From the IMG/VR virus record IMGVR_UViG_3300036831_000039, positions 1-63,105 of that record: DNA of 63,105 bases; one strand, given 5' to 3'. The first letter of the stretch is position 1, and each line of letters starts with the position of its first letter. Below, piece by piece: positions 1-63,105 of the stretch. Made by a program: the position numbers and the translations under genes. The DNA is from a virus. The notes under the pieces are model-generated. The model ran no database searches. It was not told the DNA's origin and saw nothing but the letters and a program-made list of their open reading frames with translations.

Positions 1-116
1 ACCTTTATCTGCACAGGTGTGGTGGGCTCCACAGGTAATTAGTGTTACATCCCTTCCTAGTACGTGTGTTCCTGGGGGGCCATTATACCAGCTAGTGTCT
101 GGAGGGCCTCCTGCTA
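1..116. repeat. Left copy of the 116-bp terminal direct repeat
   Basis: The first 116 bases recur exactly at 62977-63092. The coding frame of the fibre gene is continuous across the overlap, so this is the overlap expected from assembling a circular or circularly permuted molecule. It does not by itself show a physical terminal repeat. Confidence 0.95.
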
Positions 117-2242
117 CTGCTGGAGTTGTATATTACTGCTCTGCATCAAATACTCTAACACAATTAGGAGCAAGTGGTATTACTCCTCCTGGATCATCTA
201 CATTAAACGCTTTAGCTAGATGGGGAAATACTTCTGGGGGCTCTCTTAAGAACTCTGGAGTTATACTTTCTGACACAGGTTCAATTACCGGTATAAGTTC
301 TCTTACTCTAGCCGGGACTGGAGTGGGGTCATTAAACGAAATATTGACTTCAACTCCTACTGGAATTCAAATTGTGGATCAAGGGGGTACTGAAAATGGG
401 CTAACCTTTGATATGTCGCTTTTTACCACAGATCATACAGTTCAGTGGCCTGATGCAGCAGGTATAGTAACCCTTGGTGGTAATACATTTAGTGGTACGG
501 GTAATATTGTACGCGCTACTTCGCCAACTCTGGTGACGCCTAATCTCGGTACGCCCTCTGCGGCTACTCTTACAAATGCAACAGGACTCCCGATTTCAAC
601 AGGAGTGTCGGGGCTTGCGTCTGGTATCGCGACATTCCTCGCTACGTCAACTAGCGCTAATCTCGCGACGGCGGTGACCGATGAAACCGGCAGTGGCGTG
701 CTCGTATTCGGCACTTCTCCTACGTTAGTTACGCCAACACTTGGCGCGGCTACAGTGACAACCCTCAACAAGGTCACGATCACCGCTCCCGCGACTGGAT
801 CGACACTTACGATCGCTGATGGCAAGACACTTACAGCGAGCAATAACGCGACTGTAAGTGGCACGAATACGGGCGACCAGACCATCACGTTGACTGGCGA
901 CGTTACCGGTAGTGGCACCGGCTCATTCTCGACATCCGTTAATCTGCTCCACCCAAACACGACGCTCATCACGTCATCCAACTCACCATATTCTGTTGCG
1001 GCGACCGACTTCTTCATTGGAGCTGACGCCACGTCTGGCGTGATTACAATCAATCTCCCCGCTGCTACCGGCACTCATCGGCTTGTAGCAATTAAAAAAA
1101 TAGATGCGGTGAACAACGTAACTATTACTCCTAATGGTACTGATACTATTGATGGTGTAAATGCTTCGATGGTAGCGAGCGCTCAGAATGCAAATCATGT
1201 TCTAATGGACGCTGCTTCTGGGGTTTGGTATACATATCATCGGGTAGCGGTTGGAGGTTGTTGTTCTGGTTCTACCAATAATATTACAGTTAATGTTTTA
1301 AATACTACTGCTACAACAGCAGGTACATCTAGATCTGATACTGCTACTGCACCTACTGCCTCGGCGTCTACTCAAGCTGGAGTTAATTACTCGATCACAG
1401 CTTCTAATGCTACAGCGGGAACAACTAATGCGGGCGCACAGGCTGGTGGTATCGTCAACATCACAGCCGGTAATGCGGCCCGTCTGACATCTGGCAACGC
1501 CAACGGCGGGGGTCTAAATCTCTCAGTAGGCAATGGCATTGGCACAGGGACTATTGGTTTCATATCACTCTACAACTCTGGATATGTAAGTGGCTCAATA
1601 GGACTTCCGACGCAGCCACTATTGCAGTTCGGGTGTGCTGGAACTAACTGTACCACTGGCGGAGGTGACGGATTCTTTTACACCAGTAACGCCGATGTTG
1701 CACTTTCAACTGGAGGAACCGCAGCAAGCACGATAGTATTTGCACGAAACGGATCGAGCTTAGGAAATGTAGGTGTTGGGTCCGTTGCTCTCCCGAATAC
1801 GGGATCGATTGGATGGGGCTCAGCAGCCCTAGTAAGTGGCGCTGTGGAACAAACTGTGGTGGATACGTGGCTGATACGTTCAGCGCCGAGTGTAGTCAAA
1901 TTCAGTGCTAATGGTTCAGCACAGTACCCTCCAAAGGCCCTGACGCTTTCAAACGGGGCGAATAATGATCTTGCCATTGCTGGTGCGGGCTTTGTGCGTG
2001 TCACCGGGCCAACAGGAGCATTCTCAATTAGTGGATTTGCTGCCGGTCAGGATGGCGAAGTTTTGAGAGTTTACAATGCTACATCGCAGGCTATGACAAT
2101 TACAAATAAAGCTACATCAACAGCAGCAAACCAAATTAATACTCTGACTGGTGCAGATGTAGTTCTTCGTACAGGACAGTCGTTTGCTACTTTCATTTAT
2201 GACGGTACGTCTTCTTTTTGGATTTTGACGGCTGCTAATTAA
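2..2242 (+). CDS. Tail fibre-like virion protein (main part; gene starts at 62936)
   Basis: This is the main body of a predicted 760-aa protein whose ATG lies at 62936; codon phase is unbroken through the duplicated 116 bp. The full N-terminus is MKKLIGIIACLISIPLSAQ, a typical Sec signal peptide with a cleavage site after LSA. The rest is Gly/Thr/Ser/Ala-rich beta-structure. It contains two copies of a TSPTLVTP-like motif and a GTNTGDQTITLTGDVTG element, both frequent in phage fibre and other beta-helical virion proteins. The C-terminal 100 residues look like a compact trimer or receptor-binding domain. DNA at about 500-1080 is visibly richer in GC and CpG than its flanks, which suggests a swapped module. 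The gene lies just after the portal and small virion genes and before scaffold and capsid. Fibre identity is inferred from composition and motifs. Confidence 0.75.
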   Translation, partial: PLSAQVWWAPQVISVTSLPSTCVPGGPLYQLVSGGPPATAGVVYYCSASNTLTQLGASGITPPGSSTLNALARWGNTSGGSLKNSGVILSDTGSITGISSLTLAGTGVGSLNEILTSTPTGIQIVDQGGTENGLTFDMSLFTTDHTVQWPDAAGIVTLGGNTFSGTGNIVRATSPTLVTPNLGTPSAATLTNATGLPISTGVSGLASGIATFLATSTSANLATAVTDETGSGVLVFGTSPTLVTPTLGAATVTTLNKVTITAPATGSTLTIADGKTLTASNNATVSGTNTGDQTITLTGDVTGSGTGSFSTSVNLLHPNTTLITSSNSPYSVAATDFFIGADATSGVITINLPAATGTHRLVAIKKIDAVNNVTITPNGTDTIDGVNASMVASAQNANHVLMDAASGVWYTYHRVAVGGCCSGSTNNITVNVLNTTATTAGTSRSDTATAPTASASTQAGVNYSITASNATAGTTNAGAQAGGIVNITAGNAARLTSGNANGGGLNLSVGNGIGTGTIGFISLYNSGYVSGSIGLPTQPLLQFGCAGTNCTTGGGDGFFYTSNADVALSTGGTAASTIVFARNGSSLGNVGVGSVALPNTGSIGWGSAALVSGAVEQTVVDTWLIRSAPSVVKFSANGSAQYPPKALTLSNGANNDLAIAGAGFVRVTGPTGAFSISGFAAGQDGEVLRVYNATSQAMTITNKATSTAANQINTLTGADVVLRTGQSFATFIYDGTSSFWILTAAN

Positions 2243-2258
2243 GGAGTAACATTAAATT

Positions 2259-2504
2259 ATGATGATTGTAGCCTCTGGAACCGCAACTCTCGTGTTAGGC
2301 ACTGCAACTGTGTCTACTACAGCATCTCAGACTGGTATGGTAGTCCTTATGTCTACAGTTACTGCTATTGGAACCCCTGGGGCCAAATTAGCGGTGGGAA
2401 CTATTACCCCAGGAACATCATTTGTTATAAATTCATTACTACTAGGATCACTTTCAGTACAAACTTTGGATACTAGTACGATTTCTTGGGCAATAGTGGG
2501 ATAA
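2259..2504 (+). CDS. Small virion or fibre-tip-like protein
   Basis: An 81-aa Thr/Ser/Gly/Val-rich protein starting 16 nt after the fibre gene, behind GGAG. Its pattern (SGTATLVLGTATVST near the N-terminus, then GTITPGTSFVI, then DTSTISWAIVG at the end) resembles the small C-terminal tip domain often found at the end of longer phage fibre proteins. Here it is a free-standing gene directly downstream of a fibre, as if the tip had been split off or is supplied in trans. Tip identity is inferred from sequence pattern only. Confidence 0.6.
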   Translation: MMIVASGTATLVLGTATVSTTASQTGMVVLMSTVTAIGTPGAKLAVGTITPGTSFVINSLLLGSLSVQTLDTSTISWAIVG

Positions 2505-2531
2505 ATTAGTATTATTAATCATATTAATTTG

Positions 2532-2561
2532 TTGACATTATATGTATAAATAATGTAATAT
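2532..2561 (+). promoter_or_regulatory. Sigma70-like promoter upstream of the capsid gene block
   Basis: A perfect TTGACA (2532-2537) is followed after 18 bp by TAATAT (2556-2561), 41 bp before the start of the next gene at 2602. A 6-bp hairpin (TCCCAA/TTGGGA, 2568-2582) lies in the presumed leader and could stabilise or regulate the mRNA. The -10 matches consensus at 4 of 6 positions. Confidence 0.5.
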
Positions 2562-2601
2562 TAACTATCCCAAATCTTGGGAATAATTCTGAGGATAATT
2601 A

Positions 2602-3069
2602 ATGGCTGAATTAAGCGGTACAATTTCTGGGCAGGATGTTGATCTTAATTCTGATCCTCCAAAGCAATCTAAGCCGTTTAAAGCCTCTAAACCCTCACTA
2701 TTCCAGCAAGCAGGTTCTCGTCTTCAGAGCGATTCTCAGTCTGGATTTGGCCAGGAAGGCGGTTCGCCGGAAATTATGGCACTTCAGTTTATGGCCATGA
2801 TTCAGAAGGGAATCCAAGGCCTCTCTGCCATGTATCCGGGGCTTACGCCATTAACTAGTGATGTCATGGGGCGGCTTCAAATGGCAGTTCCGGCACTAAT
2901 TCAGGATTCTAGTAATGGGGGAATGGGAATGATCCCTATTCCAGGCCAGCCCGCACAGCAGCCTCCAGCTAATCCTATGATGTCAGCACCTCCTCCAATG
3001 GGGGGCGGTTCTCCAATGGCCGGACCTCCAGGGGCTAGTGGTCCTATCGGTCCTGTACCTGCACAATAA
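2602..3069 (+). CDS. Hypothetical virion-assembly protein with a Pro/Gly/Met-rich tail
   Basis: 155 aa, not recognised. The N-terminal third is polar, the centre (about residues 50-100) is predicted helical with many Met residues, and the C-terminal 45 residues are dominated by Pro, Gly and Met. It starts at ATG behind GAGGA, is the first gene after the TTGACA promoter, and sits directly upstream of the scaffold and capsid genes. That position suggests a role in head assembly, but no domain supports a specific function. Confidence 0.7.
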   Translation: MAELSGTISGQDVDLNSDPPKQSKPFKASKPSLFQQAGSRLQSDSQSGFGQEGGSPEIMALQFMAMIQKGIQGLSAMYPGLTPLTSDVMGRLQMAVPALIQDSSNGGMGMIPIPGQPAQQPPANPMMSAPPPMGGGSPMAGPPGASGPIGPVPAQ

Positions 3070-3095
3070 GTTTTACAATTAGAAAGGAGCCAATT

Positions 3096-3809
3096 GTGGC
3101 ACGGGTGACTATTAAACAGAAGCTTCAGGCAATCCAGCAGAAGTATAGTGTTTCAGAGGATGAAGCGAAGGATCTTCTTAATGAGCTGGAGCAGGATTAC
3201 AACAAAGCGGATCTTGCTGACAAGTGGAATGATTGGTATTCGGAGAACAAGGCAATTATTGATGCTAATGCTGCTAGAGCGGGTCAGGCTGACCAGCTTG
3301 AAAGTGAACTAGCTCGAATTCGTCAGACAGTTAGTCCTGGTGATGAGCGCCGACAGGTTACTAATGAACAGCCACATAATGCCGATCCATCCTTTAATCC
3401 ACAGCAGTTTGCATCAAATCTTTTCAAGGGTGCCTCAGATCTAGTAAAACATGTAAATGTCATTACTACTCAGCACTATATGAAGTTTGGGGAGGTTCCT
3501 GATCTAGACGAGATTGAGAAGATTGTAAATAGCCGGGGCCTGAATTTCGTAGAAGCTTACAAAGTATGGGCTGAGCCAAAAGAGAAGGAAAAGTTTGAGA
3601 CTGATCTTAAGGCTAAGTACGAGAAGGAATTTGCAGAGAAGCTAGAACAGGAAAAGTCTAAGCTCAAGTTCCCATCCAATACTCCTAGGGCTAATTCTAA
3701 TAGTGCAGTTAGAGCCCTATTGGAGAAGAAAGAAGTTAATGAATCCGACCTGATGGATGATTTTATTAAGGATCTAAATACTCCCGTATCCAAGACGGGA
3801 AGTGCGTAA
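3096..3809 (+). CDS. Putative capsid scaffolding protein
   Basis: 237 aa with a GTG start 7 nt after AGAAAGGAG. It is very rich in Lys, Glu, Asp and Gln with long helical, coiled-coil-like stretches (about residues 1-90 and 150-205), and its C-terminus is charged (SDLMDDFIKDL). Acidic, helical proteins immediately upstream of the major capsid gene are the usual position and composition of scaffolding proteins in tailed phages. No sequence-level match is claimed. The zinc peptidase at 58820 is a possible partner if the scaffold is removed by proteolysis. Confidence 0.7.
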   Translation: MARVTIKQKLQAIQQKYSVSEDEAKDLLNELEQDYNKADLADKWNDWYSENKAIIDANAARAGQADQLESELARIRQTVSPGDERRQVTNEQPHNADPSFNPQQFASNLFKGASDLVKHVNVITTQHYMKFGEVPDLDEIEKIVNSRGLNFVEAYKVWAEPKEKEKFETDLKAKYEKEFAEKLEQEKSKLKFPSNTPRANSNSAVRALLEKKEVNESDLMDDFIKDLNTPVSKTGSA

Positions 3810-3889
3810 AATAATTGTAGTTGTGTACTAACGCCGTAGGCCCGCAGCTATTGCTAAACGGGCGAATGGGTTGGGGAGGAAAATAAGCA

Positions 3890-4993
3890 ATGGCTGAACT
3901 AGAACAGATTTCAGTAGCCACTCACCGTTTTATTCGCAAAAACGGAGCAAAGCTGGTTGATAACGTATTCCAGCGTGGGGCCACGGGCAAGTATCTACGT
4001 GATACCCTAAAAGAAGACTATACAGGCGGTCGTCTTATCCAGGAAAATGTCCTGTATGATGTTACGTCTGGTGGATTCTACCAGAAGGGCGAAAGTTTCG
4101 ATATCACGCAGCACCAGATGTTCGAGCATCTAGAGTTCTTGCCGAAGTATTTCTATGAGAATATTACCCTCTTTAAGGAAGATATTCAGGTTCTTAACCG
4201 CGCTGGTAGTGAGGCTGAGATTTTCTCGCTGGTCAAGGCGGCTACAGAAACTGCATTTAGATCCGCAGGCGCTAAGATTAACCTTGCGGTATTTTTCCAG
4301 GGTCAGGGCGTTGGTACTAGTAACTATATCAAGGGCATTAACGGCTTCGCTGAAGCTCTTAATGATGGCTCTGCGCCGTCTTGGGACGGTAACAGCTATA
4401 CCACTTATGGTGGACTAACTCGTGGTGGAAAGGTTGGTACTACCCTCAATTCCATTCCGGTTAAGGTCGATGGCACACTAGAGCTTCCTCTTCTAGAGGA
4501 ACAGTATGGTAAGGCTATGATTGATGATGAGCCTAACCTCATTATCACTACGCCTCTCAACCTTAGCTATCTTAAGGAAAAGCTCTGGGCGCAGCAGATT
4601 TATGAAACTACCCAGGATGTTAAGGCCGGTATCACTGCTCTTAAGTTTAATGGTGCTAACATTCTTTGGGATAGATATTGCCCAGGGTCTGAAATTGCTG
4701 GTCGTGTTGATCCAGCCGCTAATCGCCTTCTAGATCAGACAATTGGTCTAGGCACTTCATATCCAACTATGACTTCCACGGCTGGTGCTGCTGGTGAGTC
4801 ACTGTGGATTCTCACCGCCAAGAAGCCATTTATCAACTTCTATGTTTCGTCTGATGAAGAGTATGCGTTCGGATTTACTGGATTCAAGGTTGCTCAGGAT
4901 AATACAGTAATTGCTGGTCAGATTCTTCTGGCAGCCAACATGACTGTACCTGCCCCTCGTGTCCATCGTCAGCTTCACACGATTACTGGTTAA
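3890..4993 (+). CDS. Major capsid protein (probable HK97 fold)
   Basis: 367 aa, ATG start behind GGGGAGGA. The length, the N-terminal helical arm, the central domain with repeated hydrophobic strands, and the C-terminal segment (FTGFKVAQDNTVIAGQILLA) fit HK97-fold capsid proteins of podoviruses. It is flanked by a scaffold-like gene upstream and two small decoration-like genes downstream, the classical head order. The upstream leader at 3810-3889 contains a weak GCCCG/CGGGC stem. There is no evident long N-terminal delta domain, so scaffolding is probably separate. The call rests on position, size and general pattern. Confidence 0.8.
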   Translation: MAELEQISVATHRFIRKNGAKLVDNVFQRGATGKYLRDTLKEDYTGGRLIQENVLYDVTSGGFYQKGESFDITQHQMFEHLEFLPKYFYENITLFKEDIQVLNRAGSEAEIFSLVKAATETAFRSAGAKINLAVFFQGQGVGTSNYIKGINGFAEALNDGSAPSWDGNSYTTYGGLTRGGKVGTTLNSIPVKVDGTLELPLLEEQYGKAMIDDEPNLIITTPLNLSYLKEKLWAQQIYETTQDVKAGITALKFNGANILWDRYCPGSEIAGRVDPAANRLLDQTIGLGTSYPTMTSTAGAAGESLWILTAKKPFINFYVSSDEEYAFGFTGFKVAQDNTVIAGQILLAANMTVPAPRVHRQLHTITG

Positions 4994-5016
4994 TAACAAA
5001 CTGAGGAGGATTTAAG

Positions 5017-5541
5017 ATGGGAAGTCGTACTTTTATTCAGCGTGCTCAGTTCGTTCAGACTGGCAATCCAACCACTGTTAATGACGTAGCACCATATGCA
5101 CCAGGGCAGGTAGGTTCGTATCTGCCCGATTCAGACCGACTATACCAGTACGTAAAGACGGACTCTAATGCTGCTCCAGCTGCTGCACTTGTGGCGTTTT
5201 GGAAGGACAAGACCAATTATATTGTCACTACTGTACTGGCGGACGCTAATGGCGGAGTTGGTGATGGTAGAAACTTCGTAGCTGGCATCTTTATGAATTC
5301 TGTTACAGCAGGAAGTTACGGATATATCCTTAAGGAAGGTAAGGGCGTTAATGTTAAATGCGCTTCTTCGCCCACTGCGGGCGATCTCCTAATTGCCAAT
5401 ACTGGTACGAACTCAGACGCAACATCGGTAGCTGTTGGTTCAGCCCCTACGGTAAACATTAAGCGTATCGGGGTTGCTACGGCAGCTAAGAGCGGGGCAA
5501 ATGTAGCTACAGACGTTGAGATTGGGTTTGATACGGTCTAA
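5017..5541 (+). CDS. Probable capsid decoration (cement) protein
   Basis: 174 aa, starting after GAGGAGG. It is rich in Gly, Ala, Val, Thr and Asn with few charged residues. The middle (about residues 60-135) shows short alternating beta-strands (YIVTTVLADANGG, GDLLIANTG) like small head-decoration or DUF2190-type proteins. It directly follows the capsid gene and precedes another small beta-rich protein and a terminator, so these three genes probably form the most strongly expressed head unit. Confidence 0.6.
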   Translation: MGSRTFIQRAQFVQTGNPTTVNDVAPYAPGQVGSYLPDSDRLYQYVKTDSNAAPAAALVAFWKDKTNYIVTTVLADANGGVGDGRNFVAGIFMNSVTAGSYGYILKEGKGVNVKCASSPTAGDLLIANTGTNSDATSVAVGSAPTVNIKRIGVATAAKSGANVATDVEIGFDTV

Positions 5542-5554
5542 GGAGGATTAGTTA

Positions 5555-5821
5555 ATGGCTGCAATTAATGCAAAAGTAACTAGCCGCGATAAGACCGCCA
5601 CTAGTAAGATTCTTCGATTTAGGGGTACTGCGGATGCAGGGCTGACAATTGCCACTGGTGATACGCTAACTCTAAATATGAAGAAAGTGTTTGAGGTTAT
5701 TACTAACAAACCTGCACTTATGACAGGATGGTCATATAACGAGGCTACTAAGGTTCTCACATTCACTGTCACTGGCGGGCCTGCAACAGCGGTATTTGTA
5801 ACTGTGGTAGGTAGAGCTTAA
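5555..5821 (+). CDS. Small beta-rich virion protein
   Basis: 88 aa, ATG behind AAGGAGG. Compact, basic at the N-terminus and rich in Thr, Val and Ala. It has no recognised domain. It is the last gene before a strong terminator at 5854-5892, so it is likely co-transcribed with capsid at high level. A second decoration or capsid-vertex protein is the most natural guess. Confidence 0.6.
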   Translation: MAAINAKVTSRDKTATSKILRFRGTADAGLTIATGDTLTLNMKKVFEVITNKPALMTGWSYNEATKVLTFTVTGGPATAVFVTVVGRA

Positions 5822-5853
5822 CGTTTAACACCGCTAATACGTAATTTTTTGTG

Positions 5854-5892
5854 ATGGTGGCGTGAAGTAATATTTGCGCCACCATATTTTTT
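5854..5892 (+). terminator. Rho-independent terminator after the capsid genes
   Basis: A perfect 9-bp stem, ATGGTGGCG (5854-5862) with CGCCACCAT (5877-5885), encloses a 14-nt loop and is followed by a T-run (5887-5892). It would stop or attenuate transcription between the head genes and the neck/tail genes. The next gene starts 15 nt further on, so partial read-through is likely. Confidence 0.85.
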
Positions 5893-5907
5893 AGAGGGAA
5901 ACTTTTA

Positions 5908-6822
5908 GTGGCCGAAACTTTTGAAGGATTAGCGGGAAAGGTCTTACTGTCATGCCCTTCTGCGGGACCATTTCTAGCCAGAGAATGGATTAGCTCCGCG
6001 TGGCTGGATTTAATGCGCAGTCGGGAATGGTCATGGCGCTGGAAGTATGCCTATATTCAGATTCCGGCAGTATATAGTACTGGTACAGCATCTATTAGTG
6101 TCGGAACTACTACGGTTACTCTAACTGGAGCTACCGTACTTGCGGCCTGGGTAGGTAGACAGTTTAGAGCCGGGTATAATACTCCAATTCTTACAATTAC
6201 TTCCGCAGTCGATGGAGCAAGTACATTTGAATTAGATCAGCCTTGGTATGGGGTTGATGCTATAAATTCTCCGTATAATGTGTATCAGGCCTATTATCCC
6301 ATGCCAACTGGTTGTACTGCTATTAGAAGCGCTACAGACCCTAGAAATCAGTTCCCTATAGCGACCACAGGCCTTACTAAGGAAGATTTAGACCAACGTG
6401 ATCCACAGCGTACGGTAGGTGGTGCTCCACCACGAGCTATAGTCCCTATTGATTTCTATAATGGAGTCCCACGATGGGAGTTATGGCCACACCAGTATAC
6501 GCAGGGTTTTATTAGAATTTCCTACGTACAAAAGCCCGCTGATCCATTTACTGTTGGTGCAGTAATTCCAGACACTATTGATGGAGAAGTTATCATTGAA
6601 AAAGCTTTAGCTCTCTGTGCTAGATGGCCCGGAGCTAGTAGAGAAAATCCTAATCCGTACTACAGCGATAATAATGCTCAATTCCACTCTGGAGAATTCC
6701 AACGGCGATTAGCCGTACTCCAACGAGAAGACAACGAACTTATGCAGCAAGACGTTAGATATCGTGGCCAGGGACGCTATATTCCTAGTGCTGCGTGGGC
6801 TCAGATGCATGATGTAGGATAA
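5908..6822 (+). CDS. Putative head-tail adaptor / neck protein
   Basis: 304 aa, GTG start 9 nt after AGAGGGA. The N-terminal 45 residues are helical and aromatic (WISSAWLDLMRSREWSWRW). A beta-rich part follows (SISVGTTTVTLTGA), then a helical C-terminus with many Arg and Gln. Proteins of this size and layout between the decoration genes and the nozzle gene of podoviruses act as the adaptor ring below the portal (T7 gp11 or P22 gp4 role). This assignment is by position and general pattern. Confidence 0.55.
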   Translation: MAETFEGLAGKVLLSCPSAGPFLAREWISSAWLDLMRSREWSWRWKYAYIQIPAVYSTGTASISVGTTTVTLTGATVLAAWVGRQFRAGYNTPILTITSAVDGASTFELDQPWYGVDAINSPYNVYQAYYPMPTGCTAIRSATDPRNQFPIATTGLTKEDLDQRDPQRTVGGAPPRAIVPIDFYNGVPRWELWPHQYTQGFIRISYVQKPADPFTVGAVIPDTIDGEVIIEKALALCARWPGASRENPNPYYSDNNAQFHSGEFQRRLAVLQREDNELMQQDVRYRGQGRYIPSAAWAQMHDVG

Positions 6823-6837
6823 AAGGAGATAATTAAA

Positions 6838-7020
6838 ATGGGTAAGGGATCTAGTAATTTCATGGAAAGTCCAATGGAGCCGGTACGAACTCCGACACTT
6901 AATCCCACTAATAAGGGTATTTCAGGCGGGGAAGACGGTTATAAGAAACGTACTGGTGGAGCATTTCCTGAGAAGCAGCGAGAAACATATCCAGCACTAA
7001 AGCAGCCTACTAAAGGATAA
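6838..7020 (+). CDS. Small basic protein of unknown function
   Basis: 60 aa, ATG after AAAGGAG, rich in Gly, Pro, Lys and Thr, predicted disordered. It sits between two neck proteins with 3 nt to the next gene. Not recognised. A conserved position in the neck cluster would suggest a small connector or internal head protein. Confidence 0.55.
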   Translation: MGKGSSNFMESPMEPVRTPTLNPTNKGISGGEDGYKKRTGGAFPEKQRETYPALKQPTKG

Positions 7021-7023
7021 CCA

Positions 7024-8406
7024 TTGAGTTCTTATAGTCATATTACATGGGATGGATTAGTAGACACTCTTACGGCTAGGCTAGGAGATAGTGGGAATGT
7101 CTACTGGACTAGAAGTGAGCTATATCTCTATCTTGTGGAGACTATAAGAACTTGGTCATTCTTAACTGCGTTTTGGAGAGATACAGGGATTGTTCAAACG
7201 ACTCCTAATACCGCATTCTACAATATTAATTCAATAATTAATGGTGTAGGAGAAAGTCTTCTATCTCAAACAGTTAAAGACCAAGATATAGTAACTGCAA
7301 TCCAATATCATTTATTGGAACCTGCTACTGGAAATTCATGGTCAGGATCGGATCAGTTTACGCTGGCCGATATTACTACTGCGATAGAAAAGCGACGTAA
7401 TCAATTTCTAGCCGAAACTGCATGTGTGGTTACACTAACTACCGGAATTTCAGAAATAACGCCAATTAGTAGACTGTCCCTATCAGATACCACAATAGCT
7501 GTGAGACGAGTAGCATTTAGAAATGATGCTAATGTGGTTTCTCCATTATGGCCAGAAAGTATTTCTAATCAAATGGCATTTGCACCAGATAATCTGCTTA
7601 CTCCTGGTGGACCAGTATCGTATTCCATAGATTCTGCGAGGGTGAATGAAGTAATACTAGCCCCTCCAATCTCAGATATTGGCACATTCGAGACTATTAC
7701 AGTATCAACAGGAACTCCATTAGATCCCACTATGGGGGTTATTCTAGGAATCCCAGATGATATGTCATGGGCTATTAAATGGGGGGCGCTTGCGGACATA
7801 TTAGGAAAAGATTCTCAAGTTCGGGATGCGGACAGGGCCGGATTTTGTGAGCGTAAATATAGAATGGCTTTAAGTATGGCTAAGTATGCGCCTGTTGTAT
7901 TATCAGCACAAATTAACGGTTCTTATACATTTACTGATTCTATTGCAAATTTGGATTCATTCCTAAGTACGTGGCAGTCCACTATTGGTACTCCTACATT
8001 CTTGGGTATGGAGCCTAATTTAATCGCAGTAGGTCCAGTACCTTCTGAAGCGGGGGCTATTCAATTAGATGTGGTTAGAAAAGCTCCTATAAGCTCAGGT
8101 AGTGCCTTTGTCCAGATTGGGCGTGAATATATAGATGTAATTATTGATTATGCATTACACCTAGCATGTTTTAAAATGGGCGGAATAGAATTTAGAAATT
8201 CATTTAGAAATGCACAAAATTTCTTTGATGCAGCGCTTAATTATAATCAACGGCTATCGGCACTAAGTCCTATAGCTGTTAAAATTATGCGTAATTCTAC
8301 TCGTACACTAGAAGACCGCCCGTTTGAACTCCCTGGCGGTGTAGGTACATTACAGAACAATACCTCTACCTCTACAACTACAGAGCAACGCCCACAGGAA
8401 GTATAA
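7024..8406 (+). CDS. Neck/tail structural protein
   Basis: 460 aa with a TTG start 6 nt after AAAGGA. No catalytic motif is visible. It is a mixed alpha/beta protein with regular hydrophobic spacing, many Ile, Ser and Thr, and a Thr-rich C-terminus. Lying between the adaptor gene and the nozzle gene, it most likely contributes to the tail ring or tail knob. The TTG start is the first possible codon after the preceding stop and has a good ribosome site. Confidence 0.55.
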   Translation: MSSYSHITWDGLVDTLTARLGDSGNVYWTRSELYLYLVETIRTWSFLTAFWRDTGIVQTTPNTAFYNINSIINGVGESLLSQTVKDQDIVTAIQYHLLEPATGNSWSGSDQFTLADITTAIEKRRNQFLAETACVVTLTTGISEITPISRLSLSDTTIAVRRVAFRNDANVVSPLWPESISNQMAFAPDNLLTPGGPVSYSIDSARVNEVILAPPISDIGTFETITVSTGTPLDPTMGVILGIPDDMSWAIKWGALADILGKDSQVRDADRAGFCERKYRMALSMAKYAPVVLSAQINGSYTFTDSIANLDSFLSTWQSTIGTPTFLGMEPNLIAVGPVPSEAGAIQLDVVRKAPISSGSAFVQIGREYIDVIIDYALHLACFKMGGIEFRNSFRNAQNFFDAALNYNQRLSALSPIAVKIMRNSTRTLEDRPFELPGGVGTLQNNTSTSTTTEQRPQEV

Positions 8407-8434
8407 TGTTAGCCAATAAATTGGGGGAAATAGC

Positions 8435-11400
8435 GTGGCAGAAGAACGATTTAAAAGGGTCACTAATAGATTCTACTGTAGGGGTATTGATCTCAATAAT
8501 CCTCTCGATTCTATTAGGGATAACTATTTTCCCATACTTGAAAATATCCGCTCATACCAAGACGGGAGTGTTCAGCCACGGCCAGGACTCACACTTATTG
8601 GATCAGTCATAACTGGTCAAACTCCTGTTCATAGTATTAGACGACTTAATGACCCTAAGAACTCCACATGGGCTAGAATTGTAGGAGCTGGAACAGGCCT
8701 AGCATACGGCCAGACCTCTTTTACTCAAGCACAATACAATAGTTCCAATGTAGTTTTCTCTGGTGATCCACTTACTATGGTGCCGTTTAGACCAGACCAG
8801 AGTACAGATTCCTGGATGTATATTGCGGATTCACTGGCTGCATATAAAATACGGCGAGATGGAGTTGTACATAAAATTGGAGTAGCACCTCCAACAGTAA
8901 CTCCGATTGCCGAACTGGATAGGCCCTTATTTGATAAACTATTAAACTTCCAAAGTACCACCGGATGGACTAGTGACGGAACTGTATGTCCTGGTACTGG
9001 ATTTTGGACAACTCCTAATAGAATTAACACTACTACTACTAAAGTTATTTATGATTCTGGAGTTAATGGCTGGTGTTGCATAGTTCCAGCTTCCATGTCA
9101 AATATTGGTGTTGGGTCTCTATTAGATGTTACCTATGCCGGGCCTTCAACAGAAACAGTTATTGTTTACGAGGCTTTTAGAGGATCATCTGCAACTACGA
9201 TTGCTTCAGTTGCTTGGGATGATGGTAGCGTTGGACCTGGAATGTGCACAATTCGTCCAGCAAATTCTCTTAACGAAATCAAACGTAATGCGGTTATTTT
9301 AATTAATGGTACTATTTATAGCCGTATTACAGATGTTATCAGTGGGCCAGATGGATCTATTGCATTTAGGTGCTCTAATCCTGCTTTTGGAATAGGAATT
9401 TCTATCCAGGTAATAAATTCGTTTAGAGTATATTCTCTAGGAGGATTTGCAGCTAATGGCGGAGATGTATTAGCCCAAAAAGACTTAAGTTTTGGTATTT
9501 TGGCTACTGGCACAGGCTATATTCAGAATAATACTGCGCTTGATCTTACGAAAATGAGTGTTTCATTGTCGTCTACAGGGGGGGCCCTATACGATGACGA
9601 TTATATCCATATTGCGTTCAAGTGCTCCGATCTAAGTAAGCTAACACAAGGTCGCATCATGTTTAATTGTGATGCTACCGATACCACATTTGCCCAAAAC
9701 TACTACTATCGTTCATTTACACCAAATGATCTGTTATTGGCGGCAAAAGGTACATTAACTTCTCTAGATACCCAAACTGTCGCCATTAACAATAATACAA
9801 TCGATACCACACAATTACGGTCTGGTCCTATTCTTTCTGGTAAAAATGATAGTAACGTTGATAATTTACTAGCGGATGCTGATCAACGCCTAGCTAATTT
9901 ACCACAAAATAGGAAAAAAACTGGTGATGTAGATCCTAACTCTCCTAATACCGCTGGAACCACTCGGTCACAGACGGCTACAGGGGATAATCAATGGTCT
10001 GAAATCAGATTTAAGCGCGCAGATTTACAGCGGGTAGGCACAGCCAACAGGGGTTACGCAGACATCACAGGATTTCGGTTAGAACTAACGATATCTGCAT
10101 TAGCAGTAACTATTGATGTTAACTCATTAACTATTTGGGGATCATCTGAACCCGATACAGGAGATATCGGAGAGCCTTATCAATACCGATATAGATATCG
10201 CGTATCTTCTACAGGGGCTTGTAGCAATTTCTCTCCAGCTAATTTCAGTGGAGTAAATGCTCTACGAACTCAAGTAATAGTTGCTATGACGGCATCTACG
10301 GCACCAGAGGTAGACAAAATTGATATAGAACGCAGGGGTGGTACATCTACAGAGTGGACATTTATAGGTACTGTATCCAATTCTGTGCATCAATTTACTG
10401 ATACCATTTCGGATGATGCGGCTATCGGAAATGCCCCATTGTCTGATGGCGATACTAATTTCCAGCCTTGGCCAGTTAGACTTGCTCCAATATCTGTAAC
10501 AGCCTCAATCGTAGGGGGATGCGTAATTAAAACTTTATCCGCATTGCCCACTGGATTGCTCAAAGGTACTGCAATTACTGTTAATGGTATTGCTACTACA
10601 TTTAGACGAATGTTAAGTGCCGGAGTGTATGAGCTATCAGACAGTATAGGCAATACTACTGGAGGGGTTACTGTAGAAGTTCCAGAACCAGTAATAACTA
10701 GTCCATTATCTGCATTATGGGGTCCATGGAAAGGTAGGGCATTAGCTTGTGGAGATGACAATAATCCAGGGACATTGTATATCTCTAATGGTAATAATTT
10801 TGATTCAACATTAGATATTCTTACTCTAGAGATTACTTCACCTTCTGAGCCCCTAATCAATGGCTGTGAGTTTAACGGAAGATGCTACGTATTCTCCTCG
10901 GAAAGAATGTTTGAAATTGAGCAAATTGGAGATAATCAGTTTATTTATTCCGAAGTACCTAATGCTAAAGGATTGTGGTCTAGATGGGCGCTTGCGGTAG
11001 GTTCTAGAATATTTTTTGAGGGAAAAGATGGCTTATACGGAACTATGGGCGGTCCTCCCATTTCTATTACAGATCAAACACTATTTCCGCTTTTCCCTAA
11101 TGAAGGAAATCTTGGAGTAAGTGTAAATGGCTTTAATCCACCAAACGTCATTAGTGGCCAAGAAAAATATCATAGAGTATCTTATTATGATAATTATGTA
11201 TATTTTGATTATAAAGATACTCAAGGCGGGTATAGAAGTTTAATGTTTACGGCTGATAGTTCCGAGCCTGGATGGTATCCGGACGTGTACACTCCTGGCG
11301 TAAGCTTTCACTATGGAGAAGAAGGTAAAGGCGTTCATAGTATTCTCTGTGGCGGAACCGATACTACTACGGGTAATTTATACCAGCTCTCGGGTACATC

Positions 11401-12373
11401 GGATAATGGAACAGCAATTAATTGGCATCTAGGAACTCCAGCATTTGATGCTCAGGATAGACGCGCAAAGAAACGTTGGGGGGATTTTGCATTCAAATCT
11501 TTCCCCGATAATTCTACAATTAATCTTGCACTTAAATATAATAACTACTCTTCTGCTGGTACCATATCACCGGCAACAATCACAGGAGCACAAGAAATTA
11601 TTAGCGTTCATGACATTAATTCTGGGGTAGGCACCGAACAATATAATGCCGCCCTTGATATTACAGGAGCCATTAGCGGTAATGCCCCCAAATTGTACTG
11701 GTGGGAGCCTTCTTATATTTACCGGCCAGAAGATAGTTTTCTACGTGGTACTGATTGGGACGATTTAGGATTAGATAGTGACAAATATATTTATGGTCTT
11801 CATATCACTACCAATACTCAAGGACTTTCTAGAACTGTACGACTTGAATATGATGGCGGACAGTTAGGAGCACTATTAACTATTAATCACAATGGATATC
11901 TTACTAATCCTTATCCATTTGATCCGTTCATTGCCCGAAGAATACGATTCTTGCCAACTGATCCTAATTCATGGCAGGAGTTTAAGTACCAAATTGTGTT
12001 TGAACCGGAGCCGCCACTAGTAGCACAGTGGGGCCCTAGTCAGCAAACATCTTTTGGATATGATGGGTATTTTCATTTACGAGAAGCTTATATAACTCTT
12101 ACCAATTCTGCGCCAGTTACTTTGACCATAACTCGGGCAGATGATGGTCAACAGTTTACATATACTATTCCCCCTGGCACTAGGAAAAAGACCTATCTAC
12201 AGCTAAATCCGATTAAAGCCAAAGGAATTTATTTTGAGATGACTTCTAGTGCTAACTTTAGGGTATATAAAGACGATATAGCTTTCATGGTTAAGCCATG
12301 GGCTAGCCAGCAACAGTTTAGACTTATCTCGCCATTTGGATTCTCTCATGGTGGTGGAGAGGCTAAGATTTAA
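8435..12373 (+). CDS. Tail nozzle / packaged-DNA stabilisation protein
   Basis: 1312 aa, GTG start. The N-terminus (RFYCRGIDLNNPLDSI, then YQDGSVQPRPGLTLIG) has the hallmark of podoviral nozzle proteins (T7 gp12 / P22 gp10 role), which open with a description of the mesh entering the tail and carry an RPG-type motif. The rest is beta-propeller-like, with repeats ending in GxxY or W and segments such as FNGRCYVFSSERMFEIEQ near the middle. The C-terminal third is beta-rich with a final SPFGFSHGGGEAKI. Its stop overlaps the next ATG (TAATG at 12371-12375). Together with the absence of a tape measure, this is the main evidence for short-tailed morphology. Confidence 0.8.
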   Translation: MAEERFKRVTNRFYCRGIDLNNPLDSIRDNYFPILENIRSYQDGSVQPRPGLTLIGSVITGQTPVHSIRRLNDPKNSTWARIVGAGTGLAYGQTSFTQAQYNSSNVVFSGDPLTMVPFRPDQSTDSWMYIADSLAAYKIRRDGVVHKIGVAPPTVTPIAELDRPLFDKLLNFQSTTGWTSDGTVCPGTGFWTTPNRINTTTTKVIYDSGVNGWCCIVPASMSNIGVGSLLDVTYAGPSTETVIVYEAFRGSSATTIASVAWDDGSVGPGMCTIRPANSLNEIKRNAVILINGTIYSRITDVISGPDGSIAFRCSNPAFGIGISIQVINSFRVYSLGGFAANGGDVLAQKDLSFGILATGTGYIQNNTALDLTKMSVSLSSTGGALYDDDYIHIAFKCSDLSKLTQGRIMFNCDATDTTFAQNYYYRSFTPNDLLLAAKGTLTSLDTQTVAINNNTIDTTQLRSGPILSGKNDSNVDNLLADADQRLANLPQNRKKTGDVDPNSPNTAGTTRSQTATGDNQWSEIRFKRADLQRVGTANRGYADITGFRLELTISALAVTIDVNSLTIWGSSEPDTGDIGEPYQYRYRYRVSSTGACSNFSPANFSGVNALRTQVIVAMTASTAPEVDKIDIERRGGTSTEWTFIGTVSNSVHQFTDTISDDAAIGNAPLSDGDTNFQPWPVRLAPISVTASIVGGCVIKTLSALPTGLLKGTAITVNGIATTFRRMLSAGVYELSDSIGNTTGGVTVEVPEPVITSPLSALWGPWKGRALACGDDNNPGTLYISNGNNFDSTLDILTLEITSPSEPLINGCEFNGRCYVFSSERMFEIEQIGDNQFIYSEVPNAKGLWSRWALAVGSRIFFEGKDGLYGTMGGPPISITDQTLFPLFPNEGNLGVSVNGFNPPNVISGQEKYHRVSYYDNYVYFDYKDTQGGYRSLMFTADSSEPGWYPDVYTPGVSFHYGEEGKGVHSILCGGTDTTTGNLYQLSGTSDNGTAINWHLGTPAFDAQDRRAKKRWGDFAFKSFPDNSTINLALKYNNYSSAGTISPATITGAQEIISVHDINSGVGTEQYNAALDITGAISGNAPKLYWWEPSYIYRPEDSFLRGTDWDDLGLDSDKYIYGLHITTNTQGLSRTVRLEYDGGQLGALLTINHNGYLTNPYPFDPFIARRIRFLPTDPNSWQEFKYQIVFEPEPPLVAQWGPSQQTSFGYDGYFHLREAYITLTNSAPVTLTITRADDGQQFTYTIPPGTRKKTYLQLNPIKAKGIYFEMTSSANFRVYKDDIAFMVKPWASQQQFRLISPFGFSHGGGEAKI

Positions 12374-13257
12374 TGGCTATTTCTGAATATGATGTAAGGG
12401 TATCAATTCAGGATGTAGAGGATAAAACTCTACTAGCTAGATCTCTACAAAAAATAACCAATGTATTACGAACTATTGGGGGAAAAGTAGATACATTATC
12501 ATCAACTAATAATGGTAGTTCTTCTAGTAATAATTTATCTATTCCCCAAATTAAGTCAGAATTACAGTCTGGAGGCTCTAGTCCGCTTAACGTAGAAGGC
12601 TTATTGGGGCATTTGGCACAAGCCCAATCAGCGGGATTGGCAGTATATTCCTCTGTGCCTAGTAGCGCGGTAATTCAAACTCTTAAGAGCGACCAATTAG
12701 TGCTTATAGAAGGAACTCCAGACACTCTTAAGCGGGTCGTAGCCGGGGCTCCATCTACGCTTAAAGACGTTAATGTAGCCTCTGCGGGGCCATCTAATAT
12801 GGTCACCACTGATACAGTACAAACTATAACTGGAGCTAAAACATTTGGCACTCCACCTATAGGAACGCAATATAACAGTATTCTTACTGGTAATAGCTCT
12901 AACACTGCTATTGTGGCATCTACGACTGCTTATATGCCTATAAGTGGTCCTCAAATTCCTACAATGTCTGATGTTGTGGCCGGAATTACTGAAGTAATCC
13001 CTATTGCTGGAACTATTAAAAATCTTTATGTTAAATTAGATACTAATATTGTTGGATCTGTTACTATAACTGTAATGAAGAATACGACTTCGACAATTCT
13101 AACAACTACAGTTTCCGGTGCTACAGATAATAACCATAATATTACTGACACAGTTTCTATTACTGCCGGAGATACATTAAGTGTTAGAATAGTCACTGAC
13201 GGATCAGCAGCCTCTTGTAAATACACGTGGGGAATTATATTTATTGGGACTATTTAA
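12373..13257 (+). CDS. Tail appendage protein
   Basis: 294 aa, ATG overlapping the nozzle stop codon, so probably translationally coupled. Residues 1-45 (SIQDVEDKTLLARSLQKI) form a helical adaptor-like segment, followed by a Ser/Asn-rich linker. The C-terminal 90 residues form a beta-sandwich-like domain (IKNLYVKLDTNIVGS ... YTWGIIFIGTI). Placed between nozzle and tailspike, it is likely a fibre or a connector that fixes the tailspike to the tail. Confidence 0.6.
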   Translation: MAISEYDVRVSIQDVEDKTLLARSLQKITNVLRTIGGKVDTLSSTNNGSSSSNNLSIPQIKSELQSGGSSPLNVEGLLGHLAQAQSAGLAVYSSVPSSAVIQTLKSDQLVLIEGTPDTLKRVVAGAPSTLKDVNVASAGPSNMVTTDTVQTITGAKTFGTPPIGTQYNSILTGNSSNTAIVASTTAYMPISGPQIPTMSDVVAGITEVIPIAGTIKNLYVKLDTNIVGSVTITVMKNTTSTILTTTVSGATDNNHNITDTVSITAGDTLSVRIVTDGSAASCKYTWGIIFIGTI

Positions 13258-14838
13258 ATGAAAAAATTTATACTTACATTATTTGTTATAGTTTTTCCAC
13301 TTTCACTCCAAGCTACCACATTTGGTAAGTGGCAGGGATACGCCGAGAGGGGCGGATCACAGGTTAGTGTGTCAGGATTTCTAAGTAGCACTAAGGTTCA
13401 ACAGTCATTTCCAGGAGCTACTGAAACCGTATATCTTACCGGAACAACCACTATTGCTACTATCTACAGTGATGCCGGAGTAACTCTTAAAAGTAATCCA
13501 TTTACAGTAGACTCTACTGGATTTGGATATTTTTACATAGATAATTCTATTTCGTTCGATATTAAATTTAGCGGTACAGGTATTTCTGTTCCATTTACGC
13601 TATCCAATATTACTCTGTCTAACGGAGTCCTTCCCGCAGTTCCGTCTATTATAGATTATGGGGCTATAAATGATGGAAGAACCCTAACAGGAACAGTAAA
13701 TAGCGGTATTGCTACCCTTAATTTAACTTCTGGATCATTTACTAGTGCAGACATAGGAAGGTCTTTTACTGTTCTAGGCGGTGCTGGAGTTGGAGTAGGC
13801 CTAACCGGGACCATTCTATCAATTGGCTCATCCACCTCTGCTACTATTTCTTCAACACCATCTGCTTCAGTATCAAATGCTATGACCTATATAGCTACGG
13901 ATAGCACGTCTGCCATCCAAACTGCACTGGATAATAGCAAAGCTGTAACTATTCCAGCAGGAGCGTTTGGATTCACTCGGCTAAGGCTTCATTATGGCCA
14001 AAGCATTAATGGAGCTGGTATAGGAAGTTCAACACTTCTACGAATTGGACTAGGCGCAGGGGGCCCTGCGATTTCTATGGTTGGCGGAAGTGATATAGCA
14101 CAAGAGCTTAAACTATCTAATTTTTCAGTGCGTTGTGGTCAGATAGGAACAGGACTTGATGGAATTAATCTAGGGTATGAAGTAGCAGGCGGCGGATTTG
14201 CGTTCGGATCTATTATCGAAAATGTTAAAGTCTGGAGTGCGTCCGGATTTGCGTTTAATCTAGCATCCAATGCTGGAATTGTCCGCAATATATGGGCAGA
14301 AAATCAAAACTCTGGCTCACAATCTACTGCTGGTGGATTCAAAGTTACAGTAACAAATTTATATGCGGATATTCTTGGTGTTGAAGGATTTTATCCAGCA
14401 GGCCCATATATATTGAATGCCTCAGGCTCATCAACGTACAAAAATATTCAATCTCAGCTTCAGGGTACTTATGCTACTACTGATGTTGTAAGTATAGGCG
14501 TAACTGGCACTGTTATAGATGGGCTATACCTTTTTGGTGGAGGCACGTATCGGGATGTAGTGCGCATTCTTGGAGGCCAGCAGTTCACAGAGCTTCGACG
14601 ATTAAACGTAGACCCTACGCACCCGGCTTATACTAATTTGGTTAATGATATTCCTAATGGTCGAACATATACTTCGGCAGTAGCTCACTTATCACGCTAT
14701 GTTCAGGCTGCGGATGGTTCTCCAGACACAGCCGCATATCCAGTGTTTGCTGATAATGCAAGTGCATTGGCCGCAGGATATATTAGTGGGGGAATTTATC
14801 GTACATCAACAGGTGAACTTCGTATTGTAGTTCCATAA
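13258..14838 (+). CDS. Tailspike with pectate-lyase-like beta-helix and signal peptide
   Basis: 526 aa. The N-terminus (MKKFILTLFVIVFPLSLQA) is a clear Sec-type signal peptide. Residues about 30-120 form a beta domain (TVDSTGFGYFYIDNSISFDI) often seen at the head of environmental phage tailspikes. From residue 135, the sequence IIDYGAINDGRT, then DSTSAIQTALDNSKAVTIPAGAFGF, then INGAGIGSSTLLRI is the characteristic opening of a pectate-lyase-3 type right-handed beta-helix that continues to about residue 460. It probably binds or cleaves a surface polysaccharide. No catalytic residues can be assigned. A signal peptide on a cytoplasmically assembled virion part is odd. Confidence 0.75.
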   Translation: MKKFILTLFVIVFPLSLQATTFGKWQGYAERGGSQVSVSGFLSSTKVQQSFPGATETVYLTGTTTIATIYSDAGVTLKSNPFTVDSTGFGYFYIDNSISFDIKFSGTGISVPFTLSNITLSNGVLPAVPSIIDYGAINDGRTLTGTVNSGIATLNLTSGSFTSADIGRSFTVLGGAGVGVGLTGTILSIGSSTSATISSTPSASVSNAMTYIATDSTSAIQTALDNSKAVTIPAGAFGFTRLRLHYGQSINGAGIGSSTLLRIGLGAGGPAISMVGGSDIAQELKLSNFSVRCGQIGTGLDGINLGYEVAGGGFAFGSIIENVKVWSASGFAFNLASNAGIVRNIWAENQNSGSQSTAGGFKVTVTNLYADILGVEGFYPAGPYILNASGSSTYKNIQSQLQGTYATTDVVSIGVTGTVIDGLYLFGGGTYRDVVRILGGQQFTELRRLNVDPTHPAYTNLVNDIPNGRTYTSAVAHLSRYVQAADGSPDTAAYPVFADNASALAAGYISGGIYRTSTGELRIVVP

Positions 14839-14852
14839 TAGAAAGGAATAAT

Positions 14853-15215
14853 GTGGCAACCAGAATATTACCGCCAGAAGAGTATTACAAACTAGAGCCA
14901 ATAGTTAAAAAATTGTTTGGTGAGGATAAACTTCCGCCTACCCCAGATATGTGCTTATGTGTGGCTGTAGAAGAAAGACATGGGGAAATAATAGGGTTTT
15001 TACCACTACAATTAATTCCGCATTTAGAGCCATTTGGGAGCTTAGGTGGGGCAAGTTTTGGGGAATTAAGGCAGGAAGTAGATAAATTCGTAAGTGCTGC
15101 TGGATCAATTAGTTACTATGCACATTTTGATAATAATCCTAAAGGGGAATTAATTGCCCTAAATAATGGATTTAATCCAGTCGGTATGCTATACTGTGGA
15201 ATCTCTAAAGGCTAG
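14853..15215 (+). CDS. Small protein, possibly GNAT-like
   Basis: 120 aa, GTG start behind AGAAAGGA. The segment LCVAVEERHGEIIGFLPLQLIPHLEPF and the C-terminal ALNNGFNPVGMLYCG resemble the beta-strands and last helix/strand of small acetyltransferase-like proteins that occur next to internal virion genes in podoviruses. The P-loop-like acetyl-CoA signature (RxxGxG/A) is not seen, so catalytic activity is doubtful. It may be a structural derivative. Confidence 0.45.
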   Translation: MATRILPPEEYYKLEPIVKKLFGEDKLPPTPDMCLCVAVEERHGEIIGFLPLQLIPHLEPFGSLGGASFGELRQEVDKFVSAAGSISYYAHFDNNPKGELIALNNGFNPVGMLYCGISKG

Positions 15216-15241
15216 TATTTGGGTGTCGGGAGGGAGTGTAA

Positions 15242-16015
15242 ATGGCATGGATTGCCCCGGTAATTGGCGCAGTAGCTAGCCTATATAGCTCTTATAAGTC
15301 CAATCAACAGCAGAAATCTGCGCAGCAATTGCAGCAGAATTCTATAAATCAACAGCAGGATATTCTTAACCAGACCTCTCCGTATGCAAAGCAGTATATG
15401 CAGATGGGGATGAATTCGATTACTCCTGCACAGAACTACTACTCCTCTCTACTTTCCGGTAATCGCTACTTGATGCAGGAAACTCTTGCGCCAGAGCTTA
15501 ACTCAATGGCCAAGAGATATTCTGGCTCGATGTCGGCGGCTAGATCCCTATATCCACGAGGTGGAATGGGGCTGGCCCAAGCTGCACAGCTACCCTATGA
15601 TTACAATTCTCAAGTGAGTAATGCTATGTTTGGCGCTAGACGAGATGCGGCTGGTCAAATGGCTAATATGGGTACTCAGCTTAGCGGACTAGGGCTAAAC
15701 GCGTATGGGTTAAATGCAAATATTGGCAATAATAACCTAGATGCTGCTATGAGGTTACGACAGATAGCGTCTAATCAAGGGCAGCAAGCCGGACAAGGGT
15801 TCTTTGGAGCACTACAGCAGTTCCAGAATTGGTATCAGAATTATGGGAGTAATAACAACAACAATAGTAATCCATCGTCACTACCCTATGGAAATGTAAA
15901 TGGTGGAACATATCCACCTAATAATTGGACTCCGTATGGTAATCCAGGAAGTTCAAATATGGGAGGAAGTTCTCCAACTCCCAATCCATATTCATTCTCT
16001 CAGCCGGGGCAATAA
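15242..16015 (+). CDS. Internal virion / DNA-ejection protein (small)
   Basis: 257 aa, ATG behind GGGAGGG. A short hydrophobic N-terminus (AWIAPVIGAVASLYSSY) is followed by a Gln/Asn-rich helical region with repeated QQQ, then a Gly/Asn/Pro-rich disordered C-terminus. Three consecutive genes with membrane-active Gly/Ala patches and long helical or disordered regions after the tailspike match the ejection-protein cassette of podoviruses (P22 gp7/gp20/gp16, T7 gp14-16 role). Its stop is followed directly by the next ATG. Confidence 0.6.
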   Translation: MAWIAPVIGAVASLYSSYKSNQQQKSAQQLQQNSINQQQDILNQTSPYAKQYMQMGMNSITPAQNYYSSLLSGNRYLMQETLAPELNSMAKRYSGSMSAARSLYPRGGMGLAQAAQLPYDYNSQVSNAMFGARRDAAGQMANMGTQLSGLGLNAYGLNANIGNNNLDAAMRLRQIASNQGQQAGQGFFGALQQFQNWYQNYGSNNNNNSNPSSLPYGNVNGGTYPPNNWTPYGNPGSSNMGGSSPTPNPYSFSQPGQ

Positions 16016-18061
16016 ATGAGTTTATTTGGTAATATTGGAAATTTTCTAGGGGGCATTATGGGCTCCCCTGATGCTGCTCGTGGATTTGCGTCTGCTAATG
16101 CGGAATTCCAGCAAAAACGTCTGGAAGCCAAACAGCAGCGCTTTCAAAATATGGCTGAAATGTATTCGAATCTTGCTAAATCTACCGCTGATCCTGATCT
16201 AGCTAACGAGTTTGGTAGCAGAGCATTTCAATTTGCGAACGCAGACCCATACGATCCTAAAAGTCTTAAGACACTATCTAAGCTTGGCGATGTTAATCAG
16301 GTATATGAGGATCATTACCAGAAGAAATTGGCTAATCCTCAGCCACAGACCCCTCCACGGGATGAGTATGATGTACAGAACTTCATTGGCCCTGAGCCTA
16401 ATACTTATGATGTTCATGGACGGGTAACGCCTCAGCATGAAATATACGAGAAGGAACGTGCCACAATTGAACCTGCGACTACTCAGCTTAGAATGCGCCA
16501 GAAGCTTATTCAGGGGGCTCTTAGCAATCTTAGATCAAGGGGTGTAGATCCGGATAGCCCAGAGGGTGAACTAGAGCAGAATGTGGCTCTTAGAGGGGCA
16601 GGGATCAATGAAGCTACTCCTACATTTAGGCCGTATCCTACTACCCTCCCTGATGCAAATGGGCATAGACAGCCCGTATTGCTAATGTATGGCAGCCGGA
16701 GTGGTAAGTTCTACATGACCGGCCCTGATGGAAAGAGTACAGAAGTTCATCCTGATATGCCTACTCCACAAGTTAAAGTAGGGCCAGATGGGACAGTGTA
16801 TCCAATTTATTCAGGCGTTGTCGGCGCCCCAACAGGAAATGTAGGCGCTCAGACCGGGACAACTACATCTACTTCTACTACAGTTAATCCTATTACTAAT
16901 ACTACTACTACAGGCAGAACTACCGGGAAAGTTTTCTCTCCAGGTAAGGTAGGTGCGACCCCTATACAGTCACAACCACAGACTCAAGCCGTGCCTGGAA
17001 TGCCCCAAGTTTCTCCAATGTCCAATATGGCTATTCCAGCCCCAATTAGTAGTTCAATTAGTGGCATACATGGAACTTCCCCCGTTACTATGAGGGCATC
17101 TGCTCAAATGCCTCCACAAGGCCCCACAGCTCCCGTCAGCGGTCCTCCAACGTCTACTCCTACGCCGCCTATTGATTGGGAACGTATGGCCGTAGAAGCG
17201 CCTACAACGGACGCTAGAACAGTAGCTGATTATGTATTGAATCCGGAGAAATGGAACGAAGCGCCTAAAAATCAGGCCGCGTATAGAACATTATTCCAGA
17301 CATATAATTTGCCGGTTAACGGGCCTAATAGCAAAGTGCTTACTCAAGAGGGTAAACGTGCTAGAGCCATTCGGGATGGTATCGAGTCACTACAACATGT
17401 AAGAGAGTTAATTAATTCCACCGATGGTACTATTACAGGAACTATAGCGGGCCGGTGGATTAAGGCTATGAATGAGGTAGGCTCCGATAAAGGAATGGCT
17501 GCCACGTTCAAGAACTCTATTTTCCATCCTGATTTAGGATCATGGAATGACGGACCTAATCCACAGACATTAGCTAAATTTGCTCAAGACGCTAATCCTG
17601 GAGCTAATCCGGCTCAGGTTAATCAATTAGTTACTAGAGCATCGGATCTTATTACTAGTCTTAGAATTTTCAATATTACTGAATTACGGGCGCTATCAGG
17701 AGCCTCACAGGGTATTTCTAGGCTATTCCAGATGATTGCACCTGCGATGGCCGATCCTAAAATGGACCCAGGTATTATGAACGGGCATTTGCTGGCACTA
17801 CAGCGTAATTTCTTGGATAGTTATAAGAATATTTATACCGATGTATGGGGCCCTAAAATTCCTTATGCGCCTGGCAAAGAAATTATGGGACAGCTTAGAT
17901 TTTACCCTTCTACTGAGCAGAAAATTGGTATGCTCATGAAAGAGGGCGGGCTCAATAGAAATGATGCGGTATTTGAACTCTGGAAAAGAGGGAAATTGTC
18001 TGGTCCAGAGGATAAAGTTTACGATACTAAATTCGGTAAGCTTCCAACTTATACTCCGTAA
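16016..18061 (+). CDS. Internal virion / DNA-ejection protein (middle)
   Basis: 681 aa. The N-terminus (SLFGNIGNFLGGIMGSP) is a Gly-spaced amphipathic segment. Residues 20-90 are strongly helical (QQKRLEAKQQRFQNMAEM). Residues about 260-400 are a Thr/Pro/Gln low-complexity linker. The C-terminal 270 residues are helical (RAIRDGIESLQHVRELI). This is the layout of an ejected internal protein. No lytic transglycosylase motif is visible. It directly abuts its neighbours, implying one transcript. Confidence 0.6.
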   Translation: MSLFGNIGNFLGGIMGSPDAARGFASANAEFQQKRLEAKQQRFQNMAEMYSNLAKSTADPDLANEFGSRAFQFANADPYDPKSLKTLSKLGDVNQVYEDHYQKKLANPQPQTPPRDEYDVQNFIGPEPNTYDVHGRVTPQHEIYEKERATIEPATTQLRMRQKLIQGALSNLRSRGVDPDSPEGELEQNVALRGAGINEATPTFRPYPTTLPDANGHRQPVLLMYGSRSGKFYMTGPDGKSTEVHPDMPTPQVKVGPDGTVYPIYSGVVGAPTGNVGAQTGTTTSTSTTVNPITNTTTTGRTTGKVFSPGKVGATPIQSQPQTQAVPGMPQVSPMSNMAIPAPISSSISGIHGTSPVTMRASAQMPPQGPTAPVSGPPTSTPTPPIDWERMAVEAPTTDARTVADYVLNPEKWNEAPKNQAAYRTLFQTYNLPVNGPNSKVLTQEGKRARAIRDGIESLQHVRELINSTDGTITGTIAGRWIKAMNEVGSDKGMAATFKNSIFHPDLGSWNDGPNPQTLAKFAQDANPGANPAQVNQLVTRASDLITSLRIFNITELRALSGASQGISRLFQMIAPAMADPKMDPGIMNGHLLALQRNFLDSYKNIYTDVWGPKIPYAPGKEIMGQLRFYPSTEQKIGMLMKEGGLNRNDAVFELWKRGKLSGPEDKVYDTKFGKLPTYTP

Positions 18062-18072
18062 AGGAATATTAA

Positions 18073-20370
18073 ATGCCTGATTTGGATGCACTAATTAACG
18101 ATATTGATAAAAGAGCTACTACTGTGGCTGCTCCTAAAACGGGCCCGTCTCAATATGAGAGAGAGTCTGCGAGAAATTATGTGCCACAATCTGCTACAGG
18201 AGCGTTCCTAGACCAGCTTGGAATTGAGCATTCTACGCCATGGAGCGGAGTAAGTAATGCTGGTAAATTCTATGGCGGAATGGGTAAATCACTAGTCGTA
18301 GATCCACTAGTTTCTGCTGGTAGAATGTTGGCTGATCCAGTATCGGGAGTACAGGGGATTATAGATTCCCATAAAGCACAATTTGATAAAGCCGCTACTG
18401 ATATTAATTCCGGGCATCCTGTAAAGGCCTTCGGTCATACTCTAGCGGGCTCAGTACCGCTTGTAGGACCGTTTGTAGGGGATCTAGCAGATAAGATTGG
18501 CACTCAGGATACACTATCGGGCGCCGGCGGTATAGCAGGGGCTATGTTGCCAATGTTTAAGGGCGGCAGGGGAGCTCTGAATGAAGCCACATTGCCAGGA
18601 GCTAGGCGGGCTGCTGCGGAGAGATTAGCATCCTCTGGAGCGGGCGTAGATCGTATTGGAGATTATGGCTCAGCTCCGGCTAGTGCGATCGTAGATAATA
18701 CAGGACTAGCTATGAGTGGGGAAGGCCGTCTTAATCAAATTACAGCGGCTAAGAATGCTAAATTAAACGCTGTACGATCACTTATTAATTCTCCAGAAAT
18801 GACCGCTCGCCCATCACAAATGTTTGATGCTATTAACAGTGCGGCTGATAATGTTAGATCGTTTATTACCAAACCGGCTGCATTAGAAGAGCTAGAATCT
18901 CTGCGCCAGAAAGCTATTAATAGAAGTATTACTACTAGCTTTGATGGGAAAGGTACCCATTTTCCTGATGGTGTACTGGATATGCGCCAGTGGGCTGATA
19001 AAGGAATTAATGGTAAATTTGGTGCTGATACTGCGTCTATTTCTAAGCAATTCTATCAGTCTTTACGAGGAAATCTTAAGGACCAATTAAATAAAATAGC
19101 GCCAGAAGTTGCACCGCTTAATAATGAAGTTCATAGTTTAATTGATGCTGAGGAGCAGGCTACTAGAAGATTTAATTCTGATGGTAAAAAGCCTGTAGTT
19201 AATACTAGCAGCATTCCTGCAATGGTTAAGTCTCTTATTCCAGGGAAAACTCTAGCGTCTACCACAGCGCAGAAATTACTTAGTCTAGGTACTAAAGAGG
19301 CTCCGAATGTGCCACTTCATGATGTGCCTATGATAATGGGGGATAGGACTCCGAATACCTGGATTAATGGCGGAGATTTCAGAAATCCTAAGCTTGCAGC
19401 GCCTGTTATTAGTTCAGAGGGTTCTTATAATTTACCAAAAATTTCTGATCAAGAATTGTATAACATCTGGTCAAATGATGATCTATCACAAGAAGAGGTT
19501 AATTATAAATTTCACAGTTTGCCTTATCCCGCCCGACAGAGGTATCTAGAGCTAGACAATACTTATGACTCCGCCCTGGCTCACGGAGACACTAATCATC
19601 CGTGGGTTATAAATTATGGAATTCGCCCAGATGAATTTCCTACTAAATATTCGACTAGTGTTCCGACCGGGCCAGTAGGTGGAAATCCGCCAACATATAC
19701 TACTGGTCCAACCGCTGCCGATATTGATCTAGCTCACTCTCAGGGTGGAGTTCTACCAGTATTTGATAATGCCTATTTCCAACGGTCAATTAATTCATTA
19801 AATAATAACCCTATTAATTCACCCTCTAATATAACTAATCCTAGCTTTATAGTAGATACCACCACACCAGCACAGGAATCGTCCCCAATGGTAGCAGGCG
19901 GCGCTAATACTCTCTCGTCTCAGCCTTACAGCACTTATAACAATCCAGCGGCGAATTCCATTCCTGCAGTGCCCGAACGGCCCGCTTTAAAGCCACAAAA
20001 GACTGTTAGATCGGCTTCTCCAACAATTGCAGCCCCAACAATTAATTCCGCTCCAACAGCAGATATTAACCCTAATTCACCATATTCTCCTATGGGAAAA
20101 TCCACAATGGCTGGCGGATATGGATATGGTTCTGCACCAATTAAACCAGAAATTGCTCCACCTCCAACAATTAATTCAGAACAATCTCCGGTATTAGCCC
20201 CTAATTATCGGCCATTAACTGCTGATACATTTCCAGGAGAAAAGGTAATTGTTGATGGATTTCCGTCAACTGTATCTAGTGTTAAGAAAGTTGGTAATAA
20301 AACAGTTGTAAGATATTCCTACAAAGATAAAGGTGGATTTCTTACATTTGATGAAAAAGAGTTTAAATAA
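18073..20370 (+). CDS. Internal virion / DNA-ejection protein (large)
   Basis: 765 aa. Residues about 60-190 contain Gly/Ala-rich hydrophobic stretches (GSVPLVGPFVGDLADKIG, SGAGGIAGAMLPMFKGG) typical of membrane-inserting ejection proteins. Residues 190-400 are helical. The C-terminal 300 residues are rich in Pro, Asn, Thr and Ser and end in a basic SH3-like segment (VIVDGFPSTVSSVKKVGNKTVVRY). It is the third of the ejection cassette and is followed after 27 nt by holin-like and lysis genes. Confidence 0.6.
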   Translation: MPDLDALINDIDKRATTVAAPKTGPSQYERESARNYVPQSATGAFLDQLGIEHSTPWSGVSNAGKFYGGMGKSLVVDPLVSAGRMLADPVSGVQGIIDSHKAQFDKAATDINSGHPVKAFGHTLAGSVPLVGPFVGDLADKIGTQDTLSGAGGIAGAMLPMFKGGRGALNEATLPGARRAAAERLASSGAGVDRIGDYGSAPASAIVDNTGLAMSGEGRLNQITAAKNAKLNAVRSLINSPEMTARPSQMFDAINSAADNVRSFITKPAALEELESLRQKAINRSITTSFDGKGTHFPDGVLDMRQWADKGINGKFGADTASISKQFYQSLRGNLKDQLNKIAPEVAPLNNEVHSLIDAEEQATRRFNSDGKKPVVNTSSIPAMVKSLIPGKTLASTTAQKLLSLGTKEAPNVPLHDVPMIMGDRTPNTWINGGDFRNPKLAAPVISSEGSYNLPKISDQELYNIWSNDDLSQEEVNYKFHSLPYPARQRYLELDNTYDSALAHGDTNHPWVINYGIRPDEFPTKYSTSVPTGPVGGNPPTYTTGPTAADIDLAHSQGGVLPVFDNAYFQRSINSLNNNPINSPSNITNPSFIVDTTTPAQESSPMVAGGANTLSSQPYSTYNNPAANSIPAVPERPALKPQKTVRSASPTIAAPTINSAPTADINPNSPYSPMGKSTMAGGYGYGSAPIKPEIAPPPTINSEQSPVLAPNYRPLTADTFPGEKVIVDGFPSTVSSVKKVGNKTVVRYSYKDKGGFLTFDEKEFK

Positions 20371-20397
20371 TCCTTAGTTCCTAGGAGAGTAGTACCC

Positions 20398-20628
20398 ATG
20401 ACCCTTACCCCTTTAAATGAAAATAGACTTACTCGCCTGGAAACGGTCACTCTCGGAGTTGAGGGTGAAGGCGGTCTTATGAAACGTGTAGCCAAACTAG
20501 AACAGCGCGTAGATGCTATGACTATCCGCATTGTGGTCTTTGCTGGAGTAGGAGTCGCACTTATTTCCAAGGGCACCGAAGTAGGGCTCTCTGTGATTTC
20601 TATGCTTGCGAAACATCTTCTATCATAG
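20398..20628 (+). CDS. XhlA-like membrane protein, possible holin component
   Basis: 76 aa: an N-terminal coiled coil with heptads (LNENRLTRLETVTLG ... VAKLEQRVDAM) followed by one hydrophobic segment (IRIVVFAGVGVALISKG, about residues 42-60) and an amphipathic tail. This coiled-coil-plus-one-membrane-helix layout is that of XhlA-type haemolysin/holin accessory proteins. It opens the late lysis-side cluster after the ejection genes. Function is inferred from topology. Confidence 0.5.
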   Translation: MTLTPLNENRLTRLETVTLGVEGEGGLMKRVAKLEQRVDAMTIRIVVFAGVGVALISKGTEVGLSVISMLAKHLLS

Positions 20629-20674
20629 TATTCTCTTCCTTGGCTTTCCAAGAAGATGTGTGCCAAGGATCATG

Positions 20675-20869
20675 ATGACTATTGAAAGAGGAAGTGTTAT
20701 TACTGACTGGAATGAGGTTAGTAGAAGTGTGTACTCTCGACTAGGAGAGATCAGAGAGGAGATGAAGCTGGCTAAACACGATGGAGCCGATTCATGCGTA
20801 ATAGCAACTAATGCCCTGGACTCAGTTGAACAGCTACTAGAAGCCATTAGAATGGACTTTGGGGTATAG
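20675..20869 (+). CDS. Small helical protein
   Basis: About 64 aa, read from ATG 20675, which lies 5 nt after AAGGA. The open frame extends upstream to 20606, but that part overlaps the preceding gene and lacks a ribosome site. It is acidic and helical (EVSRSVYSRLGEIREEMKLAKHDG). The stop codon lies directly against the next ATG. Not recognised. Confidence 0.6.
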   Translation: MTIERGSVITDWNEVSRSVYSRLGEIREEMKLAKHDGADSCVIATNALDSVEQLLEAIRMDFGV

Positions 20870-21628
20870 ATGGCTACTGCGCCTAAAATTCTGTTTATCG
20901 ACATAGAAACCTTTCCACTAGTAACATCTGCGTGGGGCGTGTATGAGGCCAATGCCCTAGAAATCCTAGAGTACCAGCCGATTTGCTGTTTTTCGGCCAA
21001 GTGGCAGAATGGTCCACACATTACCAAAGCTCTTCCAGATTACCCAGGCTACAAGCCATTCTCACGTGATGATGAAGCTATGACAGCCGAACTATGGGAT
21101 CTCATGAATGAGGCTGATATCGTGGTAGCCCATAACGGTGACCAATACGACATCCCGCTCATGAAGGCCCGCTTCGCACGATGGGGCTTCGGCCCTACCT
21201 CTCCTGTAATGTCTATCGATACCAGAAAGATCGCCAAGCGAGTATTTAGATTTGCGTCTAATAAGCTCGATTATATTGGTGATTTCTTTGGAATTGGCAG
21301 AAAAGTTCAGACAGGCGGCTATTCGTTATGGCAGGATTGTATGGCCGGTAAAGAAGCTGCTTGGAAGAAAATGAAAGTGTATAACAAGGCTGATGTAACA
21401 CTGCTAGAGAAGATCTATGATAAGTTTCTACCATGGGTGCCTAATCATCCTAACCGTGCCCTCTTTGATGGTCCCGAAGCCTGCCCGCGTTGCGGAAGCA
21501 CTAACTCGCTCCAAAAGCGGGGAGAAGCTCGCACAGTAAGCCGTGTGTATCAGCGCTACTTCTGCAAGTCTTGCGGCGGATGGAGTCGAGGTACGAAGGC
21601 TCATGGTCCAAAGGTATTAGCCATATGA
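20870..21628 (+). CDS. DnaQ-like 3'-5' exonuclease with C-terminal zinc ribbon
   Basis: 252 aa. RNase H-fold DEDD exonuclease motifs are visible: ExoI FIDIETFPL (about residues 9-17), ExoII VVAHNGDQYDIPLMKARF (about 85-102), and ExoIII YNKADVTLLEKIY (about 171-183), where the Tyr/Asp spacing suggests the DEDDy type. A C4 zinc ribbon follows (CPRCGS at about 205 and CKSCGG at about 230). The protein resembles free-standing PolB-type exonuclease domains. Its place in the late operon, between a holin-like gene and the endolysin, is unusual: a replication editor would be expected in the minus-strand block, so it may act in genome processing late in infection. Its stop overlaps the next start as ATGA. 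Confidence 0.8.
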   Translation: MATAPKILFIDIETFPLVTSAWGVYEANALEILEYQPICCFSAKWQNGPHITKALPDYPGYKPFSRDDEAMTAELWDLMNEADIVVAHNGDQYDIPLMKARFARWGFGPTSPVMSIDTRKIAKRVFRFASNKLDYIGDFFGIGRKVQTGGYSLWQDCMAGKEAAWKKMKVYNKADVTLLEKIYDKFLPWVPNHPNRALFDGPEACPRCGSTNSLQKRGEARTVSRVYQRYFCKSCGGWSRGTKAHGPKVLAI

Positions 21629-21813
21629 CGGGATGGAAGCAAGTAACACCAGATACTATAATTACTGGACAAATTCTTTATTCAGGCCAGCTTCAGGTAG
21701 ACAACAGTATCAGTCAGTGCGATTGTGATTGTGGTTGTCCTGTGGAAGCTTTGGGTAATGAAAGATTTATCTGTAGCTTTTGCAGAGAAGGTAAGTGTCA
21801 GGTGCGCTTATGA
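21625..21813 (+). CDS. Small Cys-rich protein
   Basis: 62 aa from ATG 21625, which overlaps the exonuclease stop (ATGA), so translational coupling decides the start. The C-terminal half holds a dense CDCDCGC cluster and CSFCREGKC, compatible with one or two zinc sites. No enzyme motif is seen. The next gene again overlaps by ATGA. Confidence 0.65.
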   Translation: MTGWKQVTPDTIITGQILYSGQLQVDNSISQCDCDCGCPVEALGNERFICSFCREGKCQVRL

Positions 21814-22136
21814 GAGCCACGTCCGTTGATAGATGGATTAAGAAATGGAGGCGTCGATTCGGCGCTTCTATGCCTTATAACATAGTATGGATGGACGATT
21901 CCCACGCTAATACCGAGCCGATCGCTGGTGAAGTAATATATGCTGAAACTGGATGGGGGCATGCTGGAGAGGCTATAGACGTTATCATATATCCAGAATT
22001 TGTTGTAGAGCTAGAGTCAGACGAAACCAGGGAACGTATCATTCTACATGAACTCTTGCATCCTATTCTAAATTCTGTAGACGAATTCACAGTGAACAAA
22101 GCCACAGAACTTTTATGGAAGGCCTATGAGCAATAG
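21810..22136 (+). CDS. Small putative zinc metallopeptidase (HELLH)
   Basis: 108 aa from ATG 21810 (ATGA overlap). A basic N-terminus (VDRWIKKWRRRFG) is followed by a beta-rich body and the segment RERIILHELLHPILN, a perfect HExxH zincin motif at about residues 79-90. In minimal zincins the third ligand is often a downstream Glu; DEF and EL pairs follow. It sits immediately before the endolysin, which it overlaps, so a role in lysis or virion maturation is possible but unproven. Confidence 0.6.
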   Translation: MRATSVDRWIKKWRRRFGASMPYNIVWMDDSHANTEPIAGEVIYAETGWGHAGEAIDVIIYPEFVVELESDETRERIILHELLHPILNSVDEFTVNKATELLWKAYEQ

Positions 22137-22656
22137 ATCTGAAAAGTTTGATAGAGCCATACCGTATATATTAGCTAATGAGGGATCAGAATTTACGAAT
22201 GATGTAGATGATCGGGGCGGGGCTACAAAATATGGTATTACCTTGCGTACGGCCAAAACTGTACCGGGCTGCGAGAACTGGACAGAAGACGATATCAAGA
22301 ATCTATCTGAGGAAAAAGCTAAAGATATTTACTACGCCCTATTCTGGAAGTTTGAAGGTATTAGTGACCAAAGAGTTGCCACTAAACTTCTAGATGTATT
22401 TGTTAACCTTCCACCACGTAATGCAATTAAAGTTTTCCAGAGTTCGGCTAATGTTTGTGGCTCTAGAATTGTCGTAGATGGGCTATGGGGATTACGTACA
22501 ATTAATGCTATTAATGACAATAATCCTCAGTGTATTTTAGAGAAAATTGTGCTATTATTGTCCCAATATTATAATTCTATTGTTAAGGTTAATTCTTCAC
22601 AAGCAAAGTTTTTGAAAGGATGGCTTAACCGGGCTAATAGACTTCCAAAGGAATAA
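22126..22656 (+). CDS. Endolysin, GH108-type N-acetylmuramidase
   Basis: 176 aa. Near the N-terminus, IPYILANEGSEFTNDVDDRGGATKYGIT (about residues 11-38) is the signature of glycoside hydrolase family 108 phage muramidases, whose catalytic Glu is the one in the EG motif. The C-terminal half (VFQSSANVCGSRIVVDGLWGLRTINAIN) matches the peptidoglycan-binding-like C-terminal part of the same family. The length is typical. There is no signal peptide, so release needs a holin, and holin-like genes flank it at 20398 and 22663. It overlaps the preceding gene by 11 nt. Confidence 0.85.
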   Translation: MSNRSEKFDRAIPYILANEGSEFTNDVDDRGGATKYGITLRTAKTVPGCENWTEDDIKNLSEEKAKDIYYALFWKFEGISDQRVATKLLDVFVNLPPRNAIKVFQSSANVCGSRIVVDGLWGLRTINAINDNNPQCILEKIVLLLSQYYNSIVKVNSSQAKFLKGWLNRANRLPKE

Positions 22657-22662
22657 TATTCA

Positions 22663-22869
22663 ATGAGCAAAAATACTCTTGTACTAATTGTAGCCATTGC
22701 GTCATCTCTAGGCTCCTGGCTAGTTCAGCTACCTGTAGGGCCCCATGTAATTACTCCTCAGAGCCTAGGAGCACTAGTTCTTCTAGTTGTAGGTGGAGTG
22801 TCTGGTATTGTAGGATATACTCCCGGTGGAAAGGGTGCTGTAGTAGTTGATCCAACTCCAAAGGCATAA
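22663..22869 (+). CDS. Two-span membrane protein, probable holin
   Basis: 68 aa with two hydrophobic segments (about residues 5-22 and 34-52) separated by a short turn (PVGPHVITPQSL) and followed by a Gly/Pro/Lys tail. This size and topology fit a class II holin. It lies 6 nt after the endolysin stop. Confidence 0.65.
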   Translation: MSKNTLVLIVAIASSLGSWLVQLPVGPHVITPQSLGALVLLVVGGVSGIVGYTPGGKGAVVVDPTPKA

Positions 22870-22947
22870 TGGAATATCCTGTGTATCGGGACTATGGAAT
22901 GTAGATTTCCATGGGGTTCTAGGTGGTAGCGTGGAACTGTAAGAGAG

Positions 22948-22959
22948 TGGGATATCCCA
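22948..22959. promoter_or_regulatory. 12-bp perfect palindrome in a leader
   Basis: TGGGATATCCCA lies in the 111-bp space between the holin-like gene and the lipoprotein gene, 22 bp before the latter's ATG. It could be an operator or simply part of a leader structure. The rest of the spacer shows no convincing promoter. Confidence 0.3.
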
Positions 22960-22980
22960 AATAAGTGGTAGGCGTGCACG

Positions 22981-23397
22981 ATGAGGATTAAATCTCGGAT
23001 GACTGTGGGGGTGCTAGTGATCGTGGCTAGTACCCTTTTTTCTTGTAGTACAGGCCCGAAGGTTAAGTCCACTAGTATTATTGTACCTACCCTTCAAACA
23101 CCTGCCCCCATGTGCTATATTACCTGTCCACAAGGATACATGTCTCGACAGCACCACTTGTGCCATTCTGGGATGAGCCGCTATTTTGAGGACATTACAG
23201 TAATCGGTGAAAATAACAACCCTAATAGCCCCTCTGATAGCCGATGGTTTACTACTGAAGCAGCCTACCTAAAGATTGATGTAGAGCGCGGTACATGCCG
23301 CTCCATCATTGCTCAAATCATAGCTGGCCGCTCTTTTTCAGAGCGTGATGCAGGATCTAGCGTTGATCCTCTTACTATTGGTCCCAAACAAAAATAG
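22981..23397 (+). CDS. Predicted lipoprotein
   Basis: 138 aa. A basic start (MRIKSRM), a hydrophobic segment (TVGVLVIVASTLFS) and Cys at residue 22 form a lipobox (LFSC). The mature part has further Cys pairs (CYITC) that could form disulphides outside the cytoplasm, and is otherwise polar. It is the last late gene, right after the lysis genes, where an outer spanin (Rz1) or a superinfection-exclusion lipoprotein is expected. It is longer and less Pro-rich than usual Rz1, and no inner-spanin partner is evident. Confidence 0.6.
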   Translation: MRIKSRMTVGVLVIVASTLFSCSTGPKVKSTSIIVPTLQTPAPMCYITCPQGYMSRQHHLCHSGMSRYFEDITVIGENNNPNSPSDSRWFTTEAAYLKIDVERGTCRSIIAQIIAGRSFSERDAGSSVDPLTIGPKQK

Positions 23398-23411
23398 GCA
23401 CATATACAAAT

Positions 23412-23433
23412 AGAGGGGGATTTCTCCCCCTCT
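23412..23433. terminator. Strong hairpin terminator between convergent operons
   Basis: A perfect 9-bp inverted repeat, AGAGGGGGA/TCCCCCTCT with a 4-nt loop, lies between the end of the plus-strand late region and the last minus-strand gene. It can serve both directions, though T-runs are short. Confidence 0.8.
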
Positions 23434-23496
23434 TGTCCCAGGTACTGCCAAATATAGTCAGCTAGTTTGCTATACCATTCCCTCTAACAATTAATA

Positions 23497-23787
23497 TTAC
23501 TTACTTACAGCATCCTGCGGTGAAGTGGCTACCTGTGTAGCTACTGGAACTGGAGTAGGATTCATGAGAGTGTCGTAGTCCAGTGTTGCAATGGCCGCGT
23601 TTACAGCAGTGACAATGGCATTAGCAATCTTATCGTTAGCGAAGAAGGTAGCAGCCCCTAGCTGTAGTTCCTGGCCTAAAGCAGCCTGGATTGCTGTAAA
23701 TCGTGCCTTGTCATGTAGTGGCTGGATCTGCTCCATCGTTGCAGCGGTCTGAAGCGCAAGGGTGAGAATTCTAAAATAGTTATTCAT
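23497..23787 (-). CDS. Hypothetical protein, Ala-rich helical
   Basis: 96 aa, Ala/Thr-rich and helical with a Pro/Val tail. It is the last gene of the minus-strand region. Its ATG overlaps the end of the preceding nucleotide-modification-like gene. Not recognised. Confidence 0.6.
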   Translation of the reverse strand: MNNYFRILTLALQTAATMEQIQPLHDKARFTAIQAALGQELQLGAATFFANDKIANAIVTAVNAAIATLDYDTLMNPTPVPVATQVATSPQDAVSK

Positions 23788-24073
23788 TAGTATAATCCTT
23801 TCGTTGGTTATCGTTAACTACGCCTAACAGTCCATATCCTGTAATATCTTCCCAAGGGCTTTCCCCAAAAGCATCCTTCTTATTGGCTAGGCGCTTAAGT
23901 TTGTCAAATACCCGAATAATGAGTAGGATATCTTGATATTTCTCTACCGGAATACCTTTTGGGAAAAGTAGTCTAAGGAAAACTTCTGAATCTTTAAATG
24001 AATTGCCGTAAGCTTTATTTTTACTCTCTACAAGGTCAGCAAGCTCTAAAGCAGTTTCTTTATATGTTTTCAG
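23780..24073 (-). CDS. Nucleotide-modification-associated domain (DUF1599-like) protein with CTG start
   Basis: 97 aa. It has no ATG, GTG or TTG in frame: an in-frame TAA stands directly before CTG at 24073, and GGGAGG lies 9 nt upstream, so initiation at CTG is the simplest reading. The protein (ADLVESKNKAYGNSF near residue 13, KYQDILLIIRVFDKLKRLAN near 46, FGESPWEDITGYGLLGV near 69) strongly resembles a phage family with the KNxxYGxSF and GYxLLG motifs, annotated as nucleotide-modification-associated or DUF1599-like and probably related to all-alpha NTP pyrophosphatases. MazG lies two genes upstream, supporting a nucleotide-pool role. The downstream gene overlaps it by 8 nt. Confidence 0.75.
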   Translation of the reverse strand: MKTYKETALELADLVESKNKAYGNSFKDSEVFLRLLFPKGIPVEKYQDILLIIRVFDKLKRLANKKDAFGESPWEDITGYGLLGVVNDNQRKDYTNE

Positions 24074-24089
24074 TTATTGCTTCCTCCCT

Positions 24090-24440
24090 TTACTCGGTTA
24101 GATACCCGCCTTCAATCATTTTAACCGCAGAATCCGGGATGTCATTATACATGACTAGTCCCAAAGTTGTAATAGGGTGATTTCTAGCTAATTCATTGGT
24201 ACTACGTTCTTCAGTTTTGGATAAATTGGTAATAGCGGATGCTATAGCCTTTTTAATTGAAAGCTTAGTTACTTCTCGTTTGATTGTTACTGGTTCATCT
24301 AAATACTCTTGAAAGCCTTCGTTATTGTAGTTCAGAATAGTTAGCCATCCCCTATATGTGGTTGAAGTATGTGGAGACAACCTACTCACTGTTATTTCGT
24401 ACGGAGTTGTAGGGCTACTGTCCTTAAAATTCATGATCAT
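24090..24440 (-). CDS. Hypothetical protein
   Basis: 116 aa, ATG overlapping the MazG stop (ATGA). The N-terminal half is beta-rich and the C-terminal half (TKLSIKKAIASAITNLSKTEERS) helical. No recognised motif. Between MazG and the DUF1599-like gene, it probably belongs to the nucleotide-metabolism group. Confidence 0.6.
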   Translation of the reverse strand: MIMNFKDSSPTTPYEITVSRLSPHTSTTYRGWLTILNYNNEGFQEYLDEPVTIKREVTKLSIKKAIASAITNLSKTEERSTNELARNHPITTLGLVMYNDIPDSAVKMIEGGYLTE

Positions 24441-24820
24441 ATAAGTTTATTGCCATGACGGAAGGGTCTAGTTTCATTAAACTTCATTTTCATCTGAAGC
24501 CCGTAATCTACGTCAATTCCTAGTTCTCCACACATATCCAGTGTACGAATAAGTATATCCATTAGCTCACTAGCAAATCCTTCCGGTTTACCATCTATGA
24601 CCCAAAATTCATGCAATACTTTATCGCTATTGTTAGTTCTAACCTCTTCAGCGGCCTCAGTTACCTCACTATGGATCATTAGGAGTTTACCGAATATCTC
24701 ATCACATCTACCTGCTAATTCGTGTAGTTGGCTAGTTTTCCACCAACCTTTGCTATGTGCCCATTCATTTATCTGTTGGGAAAGATCACTTAATTTGTAT
24801 GATCTATCAACCTCGCTCAT
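24437..24820 (-). CDS. mazG: MazG-like nucleotide pyrophosphohydrolase
   Basis: 127 aa. The all-alpha NTP-PPase signature is visible: LLMIHSEVTEAAEEVR (E-x-x-E, about residues 47-62) and ASELMDILIRTLDMCGELGID (E-x-x-D, about 83-103). The C-terminus (MKFNETRPFRHGNKLI) is the typical ending of phage MazG proteins. It hydrolyses NTPs or dNTPs to monophosphates, and in phages is thought to adjust nucleotide pools or (p)ppGpp. Divalent metal is bound by the E-x-x-E/E-x-x-D residues. Confidence 0.85.
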   Translation of the reverse strand: MSEVDRSYKLSDLSQQINEWAHSKGWWKTSQLHELAGRCDEIFGKLLMIHSEVTEAAEEVRTNNSDKVLHEFWVIDGKPEGFASELMDILIRTLDMCGELGIDVDYGLQMKMKFNETRPFRHGNKLI

Positions 24821-25010
24821 ATAGTTCCTTCATCCACTTACGAACTAATGCTCTAGCTCTAAGGTATTCTTCTGGATGATCTTCCATACATGTGCATGGG
24901 GAAGAACAAAAACATCCTCTAATAGGTTCAAGCTGATTGCTACCTTTACACCTACCACAACAGGCCACTAGAGGCTGTATTATATGGTCATATATTGGAT
25001 TATCTGCCAT
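24807..25010 (-). CDS. Small Cys-rich (zinc) protein
   Basis: 67 aa with CCGRCKG and CFCSSPCTC clusters, followed by a helical, charged tail (YLRARALVRKWMKELYERG). It overlaps MazG by 14 nt. Likely zinc binding, function unknown. Confidence 0.6.
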   Translation of the reverse strand: MADNPIYDHIIQPLVACCGRCKGSNQLEPIRGCFCSSPCTCMEDHPEEYLRARALVRKWMKELYERG

Positions 25011-25019
25011 TGTAATAAT

Positions 25020-25532
25020 CTACTCTTCCAGTTGTTCAACATCACTAGAACCTTTAACAGGCTTTACCACAATTCCAGGCTTACCAGGGGAGCCTATCTT
25101 AGTAGCCTTATCTATCTGAGTAGGAGTGACAATGATCTCTTCTCCACAGTTAGGACAAAAATCTGTAGCAGTCATTAGGAGCTTCTTATCAATGATAGAA
25201 CGAGGCTTAGCTCCTTTGCGGCGAGTAACCATGAAGTTCTCCCATGACACATTAGTTTCTCCCTTAATGTCCATGGCAAGTCCGATGAGATTATCCCGTT
25301 CAGACTTTAGGCCTTCTAACACTCCCTCCAACATCACTATTCCTTGACGTTCTGCAACGAGACGATCGAATAGTGTTGGAGCATGGCTGGAGATGTACTT
25401 TTCCATCACGTTCATAGCCTGTGCGAGATTCGGTAGGATTGTAGGCAGCTCTGGAGGGAGAGCCTCATCAAAGCGTACTTCTGAGGAGTGTTTTACAGGA
25501 ACTTCTGCGCGGATTGTTAGTTCGGTAGTCAT
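25020..25532 (-). CDS. Hypothetical helical protein with a zinc knuckle
   Basis: 170 aa, mostly helical (residues 30-95), then a basic patch (VTRRKGAKPRSI) and a single CPNCG pair near residue 126, with an acidic tail. It lies just downstream of the macro-domain gene (3 nt). No specific function. A DNA- or RNA-binding accessory is possible. Confidence 0.55.
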   Translation of the reverse strand: MTTELTIRAEVPVKHSSEVRFDEALPPELPTILPNLAQAMNVMEKYISSHAPTLFDRLVAERQGIVMLEGVLEGLKSERDNLIGLAMDIKGETNVSWENFMVTRRKGAKPRSIIDKKLLMTATDFCPNCGEEIIVTPTQIDKATKIGSPGKPGIVVKPVKGSSDVEQLEE

Positions 25533-25535
25533 TTC

Positions 25536-26075
25536 TTAAACTCTTCCAGGATTATAGCTATGATCTTGAAGCAGCCCTAATGCTTTTTGAAGTCCAGCAT
25601 CTGGGAAGGACATTACCACAAATCGATCATCTAGGATAGGTTCTATAACTGGCCTAACATCTTCCCATTTTAAATTACCATTACCACATCCTGGACGGGG
25701 CATTATAACCATCTTCCACTTTTCTATATCCGCCAACAATCTGAGCGAAACTGTACTACTTTCGATTAGGGTAAGGCAAGCTTTTTCATACCAATTATGC
25801 TTTACAGGAAAAGACACTAGACGTAGGGCAACGTATGGTCTAAGTGGGCCACTCCATATAGGTCTATCTAATTTAAATACCAAATTTCCCTTGGACTGTA
25901 TAAGTTGGCCTAAAGTTAAGTCAACCCCAGGATACCTATCTCTAGCTTCCCGAGCAATCCCACGACCCATAACGCACGCACCGTTGGCCTTAACAGTGCC
26001 GTTAGTAGTTATGACTATTGCATCACAGTTATCAATTTCGTCCCAGATATTTCCGTATTGTGTAATCATTTCCAC
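25536..26075 (-). CDS. Macro-domain protein (ADP-ribose binding)
   Basis: 179 aa. The ADP-ribose pocket motifs are evident: IVITTNGTVKANGACVMGRGIAREA (about residues 20-44, with the Asn and the GRGIA loop) and IMPRPGCGNGNLKWEDVRPVIE (about 122-143). These match the ADP-ribose-1''-phosphate phosphatase / DarG-like macrodomain group found in many phages. It may remove ADP-ribose from nucleic acids or proteins, counter DarT- or Thoeris-like defences, or act in NAD recycling. The native start may be the ATG six bases inside. It lies downstream of the polymerase and a membrane protein in one transcript. Confidence 0.85.
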   Translation of the reverse strand: MEMITQYGNIWDEIDNCDAIVITTNGTVKANGACVMGRGIAREARDRYPGVDLTLGQLIQSKGNLVFKLDRPIWSGPLRPYVALRLVSFPVKHNWYEKACLTLIESSTVSLRLLADIEKWKMVIMPRPGCGNGNLKWEDVRPVIEPILDDRFVVMSFPDAGLQKALGLLQDHSYNPGRV

Positions 26076-26263
26076 CCCAGGCTAAAAGATAAATGTAAAT
26101 GTATGTGTAAAAACAGGTGATAAATTAGTATTACTATTACAGTATACATTACTCGGTCTATTATTTGATCTATAGGGTCAGTAGGCTTTCCAAGCTCTAT
26201 CCAACAAAAGAAGTATAGGACACTTATTATTATTAGTGGTATCAGGATTGGGATTATTGCCAT
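26066..26263 (-). CDS. Small two-span membrane protein
   Basis: 65 aa from ATG 26263, which overlaps the polymerase stop as TAATG; an open extension to 26281 is less likely. Two hydrophobic helices (IIPILIPLIIISVLYFFCW and MYTVIVILIYHLFLHI) flank a short acidic loop. Function unknown. Small membrane proteins in early regions often act in exclusion or host takeover. Confidence 0.6.
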   Translation of the reverse strand: MAIIPILIPLIIISVLYFFCWIELGKPTDPIDQIIDRVMYTVIVILIYHLFLHIHLHLSFSLGWK

Positions 26264-29073
26264 TATTTCAAATCTCCCCAAGTTTTAGCTATGTTGCCCT
26301 TAGCCCCCAAGGGTGCTAGTAAGTTTGCCGCATGGCTCATTTCGTACTCTACATGACATTGTAAAAGGGGTGCAATAGACTCTTCAGCCTCAAATATAAG
26401 TTCATCATGCACAGGTACTAATGGCTCACAGTATCCAAACTGTCTAACCTCCGGAATGGAATGGTCATAAACATTCTTCATCCCGACCTTTAGTATATCT
26501 CCAGCAGTACCTTGCACGGGCTGATTGCCAATCTGACGTAGAGCTTCTTCTCGGATACCGTCCAGCGGTGACCACACAGCCGGAAAGTAACGAATGCGTC
26601 CGAACATAGTACGTACCATTCCAGTTTGGCGGGCCTCCGCGTATACATCCGCCATGTAGCATTTAACTCCTGGATAGGCTTCAAACCACGCAGCAATGAA
26701 ATCCATAGCCTCTTGGCGAGTAATCTTAATGCCTAGTAGGGCTAGTTCATTCATGAGTCTTGTAGCCTGCATTCCGTAGAAAATTCCAAAATTGACTGTC
26801 TTAGCTGCTACACGCTGGTCAGAGGTAATTAGATCCATTGATAGCTTGTACACTAGCGCTGCGGTGGCTCGATGAATGTCCTTTCCACTACGGAAAATCT
26901 CAATCATGTTCTCATCCCTACTGAGATGAGCGCCCACCCGCAGTTCCACCTGATCTAGATCAACCGATACCAGTACGCAGCCCGGAGGGGCTATAAAGCC
27001 CTTACGAACGCGTTTGCCAAGTGGGGAGCGGGTAGGAATATTCTGAAGATTGATGTTCCTAGAGGCTAATCTGCCAGACGCAGTATTAGTGTATAAAAGT
27101 TGAGTATGGATTCGACAGTTCTTGTCTGCTAGTCGCTGAATTGGGAGTACGTAGGTTCCCAACATTTTGGCGTGTTCACGATAATCCAATATCACGTCAA
27201 TGATAGGAGCTACAGCAGCGTCGAACGCATACTTAATCTTTAATGACTCCATTGACTTAGCATCAGTGGAGGGTTTTTCAGTCTTCTTAGAGAACTTGGG
27301 AGGGTCTAGTTTAAGTCGTCCATATAGTAGTTCTGAGACTTGATCAGGAGAGCCTGCGTTAACATTGTAGCCTACTAGGGAAGATAGCCTATCCTGAATG
27401 ACTACTAGTTCGGTTTCTAGTTCTTTCTGGAATCCTGAAAAGTAGTCTAGATCCACCAACATTCCAACCGATTGCATTCGGTCTAGTATTGGTAAGATTC
27501 CTCGGTCTATGTCATACACACGCTCTAGCCCCTGCTCCTTCAGCATGGGCATTATAACGTTGAAATCTCTTAATGTAGCGTCTGCGTCTCGGCCAGCATA
27601 TTCAATAACAGCTTTCGTATCTTTAACGTCTCGGAGCGTAGTTCGTGGAAGTTTGCCAATAATATCTTCCACTGGACGGCGAATTTCTGGATCAATGTTA
27701 TACCAACGCTTGCGTAGCGGATGGCTGGCTTCATCCTCGTCAACGTCTTCTCCCTCTTCGTCATCCTCACTGCCGATAGAGGTTATCTCCTCCATCATCT
27801 TTTTGAGGCGTCTAGAAATCGACCAGGGACGCTTAAGCTTTCCTTCCTCATCATAGATGACTGGTGGTGCAGGCCAATTAGCCCCATCTACACATGCGGG
27901 ACACCTAACAGTCGACTTAAGAGGTACATCGGCCAATACAACACACGCACAATCGTCGGATGTCTTAAGAAGCTGGCCCTTTTTGCCACGCTTCCCGATC
28001 TTGCCAGTGCCACTACACGAAGAGCATTTATCATCAGCTAATTTACCTTTACGCTTTGCTAGGCCTGGAAGGTTACCTTTACCCTCACATATTCTACAGA
28101 CTTTCTGAATCCACGCCGTAGTAAGGTATTGATTAACTTTGCTAACCTCCGCAGAGTGGATAAGGGCCGGGTAGCTGCCCATTTCCATTTGATTGAGACG
28201 GTATGATAAAGGCTTTAGAGCTTTAGGAGTTAGCCCCAATAGGTAGGAGCCGATCATAGTATCATGTATATCGGCTTTGTAGGTAGATATTCCTAGCGCT
28301 CTAATGATGGGTAGATCGTGAAGCATATTGTGCCCCACGATCATTTTCCCATCAAATACTGATGAATAGGTGGTAGGCTCAGTAATTACTGAAGCTTTAC
28401 CCACTTGCTGAGTTACTTGTATGCTGTAGGGATCATCTACCCATCCCTCAGTATCTAGTGCTATCGGGAGGGTAGGGTCTAGGGTAAGTAGGGTTTGTGG
28501 GGATTCTTTAGTGTATAATGGGGTAGGATATTTGTCGGGAGGTACAGTGGACTCTATTTCGCCGCGTAGGAGCTTGCCTAATGACCTGAAATCATCCCAT
28601 ACAAGCTTTCCGTAACGATCTGGCTGACGGATACCGGCCGCTGGATGGTACACTGGTAGTATTTTACAGCCTAATTCCTTAGCTACTGGATCTATTGGGT
28701 CAAAAGGTAATCCATGAATATATTCCATCTTCACAGATTTACCAAGAAAAAACTGAGCGGCAATTTTACCAACAGCTACAATTATGTATGGGGAAGCTCT
28801 ATAAAGCTCCTCATAGAGTTCTGGGCGGTCGCGCTCTATCTCTTGATCGGTTGGATTGCGGTCATCTTCATCTGTGCGCCATTTGACAATGTTGGTGATG
28901 AAGACTTCGTTTCTATAAATACCCGCACAGCGGATAAGGTAATTGTTAAGTTCATAACCTGAAGCTCCAACGAAGGGTAATCCTTGATCGGCTTCGCTAG
29001 CTCCAGGCCCTTCTCCAACAATAGCAATTAGCGCCGGAGTAGGCCCATATCCTATTACCTTATTACCTATCAT
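26263..29073 (-). CDS. Uracil-DNA glycosylase-DNA polymerase I fusion
   Basis: 936 aa. Residues about 1-175 are a family-4-type uracil-DNA glycosylase (GEGPGASEADQGLPFVG, NIVKWR, HPAAG). Residues about 195-290 carry 3'-5' exonuclease motifs ALDTEG and HNMLHDL. Residues about 325-420 are an insertion with several Cys pairs including CxxCxGxG, DnaJ-like (CRICEGKG, CSSCSGTG, CPACVDG). An Asp/Glu stretch and ExoIII (YAGRDADATLRDF) follow. The family A polymerase part has motif A (DLDQVELRVGAHLS, near 702), motif B (KTVNFGIFYGM, with Phe at the E. coli F762 position) and motif C (VPVHDE, near 889). It is the main replicative polymerase. The UDG could remove uracil during synthesis or mark uracil-containing DNA. 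No 5' nuclease domain is present. Confidence 0.9.
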   Translation of the reverse strand: MIGNKVIGYGPTPALIAIVGEGPGASEADQGLPFVGASGYELNNYLIRCAGIYRNEVFITNIVKWRTDEDDRNPTDQEIERDRPELYEELYRASPYIIVAVGKIAAQFFLGKSVKMEYIHGLPFDPIDPVAKELGCKILPVYHPAAGIRQPDRYGKLVWDDFRSLGKLLRGEIESTVPPDKYPTPLYTKESPQTLLTLDPTLPIALDTEGWVDDPYSIQVTQQVGKASVITEPTTYSSVFDGKMIVGHNMLHDLPIIRALGISTYKADIHDTMIGSYLLGLTPKALKPLSYRLNQMEMGSYPALIHSAEVSKVNQYLTTAWIQKVCRICEGKGNLPGLAKRKGKLADDKCSSCSGTGKIGKRGKKGQLLKTSDDCACVVLADVPLKSTVRCPACVDGANWPAPPVIYDEEGKLKRPWSISRRLKKMMEEITSIGSEDDEEGEDVDEDEASHPLRKRWYNIDPEIRRPVEDIIGKLPRTTLRDVKDTKAVIEYAGRDADATLRDFNVIMPMLKEQGLERVYDIDRGILPILDRMQSVGMLVDLDYFSGFQKELETELVVIQDRLSSLVGYNVNAGSPDQVSELLYGRLKLDPPKFSKKTEKPSTDAKSMESLKIKYAFDAAVAPIIDVILDYREHAKMLGTYVLPIQRLADKNCRIHTQLLYTNTASGRLASRNINLQNIPTRSPLGKRVRKGFIAPPGCVLVSVDLDQVELRVGAHLSRDENMIEIFRSGKDIHRATAALVYKLSMDLITSDQRVAAKTVNFGIFYGMQATRLMNELALLGIKITRQEAMDFIAAWFEAYPGVKCYMADVYAEARQTGMVRTMFGRIRYFPAVWSPLDGIREEALRQIGNQPVQGTAGDILKVGMKNVYDHSIPEVRQFGYCEPLVPVHDELIFEAEESIAPLLQCHVEYEMSHAANLLAPLGAKGNIAKTWGDLK

Positions 29074-29293
29074 TAAATATAGATTTGTCTAGAAATTTGT
29101 CCACCTTTGACAGCTGCAAAGCAGCTTTCTCTTTAATACAGGTGGTACATGCACAGTGAGGTCTGAAGCCCATAACAGCGTTGGTATTGGTATTGCATTC
29201 TTTGCATGGAACAGACACTATTCCATCCCCATGGCACCAAGGACAATTCTTTTCTCTTAAATGATCCTCAATAATAGTTATCCTTGGCTCCAT
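29063..29293 (-). CDS. Small zinc-finger protein (DnaJ-like CxxCxGxG)
   Basis: 76 aa with CPWCHGDG, CKEC and CACTTC clusters and a helical C-terminus. It overlaps the polymerase start by 11 nt, so the two are coupled. The same CxxCxGxG style is found inside the polymerase and in the terminase small subunit. Confidence 0.65.
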   Translation of the reverse strand: MEPRITIIEDHLREKNCPWCHGDGIVSVPCKECNTNTNAVMGFRPHCACTTCIKEKAALQLSKVDKFLDKSIFNDR

Positions 29294-29294
29294 A

Positions 29295-29531
29295 TTATTT
29301 TTCCCTACACGGAATTCTTACCACAGACAGTTGCTGGCACAGTTCTTTATTTCCGCAGCTATGCCTAGTGCCGGTAAAGTGGGCATCAGATACATAAGCC
29401 GGGAGCGTAACATTGAAAGTCATTTTACAGCCAGGACAAGCGAATGTGGCTACTTTTATACCTAAGTGTAGTCTAGGCTCGGCATCTTTCCTTAACTCAC
29501 ATATACAATATTCCGGCCCCACTTTATCCAT
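29295..29531 (-). CDS. Small zinc-ribbon protein
   Basis: 78 aa with CIC, CPGCK, and later HSCGN and C residues, fitting one or two zinc sites. It lies 1 nt upstream of the next zinc-finger gene and overlaps the preceding acidic gene by 8 nt. Function unknown. Confidence 0.6.
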   Translation of the reverse strand: MDKVGPEYCICELRKDAEPRLHLGIKVATFACPGCKMTFNVTLPAYVSDAHFTGTRHSCGNKELCQQLSVVRIPCREK

Positions 29532-30093
29532 CTACCATTTCTCGCAATGCCACGTCATAATCCTCTTGCCAACGCTCTGCAAGATCGGCTTCGTAGTCAT
29601 CTTCAGAATATGACTCGAAGTCCTCTCCGTCCACCAACATGATTTCGCCCGTAGTAAACAGGAGTTCTACTTCACCCCCTGTAGTACGACACGTTAGGCA
29701 TAGGTCATTCATAGAGGCGGTTACCGGATCACTACCAAAAGAACGCATAAGCTTGATCCTATGGCATGGTCCTGCACACTGTTTGCTCACATTACCAACA
29801 AATAGCTCCGACGAGGAATAGCTACTTCCCCTCGGAGCCGAGAATTTTGGGGAGGAAGACTCTCCATCCTCAAGGCCTTCTGGCTCGTCTTCCTCATCCT
29901 CAAACTCGTAATCTTCACTATCCAGGGCAATCACAACCTCGTCGTCATCTAGAGCCCACATTGGGACATATTCTAGACAATCACACTGCTCACATTCGCC
30001 CCATGTAGGATAGTGCTGTCCATCTTTACATACGCAGATTACGCATACATCGTCGAATTCGTCTACGAACTCTGGCACCACCACCTCACTCAT
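29524..30093 (-). CDS. Acidic protein with zinc-binding motifs
   Basis: 189 aa from ATG 30093, overlapping the ERCC4-nuclease stop (ATGA); the frame is open further upstream but that part is a shadow of the nuclease. It contains CVICVCKDG ... CEQCDC, a long Asp/Glu-rich middle (ALDSEDYEFEDEEDEPEG), and CAGPCHRIKLMRSFG ... CLTCR, with another acidic tail. Possibly a DNA mimic or a protein-interaction hub with zinc modules. Not recognised. Confidence 0.6.
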   Translation of the reverse strand: MSEVVVPEFVDEFDDVCVICVCKDGQHYPTWGECEQCDCLEYVPMWALDDDEVVIALDSEDYEFEDEEDEPEGLEDGESSSPKFSAPRGSSYSSSELFVGNVSKQCAGPCHRIKLMRSFGSDPVTASMNDLCLTCRTTGGEVELLFTTGEIMLVDGEDFESYSEDDYEADLAERWQEDYDVALREMVDG

Positions 30094-30833
30094 TTCTGTC
30101 CCCTCAGTTCCTTGAAAATCTGGGTCGAAAGTTTCTTCCCTACCCCCTCCACTTCCATCCACTGTTCCGGAGAGGCTAATACCATTTGTTCCACTGTCGT
30201 GAAATGCTTGTCCGCTGCCTCTGATCTGATCCAACCTAATCCCCCTAATTCCTTTGCTACTCTACGAACTAGCGACGGAGTGAATAACGAAACTGGTACG
30301 CGAGATTCATCGAATGCTTGTAGGGATTTATGGAGTTCATAAGATTTACTCCACCACATATAAAGATCGAGAATCTGTTGAGCCGTTTCGGTTATATCAC
30401 AGGACCGTTTTACTACTACATGGCTTAGCTCGGAAAGCGAGTTGAGCCAGTTATCGAGCATCCTATAACGTAGATTGCGTTTAGTTTCTTCCCACCCGAT
30501 CGAATGTTTTCTGGCGTCAAAGTTAGTCCACTCGGGGATTTCTATCTCGCCATTCGTGCCGGCGCGCCAGTAACCCTCCACGATCAAGTAGGCTCGCTTA
30601 TAGTGTTCGGCCGCCTTGGGTAGTTGGCCCGCTATGAGCCTGCCGGAAGCGATGCTGTCCCATAGATCTCCGGTACTGAGGCGCTTAACTTCTACCCCAA
30701 TCGGGAACTGACCTTCAGCAAAGTTTCCTAGAAAGGATGCATCACATGACTCTAAGACTCCCAATGTAGCCGTATGCTCAGGAAGATGATCGATTAAATC
30801 CTTGGAGCCTGCTCTGGAGTCTACGATAATCAG
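30090..30833 (-). CDS. ERCC4/XPF-family nuclease with C-terminal HhH; CTG start
   Basis: 247 aa when read from CTG 30833. Reading from the first standard start (TTG 30764) would lose the catalytic N-terminus. The true N-terminus IIVDSRAGSKDLIDHLP and the segment GVEVKRLSTGDLWDSI match the ERCC4 core (VDxRE ... ExKRxxxDL), with Ala replacing the usual Glu after Arg. The C-terminus (EQWMEVEGVGKKLSTQIFKEL) is a helix-hairpin-helix. AGGAG lies 7 nt before CTG, and the only in-frame codon further upstream of note is the TAG that ends the Sak4-like gene. It probably cuts branched or recombination DNA together with Sak4 and the PD-(D/E)XK nuclease. Read-through of the TAG to make a fusion is an alternative. 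Confidence 0.75.
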   Translation of the reverse strand: MIIVDSRAGSKDLIDHLPEHTATLGVLESCDASFLGNFAEGQFPIGVEVKRLSTGDLWDSIASGRLIAGQLPKAAEHYKRAYLIVEGYWRAGTNGEIEIPEWTNFDARKHSIGWEETKRNLRYRMLDNWLNSLSELSHVVVKRSCDITETAQQILDLYMWWSKSYELHKSLQAFDESRVPVSLFTPSLVRRVAKELGGLGWIRSEAADKHFTTVEQMVLASPEQWMEVEGVGKKLSTQIFKELRGQK

Positions 30834-30851
30834 AATATAGCTCCTGTGTGC

Positions 30852-31658
30852 CTATAGCCATTGATCCGGGGTAGAATTGGGAAATACTTTCAACGCATAA
30901 TCAATAAACGCAATATCAGGCTGCCATTCCCACTCGGAACCTTTCAACATAGCATTAAAGCCACTGTCCAATACCCGTAGCATGAACTTATTGCTATCAT
31001 CGTCCCGGTATAGGGAGATGATTTCATCCACCAGAGGCCCCATGTGCCGGAAGCCTTTTCGACTGTAGCTCCCTGGGACAAGCTTTCCGCGCTCATCACG
31101 CTGTGAGTTAACTTGATGAAGTAGGATTAGATTTACCGGATAGCGAGCAGCTTGCTTGACTATACCACTAAAATCAGCGTTAATTCCATCATACTCTGAT
31201 CCGAACGTTTTGCTTTCGATCTTATTGCGCCCAAACTCTGCTAGTCTAAACAGTAGCCACAAATCACTAGCGTTATCAATACCGATCGACCGACCAGCGC
31301 TAAGTGCTAGATCATATTGTTTTCGAAATAGATCTACTGCCCGCTTAGCTTGATCCTTGATGTTATCGGGATGGGCATTCATGTCTATTTCAGGAATGAA
31401 TACCACTCGGATGTCCTTGCCCTTAAAACGCTCGTCTAACCGCGCACGTCTAAGTCCCGCATAATCGTTGTTGAATACAATTAATGGTTCTGGCGCAGAC
31501 CCCATAAATGTATCTTTGCCACTCTTCTCAAGCCCTTCAACCGATACTATGATTGATTGCTTAATTGGCTGAAGGTTTTTAAGTGGATTAAACTGCTCTA
31601 ACAGGATCGAAGGGTCGGACATTATCGGGGGCGGAGTTATCAGTGTTGGATTGTTCAT
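30852..31658 (-). CDS. Sak4-like RecA-fold ATPase (recombination)
   Basis: 268 aa. Walker A is VEGLEKSGKDT (about residues 39-50), followed by PLIVFNNDYAG. Walker B-like SIGIDNASDLWLLFRL lies near residue 125, and IDEIISLYRDD and LVPGSYSRKGFRH motifs follow. This is the AAA_24/Sak4 single-strand annealing ATPase pattern. It likely promotes recombination together with the SSB-like protein and nucleases around it. The native start may be an internal ATG at 31622, since the first 12 codons overlap the upstream gene. Its TAG stop is in the same frame as the ERCC4 nuclease. Confidence 0.75.
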   Translation of the reverse strand: MNNPTLITPPPIMSDPSILLEQFNPLKNLQPIKQSIIVSVEGLEKSGKDTFMGSAPEPLIVFNNDYAGLRRARLDERFKGKDIRVVFIPEIDMNAHPDNIKDQAKRAVDLFRKQYDLALSAGRSIGIDNASDLWLLFRLAEFGRNKIESKTFGSEYDGINADFSGIVKQAARYPVNLILLHQVNSQRDERGKLVPGSYSRKGFRHMGPLVDEIISLYRDDDSNKFMLRVLDSGFNAMLKGSEWEWQPDIAFIDYALKVFPNSTPDQWL

Positions 31659-31947
31659 TTTCTTCTGTAGACTGCTCCTCTTCAGCCTCTGGCGGTGGAG
31701 TTCTAGGGCCGGATAACATCTTGTATGCTAGTTCAGCTTCTTCTTTGTGAACGTTAGCCAGCATAGTAGTAAGGAAAGTTAGCTGGTCTGAAATTTGGCC
31801 AGAAACGCTCACTAGCATATCTAGCAATCGTACCAGTGCGGTATCGATGCGAACGAACACCTTGCATTCACACTTACTAACCATGCATGGCTTTAGAGTA
31901 TGCGGGCCATGGCTACATGAGGCACAAATTACGTTATAGTCTGCCAT
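31588..31947 (-). CDS. Hypothetical protein with N-terminal zinc motif
   Basis: 119 aa from ATG 31947 (TGATG overlap with the upstream gene). CASCSHGPH and CMVSKCEC near the N-terminus suggest a zinc site. A helical middle and a very acidic Glu/Ser/Asn-rich tail follow. Overlaps the Sak4-like gene by 71 nt. No function assigned. Confidence 0.55.
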   Translation of the reverse strand: MADYNVICASCSHGPHTLKPCMVSKCECKVFVRIDTALVRLLDMLVSVSGQISDQLTFLTTMLANVHKEEAELAYKMLSGPRTPPPEAEEEQSTEENEQSNTDNSAPDNVRPFDPVRAV

Positions 31948-32255
31948 CAATTATCCTTGAGTCCACGATTGGTAAATAAAGGGACTGCGGAGGTATTTGA
32001 AATTTTAAGATCCTCTGATTCTGTAAGAGCCTCATTATAGGTGTCCATGATTGAGCCTAGTACAGGAGAAATAGCTCCATCTAAAGAGTAGATGTTATGA
32101 ATGGTCATTCGCACAATTTCAGTGCCAGATACCTCTGAGGATTCTTCTGGGAACTCCAGAAATATCGCACAGTTAACCCTGCTCTCTCGGCACTTATCCT
32201 TTAGTGCAGTTCCTAGATTCAGGACTTCTTTACGTAGATTTTCTTCTACTACCAT
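31947..32255 (-). CDS. Hypothetical protein
   Basis: 102 aa, mixed alpha/beta, no motif. ATG overlaps the preceding stop. It lies between the PD-(D/E)XK nuclease block and the Sak4-like ATPase, so a part in recombination is possible only by position. Confidence 0.6.
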   Translation of the reverse strand: MVVEENLRKEVLNLGTALKDKCRESRVNCAIFLEFPEESSEVSGTEIVRMTIHNIYSLDGAISPVLGSIMDTYNEALTESEDLKISNTSAVPLFTNRGLKDN

Positions 32256-32521
32256 TACCCCTCCATCCCTACCCTAGAAACCTTGCTAGTGACTAGCCCG
32301 GCAGTGCTTACCGTACTAAGGAATCGGCCTATTAGCTGGTCATAGTTTGCAATAGGAGTTCCGTATACCTCAAACGTATTACCTGCTTCTAGTGCATAAT
32401 AGTTAATCACATGTGAAAACCAGTGATAAGCCTTGATAGCTAACTCACTGGCAGGATATGTTACCTTCCACCCATGGGCTCCTCGCCAGATAATGAACGA
32501 ATTACTATCTACTGAATCCAT
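32255..32521 (-). CDS. Hypothetical protein, start uncertain
   Basis: 88 aa if started at ATG 32521. The frame is open back to TTG 32623, but that would overlap the nuclease gene by 73 nt. The nuclease gene's end contains AAGGGGGG followed 4 nt later by ATT in this frame, so a non-standard start there is also possible. The visible part (SFIIWRGAHGWKVTYPASELAIKAYHWF) is a compact alpha/beta protein. No function recognised. Confidence 0.5.
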   Translation of the reverse strand: MDSVDSNSFIIWRGAHGWKVTYPASELAIKAYHWFSHVINYYALEAGNTFEVYGTPIANYDQLIGRFLSTVSTAGLVTSKVSRVGMEG

Positions 32522-32550
32522 TGTAATGTCTGGAAGGGTCCCTTTACCAT

Positions 32551-33189
32551 TTAATATAATGTTACCCCCCTTATTACACCTAATTTTTGCATATATTTTC
32601 TGTGCTGAATAATCATACTCCAATTTTTCTCTACTTCTGCCGGAGTAAATTGTACCAACACTTGCCTAACCTTTGCGGGCATATCCCCCCAAAACCATAT
32701 TCGGAAGAAAGCCTCTGTCATCCCATATAGCTTACAGTAAGCCATAGCTTGCCATAACCACTCAGGTTTGTGAGTTTCAATATCCACCACAGAGGAACCA
32801 TCCGCAAACAGTTTAATCATGTTCTTCTCACGAATGTAGGTAGATTTCCACTCCTCTAGTCGCCAGTGAATGATGTTAATAGCGTCTGGAGTTAGGAATA
32901 TTCCGTCAATCTCATCCTCACCGGGGCGAACTAGTTCACCTCCGGATAGATCTACCTGATATTGATTGAGGATATAGGCTATGATCCGTTCCCACAGAAA
33001 GCCCTGCTCAAAAATCATCTTTTTCTGGGGGGAATCATAGTTAGCTTTTCCCGCTCGATTGATACCATACGAGAGCAAGCGATGCTTAGTTATGTCGGTT
33101 AGATGTAATCCCGCTGATCTAATACTGTCCTTCTCGGGGGAGAGGGACAAAGTATTGTAATCAAACGGAACATCAATTAGGACTGGCAT
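32551..33189 (-). CDS. PD-(D/E)XK nuclease, Cas4/RecB-like
   Basis: 212 aa. The core is visible at about residues 83-120: GELVRPGEDEIDGIFLT (with the catalytic Asp) and IIHWRLEEWKST (the E-x-K motif), preceded by a helix with ERIIAYIL. This matches Cas4/RecB-like exonucleases that phages use with an annealase or Sak ATPase. No Fe-S Cys cluster is seen. It lies upstream of Sak4-like and ERCC4-like genes, forming a recombination or end-resection set. Confidence 0.75.
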   Translation of the reverse strand: MPVLIDVPFDYNTLSLSPEKDSIRSAGLHLTDITKHRLLSYGINRAGKANYDSPQKKMIFEQGFLWERIIAYILNQYQVDLSGGELVRPGEDEIDGIFLTPDAINIIHWRLEEWKSTYIREKNMIKLFADGSSVVDIETHKPEWLWQAMAYCKLYGMTEAFFRIWFWGDMPAKVRQVLVQFTPAEVEKNWSMIIQHRKYMQKLGVIRGVTLY

Positions 33190-33403
33190 ACACTCTCGAA
33201 GACAGCAATTTATCTAGGTAAACTATCATGTCCTCCGATGACTTAATTTCCGCCGGATCGGTAAGAGTATCGTGTTGAGATTTGAGTGCGTTTAATAGCA
33301 ATCGTTGCTTCCTACTATGGCGTACACGAAACATGTACTCATTAGGAACACTAACGAATCTATCTAGCTCAGCATCGAATCGTGTTTTGAGGTGGCCTGA
33401 CAT
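33173..33403 (-). CDS. Small helical basic protein
   Basis: 76 aa, basic and helical (RVRHSRKQRLLLNALKSQ), overlapping the nuclease start by 17 nt. Unknown function. Confidence 0.55.
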   Translation of the reverse strand: MSGHLKTRFDAELDRFVSVPNEYMFRVRHSRKQRLLLNALKSQHDTLTDPAEIKSSEDMIVYLDKLLSSRVYASPN

Positions 33404-33413
33404 TTGTAGCTAG

Positions 33414-33617
33414 TTAATCTTCTGCTGTAAGATAAGTTCTGTCATTCAGAGATTTCGCATAAGTTTTTGCATCACAAAAATAGTCAGTGCGCCAATGCCC
33501 TAGACATGTATCACACATTTGCTTATGTCCGCCGGCCCATCCTAGGATTACTAGTTGCCCACAACATTGACACGTAAAGGGCTTATTCTCTATCCTACGC
33601 CATCCATTTCCTATCAT
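33414..33617 (-). CDS. Small zinc-ribbon protein
   Basis: 67 aa from ATG 33617, which overlaps the upstream stop (ATGA); the frame is open to 33647 but inside the previous gene. CQCCGQ and CDTCLG pairs form a C4 zinc ribbon. Unknown function. Confidence 0.65.
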   Translation of the reverse strand: MIGNGWRRIENKPFTCQCCGQLVILGWAGGHKQMCDTCLGHWRTDYFCDAKTYAKSLNDRTYLTAED

Positions 33618-33781
33618 GGCTCCAGCAATTGAACTTGATATTTCCATACATTCTGTTCCAAAAGTAAAATACCCCGATAACCACGGAATACTTGATAGGA
33701 GGGACGAGGAGGCCAGATACTATCAATATTCCACCAGTACCGTGCACGTCTCGGGATCACAACGTCGAGGAGTTTCAGCAT
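33614..33781 (-). CDS. Small basic aromatic protein (55 aa)
   Basis: A 55-aa gene: MLKLLDVVIPRRARYWW at the start, then WPPRPSYQVFRGYRG. AGAGGA lies about 5 nt before its ATG, and its TGA overlaps the next gene's ATG. Not recognised. Confidence 0.6.
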   Translation of the reverse strand: MLKLLDVVIPRRARYWWNIDSIWPPRPSYQVFRGYRGILLLEQNVWKYQVQLLEP

Positions 33782-33812
33782 GTCATCCTCTTTAGAGCTA
33801 GTGAGTCTAGCT

Positions 33813-33983
33813 CTATCCCACTACCGGCATTTCACGTTCAATCTTTCTAGCCGGGATCATACATCCTCTAGTTCCCTTACACTTCCAACAGTTAAGGTCT
33901 AGTGGAGCCGGAGGATTCCAACCATTATCCTGGTCTTCTGCCCCACATTCTTGGCACTCATAGATTGTAATTGTGCCCGACAT
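33813..33983 (-). CDS. Small zinc-ribbon protein (56 aa)
   Basis: 56 aa starting 3 nt after the SSB-like gene's stop. YECQECGAED and CWKCKGTRGC form a C4 zinc ribbon. Likely co-expressed with the SSB-like gene. Function unknown. Confidence 0.7.
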   Translation of the reverse strand: MSGTITIYECQECGAEDQDNGWNPPAPLDLNCWKCKGTRGCMIPARKIEREMPVVG

Positions 33984-33986
33984 GCT

Positions 33987-34814
33987 TTAGACCGCCTTAA
34001 AGTTGCTTCCGTCGAAAGTAACCGCACTACCGGCAAGTAGGGCAGGAAGTGAAGCCTTCTGGGTGTAGATCACATTACTGATCACATTACGGTCGGACGC
34101 ATCCGCCTGGATATTGCCGAAATGCTCATTCAGGTAGCCCTTCTGGAAAAGTTCCATATGGGACACTGTACCATGCGCCTGGACAACTGAAGTAAGCGCC
34201 TGTGTAACCTTAGCTACCGTTTCCGGACTAGGAGCATTAGACGCCGGTGATGGAGCGCTTGCCGGAGCCTCGGCTGCCGGACTAAAGGAAGTACCTCCGC
34301 CCTGTAGCTGGAGAGGGACAGTATAAGTGCGCTTAGAACTCTTAGATGGCTTATCGTTGGTAAACTGGAATGTCATACCATTGAGGCAATCTGCACGGAA
34401 AATACTGATGTCGTTATCCGACACACCAGCACGGTTAGCGGAACGAAGAAAGAAGGCCCATGGTGCATTTTTGCCAATAAGCTTCTTCTTTTCATCAATA
34501 GTCAGTGCCCGCTTAGCGACTAACGCCTTACCATCAGAGGTAACCGTTACTGCATCACTATCCCAAGCAATACCTGTGGAAAGCTCCCCTACGCGGATAT
34601 CCTTATGGTTCTTAGCAGTAATGCCCATAATGCGAGCAGCGATTACGTTCTTAACTACATCCTCATTCTTCTTATCATCGTGGTACTTCTGCTCTAGTTT
34701 GAAAAACTGACCGTCCTTGATAGTAACAATGGCCCCCTCTAGGAACAGCCCATTGTCTTTAAGATCATCAAGTCCAACTCCGGTAAGCTCTCCATCATAT
34801 GTGGTATTAGTCAA
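33987..34814 (-). CDS. Putative single-stranded DNA-binding protein
   Basis: 275 aa. Residues 1-165 form a beta-rich domain with many Lys and aromatic residues (DGQFFKLEQKYHDD, VIAARIMGITAKNHKDI, APWAFFLRSAN). Next comes an Ala/Pro/Ser linker (about 185-200), then a small helical C-terminal domain (ETVAKVTQALTSVVQAHG) like a winged helix. Size, linker and place between helicase and recombination nucleases fit a phage SSB or a replication accessory protein. This is inferred from layout. Confidence 0.45.
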   Translation of the reverse strand: MTNTTYDGELTGVGLDDLKDNGLFLEGAIVTIKDGQFFKLEQKYHDDKKNEDVVKNVIAARIMGITAKNHKDIRVGELSTGIAWDSDAVTVTSDGKALVAKRALTIDEKKKLIGKNAPWAFFLRSANRAGVSDNDISIFRADCLNGMTFQFTNDKPSKSSKRTYTVPLQLQGGGTSFSPAAEAPASAPSPASNAPSPETVAKVTQALTSVVQAHGTVSHMELFQKGYLNEHFGNIQADASDRNVISNVIYTQKASLPALLAGSAVTFDGSNFKAV

Positions 34815-34911
34815 TCAGTAACCCTTTCGTTGTTTGTTATTCTGGATACTACTACCTGTTGCTTGCCATACATCGTACAAAACTGAAGCATCAAAAGTCA
34901 AGGTTGAAATG

Positions 34912-35121
34912 TTATCCAGTCCAATCTTCATGCAAGTTCTTTAGTTTTTCCTTATACCTCCATTCTCCACAATTATAGCAAAGTCTGTATGGATACGAGC
35001 TATCTCTTCCAGCCCAATAATGGAACAATATGCAATCCAACCATGGCAATAATTTAAGTCGAACTACAAGACGTTCTCCGGGTTGATAGTCTCGTGGAAG
35101 AGCAGAGGATTGGCAATCCAT
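34912..35121 (-). CDS. Small protein with one CxxC pair
   Basis: 69 aa, rich in aromatic residues, with LCYNCGEWRYKEKLK near the C-terminus. The 97-bp space upstream (34815-34911) holds nothing recognisable. Unknown function. Confidence 0.5.
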   Translation of the reverse strand: MDCQSSALPRDYQPGERLVVRLKLLPWLDCILFHYWAGRDSSYPYRLCYNCGEWRYKEKLKNLHEDWTG

Positions 35122-35136
35122 AGAAAACTGTTAATA

Positions 35137-35331
35137 CTATGTAGAGTTTCTGAGCATAAAGAATGTTCCTGGCCACAAACTATAAACAATATAATCTAGC
35201 TCATAGCCGTCTGCTTGAATATTTACAACCCTATGTAGGCCAGAAAAGATATCTTTAGGGAATTCGGATCCTACGTGCCAATCATAAGCAATTAGTTTCC
35301 CATCAGTGTCCTTACAATTTATAGTTAACAT
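35137..35331 (-). CDS. Small hypothetical protein
   Basis: 64 aa, beta-rich, no motif, directly downstream (12 nt) of the helicase gene. Unknown function. Confidence 0.5.
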   Translation of the reverse strand: MLTINCKDTDGKLIAYDWHVGSEFPKDIFSGLHRVVNIQADGYELDYIVYSLWPGTFFMLRNST

Positions 35332-35342
35332 TCTATAAGCCT

Positions 35343-37205
35343 TTATATAATCATCGCATCTGGTACTGCATCAGTGTATTTAATTGCCGATAAAAACCAT
35401 CTCTGAAACATTTTCCGATTATACTCTAGGACATTTTCTATGTTGGAATCAAGAATAAATCCCTCACACCAGTCTAGCTCACTTCGCATTCCCCTCCATA
35501 ATGATTGCACTAATTCTTGTACCATCATAAATGTTCCGTAGTCTTTGTCAGCCTCACACCGCGCCCGAAATACGGCGTTTTGTGAATTAGAGTATGGAAG
35601 CTTGGGGACAATCACATATCGGCAATAATCGTGTGGTAGATCTACACCAGTTGAGAAATTTGGCCCGACCAACACACACGGGCCAGTTCTACGTTTAAGC
35701 TCTGATAATGCCGCCGGAAGCTCCTGAGCCGATTTTGGAGCAATCATGAGGTCTTTAAACATTGAATACTTCAGGAAAATTTCCTGTAGCCGATACGAAA
35801 CAGTGGGAATAATTCCCTTCCGATCCAAACGCCTAGCTATGATCTGGTCCGTTCGCTGGACGATACGTCGAATATCCTCTTCCGAACTCTCATAGTTCAT
35901 TTTGGTGGTAGGCATTACATAGATAGGCCTACGCCAAGTTGGAAAGGGGCAATCGTATTCAAAGTAATCTACGTCAGATATGTCTAGCCCGATTTGTTCG
36001 AGAATCTTGGGGCGAATGGTAGCTGATACTATTAGGATTTTATTAGCACCATTTATGAGAAGTTCTCGAAAATCAGAAGGATATATTGGGGTAAATTCTT
36101 TACCGCCTTTGGGAGTATCCTCTATTACCCAATTATCATTAACCCATAAACTCATTATGTCTAACTTGAGCTTGAGCCGTTTTAGCCCTATTAGCGCCTG
36201 TGCGTCCCCCATTCGGGTAGCAGTTTCGATGCGGTTAGCCATCCATCCACGAAGAGTAGTGGCCTTTACAGCCCATTCCGAGATTGTCATAGTTCTATAC
36301 TTAGGCAATCTCAGTAAGACTTTCATTTCATATTCGGATAGCTCAAACTTCACCGCGTCACTTAGGGCCTGTGGAACAGAATGTCCTTCGTCCCATACCA
36401 CAGTAGAGAATTGCCCTAGGCCTTCTGAGTGTAGATTAGAGGATATATTTAACGAGTAATTAGTTATGACCCGTTGTTTCCATTTTGAAGCTTTAATGCG
36501 GTCGTAATACTGACATCCACCCTCAGTATATAGTTCACACTCTCGCTTAGTTATTATTCCTATCTGACACGGCGCATGCGCAACGCATCGTTCATTCCTA
36601 TCTGATTTGCTCTCTGATTTTCTCTTATCTGCTGCTCGAACATAATGTCCATTACTCGTGCATCCATTTGCTGTTGTAGGATTGCTTGAATTTCTGCTAC
36701 ATTTACAGGATTCTCTTGGGGCTGTAGTGGCTCTGGAGGAATTGCTGGATCTATCACCGGAAAGTTCATGAAATCGTCCGGTGGATTTACTACCCACTGA
36801 AATGGTAGGTCCTGAGCTACTATTCTCCCTCGAAATTCCCTCCCCAGGATTTCCCCAGGCTTGTAATTCGCGGGTAAACTTGAGTCGCTCTTCAAGTGAG
36901 ATATGCTCCCACTCACAAGAGTAGTTACTGCGCCCTTTGATGTCGAAGAGGCCCGTTTCTTCCGACCACTCATGATTATATTGCTCCTGTAAAAATTTGG
37001 AACTAGTATCTATAAGCATACGACGGTTGGATATAAGCATCTCTCCCATTACTAGCATTGTTTTACCAAAGCCGGGAGGAGCATCGTGCACTACGATTCG
37101 CTTCTTAGAAGCTAATGATGCCTGTACAGCCTCAAACTGTCCACTACGCCATTCTGTAAATCGAAGTGGAGCCCCATATAGGTATGGAGGTGGGTAATTA
37201 TTCAT
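35343..37205 (-). CDS. DinG/XPD-like superfamily 2 helicase
   Basis: 620 aa. Walker A HDAPPGFGKT (about residues 40-49). A Cys set (SNYSC near 97, CVAHAPC near 207-213, CELYTEGGCQYYD near 224-236) matches the Fe-S region of DinG/XPD helicases. Walker B-like VVWDEGHS (near 280), C-terminal motif VLVGPNFSTGVDLP and the tail motif (QSLWRGMRSELDW) follow. It unwinds DNA 5'-3' in this family. Residues about 117-205 are a Ser/Arg/Thr/Asn-rich stretch unlike the rest, and another frame on the same strand (36560-36973) is protein-like there. No DnaB-type helicase or primase was found elsewhere. Confidence 0.8.
   Translation of the reverse strand: MNNYPPPYLYGAPLRFTEWRSGQFEAVQASLASKKRIVVHDAPPGFGKTMLVMGEMLISNRRMLIDTSSKFLQEQYNHEWSEETGLFDIKGRSNYSCEWEHISLEERLKFTRELQAWGNPGEGISRENSSSGPTISVGSKSTGRFHELSGDRSSNSSRATTAPRESCKCSRNSSNPTTANGCTSNGHYVRAADKRKSESKSDRNERCVAHAPCQIGIITKRECELYTEGGCQYYDRIKASKWKQRVITNYSLNISSNLHSEGLGQFSTVVWDEGHSVPQALSDAVKFELSEYEMKVLLRLPKYRTMTISEWAVKATTLRGWMANRIETATRMGDAQALIGLKRLKLKLDIMSLWVNDNWVIEDTPKGGKEFTPIYPSDFRELLINGANKILIVSATIRPKILEQIGLDISDVDYFEYDCPFPTWRRPIYVMPTTKMNYESSEEDIRRIVQRTDQIIARRLDRKGIIPTVSYRLQEIFLKYSMFKDLMIAPKSAQELPAALSELKRRTGPCVLVGPNFSTGVDLPHDYCRYVIVPKLPYSNSQNAVFRARCEADKDYGTFMMVQELVQSLWRGMRSELDWCEGFILDSNIENVLEYNRKMFQRWFLSAIKYTDAVPDAMII
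36560..36973 (-). CDS. Overlapping reading frame inside the helicase gene
   Basis: A 137-codon frame on the same strand as the helicase but shifted by one. From about codon 35 it reads like a real protein: LPANYKPGEILGREFRG, then FQWVVNPPDDFMNFPVIDP, then VAEIQAILQQQMDARVMDI and an Arg/Asn-rich end. The helicase frame in the same DNA is low-complexity Ser/Arg/Thr. It may be a true gene-within-gene, an insert carrying its own frame, or the mark of two compensating frameshifts. The first 35 codons look like a shadow, so the real start is unknown. Confidence 0.4.
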   Translation of the reverse strand: MSGRKKRASSTSKGAVTTLVSGSISHLKSDSSLPANYKPGEILGREFRGRIVAQDLPFQWVVNPPDDFMNFPVIDPAIPPEPLQPQENPVNVAEIQAILQQQMDARVMDIMFEQQIRENQRANQIGMNDALRMRRVR

Positions 37206-37518
37206 TATTACTATACGGACTGCTTATACTAGCGTCTAGTTTTTGTAATTGAGCCTTAGCTATTGGTATATACATCCGGTCATATTCCAAACATTTTGCT
37301 GATTCTTTCAGCGCAAAATAAACATTTATTCTAGATTTAACCTCATGCTCATGTTCTTTTGCAATATAAGCCTCAGAATCCATTAATCCAGTAGTAATTG
37401 ATAAGCCAAATATTATTAAGAAACAGACAATACCTAAGAAAATGGCAGGAACTATACCTCTATGTATACAATAAAGAATTACTAAAATTAGCGCAAACAA
37501 CGTCATAATGTCAATCAT
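37198..37518 (-). CDS. Membrane protein
   Basis: 106 aa with two hydrophobic N-terminal helices (residues about 5-22 and 24-45) and a soluble helical C-terminus (HEHEVKSRINVYFALKES). Overlaps the helicase start by 8 nt. Unknown function. Confidence 0.55.
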   Translation of the reverse strand: MIDIMTLFALILVILYCIHRGIVPAIFLGIVCFLIIFGLSITTGLMDSEAYIAKEHEHEVKSRINVYFALKESAKCLEYDRMYIPIAKAQLQKLDASISSPYSNNE

Positions 37519-37520
37519 AA

Positions 37521-37730
37521 TTATTCTATCTTCTCTAGCTCGCTAGGCATAAATTCCCAATAGGTTGCCCAAAAGGGCCTATACATTTCAGCTATTACAG
37601 TCCAATGAGGACGCATAATTTTGGAGCTAGTTAAGTAACATTTACTTACTATACCTGAGTATTCTTTATATTTTATTTTCTCGCCTGATTGGAATGGGCA
37701 GTGCTTAACATCTATATCTAGCTCGGTCAT
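37521..37730 (-). CDS. Small hypothetical protein
   Basis: 69 aa with an SH3-like beta pattern (FQSGEKIKYKEYSGIVSKCYL ... HWTVIAEM). ATG overlaps the preceding stop as ATGA. Unknown function. Confidence 0.55.
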   Translation of the reverse strand: MTELDIDVKHCPFQSGEKIKYKEYSGIVSKCYLTSSKIMRPHWTVIAEMYRPFWATYWEFMPSELEKIE

Positions 37731-37930
37731 AATTCATGTCCGTATAAAATTCGCCTGCATGACTCAAAAGCGTTCCACGCAGTAAATATTCGTGAATATT
37801 GCCTTTCAGTTATACCATGATATTGCCCGAATTGGCCACAAAAAGACCTATAGGCTCTGCGTTCACTAAGCCAGCGCATGCCTAAATGTCCTACTATTTG
37901 ACGTGCGAGCACATTACTTTTGTCACTCAT
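37727..37930 (-). CDS. Small basic protein
   Basis: 67 aa, basic and helical with Arg/Tyr-rich segments (LSERRAYRSFCGQFGQYHG). Ribosome site GGCGGG before ATG. Unknown function, possibly nucleic-acid binding. Confidence 0.55.
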   Translation of the reverse strand: MSDKSNVLARQIVGHLGMRWLSERRAYRSFCGQFGQYHGITERQYSRIFTAWNAFESCRRILYGHEL

Positions 37931-37947
37931 TTTCCCGCCACTTCATT

Positions 37948-38091
37948 TTATAAGGGGTCATACATGAGCACCCTACTCCAATCACTAAGTAAATGGATAC
38001 CTTCTAGGCATCTATCGCATATGCTTGAATAAGTAAGTACATAACAACAGCACACAGGGTGAAAATTGCACTTACACCTGGTAAGCTTCAT
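37948..38091 (-). CDS. Small Cys-rich protein (47 aa)
   Basis: 47 aa; its ATG overlaps the glycosidase stop (ATGA). RCKCNFHPVCCCY and CDRCLEG suggest one compact zinc site. Unknown function. Confidence 0.6.
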   Translation of the reverse strand: MKLTRCKCNFHPVCCCYVLTYSSICDRCLEGIHLLSDWSRVLMYDPL

Positions 38092-39230
38092 TTTCCTACC
38101 GCTCTATGTTTGCTTTCGATCCGTGACATAACCTTTTGTACACGTCCGTATAGTTCATTAGGCTCACATTTATTGGCCACAAGTTGTGCCTTAAGCCCTG
38201 CAATTGTACCATCTCCGAAAAAGTGGTGTGGAGAATATAGGGTCACAAATTCTACAGTATGCATAGCCCATAAGGATTCAATAAATTCCGGGATTAGTGC
38301 AATATCCTGTGGGCTAGAATCGGACGGGCCGCATTCACCACACGTGAACGGAATCTCACCCTTCCACCCAACACTCTTGAGGTATGGAATGTATCCTCCC
38401 CATCCGTAGAGCCGGCCTAGCGAGCCCGCTAGAAAAGGCATTCCTTCGTTCTGATACAAATGTCCGGATAGCACATCGTAAACGTATCCGGGTGTCCAAG
38501 CATCATGTATAAGCCTAGCACTGGCGCTAGTCTCTAGTAATGAACTATTAGCTAGTAGGTTCACAGTTTGGGCTTTGTACATTGAAGCGAGATAGCCCGC
38601 AGTTGCACACTCAGGCCCCATTATAATAGTTTTTGGTAATACCGATTTCCAACCATCAATAAAAGGACGATCTACAAATAATAATGTATGCTGAGCGGCA
38701 GGCTGCCAATCCCCTTGCCAATCCCTATCTATTAAATGTTTAGTAGGGTAATTGGGATCGTCCCGTTCATTGCCAATGCCCACCCAGGAAACCTTTGTAG
38801 CCCATGGACGCCCAGCAAAGGCTGCCCCTTGATTAAATATGACTTGACGATCTATGTTTAAGGGCGGATTTTCACAATAATCAAGGTCATGAGCATACAC
38901 TAGATTATCTACCCCTACTCCTCCATCGGGCCGGACAAAACGTAAGCATCCACCTCTAGGCTCATCTACAAGACCACCCCCATAAGCTTTTACTCCACCA
39001 ACTGCTTCTGGAGGAATAGCGCCTATATTAGCAAATACATCCCCGTATTGGACGGTAGTTTCAATGGCCTCGTCTATTTGAGAAAAGTTATATATTCCTG
39101 GTTCATCGGTAAGAAAGTTTGCAGCCGCATCTCCTCCAGCACGATATCCACTTACTCCCATATCTCGAAGCCGGGACAGAAGTAATTCATTTACTGGAAA
39201 TTGATTTATTACAAGGTGTAGGAATCCCAT
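38088..39230 (-). CDS. Glycoside hydrolase-like TIM-barrel protein
   Basis: 380 aa. WVGIGNERDDPN (near residue 150) carries the Asn-Glu acid/base signature of clan GH-A barrels, and IPFTCGECGPSD (near 293) gives a candidate nucleophile Glu at the end of a later strand. The N-terminus (LRDMGVSGYRAGGD) and the Trp-rich central part fit GH5/GH39-like barrels. There is no signal peptide, so it would act inside the cell unless released at lysis. An early-region glycosidase could modify host polysaccharide precursors or glycosylated DNA or protein. Substrate unknown. Confidence 0.65.
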   Translation of the reverse strand: MGFLHLVINQFPVNELLLSRLRDMGVSGYRAGGDAAANFLTDEPGIYNFSQIDEAIETTVQYGDVFANIGAIPPEAVGGVKAYGGGLVDEPRGGCLRFVRPDGGVGVDNLVYAHDLDYCENPPLNIDRQVIFNQGAAFAGRPWATKVSWVGIGNERDDPNYPTKHLIDRDWQGDWQPAAQHTLLFVDRPFIDGWKSVLPKTIIMGPECATAGYLASMYKAQTVNLLANSSLLETSASARLIHDAWTPGYVYDVLSGHLYQNEGMPFLAGSLGRLYGWGGYIPYLKSVGWKGEIPFTCGECGPSDSSPQDIALIPEFIESLWAMHTVEFVTLYSPHHFFGDGTIAGLKAQLVANKCEPNELYGRVQKVMSRIESKHRAVGK

Positions 39231-39403
39231 CAGTCTATAGTGTATCCGTAAATATTTTTGTGAATTTCCAAAAGCCTACTTACACTGATAGTATCACTAT
39301 CTTCGAAACGATTTAGTAGTTCAACGATCGCCTTATGAAATGTATGATCTTTACTAGACACTTCTATTTGCCATCTAATTCTCTCAATCTCTCTTTTGGT
39401 CAT
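39230..39403 (-). CDS. Small helical protein (57 aa)
   Basis: 57 aa, charged and helical (TKREIERIRWQIEVSSK), stop overlapping the glycosidase ATG (TGATG) and start overlapping the previous gene by 20 nt. Unknown function. Confidence 0.6.
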   Translation of the reverse strand: MTKREIERIRWQIEVSSKDHTFHKAIVELLNRFEDSDTISVSRLLEIHKNIYGYTID

Positions 39404-39530
39404 AATTTAGCGCTTCCATGCAAAACGGACAATATACCACTGATGGCACAGTTCCATTCCGTAGCCACATGACAAAGTTCCTGGAGCAATTGCTACATTT
39501 ATAATTGATTTTATATAAGTTATCCAACAT
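39384..39530 (-). CDS. Small zinc-ribbon protein (48 aa)
   Basis: 48 aa with YKCSNCSRNF and YCPFCME, a classical short C4 zinc ribbon. It lies 3 nt after the exported protein gene. Unknown function. Confidence 0.65.
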   Translation of the reverse strand: MLDNLYKINYKCSNCSRNFVMWLRNGTVPSVVYCPFCMEALNYDQKRD

Positions 39531-39532
39531 CT

Positions 39533-40225
39533 TTATGGCCGTGCTGGACTACACTGCTGCCCACAGGATTGTCCCGTCCACCAAGTGTAAAACGGCTGCT
39601 GATCTACCCCCACTACATAAAACGGATACTCATGGGTATTTCTTAGCTCTCCTGGGCGATCAAAGGATACCGTACAATCCTCTTTACAATTGGAATCATC
39701 AATCATGCCATCATAGAACAGAGCGTTAAAGAGGACTTGTCCATGGATTTTGCCATCCTCTCCAGCAACTCCTCCAAAGGTTCCTCTGCCACTCCACGCT
39801 TCCGCAGCACTACAATCGATGGAGATATCTATCTTGACGCATTTTAATCTCATGGGCTTTGTTACTGTATGGTCATGAATAACCCCGAGAGGAGAATCAT
39901 ACCCCAATTGTGCAAAATAATCTTGAGGAATTATGTTTGAACCGTGAATTTGCCAACTATCCACTGCGGCTGCATTACATTCTAACCACTTATAATGGGC
40001 CCCAATAGCTGATCCGTATTTTTGGCGGATATCATCATACCAGCTATTGGCCTTGTGGAGTTGGGCTAGATATTGAGGATTAATTGTTGGACAGCGCACT
40101 AGATCTGGATTCGGGTCTAGTGTTTGAGCATGGACCGCACTTGTAATCAGTAGTAGTATTATACAAATAAGTATAGTCACTAATAGTATGTTAATAGGGG
40201 CAGGATCGTCATTGTATTGTTTCAT
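39533..40225 (-). CDS. Exported or membrane-anchored protein
   Basis: 230 aa. Residues about 12-34 (INILLVTILICIILLLITSAVHAQ region) form a signal peptide or membrane anchor with an Ala-x-Ala-like end. The rest has about nine Cys residues, probably forming disulphides in the periplasm (CKEDCTVSFD, SCGQQCSP). Not recognised. It is one of few clearly exported products of the early region, next to the glycosidase. Confidence 0.6.
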   Translation of the reverse strand: MKQYNDDPAPINILLVTILICIILLLITSAVHAQTLDPNPDLVRCPTINPQYLAQLHKANSWYDDIRQKYGSAIGAHYKWLECNAAAVDSWQIHGSNIIPQDYFAQLGYDSPLGVIHDHTVTKPMRLKCVKIDISIDCSAAEAWSGRGTFGGVAGEDGKIHGQVLFNALFYDGMIDDSNCKEDCTVSFDRPGELRNTHEYPFYVVGVDQQPFYTWWTGQSCGQQCSPARP

Positions 40226-40233
40226 TAAATAAA

Positions 40234-40503
40234 TTATTCTCCAAATTCTGCACTATTATATGGCCTACGAAATGGATAATATTTTCGCTTATCTCTCATT
40301 TCATATGCCAAATAGATTAAATCATCAAAATCTTCGTTGGTCCCGTCATAGTCATCTTCCTGAGGAGATGAAATGCTATGTGAGCCTGATAGGGACGTTC
40401 CATTATGGAGGATTACATCAGTAACATTGCCTGATTCATACCAGGAAATCTGTTCTAGAACTGGCACACAATCTACGTTATCATTATGAGATGGACTTTT
40501 CAT
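40234..40503 (-). CDS. Hypothetical acidic protein
   Basis: 89 aa, acidic middle (QEDDYDGTNEDFDDLIYLAYEM), no motif. It is separated from the next gene by 8 nt and its start region is shared with the divergent plus-strand gene. Confidence 0.5.
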   Translation of the reverse strand: MKSPSHNDNVDCVPVLEQISWYESGNVTDVILHNGTSLSGSHSISSPQEDDYDGTNEDFDDLIYLAYEMRDKRKYYPFRRPYNSAEFGE

Positions 40504-40556
40504 ATAAATATCCTAGTAAACAACGGTTTAAATTACGGGCACAATTTAGAGGTATT

Positions 40557-40814
40557 ATGCGTTGGTCATGTCCAAATTGTGGATATATTACTAAGAGCCA
40601 ATTAAATCAGTCCAATTTCTATGTTGAATGCAAGAACGATCGCTGTGATAAGCCGTACGCATGGGGTTTTCACTTCTATGAGATGGCTCCCGGCCCGAAG
40701 AGCCCTCCGCCGGATATCATTATCCCTTCAGATCCTATGCGGGAGGGAGAGTTTAAACCTACTAAATGGCATAGTAAGGATACTGTTCATGAAGTTACCG
40801 AACCCGAATCTTAA
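40557..40814 (+). CDS. Zinc-ribbon protein on the opposite strand
   Basis: 85 aa from ATG 40557, which follows AGAGG by 4 nt; the frame is open to 40491 but that lies over the divergent gene. MRWSCPNCGYITKSQ and CKNDRCDKPYAWGFHFYE form a C4 zinc ribbon. It is the only clear plus-strand gene within the 23.5-54.2 kb minus-strand block and its 3' end overlaps the deaminase gene by 20 nt tail to tail. It looks like a separate insertion. Confidence 0.65.
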   Translation: MRWSCPNCGYITKSQLNQSNFYVECKNDRCDKPYAWGFHFYEMAPGPKSPPPDIIIPSDPMREGEFKPTKWHSKDTVHEVTEPES

Positions 40815-41175
40815 CTAGCCCTTCCATCGAATGCCAGTATACCACATACTTGATTCCTGAGTCTTGAATCAACTCTCGACACATCTCACATGGCTCTGAG
40901 GAGTGGTTAGCGTGATCTCGTGCAGAGTAGAGAGTAGCTCCATGAAGAGGTGTGTTCGACTTGATAAGCGCTCGTTGTTCGGCATGGATGCTACGCTTGT
41001 TGAACTGCTCTCCGAGCGGGTGGCTAACTAGGCGGTTAACTGCAACTGATACAGGCTTGCCTGACTTGACTATTACGCAGCCATGGCGAGATTTACATTC
41101 GGATTCTGAGGCTAGTTTGAGAGCAAGAGTATACCATGTGTGATCTTTAGTGGTTAACTGTCGAGCGGCATCCAA
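40795..41175 (-). CDS. Cytidine/deoxycytidylate deaminase-family protein
   Basis: 126 aa. The zinc deaminase motifs are SIHAEQRAL (H-A-E, near residue 65) and SSEPCEMCREL (P-C-x-x-C, near 93). It is expected to convert dCMP or a free cytosine nucleotide to the uracil form. Beside a UDG-fused polymerase and MazG this fits tuning of the dUMP/dTMP pool. It overlaps the upstream paralog by 22 nt. Confidence 0.85.
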   Translation of the reverse strand: MDAARQLTTKDHTWYTLALKLASESECKSRHGCVIVKSGKPVSVAVNRLVSHPLGEQFNKRSIHAEQRALIKSNTPLHGATLYSARDHANHSSEPCEMCRELIQDSGIKYVVYWHSMEGLVKIRVR

Positions 41176-41561
41176 AGTAGCTCCAATCTTGATCCATCCT
41201 CAAATTCATATTCTTCAGGATTTACGAGCTTATCCATTTTTAATGCCCAATCACGAAGAGCTTTTCGGTTAACCTTCCAAACCCAAAGCTTAATCTTGTT
41301 ACTCGAATTTGGGTTAACTACTGGCTTGTCTGAGGTAACAGTTCCAAGTTTTCTTCTTACTATAAATTTGGCCAACCTAGTCCCATTACCATTGGCCACA
41401 GTATCGGAAAAGAGAATGTAACTAAACCCTGGGAAAAGATCCTCTTGAAGAAGTCCACTATCTTCAAAGGCCTCAAATAAGCTTTGATCGAGATTATTAT
41501 GGTTATAAAGCGCATGAAGCTGGTGAATTCCGCATGAAATTTGTGTAGAATCTATGAACAT
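41154..41561 (-). CDS. Paralogous family member A (FSD...LGTV...NPN family)
   Basis: 135 aa. Family features: QISCGIHQLHALYN at the N-terminus, YILFSDTVANGNGTRLAKFI in the middle, KLGTV then NPNSSNKIKLWVWKVNR, and a final helix LRDWALKM. Three more copies follow at 41591-41924 (frameshifted), 41931-42254 and 42973-43425. Such proteins are widespread in phage genomes without known function. Their alpha/beta pattern with conserved WxW and NPN suggests a small binding domain. Confidence 0.65.
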   Translation of the reverse strand: MFIDSTQISCGIHQLHALYNHNNLDQSLFEAFEDSGLLQEDLFPGFSYILFSDTVANGNGTRLAKFIVRRKLGTVTSDKPVVNPNSSNKIKLWVWKVNRKALRDWALKMDKLVNPEEYEFEDGSRLELLWMPLDS

Positions 41562-41590
41562 TTAAATAGTCCTAATTTATCAGAAATTTT

Positions 41591-41924
41591 CTAGACCCAA
41601 GCTTTAAATGCCACTCTGTCAACAATCCATACCCATAGTACAACCTCGTGATCTGTATTGGGATTGGTCTCGGGGCCGATAGCCGTTACTGTGCCTAGCT
41701 GATTATCCATAATTAACTTTAGCACTTTACCTGCATTAACATATGGGTAGCAATCAGAGAATAGGATAAATTTAAAATCAGGAAAGTCAGGATCGTCTAG
41801 TGAATAATCGGTATCTCTATTGGTATTATATAATGAATTAAAGAAATCTTTTTCACAATTGAAAGTGTCCAGCCCATATAATTGTACTGTACTACAAGAA
41901 ATATGAGTATTGTTCGATCAGCAT
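41591..41924 (-). pseudogene. Paralogous family member B, broken by one extra base
   Basis: ATG 41924 lies 9 nt after AGGA, but its frame meets TAG after 10 codons. Skipping one base at 41909 restores a 110-residue protein that aligns with paralog A: MLIEQ-THISCSTVQLYGL, then FKFILFSDCYPYVNAGKVLKLI, LGTV, NPNTDHEVVLWVWIVDR. This is a recent frameshift mutation, a sequencing error, or a +1 programmed shift. No standard start exists in the main frame. Confidence 0.7.
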
Positions 41925-41930
41925 CTAAAG

Positions 41931-42254
41931 TTATCCTGCATTTACCCACTTTAAAGTGGCTAATCTATCAACTTCCCACACCAATACTCGAATTTTATGT
42001 CCTGTGTTAGGATTAGCCTTAACAGAGGACTTAATTACTTTACCAAGTTTGTTATTCTCAATAAATTTAGCTAATTTAGCCCCATTTCGATTAGCAATGG
42101 CATCTGAAAATACAATAAATGGGGTAATAAGCTTGAAACTAATTCCACTTCCGCTCCTGTACCAATCTGTGCACTCAAGGTTAATAATATCGATAAGAGC
42201 TTTTTTAATGTCATTCGTCTTAAGCTCATACAAGTCACTTCTGATCAACTCCAT
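41931..42254 (-). CDS. Paralogous family member C
   Basis: 107 aa from ATG 42254 (the frame is open to 42284; the shorter start aligns with the other copies). Shares FIVFSDAIANRNGAKLAKFI, KLGKV and NPNTGHKIRVLVWEVDR with copy A. It lies directly upstream of the broken copy B, with a 7-nt gap. The 125 bp upstream of it (42255-42379) contain no gene and may hold a promoter. Confidence 0.65.
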   Translation of the reverse strand: MELIRSDLYELKTNDIKKALIDIINLECTDWYRSGSGISFKLITPFIVFSDAIANRNGAKLAKFIENNKLGKVIKSSVKANPNTGHKIRVLVWEVDRLATLKWVNAG

Positions 42255-42379
42255 AAAATTGCTTACCTTTCTCCGTCTGTCCATTTTCAGTAATAGCGGG
42301 CCGCAGAAATTAATTAGTTAAATAGTTTGTTATAAGATGCGTGCAGAAATGAGGGAGGCTTTTTACTGGCTCTAGTCAG

Positions 42380-42652
42380 CTAAATATTGTTTAAACCTTT
42401 CCAATAATACTTTTCAAAAATAAGCGAAACTCTACAAACATCTATGGCTAGTCTATTAGGCCCTAAATACCTAAAAGCGAAAATCGAAGAAAAATCATAA
42501 CGACGCTTATATATTCGTATACTAAATTGAAAAGGACCAATTGCTATGGAAAATATCGGCATAATGTCAGCCCCCCCCCCCCCTTGCGGGATTGAATGAA
42601 TATTAGGTTCAAATTTTTCTAGTTCAAGACAATGATTGCATAGGTTACTCAT
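42380..42652 (-). CDS. Small protein with a 13-G coding tract
   Basis: 90 aa from ATG 42652, or 95 aa from GTG 42667. LCNHCLELEKF near the start gives one zinc-type pair. A run of 13 G (42571-42583 on the plus strand as C) encodes GGGG and precedes ATG-Pro by 8 nt, so changes in tract length would switch the reading frame, or the tract could act as a ribosome site for a shorter product. The last third (RYLGPNRLAIDVCRVSLIF) resembles the 47-aa gene just upstream. Confidence 0.5.
   Translation of the reverse strand: MSNLCNHCLELEKFEPNIHSIPQGGGGADIMPIFSIAIGPFQFSIRIYKRRYDFSSIFAFRYLGPNRLAIDVCRVSLIFEKYYWKGLNNI
42571..42583. repeat. Homopolymer C13 (G13 on the coding strand)
   Basis: Thirteen consecutive C on the plus strand within the 42380-42652 gene. 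Tracts of this length slip readily during replication and are also error-prone in sequencing. Confidence 0.9.
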
Positions 42653-42663
42653 AATAATATTTA

Positions 42664-42807
42664 TCACTTATCGAATTCAATGTATTCAACTCTAAGAGAC
42701 AATCTGCCCATATCCAAACTGTATCTACCCTTCCCTAGATTGTGAAGCCCCCACACAGCAGAATCCGCACTATACCATAGAATGGAAAAGCTTAGCATTG
42801 CGCTCAT
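42664..42807 (-). CDS. Small beta-rich protein (47 aa)
   Basis: 47 aa with GGAGGA 7 nt before ATG. Its end (HNLGKGRYSLDMGRLSLRVEYIEF) resembles the end of the next gene, indicating a small duplicated family. Unknown function. Confidence 0.6.
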   Translation of the reverse strand: MSAMLSFSILWYSADSAVWGLHNLGKGRYSLDMGRLSLRVEYIEFDK

Positions 42808-42849
42808 TTATTAGTCCTCCAAGTACTAGAGGGTTCACCAGAAGATTTT

Positions 42850-42940
42850 GGTGCAGGCGTCCGGACTCGGACCGGCTTCTAGGCGCTGATCTGGCGCGAC
42901 CGATTATAAGTCGGCTTGAGGACCTTCCTCCCCGCCTGCA
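42850..42940 (-). tRNA. tRNA-like gene, class II shape, anticodon UAU
   Basis: A 91-nt element with encoded CCA. The 7-bp acceptor stem is GCAGGCG/CGCCTGC plus discriminator A. The D-arm GAGG-AAGGT-CCTC is short. The anticodon stem is GCCGA/TCGGT with loop CTTATAA, giving anticodon TAT at 42907-42909 (reads AUA). A 22-nt variable region contains GCGC/GCGC, and the T-arm is GCCGG-TCCGAGT-CCGGA with one mismatch and C at position 55. A long variable arm normally marks Leu, Ser, Tyr or Sec tRNAs, not Ile. It may be a degenerate or re-purposed tRNA. Confidence 0.6.
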
Positions 42941-42972
42941 CAAACACGCTCTCACATAATTTTGTATAAGCC

Positions 42973-43425
42973 CTAGAATGGGGCATTCCCTCTATTATTA
43001 TTACTTACCTTCATATATCCTGCCACTTTATTAAACTCTGGTGTAGGAATAATAGGATCTACTTTCGCTGGTTGATTGTACTTTTCTTCCATTGTAGCCA
43101 TCCACTTATTAAGCTCCCTGTGATCGACTGTCCACGCACAGAGGGTAATTTTATGCCCATCTACGTTTTTATAAACTGGATTAACTACAGAAGGGAGGGT
43201 AGTTACCTCTCCAAGATTATTGCTGGTAATATACTGGGTAAGAGCATTAGTGTGTTGAGAACCTTCTTTATCAGAGTAAAGGATTATGCCTCCCAGCACA
43301 GATTTGGTCCCGTACCTGTCCAGTGGATTTTTGCAGGCTTCATACAATGCCTTCTCAAGATTAAAGGTATAAATCCCTACAAGTTCTCCCACTCCGCAAG
43401 AAACTTTTGACCATGACAGATTCAT
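42973..43425 (-). CDS. Paralogous family member D
   Basis: 150 aa, ATG 9 nt after AGAGGA. N-terminus NLSWSKVSCGVGELVGIYTFNLEKALYEA aligns with copies A and B. Middle GGIILYSDKEGS, then NNLGEV, VVNP and HKITLCAWTVDHRELNKWM. It carries an extra C-terminal 35 residues. It lies between the two tRNA genes. Confidence 0.65.
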   Translation of the reverse strand: MNLSWSKVSCGVGELVGIYTFNLEKALYEACKNPLDRYGTKSVLGGIILYSDKEGSQHTNALTQYITSNNLGEVTTLPSVVNPVYKNVDGHKITLCAWTVDHRELNKWMATMEEKYNQPAKVDPIIPTPEFNKVAGYMKVSNNNRGNAPF

Positions 43426-43460
43426 TTTCGTATGTCCTCTAAAGTTAGTTGGTTAATAAT

Positions 43461-43537
43461 TGGTGCCCTTGAGAGGAGTCGAGCCTCTAACCGAGAGATT
43501 AGAAATCTCTTACTCTATCCTATTGAGCTACAAGGGC
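43461..43537 (-). tRNA. tRNA-Arg (anticodon UCU)
   Basis: A complete 77-nt cloverleaf with encoded CCA. Acceptor GCCCTTG/CAAGGGC; D-stem GCTC/GAGT; anticodon stem AGAGA/TCTCT with loop TTTCTAA, so anticodon TCT reads AGA; T-stem AGAGG/CCTCT with loop CTCGACT. AGA is a common codon in this genome, which supports the usual codon-compensation role of phage tRNAs. It lies 11 nt after the stop of the 43548 gene and is probably processed from the same transcript. Confidence 0.95.
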
Positions 43538-43547
43538 AGACTAAGAT

Positions 43548-43769
43548 TCACTCTGACATAAATTCTATTACACTCTTAAGAATGTTCGCCGCATGCATAG
43601 GATGCATAGAGCCATCCCTAAGCCCCGCTTCAGTCCTGGCTAATTCTCTTTTAATCTCCGCTAAGGCTTTCTCTATTAGATCGGCTAATGCTTCTTTAGG
43701 CAATTGGCTAAGCTCTTCCACCGTCTGGGTTATTACGTTCTCCCCTAGTCTTTTTCCTATTTCACTCAT
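43548..43769 (-). CDS. Small helical protein
   Basis: 73 aa from ATG 43769 (ATGA overlap; the frame is open to 43784). Helical and charged (LSQLPKEALADLIEKALAEIKREL). Unknown function. Confidence 0.6.
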   Translation of the reverse strand: MSEIGKRLGENVITQTVEELSQLPKEALADLIEKALAEIKRELARTEAGLRDGSMHPMHAANILKSVIEFMSE

Positions 43770-43996
43770 ACCAACTCCTTCCACCTAAGAATGTCTGCAA
43801 AATTTAGCGCTGATTTAGGGGATAGTTTCATAGGCCTAATCTCGTTATAGGTAATTGAGTTAGGACCGCTACGGGCATATTTTGCGTAAACTGTGGCTGC
43901 TTCCTCATCTACTACGATCGCATACTTCCCGAAAGGCCTATCCGAAGAGTAAGCTTGAAAGTAATGTCCGTTGGGGTCTATGAATATACGGGCCAT
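43766..43996 (-). CDS. Small hypothetical protein
   Basis: 76 aa, beta-rich N-terminus (GKYAIVVDEEAATVYAKYA) and helical end. Overlaps the amidotransferase gene by 19 nt. Unknown function, part of the amidoligase island transcript. Confidence 0.55.
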   Translation of the reverse strand: MARIFIDPNGHYFQAYSSDRPFGKYAIVVDEEAATVYAKYARSGPNSITYNEIRPMKLSPKSALNFADILRWKELV

Positions 43997-45510
43997 TCAA
44001 GCTCATCTCCTTCTGGAGGCCCTAGGCGATTCTCTTTGTCGGTTAGAAAGCCAATTGCGGCCTGTGTAGCTTCATCAGGATCTTGTGCGGTAGTAGTATT
44101 GAGGACCACTAACGATGTAGATTCCTCACCAGAATGTGCTTTGTTACCTTCTAGAGCTAGTACGAGTTCGGACTCTGGAATGCAATAACAACTACACTGA
44201 TTGCACCAAATATTGCTAGTAAGTTCTCCCTTAGTGTGGATGTCCGTGGAAAGGAAGTGGCCACAGTCTCGACACATTTTAACTGTTAACAACTTGCATG
44301 CTTCGTCTTGTTTTCCCTGGCACTGAACAAGGCTATTGAACAAGCACATGCCCCAAATGTGATACTTCAGCGGATCATTACACCTCGGGCAAATGGTAGT
44401 AAGTTCTACCTCTCCAAAAGTTTCGGAGTTGGAATCAGCATTTCGCAGCATGACACTCCGAAGCCGCTCAATCGGAACCAGATTATCCGGAACAGGATCA
44501 CTAGTAAGCTTTTCCCATTCAGCTTCCATTGCTTCAAAGTGTGCTGTAGTTGGAACTAGCTTACTCTTACGACGAAGAGCTTTCTTTTGGGCTTTAGAGA
44601 GCTTATGGATTCCGTCTGCAGAAGGGGTAGAGAAATTTCCATGAACTACATTGCTAGTAGTTCCTTTGATTGCATTCTGACGTTCAGTTCTGCGGCGCTC
44701 TAACCAACTTTTCTCTGTTTCACTAAGTCCTAGAGTGTTCCATTCATGAGTGTTACCAGAGGATCTAGAACTAGACCACGTAGACATACCACGGAAATTC
44801 TTACTAGCTTCTTTTTCCTCAAACACTTCCCCGTTTTCAATTTTGTACCATGTATCAGGATTGATAATGAGCGATCTCATATCCATACCGAGTAGGTTAG
44901 CCGCTTTGTCAAGCGCTCTCCATTCGGATGCCCAAACAACTAAATTCTGACGTTCTCCGTCAGCTTTAGGCTTGCTACGGTAGAAATTGGCTACCGAAAT
45001 ATTGCCGCCGTTAGTCTTAAAAAACCTAATAGACTTATAATCGTTTGATTTACTTGCGTAGAACACTACCCCATATCCGGATAGCTCCAGTAGTGGAAGA
45101 TCCTCGTTAATATGAGCAAAGAGGTGTTGAGAATCCACTTCAAACGTTCTCCCATACTTTTCATTCATTTCTTTATAGTTACCTACTGAGCCATTGTGCA
45201 CGCCGATAATATTTCCCACCTCAAACGGATGAGCATTAGGAATGCTAACTTCTCCTACTGTGGCAGCCCTGGTATGACCGAGAATCTTAGGATATACCGA
45301 TATTTCCCTAAGTACATGACTGCCCTTTTCAGAGATTTTGCCAAGCCCCTTAATTACATCAATTTTTCCGGTAGGATCAAATAATGCTACTCCGAAGGAA
45401 TCCTTACCTCGGCCTTCCATTTCAGAAGCAAGGGTTACTCCTAGGATGCCTGCTTCGTATTCGGTAAGGTTATTATCGTCTGTACACTGAAACCCGAAAA
45501 TTCCACACAT
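43978..45510 (-). CDS. Class II glutamine amidotransferase-like protein with zinc-ribbon tail
   Basis: 510 aa. The N-terminus MCGIFGFQ puts the nucleophile Cys at position 2, as in Ntn-type glutaminases. ILGHTRAATVGEVSIPNAHPFEVGNIIGVHNGSVGNY (about residues 76-112) carries the Arg, Asn and HNG residues that bind glutamine. After about residue 240 the protein diverges from known amidotransferases: a charged helical part (KAQKKALRRKSKL), then CPRCNDPL, CRDCGHF and CNQCSCYC, i.e. two zinc ribbons. There is no synthetase domain, so the amide nitrogen would go to a partner, most likely the adjacent amidoligases. It follows the amidoligase stop without a gap. Confidence 0.8.
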   Translation of the reverse strand: MCGIFGFQCTDDNNLTEYEAGILGVTLASEMEGRGKDSFGVALFDPTGKIDVIKGLGKISEKGSHVLREISVYPKILGHTRAATVGEVSIPNAHPFEVGNIIGVHNGSVGNYKEMNEKYGRTFEVDSQHLFAHINEDLPLLELSGYGVVFYASKSNDYKSIRFFKTNGGNISVANFYRSKPKADGERQNLVVWASEWRALDKAANLLGMDMRSLIINPDTWYKIENGEVFEEKEASKNFRGMSTWSSSRSSGNTHEWNTLGLSETEKSWLERRRTERQNAIKGTTSNVVHGNFSTPSADGIHKLSKAQKKALRRKSKLVPTTAHFEAMEAEWEKLTSDPVPDNLVPIERLRSVMLRNADSNSETFGEVELTTICPRCNDPLKYHIWGMCLFNSLVQCQGKQDEACKLLTVKMCRDCGHFLSTDIHTKGELTSNIWCNQCSCYCIPESELVLALEGNKAHSGEESTSLVVLNTTTAQDPDEATQAAIGFLTDKENRLGPPEGDELEWPVYS

Positions 45511-46968
45511 TTAAATTGTCTCCAAATAAAGATTTTCAGTAATTAATGCTTGAGGTTGAATTTTATTTCGATAGTTACTCATTAAAGTAGCTGGAAGGAT
45601 CTTATCTCCAAAGGATGCATTGGATCGAATGTAATCTGATAATTCCAGCTTATTGCGAAAGTAGTCTATTGATTGTTTAGATACCAATTGACCCATTAGA
45701 AATAAGCCGGAGGTAATATTCTCTTTGCCCTGTGTTTCTTTCGCTTCGGATTTGTTTAATAGATCCTGTAGCTTTGAGTAGCTAATAGATTTAATGCTAT
45801 CGAATAGCTCTAGTAGGAGCTTAACCCATCCATAAATCTCGTTGAAATCTACCGCACCATGATGGAGCCGAAATTCTACAGTGCCTCTAAGAAAGTATGT
45901 GTGGAGATTTACTGCCGAATAGCGGACTTCATTGCGATTTCCACGGATACGCCCATAATGATCTCGCTTGGAACGTAAATATTCATTAGGGTTTCCAAGT
46001 GCTGCATCTCCGTATACTTTCTTGATAATGGCAGGTTTAAGAGACTTAGTATCAGGCTTAATACCTTTTAGAATACCCTCGCTAAGATATTCGCCACACG
46101 GCCTACAGAACGCACTATTGATCCTGGATGAGTGTACTGAGCCAAACAGAACAGGTTCTAGCCGGCTATACACAGCTACAAACCGTTGTATTTCTTGATA
46201 ACCTAAATCTCTACAATCAATATGGACATGTAGGCCACATGAAGTATTGACTTTGGCGTCAGCAGCGATTAACCCGTCGCAGATATCCTTGAGTTCATTA
46301 TATAACGCATCTCCGCAAGCGGGCGTGGTGTTGATTTCAAATGATCTATTGGTGTTACTTACAATAGATCCGTCATGTACCACGCTACAGCCCCATTTAG
46401 ATAATGCTGCATTCAGTTCTTTAGCATTACCATACTCGCTTACCTCAATTTCCACTGCTGCAAATCGTTTTGAGGAATTGTGGATAAATCCCTTCGGACT
46501 TAGGCAAGTTCTCTGCATACCGTTGGATATAAGTAGAGATGAAGTGGCGTCCGTAAATGATGGATCTGGAAAAGTCTTTACTTCCGGATAAGCAAAGTTT
46601 ACTTCGCCAATCCTATCAGCTTCTCTCCACTGGATGGGCTTCCAGCAACAAGAGTGGAAGTAAGTCTTACAACAATTTTTGCACCGGGTACTATTACTTC
46701 CACCTTGTGGACAGCATCCGCAGATATAGTCTTTTATTGGAAATGTATTACCACAACTAGAGCAATATTTATGTTCTTGTTCTTTATCCTTAGGAGATGT
46801 TCCGAGAGTACGATTAGGATAAAGTTTCTTACAGCATCGCACACAACTAGCTATCTCAGGGTTAGCACCACGGGCTGGCTTACAGCAAGTGTTATTGCTA
46901 TTGCTGCAACGACGTGTGTAATTACTATTAAACTCATTACCGCAAATATAACATCTAGTAGGTTTCAT
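45511..46968 (-). CDS. Amidoligase-family (GS-like COOH-NH2 ligase) protein with N-terminal zinc ribbons
   Basis: 485 aa. Residues 1-105 contain about six Cys pairs (CYICGNEF, CVRCCKK, CSSCGNT, CGCC, CKNCCK), a tandem zinc-ribbon array. The catalytic half starts at AAVEIEVSEYG (near residue 170), continues with TSCGLHVHIDCRDL (near 245) and RGTVEFRLHHGAVDFNEIYGWVKLLLELF (near 368). This is the Glu, HxH and EFRxxxG pattern of the Amidoligase_2 family related to glutamine synthetase. Such enzymes join carboxyl and amino groups using ATP. The substrate is not known. Tightly coupled (ATGA) with the zinc-ribbon gene upstream and the amidotransferase downstream. Confidence 0.8.
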   Translation of the reverse strand: MKPTRCYICGNEFNSNYTRRCSNSNNTCCKPARGANPEIASCVRCCKKLYPNRTLGTSPKDKEQEHKYCSSCGNTFPIKDYICGCCPQGGSNSTRCKNCCKTYFHSCCWKPIQWREADRIGEVNFAYPEVKTFPDPSFTDATSSLLISNGMQRTCLSPKGFIHNSSKRFAAVEIEVSEYGNAKELNAALSKWGCSVVHDGSIVSNTNRSFEINTTPACGDALYNELKDICDGLIAADAKVNTSCGLHVHIDCRDLGYQEIQRFVAVYSRLEPVLFGSVHSSRINSAFCRPCGEYLSEGILKGIKPDTKSLKPAIIKKVYGDAALGNPNEYLRSKRDHYGRIRGNRNEVRYSAVNLHTYFLRGTVEFRLHHGAVDFNEIYGWVKLLLELFDSIKSISYSKLQDLLNKSEAKETQGKENITSGLFLMGQLVSKQSIDYFRNKLELSDYIRSNASFGDKILPATLMSNYRNKIQPQALITENLYLETI

Positions 46969-47552
46969 TTCTGTCGCCTTTTCATTGCAGCAGTGCTTAA
47001 TCTGAGTCCTTCCGCTTCGTTATAGTACGGGTTAACAGAATCTATAATTTCTCTGATATCTGAAGGACCATAAAGAGTTTCAAGGTAGGTTTTACCATTA
47101 CCAATCTCTGGAGCTTCCTTGCGTGAGTTACAGCAAAACCTGCACATAGTCATGCGGTGGCTTACATGGTTGCACATTGCCCCGAATACCTTGAAACTAA
47201 TAAACCTATGATTGCAGCTAAAACAAGAAAACGATTTAACTTTCCAAGCGGCGTCTACTAGTTTCCAGGGAATGGCCCATTTTGGGAACTTAATGATAGT
47301 TCCACCACAATTACATGCAAAAGGCACGGGCTTAGGACTATTGGTAATTATCCGGCACTTAACCTTCTGGTACTTCTTGCCACAATCTCTGCATACGCCA
47401 CGAATGTTCGACGGAAGAGCTCCCCAATACTTATTAATCCACTTATACGTAGACCTAGTATAAGGATCACCTAACACAAAACGTCTGCGTTCGATGTAAC
47501 TAAATGGAGCTTGTGGGTTAATATATTTATTTACATAGTTATGTTCCGTCAT
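46965..47552 (-). CDS. Multi-zinc-ribbon protein
   Basis: 195 aa. CRDCGKKYQ with CNCGG, then CFSCNHRF with MCRFCCNS, give two or three zinc ribbons. A C-terminal part (LETLYGPSDIREIIDSVNPYYNEAEG) is helical. It resembles the zinc array at the N-terminus of the amidoligase that follows (4-nt overlap), so it may help substrate binding in the same complex. Confidence 0.65.
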   Translation of the reverse strand: MTEHNYVNKYINPQAPFSYIERRRFVLGDPYTRSTYKWINKYWGALPSNIRGVCRDCGKKYQKVKCRIITNSPKPVPFACNCGGTIIKFPKWAIPWKLVDAAWKVKSFSCFSCNHRFISFKVFGAMCNHVSHRMTMCRFCCNSRKEAPEIGNGKTYLETLYGPSDIREIIDSVNPYYNEAEGLRLSTAAMKRRQK

Positions 47553-47575
47553 AGCACTCCTTTTACCTATCCTTT

Positions 47576-47794
47576 TTAACTATTGTATAGTTCTTTGAGT
47601 GTTTCATTAAGATAACATAAAATTTTCCTGTCAGCCGTTGACAAATGTATTGCTAATCTACAATCTTCAGTGCTAACCCAATTAGCATGCAATATCGAGT
47701 TAAGAACCTGTGACAGGTGGGAAGCCTCTTTCGCTGTCATAGTAATTTGCACGTCTAGTGGAAGTGGAGTAGGCGGAACCCAACCGCTTTTCAT
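47576..47794 (-). CDS. Small protein of a duplicated family (copy 1)
   Basis: 72 aa: a Pro-rich start, then DVQITMTAKEASHLSQVLNSIL, and a C-terminal helix. Resembles the 70-aa gene at 53136-53348 (EVQVIMTEEQAKALIRFAL). Overlaps the ATP-grasp stop by 4 nt. Unknown function. Confidence 0.6.
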   Translation of the reverse strand: MKSGWVPPTPLPLDVQITMTAKEASHLSQVLNSILHANWVSTEDCRLAIHLSTADRKILCYLNETLKELYNS

Positions 47795-48528
47795 TGTAGT
47801 TCTCTCATAATCTGGTCTGTGTAGACTTCCACGGAGGGTCCTTGGTCGAGCCCAGGAGCCGTGTTAACCTCTAGCACGTAAGCGTTATTCCCGGGCACGA
47901 TTCCGAGGTCTACCGCTCCGAAATCTAGCCCTAACGCGGCCACTGCTGACTTCGCCAATTCTCGCCGATCCTGACGAATTCTGACAGCTAACGAATAGTC
48001 AATCTTCCACCCGCTTTCGTATGATCGTATCCATTCGTGTGGATTTGGTATGCGAGGAACTTTGATGCCTGCATGAATAGACTTGCCTTTGAATACGTGG
48101 ATTCGCATTTCCCGAATAAGAGGAAGCTTTTGTGTATAGAAGTCTCTTCCTCCGCCCGTTAATAGATCTCGCCCCCCTTGATGATGTAGTGAACGTCCTA
48201 TACTCCCCGGGGCAGGATAATCATACATTTCTGGAACAGGGATACCCTTACTCGCTAAAGTTAGTAATTCTTCTTTTTTACTACCTACAATATAGGGGTT
48301 CAAAATTTTAAGTCTAATTGGAAATAGGACAAGATTATGCGGATCTTTAAAAGACCCCCAATTAACCCATAGGTCATTAGTTTTAAGCCTATTTGCAAAT
48401 CTATTTAAAGAGGTATTAGAAAGACGTGTAGAGGTTTTGTATGCTCTCACTCCCCTTGCTCTAAGGGAGTCTCGAAGTCTAATTGCGCTCTCTGATGCTC
48501 TGGGACACCATATGTGAACTCGTGACAA
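47791..48528 (-). CDS. ATP-grasp ligase (RimK-like)
   Basis: 245 aa. The ATP-grasp core is shown by GSKKEELLTLASKGIPVPEM (near residue 82), the strand KLPLIREMRIHVFKGKSI (near 134), and the Mg-binding end GAVDLGIVPGNNAYVLEVNTAPGL (near 203-225). ATP-grasp enzymes activate a carboxylate as acyl phosphate and attack it with an amine, forming peptide or amide bonds. It lies between two amidoligase genes, so a multi-step peptide or amide tag is the likely product. It lacks the N-terminal partner domains of host glutathione or D-Ala ligases. Confidence 0.8.
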   Translation of the reverse strand: MSRVHIWCPRASESAIRLRDSLRARGVRAYKTSTRLSNTSLNRFANRLKTNDLWVNWGSFKDPHNLVLFPIRLKILNPYIVGSKKEELLTLASKGIPVPEMYDYPAPGSIGRSLHHQGGRDLLTGGGRDFYTQKLPLIREMRIHVFKGKSIHAGIKVPRIPNPHEWIRSYESGWKIDYSLAVRIRQDRRELAKSAVAALGLDFGAVDLGIVPGNNAYVLEVNTAPGLDQGPSVEVYTDQIMRELQ

Positions 48529-48542
48529 GACTTAGGCTCCTC

Positions 48543-48926
48543 TTATAACTTCAGTTTTAGAATTTTCTTTTCTTCATCAGTAAGCTTATCTAGTGCTGTC
48601 TTCTTTTTGCGTAGAAATTCCTTGTGGCTCTTTAAGTTCTCTTTCCTAGCTTTATCAGCGGCAACATGATCTCTCCACCACATTTGAAGTTCTAGGGATC
48701 GTCTAGCAATATTAATAGGAGACTTTTTTAGCAGAGAGCAGAGTTCAGCAACTGCATTATCCAGTGCTTCATTACTGTATTTGTTATAGGCACGATTATC
48801 ATAGCCATTCTTAAAGTTTTCGGAATTAACTGGAATTCCTGTTTTTACTTCATCAATTAGCCGGAAAACTTGTGATAACAGCCGTTCGTCTCTTGTAGCT
48901 TCTAGATAATCACCATTACAGGGCAT
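48543..48926 (-). CDS. Helical protein of unknown function
   Basis: 127 aa from ATG 48926, about 11 nt after GGAGG and just beyond the amidoligase stop; the longer frame to 49025 is a shadow. Mostly helical with a very basic coiled-coil end (KARKENLKSHKEFLRKKK). Might be an adaptor of the island. Confidence 0.6.
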   Translation of the reverse strand: MPCNGDYLEATRDERLLSQVFRLIDEVKTGIPVNSENFKNGYDNRAYNKYSNEALDNAVAELCSLLKKSPINIARRSLELQMWWRDHVAADKARKENLKSHKEFLRKKKTALDKLTDEEKKILKLKL

Positions 48927-48930
48927 ATTT

Positions 48931-50088
48931 CTACATACCTCCACAGCTAGGATTGTTACATCCTGGCACTTTACACACACCGCTAAGAATGCTCTCTGCA
49001 TGCCTACGAAACCCTTTACCGTCAATTCCAGCCTCTTTCCATTCTTCAGGAGTAAGTGGTTCAGCAGGATTTGAAGTTAAATGTGATAGAAAGGAAATTG
49101 ACTTGTGGTTAAATGGTATATGACTCAAAACCCATTCAGCAGTGCTATTATTCATGTTATTAATGGCAAATCTCGCCTTATCAGAGAGTTGTTCGGGAGG
49201 AGTTCCGTAGTTGATAGCAAAGTACAGTGCTGTACGGTATAGATTAAACATAAGACTAACGTATACCGGATTGCTGAGGACTGAGCCAGGAAGTACCCTA
49301 TACTCGACTCCGTGTGTATGGTGGCGATAATCCCTTTTTTCTAGGGCAGTTGCGCCCACAGTAATTGTCGGAACTGGATATTCTCGGTATCTGAACTCTC
49401 CCGCACGGCCATAGGCTTTCCGCCTTAAAATCTCCATCTTAGGCTCATCGGGAGATACCAGTACCCAGGTACAGCCTACCAGAATGTCTGCCCAACGGAC
49501 CAAATCATAGGCTACTTTATCAGTCTTGAGCGATGGATGGGTGAGGTGTAGGTGACCACCAGTTGTCCGCATCCGTTCCGATAGATAAGACGGATCACCA
49601 CAATCATCATAAATATTCAGACTTGGAGAGCAGCCCAGCCGCTTAACATCGTCCGGGGCAGCTTCTTGATCTTTTTTAGGGATGGAATACACAGCAGGCA
49701 TTTCAATAGTAAGCTTAGAGCTACCCACTAGTGATTTAGCGGTAGACAGTGCCACTCCTAGTCTATTCATAATTACATCTAGGCAATAGTGAGGCGGGAT
49801 GCACAACTCCATAGCGTATCCATCACCGTGGAAATCGCTTCTAATCGAGGAGTGTAATTCAGTGGGAAAGCTAACTTTAGGATTATATGGCTCACGTTCC
49901 TGGGGGAAACCTACCTCATGTGGCCAAATGGTTTTGAGCCTATGAGATTTTGGATCACGATGCTTGAAAAGCATTTCCGTATCCATTCCTAGAAGTACCA
50001 AACTATCTGAAACTGTCTGGTTTTGTGAAGAGAAAATGTTAAGGGCAAACTCATCATCAAACGGCATTTTAATCTTATCTTCTGTCAT
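48931..50088 (-). CDS. phiEco32-type COOH-NH2 ligase (amidoligase, second type)
   Basis: 385 aa. GMDTEMLFKH (near residue 34) provides the first metal Glu, ELHSSIRSDFHGDGYAMELC (near 77) the second, RTTGGHLHLTHPS (near 184) the HxH, and HGVEYRVLPGSVLSNP (near 263) the ExR motif of GS-like ligases. The pattern matches the COOH-NH2 ligase type 2 family described from phage phiEco32. A C-terminal Cys/His group (CKVPGCNNPSCGG) may bind zinc. It precedes the ATP-grasp gene and is a second, distinct amidoligase in the same transcript. Confidence 0.8.
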   Translation of the reverse strand: MTEDKIKMPFDDEFALNIFSSQNQTVSDSLVLLGMDTEMLFKHRDPKSHRLKTIWPHEVGFPQEREPYNPKVSFPTELHSSIRSDFHGDGYAMELCIPPHYCLDVIMNRLGVALSTAKSLVGSSKLTIEMPAVYSIPKKDQEAAPDDVKRLGCSPSLNIYDDCGDPSYLSERMRTTGGHLHLTHPSLKTDKVAYDLVRWADILVGCTWVLVSPDEPKMEILRRKAYGRAGEFRYREYPVPTITVGATALEKRDYRHHTHGVEYRVLPGSVLSNPVYVSLMFNLYRTALYFAINYGTPPEQLSDKARFAINNMNNSTAEWVLSHIPFNHKSISFLSHLTSNPAEPLTPEEWKEAGIDGKGFRRHAESILSGVCKVPGCNNPSCGGM

Positions 50089-50176
50089 TAATTCATCCTT
50101 TTTGCTTATCCGATTCTGCCAATGTGTTGGAGAATTTCCTTGACGGCTGCGTCTGACATAAAATATCCCTTCTCTA

Positions 50177-50353
50177 CTACGGTAAGGTTGTTAAGTTGTT
50201 TACCATGCGGTATGAGATTTTGTAGCCCGTACTAGTGGGAAAATCACTAGCGTAGTTGTATAGGTCTTGAAAGAAAGTTAGTGAACTGTTGTATGAGGTA
50301 TATATGATTTGTTTACTGTTGTTCCTGGCAATGACCCATTCAATGAATATCAT
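50177..50353 (-). CDS. Small protein, possibly frameshifted at its C-terminus
   Basis: 58 aa; ATG overlaps the previous stop (ATGA). FIEWVIARNNSKQIIYTSYN and FFQDLYNYASDFP look native. Near its end a one-base shift would continue as NNLTVVEKGYFMSDAAVKEIL to 50106, which is also the frame of a 17-codon ORF from ATG 50159 with AAGGG 7 nt upstream. Either two tiny genes or one broken gene. Confidence 0.5.
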   Translation of the reverse strand: MIFIEWVIARNNSKQIIYTSYNSSLTFFQDLYNYASDFPTSTGYKISYRMVNNLTTLP

Positions 50354-51012
50354 GGCGCATCACTATCTCCTAGCCAATTATGCCAATGAGTGGCGAAGTC
50401 TTTACTATTCATGATTTCCGTGCTAAGTGAGGAAGCAAGTGACAATCCCTCATAAAGCTCACAACGCTCTTCAGGAGTGAATTGGTCAAATCGATTATTG
50501 CTAGGAAGCTTGTTAATTAGCTCATTTAACTCATTAGCTGCAACGTATGCAAGGTAATCGTAATCATCACTCTCGATTCCCCATACGGAAGATTTTTCCA
50601 GTTCTTTCGTTCCCTCATAAATACTAACTATAACTCCAACGTAACCCCAAACATTCAAACAGTAATCTTGAAGTCGCTTAAAATCTTGATCTACCGCGTG
50701 TTCCATGCTTGTCAAATCTGAGACATGCTGAGAATGTTTGTCACAGCACCAATGTTCTCTGGCTGCCTTTAGCATAGTTGCCTCATAGTCGTAATATAAT
50801 CGTAGACTACCTTCCTGAGTTAGGATTCTTTCCCCTTCATAGGGCAGTCGTCTAGTCCAAGTAGACACTATTCCGTGTCCGTCCTCTTCTCTCCAAGGCT
50901 CGTTCATCGTGTCATCGGGCTCAATGGTCACGATCGCGAATCGACCGCCGCCTAGCTCAATGTTTGTCCCAAAAACAATGTCCTCTGCTGAAAACATTCC
51001 AGACTCCTTCAA
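50350..51012 (-). CDS. Conserved phage hypothetical protein
   Basis: 220 aa. The segment EPWREEDGHGIVSTWTRR ... GERIL ... LRLYYDYEATMLKAAREHWCC is typical of a phage family of unknown function seen in many genomes. Helical C-terminal half with Asp/Glu. The 79-bp space upstream (51013-51091) shows no clear gene. Confidence 0.65.
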   Translation of the reverse strand: MKESGMFSAEDIVFGTNIELGGGRFAIVTIEPDDTMNEPWREEDGHGIVSTWTRRLPYEGERILTQEGSLRLYYDYEATMLKAAREHWCCDKHSQHVSDLTSMEHAVDQDFKRLQDYCLNVWGYVGVIVSIYEGTKELEKSSVWGIESDDYDYLAYVAANELNELINKLPSNNRFDQFTPEERCELYEGLSLASSLSTEIMNSKDFATHWHNWLGDSDAP

Positions 51013-51091
51013 ACGGAAATTTACCGGACCGTTGGAATAAGCTTCTGAGCTCGATTGTTATAGTAGCTGAAAGCGAGCCAGGAAGCCTTTA

Positions 51092-51349
51092 TTATGCTCT
51101 CCATGTAATTCTTGGCCAATTAAATTCAAAGGTAATCGAGTTACGGTAGACCATAGCCTTTCCCGTTTTAATCCATGTGCTATCATCACCGCTAGTTTGA
51201 CCTCCGTACCATTTAACCCTATTCCAACTAATAGTCAAGTGATACCCCGGTAATTCATACATGTATTCACTATCTTCCCAGCGTCGAAAGGTTAATCCTA
51301 TAAGGGGCAAGGCATGGTAATTGGAGCAATTAGACATATATAATGGCAT
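51092..51349 (-). CDS. Small hypothetical protein
   Basis: 85 aa, aromatic and beta-rich (YHLTISWNRVKWYGGQTSG). Its ATG overlaps the upstream stop. Unknown function. Confidence 0.5.
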   Translation of the reverse strand: MPLYMSNCSNYHALPLIGLTFRRWEDSEYMYELPGYHLTISWNRVKWYGGQTSGDDSTWIKTGKAMVYRNSITFEFNWPRITWRA

Positions 51350-51687
51350 TACTTAATCTCCTTTAGGCGTCGCTTTTTGGGCTGTTGGAGCCCTGTTCCG
51401 TTGCAGGACTTGCACTTCTCATACTGACCACCTGCTCCGCCCGGAACACGTACATAACCGGACGATTGAACACACTCAGTACATTCCTTCTCAGCGTGAC
51501 TATTCATGGTCATTCTTCCTTTCATCGTTTTCCACCACAAACTAACGGGCCAATTCAGCATAGGAATTTTTGAGTAATCTACCCGAAACGGATCATCAGT
51601 TGAAGAGTTTTCAGGCTCCGAAACAGTTCTGTGTACAATCGCAGAGCGTGAAACAGTGTGTTGAATTTGATAAAGACTAGTTGCCAT
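51349..51687 (-). CDS. Protein with DnaJ-like zinc motif
   Basis: 112 aa; the C-terminal half has CTECVQSSG and CKSCNGTG (CxxCxGxG), like DnaJ zinc modules and other proteins of this phage. A later start near the ATG before NSHAEKE would give a compact zinc protein of about 50 aa. Unknown function. Confidence 0.55.
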   Translation of the reverse strand: MATSLYQIQHTVSRSAIVHRTVSEPENSSTDDPFRVDYSKIPMLNWPVSLWWKTMKGRMTMNSHAEKECTECVQSSGYVRVPGGAGGQYEKCKSCNGTGLQQPKKRRLKEIK

Positions 51688-51695
51688 AATAATAG

Positions 51696-51884
51696 TTATC
51701 CTTCCTCTAGCACGGATGCAACAATCAAGTAGCCTACTGAGCTAATAGTAATTGTGCCCAACATACCAACAGTAGTGATCTTAGCTAGAATGTCTGCCAC
51801 TACTACAACATTAGTAAGATCGGTAGCATTGGCTTTGTGTGCACGTTTAATCAGTCGAAGTCGAAGGGCGTATAAAAACTCCAT
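51696..51884 (-). CDS. Small membrane protein behind a poly-G ribosome site
   Basis: 62 aa with a hydrophobic segment (ILAKITTVGMLGTITISSVGYLIVASVL). Its ATG follows a run of ten G by 5 nt. The run starts right after the previous gene's TAG, so it is likely its Shine-Dalgarno sequence, with a length that can vary by slippage. Confidence 0.6.
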   Translation of the reverse strand: MEFLYALRLRLIKRAHKANATDLTNVVVVADILAKITTVGMLGTITISSVGYLIVASVLEEG

Positions 51885-51889
51885 GAACG

Positions 51890-51899
51890 CCCCCCCCCC
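51890..51899. repeat. Homopolymer C10 (G10 on the coding strand)
   Basis: Ten consecutive C on the plus strand between a stop codon and the next ATG on the minus strand, at Shine-Dalgarno distance. Second such tract in the genome after 42571-42583. Confidence 0.9.
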
Positions 51900-52078
51900 T
51901 AAAGTAGCCGATAAGAGGTTTTGTAGTTAGTGGATGGAAACCATGAGCCGATACTTTCCTGGTCCGCGCAGAACGCATACAGGTTCTCATAGTTTCGAAT
52001 AAAAGTAGTTTTGCTGCGATTAGAAGATATTACCCACTCTACTCTAAATCCAGCGGACGAAAAAAGTTGGCTACTCAT
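51899..52078 (-). CDS. Small hypothetical protein (59 aa)
   Basis: 59 aa from ATG 52078, which overlaps the previous gene's end; the frame is open to 52159 but that part shadows the upstream gene. FSSAGFRVEWVISSNRSKTTFI and aromatic end. Unknown function. Confidence 0.5.
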   Translation of the reverse strand: MSSQLFSSAGFRVEWVISSNRSKTTFIRNYENLYAFCADQESIGSWFPSTNYKTSYRLL

Positions 52079-52244
52079 CGTATTTCTCCAGTGTGTCTTC
52101 ATGGTCAGCGTTGTTAGTGATGCTGTGCATGATCCCGGCTGCGAACGTGCTAAGTCCACCTAATCCAAGGCACAATATCACAGCCGTGATTAGCGCTCCG
52201 ACTCCAATTACCTGTGAGAGTGGCGTGACTGCAAGTGTTAGCAT
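52071..52244 (-). CDS. Small one-span membrane protein (57 aa)
   Basis: 57 aa: VIGVGALITAVILCLGLGGL forms a membrane helix and the tail is acidic (NNADHEDTLEKYDE). The stop overlaps the next start. Unknown function. Confidence 0.6.
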   Translation of the reverse strand: MLTLAVTPLSQVIGVGALITAVILCLGLGGLSTFAAGIMHSITNNADHEDTLEKYDE

Positions 52245-52254
52245 GATAGTACCT

Positions 52255-52473
52255 CTAAGGCGCGATTAGGACAGCAACAGCGGCGATCCCGATAGCTTTG
52301 CTTGCAGCCAAAAAGGTACCAAGAGCCTCAGTATTTGCCAGATCACTGCATGCTGCTACTAGTTTATCAAAAACCTTCTGATCGCCCTCATAGGAACGAT
52401 CAGAGGATTCCATAATGTCAAGGAATTTGGAAAAAAGGTCAATAACTCGTTGCTTCTTAGTTTGGCTATACAT
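52255..52473 (-). CDS. Small protein with hydrophobic C-terminus
   Basis: 72 aa, helical and charged N-terminal part and a C-terminal hydrophobic stretch (TFLAASKAIGIAAVAVLIAP), possibly a tail anchor. Unknown function. Confidence 0.55.
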   Translation of the reverse strand: MYSQTKKQRVIDLFSKFLDIMESSDRSYEGDQKVFDKLVAACSDLANTEALGTFLAASKAIGIAAVAVLIAP

Positions 52474-52475
52474 GA

Positions 52476-52946
52476 TTAATTCTCTCCATCTTTCTTCATC
52501 AGAGTTTTTCGATATTCTTCCAGACCGGCCTCGGATAAGTGCTCACAATCTTCGTCAATCTGTTCATACCGCTGCAAATCATAGTAGGAGAGATTGCTAA
52601 TTTGGTTATCAAACTCTCCTTCTGTCATCCACAGATCAAACAACTCTCTGTCAGTGTGTGTTCTACCTGGTTGCGGAACCGACTTCTCCCGCCAGTGCCC
52701 GACAGAAGCTATACGGGTCTTAATGACTTCAGCTATTAGTAGATTATCCACAAAATTAATACTTCCCTGGACTACGACGAGGGTATCGCCAGAATATATG
52801 ACGTTGGAGTACCAATTATCCGAAGAGTTGAGCACGTTGGCCCGAAGAGTAGCCAGAGCCTCATCGATCCATGCAGTAATTGTGTTATCCTCGATTGAAT
52901 CGCCCCTCCAAGGGTCGGTCTTAAATACAAGTTCGTAATTGTTCAT
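52476..52946 (-). CDS. Hypothetical protein
   Basis: 156 aa, acidic, mixed alpha/beta. WIDEALATLRANVLNSSDNWY and a helical C-terminus. No recognisable motif. It is one of the first genes of the long minus-strand transcript, where host-takeover proteins are usual. Confidence 0.6.
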   Translation of the reverse strand: MNNYELVFKTDPWRGDSIEDNTITAWIDEALATLRANVLNSSDNWYSNVIYSGDTLVVVQGSINFVDNLLIAEVIKTRIASVGHWREKSVPQPGRTHTDRELFDLWMTEGEFDNQISNLSYYDLQRYEQIDEDCEHLSEAGLEEYRKTLMKKDGEN

Positions 52947-52949
52947 GGC

Positions 52950-53012
52950 TTAGGTTCTCCAGGCCCCTTGAGCTTCTGCATCAGATCCAAAGTAGGTCAC
53001 ATTAATTTTCAT
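52950..53012 (-). CDS. Micro-gene (20 aa)
   Basis: A 20-codon ORF (MKINVTYFGSDAEAQGAWRT) with AGGGG before the ATG, fitting exactly between two genes. Could be a small peptide or a translational leader for the next gene. Confidence 0.35.
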   Translation of the reverse strand: MKINVTYFGSDAEAQGAWRT

Positions 53013-53032
53013 AGCTACCCCTATGTAGAAGG

Positions 53033-53152
53033 CTAATGGTTAATAATCACTGGAAAGAACTTCCAGCAGAACACGACGCCAAAGATGAATGCTACGATGA
53101 GCGGTAAGATGACAGGGGAGGGCGAGCGAGGCGATCTATGCTGAAATTCCAT
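53033..53152 (-). CDS. Small one-span membrane protein (39 aa)
   Basis: 39 aa: basic, Pro-rich N-terminus, then one membrane helix (VILPLIVAFIFGVVFCWKFF). Start overlaps the previous gene by 17 nt. Small early membrane proteins are typical of phages; function unknown. Confidence 0.5.
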   Translation of the reverse strand: MEFQHRSPRSPSPVILPLIVAFIFGVVFCWKFFPVIINH

Positions 53153-53348
53153 TTGCGAGAACGTCACGAATAATCTCCCCTAACTCATTCATTGTTGCGG
53201 CTTCAAGGAATGTAGGATGAATTGCCCGTAATGGGGCACAATCGAGGGCAAATCGGATTAGCGCTTTAGCCTGCTCTTCTGTCATAATTACTTGCACTTC
53301 ACGAGGCGGAGGGGGCTGCGGAGGTGGAGTAATTAAAGTTGCTCTCAT
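53136..53348 (-). CDS. Small protein of a duplicated family (copy 2)
   Basis: 70 aa: Pro-rich N-terminus, EVQVIMTEEQAKALIRFAL, then a helical end. It is similar in layout and motif to the 72-aa protein at 47576-47794. Unknown function. Confidence 0.6.
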   Translation of the reverse strand: MRATLITPPPQPPPPREVQVIMTEEQAKALIRFALDCAPLRAIHPTFLEAATMNELGEIIRDVLANGISA

Positions 53349-53530
53349 CGTTTGGTGTCCTTTCGATTAACATAAATTTCCGTTTCATCGGCCAATTCAA
53401 CAGGATTAAGTTTGCACTTAAACACTCGTGCTCCCTTGTACTTGTTAGCAATCGTTAGAGCATCAGACTGCCGACTGAAGGCAGCAATTAACTCCTGATT
53501 ATCAAGATAAACTACGTAGCCCAAAGGCAT
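53345..53530 (-). CDS. Small hypothetical protein
   Basis: 61 aa from ATG 53530, 7 nt after AAGGAG. The frame is open to 53635, which would give 96 aa. YVVYLDNQELIAAFSRQSDALTIANKY is a compact alpha/beta start. Unknown function. Confidence 0.55.
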   Translation of the reverse strand: MPLGYVVYLDNQELIAAFSRQSDALTIANKYKGARVFKCKLNPVELADETEIYVNRKDTKR

Positions 53531-53641
53531 AACAGGCTCCTTTTCTCTTGTTTGTGGTGTTCTAAGGAGCGGTCGAGCAGTTCCGGGATACTCCTGCTCT
53601 TTCGCTAATTTAATCCCTCTATTGACAGCCTGCATGCTGTC

Positions 53642-53749
53642 TCAACCTGCTTCAAGCAATGTTAGGTTCGCCTCAAACTCCGCGACCGCTTCTTGGAAAT
53701 CCATCCAGTCTGTGAGATCCTCCAGATCCCTTAGCAGCTCGTCATCCAT
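53642..53749 (-). CDS. Small acidic protein (35 aa)
   Basis: 35 aa, very acidic and helical (DDELLRDLEDLTDWMDF), behind GGGAGG. First gene after the strong terminator at 53772-53799. An acidic DNA-mimic-like or inhibitor peptide is possible, not shown. Confidence 0.5.
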   Translation of the reverse strand: MDDELLRDLEDLTDWMDFQEAVAEFEANLTLLEAG

Positions 53750-53771
53750 GACACAGTCCTCCCTACTAACG

Positions 53772-53799
53772 AAAAAAGCCGCCCCCGTTAAGGAGCGGC
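53772..53799 (-). terminator. Intrinsic terminator after the first early gene
   Basis: On the minus strand GCCGCTCC pairs with GGGGGCGGC around a TTAAC loop and is followed by six T. It ends transcription from the 53830-54210 gene, making that gene a separate, strongly expressed unit with partial read-through into the remaining early genes. Confidence 0.85.
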
Positions 53800-53829
53800 C
53801 TGGAATGCCCGTAAGTGTGTGAGATCGGG

Positions 53830-54210
53830 CTAAGATTCCACGTTGAACTTCTTAGCCAACTGGTCGAGCATGGTGAACATCTTAAGATTAACATCGGCCT
53901 GAGTAACTCTAATGCCTACAACCTGCTCGCGGGAACGCGGCTCCTTGATAATCATCGCGAACGTGGTCAACTGCTTCTCGCCCGCATTGAGCACCCGCAT
54001 GACACGATACGGCCCGTATTCCTTGCCGGTCTGGCCACTCACGACCCTGACCATATCACCCTCCCGCGTTTCGGGCTCAACTTCGGCGAGCTTGATCGGG
54101 CAGCTAAACTTATCGGCCCATTTGCCCTGACGCTGAGCGGGCGCGTGCTGAACGGGAACTTCGGGAGCGGCGGAATTGGCGGTAGCGGATTTCTTGTTAG
54201 ACATAATCAC
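53830..54210 (-). CDS. First early protein, putative DNA-binding or host-takeover protein
   Basis: 126 aa from GTG 54210 (GGAG 5 nt upstream) or ATG 54204. Low-complexity N-terminus (Ser/Ala/Pro/Gln), then an SH3-like beta part (GDMVRVVSGQTGKEYGPYRVMRVL) and a helical C-terminus. The DNA is more GC-rich than neighbouring genes. It is insulated by its own operator-like palindrome upstream and terminator downstream, as expected for an abundant immediate-early protein. Function unknown. Confidence 0.65.
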   Translation of the reverse strand: MIMSNKKSATANSAAPEVPVQHAPAQRQGKWADKFSCPIKLAEVEPETREGDMVRVVSGQTGKEYGPYRVMRVLNAGEKQLTTFAMIIKEPRSREQVVGIRVTQADVNLKMFTMLDQLAKKFNVES

Positions 54211-54241
54211 AAATTCTCCTGATTGTTAGTTGTTAATAATA

Positions 54242-54261
54242 GCTAGAAAACGTTTTCTAGC
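54242..54261. promoter_or_regulatory. 20-bp perfect palindrome upstream of the first early gene
   Basis: GCTAGAAAACGTTTTCTAGC is perfectly self-complementary. On the minus strand it is followed at once by TATTAT, a plausible -10, about 40 bp before the gene start at 54210, so a bound protein would block this promoter. No repressor gene is evident, so the binder may be a host or phage regulator. Confidence 0.6.
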
Positions 54262-54542
54262 AGGTAAAATCACTAAGGTAATTTGGTAGTCTCTCCTACC
54301 AGTCACGCATAGTAATTAGGAACTTAAGAACTTGTCTTAGAGCTTCCTGACTGCCGCGTTCCAGATGCCAGCAAGTTAGGTCCGCCAACTCGAAAAAGCA
54401 CATGAAAATTTCGTCAAAGAGCTAAACTACTGATTCTAAACGCAATTCTCCCACAAACAGAACGCTCGTTCGGCTAAATTTCCATAGGATTTCCACAGGC
54501 CGAAAGTGTTATTGTGAGGAAAGTCGGGCCTGGTAGCAAGGA
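54262..54542. other. Gene-poor divergent control region, left half
   Basis: About 280 bp with stops in all frames and no conserved gene. It holds a GAACG/CGTTC inverted pair near 54460 and a Gly/Cys-rich stretch of no clear meaning. It separates leftward early genes from rightward late genes, so promoters are expected here. Confidence 0.5.
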
Positions 54543-54770
54543 ATGTGCCAACTCGCCTACTCATTAAGAATGGAATATATGGAAATCACGAACTATTTAA
54601 TTCCGTATATAACTCTATACCATTCTATCATTCCACGTGTGCGGACATCCATTATCGGGATATGGAACTATTTACTTCCTCCCCCTAAAATTACTGCCCG
54701 CTCACAAGAGGCAGCTAATATTATCCGCAAATCCGCAAATACTTTTTTACGGCACAAAGGTTGTTTGTGA
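54543..54770 (+). CDS. Doubtful small ORF in the control region
   Basis: 75 codons, hydrophobic N-terminal part and a basic helical end (SQEAANIIRKSANTFLRH). AAGGA abuts the ATG without spacing; an inner ATG has little support. Composition is weakly protein-like. It may be real but could equally be a chance frame in the regulatory region. Confidence 0.3.
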   Translation: MCQLAYSLRMEYMEITNYLIPYITLYHSIIPRVRTSIIGIWNYLLPPPKITARSQEAANIIRKSANTFLRHKGCL

Positions 54771-55125
54771 AGTGCGATAGTGTGGTGTGCGGGCCGGGAT
54801 TGTGCGAGGGGTAGCCGGTATGGATCGGTCACAGAGGGGGGTAGGCTCCATACAGTTATTTTTTTTTAAAAAAAATTAATTAATTATTATGGGGAAAATA
54901 AAGGAAAGCTATTATAGTTCCTCTCTCGTGTCTTACATCCTTTATAACAATCTAGACCCCCTATTTCATTCCACACATCCACATCCGGCCCGCTTTTATA
55001 GAACTACCACCTAAGACTATAGCTAATTTGTGGAAATAGTAGCTAATGGTCCGCTCTCTCTACGTTCGAGCGGGTGTAAGAGTATGTGGGTATTTATTAT
55101 ATTTAATTTAGTGTATAATTACTTA
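54771..55125. other. Gene-poor region with A/T tract and promoter-like -10
   Basis: About 355 bp without a convincing gene. It contains a T9/A8 tract followed by TTAATTAATTA (about 54858-54886), typical of easily melted origin or bent DNA, a G6 run just before it, and TATAAT at 55114-55119 with a poor -35, 6 nt before the terminase small-subunit GTG. An origin here is a guess based on composition and on the divergence of the two arms. Confidence 0.45.
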
Positions 55126-55815
55126 GTGGCCAAAGACTTTATCCAAACTTCCGCTATAATTAAATCCGATAAATCCGAGCGCATTCCCCAACGGAAAGAT
55201 CCTGTATATAAACAGTATATTCGTGAAATCGGGGGCCGTAAGGGACTAAGAGGACTAGCAATGGCCTCTGCCAATCCCAAGGCTGTCCAGTTACTAGAGC
55301 TATTGGATGATGAATCCTACAACACTTGGGGCGTAAAGAAACTCTTGCAGGCTGCATCTATTACCTTTAATGAGGCTCTCCAATTACGGGATGAGCGGAG
55401 TCGTAATCTTGCGGTGTCTACTATGATCTCGCGACTGCCAGAACTGGCAGAGGATTTAGTGGAGGATGCTCTTACCCGAAGAATGGTATGTCCTATTTGC
55501 CAGGGTAACCGAGTTATATTCAAATCAGACAAGGATAAGGGTGAGTATGCAGTTGTATGCGATGGTTGTCGCGGATTCGGTGAACTAGTCCAGAAGGGTG
55601 ATAAAGACGCTAGACAATTGGTAGCCAAAGCTACTAAGATAATTGACGACAATCCTGGCGTACTAGTAGACGCTCGTACTCAGGTTAATCAAGTATTCCA
55701 GAATCCATTAGGTAGCAGCTTTGAAGAAGCTATGAAGAAGGCAGGCAAACTAATTACTCTAACTCCTAGAAAGGTAGACAATGAAAATAGTATTATTGAA
55801 AGCGAACTTGTCTGA
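55126..55815 (+). CDS. Probable terminase small subunit with zinc module
   Basis: 229 aa from GTG 55126. The frame is open to 55030, but the upstream part is not protein-like. The N-terminal part has a helix-turn-helix-like helical pattern (AVQLLELLDDESYNTWGVKKLLQAASITFNEALQLRD). CPICQGNR and CDGCRGFG (near residues 120-150) form a DnaJ-like zinc module, followed by a helical end. It lies two genes upstream of the terminase ATPase, as expected. There is no ribosome site before GTG and TATAAT ends 6 nt upstream, so translation may be leaderless. Confidence 0.6.
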   Translation: MAKDFIQTSAIIKSDKSERIPQRKDPVYKQYIREIGGRKGLRGLAMASANPKAVQLLELLDDESYNTWGVKKLLQAASITFNEALQLRDERSRNLAVSTMISRLPELAEDLVEDALTRRMVCPICQGNRVIFKSDKDKGEYAVVCDGCRGFGELVQKGDKDARQLVAKATKIIDDNPGVLVDARTQVNQVFQNPLGSSFEEAMKKAGKLITLTPRKVDNENSIIESELV

Positions 55816-55972
55816 GATTAAACCGCCACTGGAAGATATTGCTAAGTGTTTGCGAGCTATTTGCAAGTTTAATAATATTCCACTAGAAGATCCAGTCGTT
55901 CCCGAGTTTGAACCGGTATCCTATACCACAGACGAATACACTCAGATAGTTACAGAACATAAATCCAAGTAA
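55781..55972 (+). CDS. Small hypothetical protein
   Basis: 63 aa, ATG 7 nt after AAAGG inside the end of the small-subunit gene; stop overlaps the terminase ATG (TAATG). Helical N-terminus and acidic end. May be a terminase accessory. Confidence 0.6.
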   Translation: MKIVLLKANLSEIKPPLEDIAKCLRAICKFNNIPLEDPVVPEFEPVSYTTDEYTQIVTEHKSK

Positions 55973-57237
55973 TGTACGCTCGCTCTATTATAGATATGAA
56001 TTTAGCCTCATTCCAAGACGCTATGGGAATGCGGCTGATGCACTATGATTTCGATTTCATTCGGAACGTAGTAGAGGATCTAGAGAAGCTTCCTACCGAA
56101 AAGGATAAGTGGGGTAGGCCTATCTATGGAGATAATGGCCCGTTCAGTCGCCCACTTACTACCGCTGAGTGGGAATTTATAAATAATGAGCGTATAGTTA
56201 ATAAGTTTGACTACCTACATTTCTTTGAAAACTATTGTCATGCATTAATTGTAAAGCCTGGGGATAGTCGTGACCAGCGGGTTGAGCCAATCAAGAACCT
56301 TCTTGAATCTCAGCGAGTGCTACACAATCTCATGGCTGAACGAGAAGAACTTATCTACCAGGAAATGCTAGAAGGAATGCCCATTGACGGAATCCTTATA
56401 GCTATGAACAAAGCCCGCCAGCTTGGAGCTACTCAATATGGGCGTGGCGCTTCAATGCATCGTGTTTTATTCTGGGATGATACTCCGGCAGTAGCAGCTT
56501 CTGTAGACGACGAGATGGTACACACTTTATACTCTAGAGATAAGGTTATATTTGATAACCTCCCATGGTGGCTAAAGCCTTCTGTAGAGTATGATGTTAA
56601 AGATGCTCACCTCTCATTCGGAGGATTACAATCTTCAGTAACCTATTTTCAGGCTAACCAAAAAGGCGGGCTCGGGACGGGTAAGACGCTATCAACTGTC
56701 CATCTTACAGAGGTTGGTCTATGGGAAGCACAGGCAGGATTAGAATCCGTTAAGCGAATTAGATTCGATCTGTTGCCAACAATCCCGCAGTCATCTAAGA
56801 CCCTAGTATTTTTTGAGTCTACAGCTAATGGACGCAACAATTACTGGCATAGATTCGTAATGGACGCATGGGAAGGTAAGAGTAGATTTGTAGCCTACTT
56901 TTGCCCCTTCTATGCGGAGCCCGGAAAGTACAAGCGTCGTCCACCTGAAGGATGGAATCCAGCAGATCACACTAAGAGTATGATTGAGCAAGTAGAACGT
57001 ACCTCACCTTCTTACATGGGGTACACGGTACGGCTTTCCGCAGAGCAAGCTTACTATTGGGAATCCGAGTATGATTCAGCTAAGCGTAACGGGGAGCTTG
57101 GATCGTTCCTAGCAAATTACCCTGCTACTCTCGAAGAGTCATTTCAGCACTCGGGCTCTAAAGCATTTTCATTAGACTCTATACAGCATATTCGATCTAC
57201 TGTTAGAGCTGGTATGCCATACGAACTTATAGGATAA
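55972..57237 (+). CDS. terL (ATPase part): Terminase large subunit, ATPase half
   Basis: 421 aa. Walker A-like MNKARQLGATQYGRG (147-159), coupling region, Walker B STVHLTEVGLWEAQ (about 241-254, with the catalytic Glu), and motif III/C STANGRNNYW (283-292) are those of a packaging ATPase. The nuclease domain that normally follows in one polypeptide is absent: the gene ends after PYELIG, and the nuclease is found 390 bp downstream as a separate gene in a different frame. An incidental GGLGTGKT lies just before Walker B. It powers packaging at the portal. Confidence 0.85.
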   Translation: MYARSIIDMNLASFQDAMGMRLMHYDFDFIRNVVEDLEKLPTEKDKWGRPIYGDNGPFSRPLTTAEWEFINNERIVNKFDYLHFFENYCHALIVKPGDSRDQRVEPIKNLLESQRVLHNLMAEREELIYQEMLEGMPIDGILIAMNKARQLGATQYGRGASMHRVLFWDDTPAVAASVDDEMVHTLYSRDKVIFDNLPWWLKPSVEYDVKDAHLSFGGLQSSVTYFQANQKGGLGTGKTLSTVHLTEVGLWEAQAGLESVKRIRFDLLPTIPQSSKTLVFFESTANGRNNYWHRFVMDAWEGKSRFVAYFCPFYAEPGKYKRRPPEGWNPADHTKSMIEQVERTSPSYMGYTVRLSAEQAYYWESEYDSAKRNGELGSFLANYPATLEESFQHSGSKAFSLDSIQHIRSTVRAGMPYELIG

Positions 57238-57251
57238 GAAAGGATAATTCT

Positions 57252-57626
57252 TTGAATCCATGGATAGGAGTAGATTTCGACGGGACATTATGTTTTGTAG
57301 ATCCTAATAACCTAGAGGAAGAATGTGGTAAGCCGTTGGAGCCAATGGTTGCACTAATCAAGCGATTACGTAAAAGCGGCAAAGATGTACGCATATTTAC
57401 AGCCCGGGTAAGTAAGAATAATTTTCCCATCGATCACCCGTGGTCCGATGTACAGAAGTCTATTAGATACCAACGAAAGATAGTTCAGAACTGGTGCCTT
57501 AAACATATTGGGGAAGTATTGCCAATAACGTGTGAAAAAGATTATTACATGGAAAAACTATATGATGATCGTGCAGTTCGTGTCGGGTATAACACAGGAT
57601 TTCTTTTAAACGAAGATAATAGATAG
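57252..57626 (+). CDS. HAD-family hydrolase between the terminase halves
   Basis: 124 aa with TTG start, 7 nt after GAAAGGA. IGVDFDGTLCFV (motif I, nucleophile Asp8 and Asp10), RIFTAR (motif II Thr50) and KLYDDRAVRV (motif IV, about 104-114) are those of small phage HAD hydrolases that remove phosphate, often annotated as nucleotidases or polynucleotide 3' phosphatases. It lies exactly between the ATPase and nuclease genes of the terminase, with overlap to the latter (TAGTG), so all three are translated together. Confidence 0.75.
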   Translation: MNPWIGVDFDGTLCFVDPNNLEEECGKPLEPMVALIKRLRKSGKDVRIFTARVSKNNFPIDHPWSDVQKSIRYQRKIVQNWCLKHIGEVLPITCEKDYYMEKLYDDRAVRVGYNTGFLLNEDNR

Positions 57627-58513
57627 TGATAGAACAATCCCTACAGAACGCTGTTCCTCAGCAGATAATCGGGCTTAACCAGCGATTACAGCCTAAGCTA
57701 CAGCTATATAAGCCTGAACTTATCAACAGGCTAACTCCGGCCCAGGCACGAGGAACTATTTGGCTATTCCACCTGCCTAACCCTAAACTCCGCTACATAA
57801 TCGGGGCTGATCCTGCTGTGGGCATTCCCGGCTGGCATCCATCTCTCAAAACTGAGAAAGATACTTCCAACGATAATTCAGCGTTAACTGTGTGGGGAGT
57901 TTACAAAGAAAACATATTACAAGTAGCCGAATTTGCAGCGCCCATAGAACCAGCAGAATTTGCAAAGGTTATCAATGCTATAGGACGCTACTATGCTGGC
58001 AGTGATCCGCTCAAGATGGCTCACGTAATTCTTGAAGCCTGTGTTGGTCCGGGGCCCGAATGTGAACGTGCACTCCTTGGAAAGTATCACTACTATAACT
58101 ATTATACCGAGCGTGATATTCAAGGATTTGATCAAACTAATATAGGCAAACTTGGATGGCGTCCGTCATTACAGTCCAACAAAGATATTTCCATTAATGC
58201 CCGTAAGATTATGGAGGCTAAACTTCCTATAGTGCGCTCTCCGTGGCTTGCCGAAGAATTGAACGATGCGGAGCTAGATACTGAGAAATGGAAGATTCAT
58301 GTTCCCGAAGGTGGAGGCCAACACGACGATAGATTACGCTCAGCTATGCTCGCGTGGTGGTGTGCTTATGGGGCAGAGATTACTATACCAACACCAACTA
58401 TACAGCCCGAAGTAGTTCCTATGAAGGGTTCCAATTGGCAGGCTATGGATGTATCTGCAAAAGAAATGAAGCAGCGGTGGAATCAAAGATGGTATGAAAT
58501 TGTGCGTAGTTAA
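57626..58513 (+). CDS. terL (nuclease part): Terminase large subunit, nuclease half
   Basis: 295 aa, GTG start overlapping the HAD stop. RNase H-like nuclease motifs: YIIGADPAVG (near 58-66, first Asp), SNDNSALTVWGV (near 80-92), HVILEACVGPGPECERAL (near 128-145, Glu), and GGGQHDDRLRSAMLAWW (near 243-258, last Asp). The N-terminal 50 residues resemble the linker between terminase domains. It should cut the concatemer. The ATPase half is upstream in a different frame, so the two must associate as separate proteins. Confidence 0.85.
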   Translation: MIEQSLQNAVPQQIIGLNQRLQPKLQLYKPELINRLTPAQARGTIWLFHLPNPKLRYIIGADPAVGIPGWHPSLKTEKDTSNDNSALTVWGVYKENILQVAEFAAPIEPAEFAKVINAIGRYYAGSDPLKMAHVILEACVGPGPECERALLGKYHYYNYYTERDIQGFDQTNIGKLGWRPSLQSNKDISINARKIMEAKLPIVRSPWLAEELNDAELDTEKWKIHVPEGGGQHDDRLRSAMLAWWCAYGAEITIPTPTIQPEVVPMKGSNWQAMDVSAKEMKQRWNQRWYEIVRS

Positions 58514-58554
58514 TGGTACAATATATAAATTATTATTTATTTGGGAGGAATATA

Positions 58555-58761
58555 ATGCCATTTAAAAGTAAAAGCCAGGAACGATACCTATACGCTAATC
58601 ATCCAGACGTAGCTAAAGAATTCCAGGCGGCTACAGGTAATGATGCTGCACTGCCAGAGAAACTAGCTAAAGTTGGTAGCGGTAAGCCCCGCACACGCAG
58701 AACTTCTATGCGAGATTTTGATAGTGGTATGTTACATAGTTCAGAAATTAATAAGAAATAA
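58555..58761 (+). CDS. Small basic protein
   Basis: 68 aa from ATG 58555, 7 nt after GGGAGG; a longer frame to 58513 is not supported. PFKSKSQERYLYANHPDVAKEF and a Lys/Arg-rich tail match the small DUF3008-like proteins common next to phage terminases and portals. Role unknown, maybe head filling or DNA binding. Confidence 0.65.
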   Translation: MPFKSKSQERYLYANHPDVAKEFQAATGNDAALPEKLAKVGSGKPRTRRTSMRDFDSGMLHSSEINKK

Positions 58762-58819
58762 TCAATATATATTTGTTGTATTAATTATTAATTACTGATA
58801 TTATGGTGGTTTAATTAAT

Positions 58820-59497
58820 ATGCCAAAAGGCCCTAATAATCCTCCCACTGCATTTGAGTATACAGATGCTAATGGTTATCCGATGCCATCGCGTCCTATA
58901 AGAGGTTTATTTGGGTATGATGGGACTGCTGATAACACATATTTAACTGCTGGCCAGCTTGCAGGTAGTTTTCCTAGTGTGGCCAAAACTAAGATTAACA
59001 TTGTTCCAGAAGGCGTATTAGAAAGTAGAAAAGAAACAGGGGAATTCGTAAAGCCCGATGGAGTATATCCGTATATAAACCTTTCTGATAATTACAGTGA
59101 ATCATCTACCCCAGGACATGAAGTTGGACATGCTATTTGGGATAAACTTCCACTAGATCAGAGAAAACAGTGGGTACATATACATAAAAACCACATAGCA
59201 CAATCACTTGTGGATGATCCTAGTTTGGGTAGTGTACTTGATTATGGGGCTGATTTTAACTCTAGACAGTCATTTTGGTCCCCAGACCCAATTATTGCTT
59301 ATGCACATAGTCCCGCACATTCGTTTGCAGACAGTATGGGTCAGTATGTATCTGATCCATACGGATATGAACACGATAATCCACAATTATATAATTGGTT
59401 TAAGTCTGTAATTGGACGTGAATTCAAGGAGCGAAGTATTAGAGAAGCTGCTGTTCCCACCAATCACGTCCCTCTTCCAGGTGTACCAGAAAAATAA
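58820..59497 (+). CDS. Zinc metallopeptidase (HEVGH) in the head-gene cluster
   Basis: 225 aa. PGHEVGHAIWDKL (about residues 97-109) is a perfect HExxH zincin motif, and AHSFADSMGQYVSD (about 169-182) provides a likely third zinc ligand (Asp) in the FAxxx position of related peptidases. The N-terminal 90 residues are Gly/Pro-rich. It lies between terminase and portal, where many phages place the prohead protease, which is normally a serine type. It could mature the scaffold or an internal protein. There is no signal peptide. Confidence 0.65.
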   Translation: MPKGPNNPPTAFEYTDANGYPMPSRPIRGLFGYDGTADNTYLTAGQLAGSFPSVAKTKINIVPEGVLESRKETGEFVKPDGVYPYINLSDNYSESSTPGHEVGHAIWDKLPLDQRKQWVHIHKNHIAQSLVDDPSLGSVLDYGADFNSRQSFWSPDPIIAYAHSPAHSFADSMGQYVSDPYGYEHDNPQLYNWFKSVIGREFKERSIREAAVPTNHVPLPGVPEK

Positions 59498-59519
59498 AAT
59501 AATATTAAGGAGCTAATAG

Positions 59520-59978
59520 GTGGCACGTCCCGCCAAGAATTCAACCGTAGTTATAGAGCAGGAAGTTAACCTTCCATCATCAACCATAGACACAAAGGTT
59601 CTGGCACAAGCTCTTATTCCACAAGAAGTATTTACTCAGTACCAGTCGGAGGCCTCTGAAAAGAAAATTCCTACAACTGAGCTAATGGGTAATAGACTAT
59701 CTGCTTGTAAAGACCATCTTGATCCACAAGGATTATTCTTTGGTGGATTAATGAGGCAAGAACTAGAAAGCCTATTACGCGATAATCTTCCAATGGAAGA
59801 GGATGCATTAAAGAAGATTAAAGAAGCTTTGTCTGTGTGTGTTGAAGGCGTGTATGTGCAACTTTCCGTTCCACAGGTTAGACGGCTAGAAATGGGCTTA
59901 CGAAGAAATCAGTCTATTTCGGACCGTATTACGGATATCGTACAACGTGCAGTTACAGCAGCTACAGGAGTTCGATAA
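59520..59978 (+). CDS. Hypothetical head-region protein
   Basis: 152 aa, GTG start 5 nt after AAGGAG. Helical (KKIKEALSVCVEGVYVQLS) with no motif. Stop overlaps the next ATG. Position suggests virion or packaging accessory. Confidence 0.6.
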   Translation: MARPAKNSTVVIEQEVNLPSSTIDTKVLAQALIPQEVFTQYQSEASEKKIPTTELMGNRLSACKDHLDPQGLFFGGLMRQELESLLRDNLPMEEDALKKIKEALSVCVEGVYVQLSVPQVRRLEMGLRRNQSISDRITDIVQRAVTAATGVR

Positions 59979-60385
59979 TGATGAATGTAAGTTCATGGGG
60001 CAGAACTTCCTGGGAAACTTGTCCAGATTGTGGGCAAGAATATGGATATGGTAGTGAACCTACTTCAATACCGTCCGGTTGTCCATACCCTGAATGCAGG
60101 ATAGTAGAAAATTCTAAAGTAGCCTATTCGTGGAGAAACGCTCAGATAGGGGAAAAGGAACGTCCAGTAGTTTGGGAAGATCCTAAAGATTCTAATCCTA
60201 AGACTCGCTACAGATATGCGGCTAGCTATCATCCAGATAAGAATCCTGAAATGCCTACCCACTTCAAGAAGCGTGGATTTCAGAAAGTAGAATTTAACAC
60301 CCTACGTGAGCATGAACGATTCCAGAAAGATACCGACACAGTTAATCATAAGACCTGGGATATTAGTCCTAGTAGGAATTATTAA
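59978..60385 (+). CDS. Zinc-ribbon protein next to the portal
   Basis: 135 aa. CPDCGQEYGYG and CPYPEC form an N-terminal FmdB-like zinc ribbon. The C-terminal half is basic (THFKKRGFQKVEFNTLREHERF). It overlaps the portal ATG (TAATG at 60383-60387). A portal or packaging chaperone role is possible. Confidence 0.65.
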   Translation: MMNVSSWGRTSWETCPDCGQEYGYGSEPTSIPSGCPYPECRIVENSKVAYSWRNAQIGEKERPVVWEDPKDSNPKTRYRYAASYHPDKNPEMPTHFKKRGFQKVEFNTLREHERFQKDTDTVNHKTWDISPSRNY

Positions 60386-62397
60386 TGTCTATTCCGGCTG
60401 AAGGAGATGTCAAACTTCTTAAGTACCTAGCTGCGGGAGTAGCTGAGGGTGATTCTTTCCTTCGGGATTGTGATGGATATCCGCTCATTCAACACTGCGT
60501 AGACCAGATTGTAAGCAAATCTCAGCAAGCTATTGTGTCTGGATTTGAGCGTCCGGAAGGACTAGCTACTACTACAATAAATCGATTTAAGAAAGTTCAT
60601 CTAGAGTTTGTATCCGGAATGACAGATATCCGCCCGTTCTGGGATATTCGTACATATAATACTCGTTTCCAACAGCAGGCTGATATTTTCTCCAAATTAT
60701 CAGAATGGTGGTATACAAACACCAATGCGGACCAGGAAGGCTTAGCTCATGCCATTAGATGGGCATCCGTGGCCGGATCAGGCTATGTTCATCTGCATTT
60801 TGATCCTACCGCAGACCGTGGTATGGGGGAGATTACCGCTACAGGACGTATTGATCCTAGAGATGTAATTCCTTTTAGACCATATTCATTTTCGTCTATC
60901 CAGTGTGCGGAAGGTGTATTTATTCGGGAAGAGAAAACAATCAACTACGTTAAGGATTGTTATCCCGAATTTGAAGATTATATTGTAGCCGATAGATACA
61001 AAGAGATAGGGGATCAACTTAGTGAGACTCGCTATGGTCGGCTACAGGCAGAACTAAATGCTAAGGTAGGATCACTTAAAGATTATCTCTTCGGTGATAA
61101 GCCTAAAACTGGAATTGGTAGACAACCCGTAGTGGATCTATATACTGCTTACTTTAATGACAGTTCTGTAAATGATTCTGGAAATGAGGTAGAGGTAGGC
61201 GATTGGGAAGATGATCCTACATGGACCCGTCCCGATGGTATTCTAGGATTTTTTGAGAAGCCTACTAGACGCGCCTGTAATAATTGGTCGTATAAAGTTA
61301 AACCGGGTGAACCACTTTATCCTCGCGGACGCAGAATTGTATTTACTAGAAATCTAATTCTATCCGATGGCCCAAATCCATACTGGCATGGACTATTCCC
61401 TATTATTAAGCTTACTCTAGATGCATTCCCTACAACGTTCTTAGGATTAGCTCCTATGTGGGATCTGCTCTCACTACAAGCGTCACTAGATTGGAACCTA
61501 CGAGTAATTGACGACCACAATGCCCAAGTTGCACAGCCTCCAGTTATTGGGGATGCGCTAACTGTTGGCCCCAATGGAATTGACGCAGTTAATACTAGAA
61601 AAGCTGGACTTAAACTTATCACTAATCCTATGGGCAAAGGATTTGATTTCCCACAAGTACCCCCATTGGATACTGGAATCTACAATTATGTAGAATCCCT
61701 TAAGAACGAAATGGATGTACTAGCTGGTACAGACATTCTTAAACAGATTTCAGCCCTTAATCAGGCCCCTTCAGCAGATACAATTGAGCGGCTAATGCAA
61801 ACTCAGAGCGGTATTATGCGCTCTAGATCACGTTCTATTGAAGCATTTATGAGAGAGTTTGCTACTCAGCTTATGTGGAATTTCTGTCAGTTCTATACTG
61901 CACAAAAGAAGTTTACTATTATGGGGCCACGTGGCAATACTCCAGAAGATTTCGATTTCGATCCGGGTAACATGGTCCCTGCATTCGTACACGGTGATGA
62001 TTTCAACGAACATGGTGACCTGACCATGAAAGCCCTAATGCGCGGGCCTATGCCAGTGTATAACCGGGCAACAGAAGTCCTTCGTCACATGGCGTACTAT
62101 GTAATGCCTGGAAGCTTACTTGAATCATCTGCTAGCGAACGTAAGATGATTGGCCTTCAAATGCTTAGAGAGGGTGCGCTTGATCTATGGACATTCGGCG
62201 ATCTGTGGGGAGTTCCCTGGTATGGTGAACCACCTGCGGGGTGTAATGATGTACCGTCTAGGCTGGCCGCACAGGCTTCTATGGGTATTATGATGGGCGG
62301 TCCTCCAGGTGGGGGCCGTCCTCCGTCTGGACAGGCTCCGCCCCAATTTGCAAACAATGGCGGTGGGCAAGGATCAGCTATTAGGGAGAGTAGATAA
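60385..62397 (+). CDS. Portal protein
   Basis: 670 aa. Size, helical N-terminus, the wing-like beta region (about 230-310) and the long C-terminal helices (GIYNYVESLKNEMDVLAGTDIL at about 435, TIERLMQTQSGIMRSRSRSIEAFMREF near 471) match podoviral portal proteins of the P22/phiEco32 size class. The C-terminus is a Gly/Pro/Met-rich tail. It lies after the terminase and peptidase genes and before fibre and scaffold genes. The dodecameric ring binds the terminase during packaging and the adaptor afterwards. Confidence 0.8.
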   Translation: MSIPAEGDVKLLKYLAAGVAEGDSFLRDCDGYPLIQHCVDQIVSKSQQAIVSGFERPEGLATTTINRFKKVHLEFVSGMTDIRPFWDIRTYNTRFQQQADIFSKLSEWWYTNTNADQEGLAHAIRWASVAGSGYVHLHFDPTADRGMGEITATGRIDPRDVIPFRPYSFSSIQCAEGVFIREEKTINYVKDCYPEFEDYIVADRYKEIGDQLSETRYGRLQAELNAKVGSLKDYLFGDKPKTGIGRQPVVDLYTAYFNDSSVNDSGNEVEVGDWEDDPTWTRPDGILGFFEKPTRRACNNWSYKVKPGEPLYPRGRRIVFTRNLILSDGPNPYWHGLFPIIKLTLDAFPTTFLGLAPMWDLLSLQASLDWNLRVIDDHNAQVAQPPVIGDALTVGPNGIDAVNTRKAGLKLITNPMGKGFDFPQVPPLDTGIYNYVESLKNEMDVLAGTDILKQISALNQAPSADTIERLMQTQSGIMRSRSRSIEAFMREFATQLMWNFCQFYTAQKKFTIMGPRGNTPEDFDFDPGNMVPAFVHGDDFNEHGDLTMKALMRGPMPVYNRATEVLRHMAYYVMPGSLLESSASERKMIGLQMLREGALDLWTFGDLWGVPWYGEPPAGCNDVPSRLAAQASMGIMMGGPPGGGRPPSGQAPPQFANNGGGQGSAIRESR

Positions 62398-62400
62398 AAA

Positions 62401-62604
62401 ATGTCATTAAATAATATATATAAAGATGATAACTCAACAGCAAATGATACTGTAGTGAATAATTGGGTCCCGGTACAAACTTACACTGTACCCTATAGTT
62501 CTTTGTGCCCTGTTTGTAATCCTAAATGCCCTCATGGATATCCAGCGACCGGCCCTGTTAATGTTACTACTATTACCACTAACGGCATTGGAAGGGTTAA
62601 ATAA
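62401..62604 (+). CDS. Small Cys-containing virion-region protein
   Basis: 67 aa, Asn/Thr-rich with CPVCNPKCPHG in the middle. It starts 3 nt after the portal stop and abuts the next gene (TAATG). Unknown. Confidence 0.55.
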   Translation: MSLNNIYKDDNSTANDTVVNNWVPVQTYTVPYSSLCPVCNPKCPHGYPATGPVNVTTITTNGIGRVK

Positions 62605-62924
62605 TGAATATTAAAACTGTAAAGGTAACGTGTACCGTGGCCAACACTGCATATAACGTAGTTACTGGTACTACTAGTGCTCCAACTAATCGAAATAAAG
62701 ATTATATTGGCTCAGAGGCTACGTTCCAGAATCAGACCACGGGATCAGTAGCAACTGTTGGTGCATCGGACGTAGTGAGCAATGCTGGAATTATCCTCAT
62801 AGAACGGGGAGCTGCTCAGACTGTGAGGGGAGTAAATCCTAGCGCAGTACAGCTACAAGAATGGTTCGTAAGCTCCAATGTGGCGGGTGGAATAGTAGTA
62901 GTCCAGCTTAGAAAATTTGTGTAA
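62604..62924 (+). CDS. Small beta-rich virion protein
   Basis: 106 aa, Thr/Val/Asn/Gly-rich beta-structure (VKVTCTVANTAYNVVTG ... GGIVVVQLRKFV), like small fibre-knob or head-decoration proteins. It directly precedes the fibre gene. Function by composition only. Confidence 0.55.
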   Translation: MNIKTVKVTCTVANTAYNVVTGTTSAPTNRNKDYIGSEATFQNQTTGSVATVGASDVVSNAGIILIERGAAQTVRGVNPSAVQLQEWFVSSNVAGGIVVVQLRKFV

Positions 62925-62935
62925 GGTATTTTGTA

Positions 62936-63105
62936 ATGAAAAAGTTAATAGGTATTATTGCGTGTTTAATTAGTATACCTTTATCTGCACAGGTGTGGTG
63001 GGCTCCACAGGTAATTAGTGTTACATCCCTTCCTAGTACGTGTGTTCCTGGGGGGCCATTATACCAGCTAGTGTCTGGAGGGCCTCCTGCTAGCTGGTAT
63101 AATGG
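62936..63105 (+). CDS. Start of the tail-fibre gene (5' part, joins position 2)
   Basis: ATG 62936 begins a frame that continues through the repeated bases into the fibre at the window start. It provides 14 codons of a signal peptide (MKKLIGIIACLISI) before the repeat. Bases after 63092 differ from the left copy because of the fold-back end, so the true sequence is that of the left copy. Confidence 0.9.
   Translation, partial: MKKLIGIIACLISIPLSAQVWWAPQVISVTSLPSTCVPGGPLYQLVSGGPPASWYN
62977..63092. repeat. Right copy of the 116-bp terminal direct repeat
   Basis: Identical to bases 1-116. Indicates a circular or circularly permuted genome of about 62,976 bp. Confidence 0.95.
63056..63105. repeat. 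15-bp inverted repeat at the window end
   Basis: CCATTATACCAGCTA (63056-63070) is repeated in reverse complement at 63091-63105 around a 20-nt loop. In the left copy the same place continues differently (from base 117), so the 13 last bases are best read as an assembly or strand-switch artefact. Confidence 0.85.

Follow-up and report, generated by a model that had tools for sequence, protein, structure and literature searches.

The window analysed here, the whole 63,105-nucleotide stretch of IMG/VR virus record IMGVR_UViG_3300036831_000039, carries a cluster of amidoligase-type genes, all located on the minus strand between positions 43978 and 50088 (Table 1). All named open reading frames were confirmed to be open at the coordinates proposed in the original prediction. 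The genes are ordered COOH-NH2 ligase, ATP-grasp ligase, zinc protein, Amidoligase_2 and class II glutamine amidotransferase (GATase-II), and lie upstream of the helicase and polymerase genes in an early-type minus-strand block. Replication genes are likewise found downstream of the cassette in phages tf and TC6. The identical gene set, in identical order, was present in two independent IMG/VR contigs that are close relatives of the window (together with it, the trio), indicating that the association is more than chance.

Table 1. Features of the cassette region in the window
Feature	Coordinates	Strand	Size and evidence
COOH-NH2 ligase, GS/GCS-like amidoligase	48931..50088	-	385 aa; phrog_3815, E=6.7e-17 (PHROG search)
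Small protein	48543..48926	-	127 aa, corrected start; phrog_11759, E=2.9e-14
ATP-grasp ligase	47791..48528	-	245 aa; phrog_2599, E=1.4e-24
72-aa ORF	47576..47794	-	Open frame between ATP-grasp ligase and zinc protein
Free Cys-rich, putative zinc-binding protein	46965..47552	-	195 aa; conserved Cys/His
Amidoligase_2 with N-terminal Cys array	45511..46968	-	485 aa; PF12224, E=5.6e-21
GATase-II with C-terminal ribbons	43978..45510	-	510 aa; GATase_6 (PF13522), E=9.3e-9
76- and 78-aa ORFs	43548-43996		Listed ORFs, downstream of GATase-II
SCGV-type small protein	42973..43425	-	150 aa; family alignment and clustering with relatives

Identification of the cassette enzymes

The enzyme identities proposed earlier were borne out by family matches and invariant active-site residues. 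The COOH-NH2 ligase scored 20.7 bits against COOH-NH2_lig (PF14395), under the Pfam cut-off of 25, and residues D36, E38, D89, E94, H179, H181, R222, R233, E262 and R264 were invariant in 17 out of 17 phages. Its predicted model matched solved structures of GS, YbdK, PafA and Dop, with Z scores of 12.6 for Dop (4b0r, rmsd 4.4, 259 aligned), 12.0 for PafA (4bjr, rmsd 4.5, 268 aligned) and 10.8 for YbdK (1r8g, rmsd 4.4, 238 aligned). As the mean pLDDT of the model was 52, these matches are supportive rather than precise, and the ranking of Dop and PafA above GS carries no weight since Z differences under 1 are ties. On the basis of this model, a GS-like fold is supported for the COOH-NH2 ligase. 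Comparison of its profile with that of Amidoligase_2, made with small alignments, gave no match; the two ligases are thus not detectable homologues, a result with which a shared fold remains compatible. Matches of the PF14395 type also exist in MAGs. These may be phage contigs binned with their hosts, so that no host was inferred from them. Among the records listed, phage records with these ligases were assigned to Gram-negative genera.

The ATP-grasp ligase gave Pfam matches to RimK and D-Ala-D-Ala ligase under the cut-off, and was 56% identical to the copy in one of the close relatives (L002). Its residues E140, R142, K156, D207, E220 and N222 were invariant (19/19), as were E175, D199, E211, H247, H249, Y350, N354, E365 and R367 of Amidoligase_2 (18/18), which matched PF12224 with 76 bits against a cut-off of 22. 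The six-pair Cys array attributed to Amidoligase_2 was found with its six CxxC pairs, but only five of them are N-terminal (residues 6-99), the sixth (C288/C291) lying within the catalytic domain. GATase-II scored above the Pfam cut-off for GATase_6, and its profile matched the GlmS glutaminase 1xff (E=3.7e-9). The N-terminal nucleophile Cys2 was conserved together with R81, N106, G107 and D126; the conserved glutamine-binding residues would equally suit a gamma-glutamyl peptidase of the EgtC/Dug3 type. No close GATase-II relative was found in the bacterial genomes searched. The window therefore encodes, on one strand, four enzymes that each have an intact active site.

Small proteins of the cassette region

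A 160-aa ORF (48543-49025) overlaps the COOH-NH2 ligase gene only by way of a TTG start, which is probably spurious. Since the PHROG match starts at residue 34 of this ORF, the likely gene is the ATG-initiated frame of 127 aa. Neither close relative has a counterpart of the corresponding protein. The protein is small and helical and has a weak Cas11d-like PADLOC match, which probably reflects helical similarity; no other PADLOC defence family was detected. The 72-aa ORF, which overlaps the neighbouring gene by 4 bp, had no Pfam or PHROG family match, and no informative family match was found for the 76- and 78-aa ORFs.

The Cys and His residues of the 195-aa zinc protein were conserved in both close relatives, and the protein was absent from all other loci in the pools searched. 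Its AlphaFold model was uninformative (pLDDT 34), and it showed no profile similarity to the hypothetical protein of about 200 aa encoded beside Amidoligase_2 in classical phages. The SCGV-type protein has two further paralogues in the window, and family members identified by clustering lie within the cassette in both close relatives (L002, 8193-8585; L010, 9567-9995). Absence of profile similarity led us to reject the idea that SCGV proteins are diverged gamma-glutamyl cyclotransferases (GGCT).

Occurrence of the cassette in phages

All four enzymes were encoded on one strand in 40 out of 40 untruncated classical viral loci, which were selected by the COOH-NH2 ligase only. When loci were instead selected by GATase-II, Amidoligase_2 was present in 78 out of 79, most of them lacking the other two ligases. 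This suggests that GATase-II and Amidoligase_2 form the minimal unit; because the pair so often occurs without the other ligases, a single set pathway of several steps does not hold for all loci. Of 98 four-enzyme loci, 88 had GGCT or class I GATase within the stretch examined. Accessories of this kind are present in almost every classical cassette, but, being common and not universal, they were not used to define the cassette. Ribbon and array modules were missing from some intact four-gene cassettes. Across 18 diverse cassette loci, no further gene family occurred in over half, so that no phage-encoded target is evident.

The original prediction of a multi-step amide-bond pathway is supported by the GS-like and ATP-grasp active sites, which are present and invariant, by the GS-like fold of the COOH-NH2 ligase model and by the neighbourhood, which is conserved in phage relatives where the genes do not occur independently. 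The locus had also been put forward as the best candidate for an undescribed system in the window. This is contradicted by the literature and by annotated phage cassettes: the four enzymes were described together by Iyer et al. 2009 and Hardies et al. 2013, as cited in PMC5498523 and PMC10580990, and they are annotated in many LUZ24-like, phiEco32-like, Zobellviridae and crAss-like phages. The zinc features are not unique either, GATase-II ribbons being common at the C-terminus in classical phages and N-terminal Cys arrays of Amidoligase_2 in two-gene loci, so that Cys arrays were discarded as a sign of novelty.

LUZ24-like cassettes (tf_19-tf_25 of phage tf, ORF21-29 of UFV-P2) contain the same four enzymes, encoded on a single strand with primase/helicase and polymerase downstream. 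Their order (COOH-NH2 ligase, Amidoligase_2, GATase-II, ATP-grasp, GGCT) differs from that of the window, which has no GGCT, carries a Cys array on Amidoligase_2 and belongs to a distinct clade in the trees of COOH-NH2 ligase and GATase-II. Phages of the phiEco32-like/7-11-like type (Salmonella phage 7-11, Escherichia phage Bas90) share the four enzymes, with C-terminal CxxC ribbons on GATase-II; unlike the window, they encode GGCT and an Amidoligase_2 without N-terminal Cys array. The four enzymes are also those of Zobellviridae cassettes (PA11/TC6, CW02), which however contain a class I (Peptidase_C26-type) amidotransferase, together with GGCT in CW02, and no Cys array. Finally, two-gene systems on viral contigs, a type reported for OM43 phages, resemble the window in their adjoining ribbon GATase-II and Amidoligase_2 with N-terminal Cys array, whereas COOH-NH2 and ATP-grasp ligases are mostly not nearby and GGCT is often present.

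A divergent zinc-rich lineage

To which lineage the window belongs was examined with three gene trees, all of which place it outside the classical (LUZ24/phiEco32/Zobellviridae) lineage. The COOH-NH2 ligase tree separated divergent from classical sequences (7 versus 31 rows, 100/99), the GATase-II tree contained a divergent clade of 8 rows (99/98), and in the Amidoligase_2 tree the window lay opposite the classical members across a 100/100 split. The divergent lineage comprises the window, its two close IMG/VR relatives and a few distant contigs. Its Amidoligase_2 usually carries a Cys array, and within the pools searched only the trio adds the free zinc protein to the cassette. Scans of IMG/VR with trio profiles of Amidoligase_2 and COOH-NH2 ligase recovered only the trio. 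No match to GGCT (PF06094) or class I GATase (PF07722) was detected in the window and seven related records, all of which may be fragments, while controls were positive. The window is thus very probably a divergent member of the known four-enzyme amidoligase cassette; what is new here is a divergent zinc-rich lineage, not a new system.

Discussion

The reading that best accounts for these observations, to which we assign a probability of about 0.5, is that the window encodes a divergent cassette in which a split amide synthetase and two further ligases modify a peptidoglycan precursor early in infection. We infer the chemistry as follows. GATase-II would free ammonia from glutamine, or hydrolyse or transfer a gamma-glutamyl amide, and its obligate GS-like partner Amidoligase_2 would use ATP to activate a carboxylate and convert it to an amide. 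At even odds, the two proteins would form a split glutamine-dependent amide synthetase, with zinc modules holding both partners. The COOH-NH2 ligase (GS/GCS-like) and the ATP-grasp ligase would put further amide bonds on the same peptide. The position of the genes upstream of helicase and polymerase, in an early-type block, makes early action in the host cytoplasm probable. As for the substrate, we tentatively favour a peptidoglycan precursor, and would guess that the altered wall benefits the phage, for example against superinfection. In the literature, the four-enzyme cassette is interpreted as wall modification; the guess dates from 2009 and "peptidoglycan modification" is the usual name. 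In the literature that could be searched, we found no experimental test of cassette genes and no experiment tying any cassette member to peptidoglycan.

It is less probable that a host or virion protein receives amino acids or a tag from the cassette, as in pupylation or by RimK, so that host function is redirected. Iyer 2009, as cited in PMC4431377, tied such ligases to peptide modification, and the ATP-grasp ligase resembles RimK-type ligases. The fold matches of the COOH-NH2 ligase model include Dop and PafA besides GS, although their lead over GS, at Z differences under 1, has no weight. Zinc arrays, which are typical binding modules, could recruit a protein; however, no Pup-like or other conserved small peptide was found in the trio, and with no phage protein common across cassette loci the target would need to be a host protein.

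We consider it unlikely that soluble gamma-glutamyl metabolites, such as gamma-glutamyl amines or amides, are produced or recycled by the enzymes, whose genes would then be auxiliary metabolic genes serving nitrogen or polyamine metabolism. GS/GCS-like ligases, GGCT and the Peptidase_C26-type class I GATase of classical cassettes do fit gamma-glutamyl chemistry, and an eLife paper (PMC10945688) proposed a role in nitrogen metabolism. The evidence there came from phage addition, not from gene tests, with a phage record that by sequence is a LUZ24-like Pseudomonas phage. Moreover, GGCT and class I GATase are absent from the window lineage, and three ligases per operon exceed the needs of such a cycle.

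The absence of these gamma-glutamyl-cleaving accessories means that the product of the divergent lineage may differ from the classical one. In a specific and rather improbable version, three ligases and a glutaminase, assembled on a zinc scaffold, would mark a host protein or a wall peptide with a stable tag, either gamma-glutamyl or several residues long.

Two further possibilities are highly improbable. ATP-grasp ligases mature short ribosomal peptides in known graspetides, and the ligases here might do the same, but a search of the trio's cassette regions for a conserved ORF of 15-60 aa, as a precursor gene beside the ATP-grasp gene would be, found none. Nucleic acid is a frequent ligand of zinc ribbons, and the cassette adjoins replication genes, as would suit addition of amino acids to a DNA base or tRNA; against this, no base-hypermodification gene was recognised in a non-systematic inspection of cassettes, and some intact four-gene cassettes have no ribbon or array modules.

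Early modification of a peptidoglycan precursor by a divergent cassette remains our preferred reading. Among phages of major laboratory hosts the four-enzyme cassette is common, and it has been predicted since 2009. The counts obtained here distinguish a near-obligate pair, GATase-II and Amidoligase_2, from two ligases added to it, and all of these from GGCT and class I GATase, dispensable accessories without which the zinc-rich lineage manages. They can guide the choice of which genes to co-express first and which to delete.

Integrity of the cassette enzymes

All of the minus-strand ORFs named in the original prediction are open at their coordinates. The identities proposed for Amidoligase_2 and the class II glutamine amidotransferase (GATase-II; GATase_6) were supported above Pfam cut-offs, and those of the COOH-NH2 ligase and the ATP-grasp ligase by strong PHROG family matches, though under Pfam cut-offs. 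The six CxxC pairs of Amidoligase_2 were counted correctly, but they do not form the single array described: five are N-terminal and one lies within the catalytic domain. The 160-aa ORF that overlaps the COOH-NH2 ligase gene reads better from an internal ATG. The weak Cas11d-like PADLOC match of the resulting small helical ORF (E 6e-5) is probably compositional.

Across diverse phages, the putative catalytic residues were invariant in the COOH-NH2 ligase (D36, E38, D89, E94, H179, H181, R222, R233, E262, R264; 17/17), Amidoligase_2 (E175, D199, E211, H247, H249, Y350, N354, E365, R367; 18/18) and the ATP-grasp ligase (E140, R142, K156, D207, E220, N222; 19/19). In GATase-II, whose profile aligned to the GlmS glutaminase domain 1xff, Cys2, R81, N106, G107 and D126 are kept in 17-18 of 18, the odd case being a gene call that begins at an internal start. 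Judged from sequence, its glutamine-binding residues would fit both ammonia release and gamma-glutamyl hydrolysis, with no discrimination between them. The structure predicted for the COOH-NH2 ligase has low confidence (mean pLDDT 52); its top Foldseek matches were glutamine synthetases (GS) and YbdK (best E 1.2e-3), and VIA-align gave ties for Dop (Z 12.6, rmsd 4.4, 259 aligned), GS (Z 12.1, rmsd 4.4, 241), PafA (Z 12.0, rmsd 4.5, 268) and YbdK (Z 10.8, rmsd 4.4, 238). The invariant residues and GS-like fold matches agree with the predicted active sites, and the genes recur as a set in a conserved neighbourhood, contrary to both outcomes that would have counted against the prediction.

A known cassette built on a two-gene unit

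The proposal that this is an undescribed system did not hold, since the four enzymes already form a known phage cassette in the literature and in annotated phages. It is named a peptidoglycan modification cassette, with blocking of superinfection given as its purpose (PMC5498523; PMC10580990; PMC11945000); for this reading, Iyer 2009 and Hardies 2013 are cited. The same enzymes are tf_19 to tf_24 of Pseudomonas phage tf, tf_25 being a gamma-glutamyl cyclotransferase (GGCT), and lie among ORF21-29 of UFV-P2 (PMC3890496). They are accompanied by a class I amidotransferase (GATase-I) in TC6/PA11 and by GGCT in 7-11 and Bas90. Gene orders differ in crAss-like cr108_1 and Leptolyngbya phage Lbo-JY46, where Amidoligase_2 (both phages) and GATase-II (Lbo-JY46) carry a hypothetical-protein annotation and were identified from profile matches. 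The Lbo-JY46 cassette adjoins PncB and PrsA (NAD/PRPP) genes, and its locus holds three class I amidotransferase-like genes. OP650935.1 ('Poriferisphaera phage ZRK32'), treated as a Planctomycetes phage in PMC10945688, carries a LUZ24-like cassette and shows 84% identity to Pseudomonas phage SCYZ1 across 80% of the queried stretch; both the host assigned to it and the claim of a role in nitrogen metabolism therefore deserve re-examination.

ATP-grasp, Amidoligase_2 and GATase-II were each found in 18/18 diverse loci and the COOH-NH2 ligase in 17/18, the remaining locus being cut off by a contig end. As these loci had been chosen for resemblance to cassette proteins, two less biased samples were drawn. 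Among 80 IMG/VR loci picked solely by a classical (LUZ24/phiEco32/Zobellviridae) COOH-NH2 ligase, 71 had all four enzymes; where at least 6 kb was available on each side, all four lay on one strand in 40/40, with GGCT in 29/40 and GATase-I in 12/40. Of 79 loci picked solely by GATase-II, 78 contained Amidoligase_2, whereas the COOH-NH2 ligase (8/79) and ATP-grasp (9/79) were rare in the stretch examined. GATase-II and Amidoligase_2 thus form the minimal unit, to which the other two ligases are added.

A divergent second lineage

The window cassette is a real, intact, divergent form of this known cassette. IMG/VR contigs 3300005615_000002 and 3300005330_000025 have the same version, in the order COOH-NH2 ligase, small ORF, ATP-grasp, zinc protein, Amidoligase_2, GATase-II. 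The free 195-aa putative zinc protein was found, among the loci pools searched, only in the trio formed by the window and its close relatives L002 and L010; the Amidoligase_2 Cys array is not lineage-specific and is frequent in two-gene loci.

The COOH-NH2 ligase tree separates the trio and loci L020, L021, L031 and L091 from 31 classical rows (100/99). The GATase-II tree groups the trio with L004, L020, L021, L025 and L031 (99/98), and a similar group (94/88) appears in the ATP-grasp tree, minus L020, whose tested copy places elsewhere. The L020 cassette contains two ATP-grasp ligase genes side by side. For Amidoligase_2, a 100/100 split leaves the trio outside the classical clade, its exact sisters being unresolved in the tree. 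Since long branches were flagged and roots were midpoint in all trees, our claim is limited to the lineage split, not its direction.

GGCT or GATase-I occurred in the stretch examined in 88/98 four-enzyme loci, and in 0/5 of those whose Amidoligase_2 has at least two N-terminal CxxC. The remaining five loci lacking both are L031 and L091 (second lineage), L133, L176 and L134, apparently a second copy of phage 7-11, whose GGCT sits outside this stretch. Whole-record searches of the window, L002, L010, L020, L021, L025, L031 and L004 found neither PF06094 nor PF07722, while tf, 7-11 and TC6, as positive controls, gave the expected matches; such absence is not proof, as records may be fragments.

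Neighbouring elements

SCGV/SCGI genes lie near tRNA-Arg in the window and within or adjoining the cassette in both relatives. L002 has a homologue of the deaminase-like protein near its cassette. Upstream of the COOH-NH2 ligase, L010 and L002 share a conserved ~70-nt stretch containing an inverted repeat (CTAGGC...GCCTAG); it had no Rfam match or significant folding and was not seen in the window. Three large structural-region ORFs gave no Pfam/PHROG match at the thresholds used. The window phage is distant from described phages.

Coordinates of features in the window and compared loci
Feature	Position	Strand	Remark
SCGV/SCGI small protein, copy 1	window 41154-41561	minus	family without database match
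SCGV/SCGI small protein, copy 2	window 41931-42284	minus	family without database match
SCGV/SCGI small protein, copy 3	window 42973-43425	minus	family without database match
SCGV/SCGI members in relatives	L002 8193-8585; L010 7260-7709, 9567-9995		
tRNA-Arg(TCT)	window 43461-43537	minus	directly downstream of cassette
tRNA-Ile(TAT) and tRNA-Arg(TCT) of relatives	L010 15661-15753, 15980-16056; L002 5775-5867		
dCMP/cytidine deaminase-like protein	window 40795-41175	minus	PF00383, E 4e-15
Small helical ORF	window 48543-48926	minus	from internal ATG
Large ORFs, structural region	window 8435-12373, 16016-18061, 18073-20370	plus	1312, 681, 765 aa
Inverted-repeat stretch	L010 ~7998-8070; L002 ~6725-6800		
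Adjacent ATP-grasp ligases	L020 2262-2990, 2969-3826		
Lbo-JY46 cassette	L007 2733-6942		

Proposed mechanism and target

GATase-II has no recognisable synthetase domain and is paired almost strictly with a GS-like ligase, which suggests that it and Amidoligase_2 would act together as a split glutamine-dependent amide synthetase. Further amide bonds on the same peptide would come from the COOH-NH2 ligase and ATP-grasp. The position of the window cassette, upstream of helicase and DNA polymerase genes on the same strand, suggests that it is expressed early; the cassettes of tf and TC6 likewise lie upstream of primase/helicase. No other gene family was common to more than half of the diverse cassette loci (n=18), and a search for a short conserved peptide in the trio found none; the target is therefore more likely the host's. 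Peptidoglycan precursors are the best-fitting candidate; a protein of the host or a soluble gamma-glutamyl metabolite may be the target instead. Ordinary as a system discovery, the window cassette is of interest as a second lineage without the usual gamma-glutamyl-cleaving enzymes.
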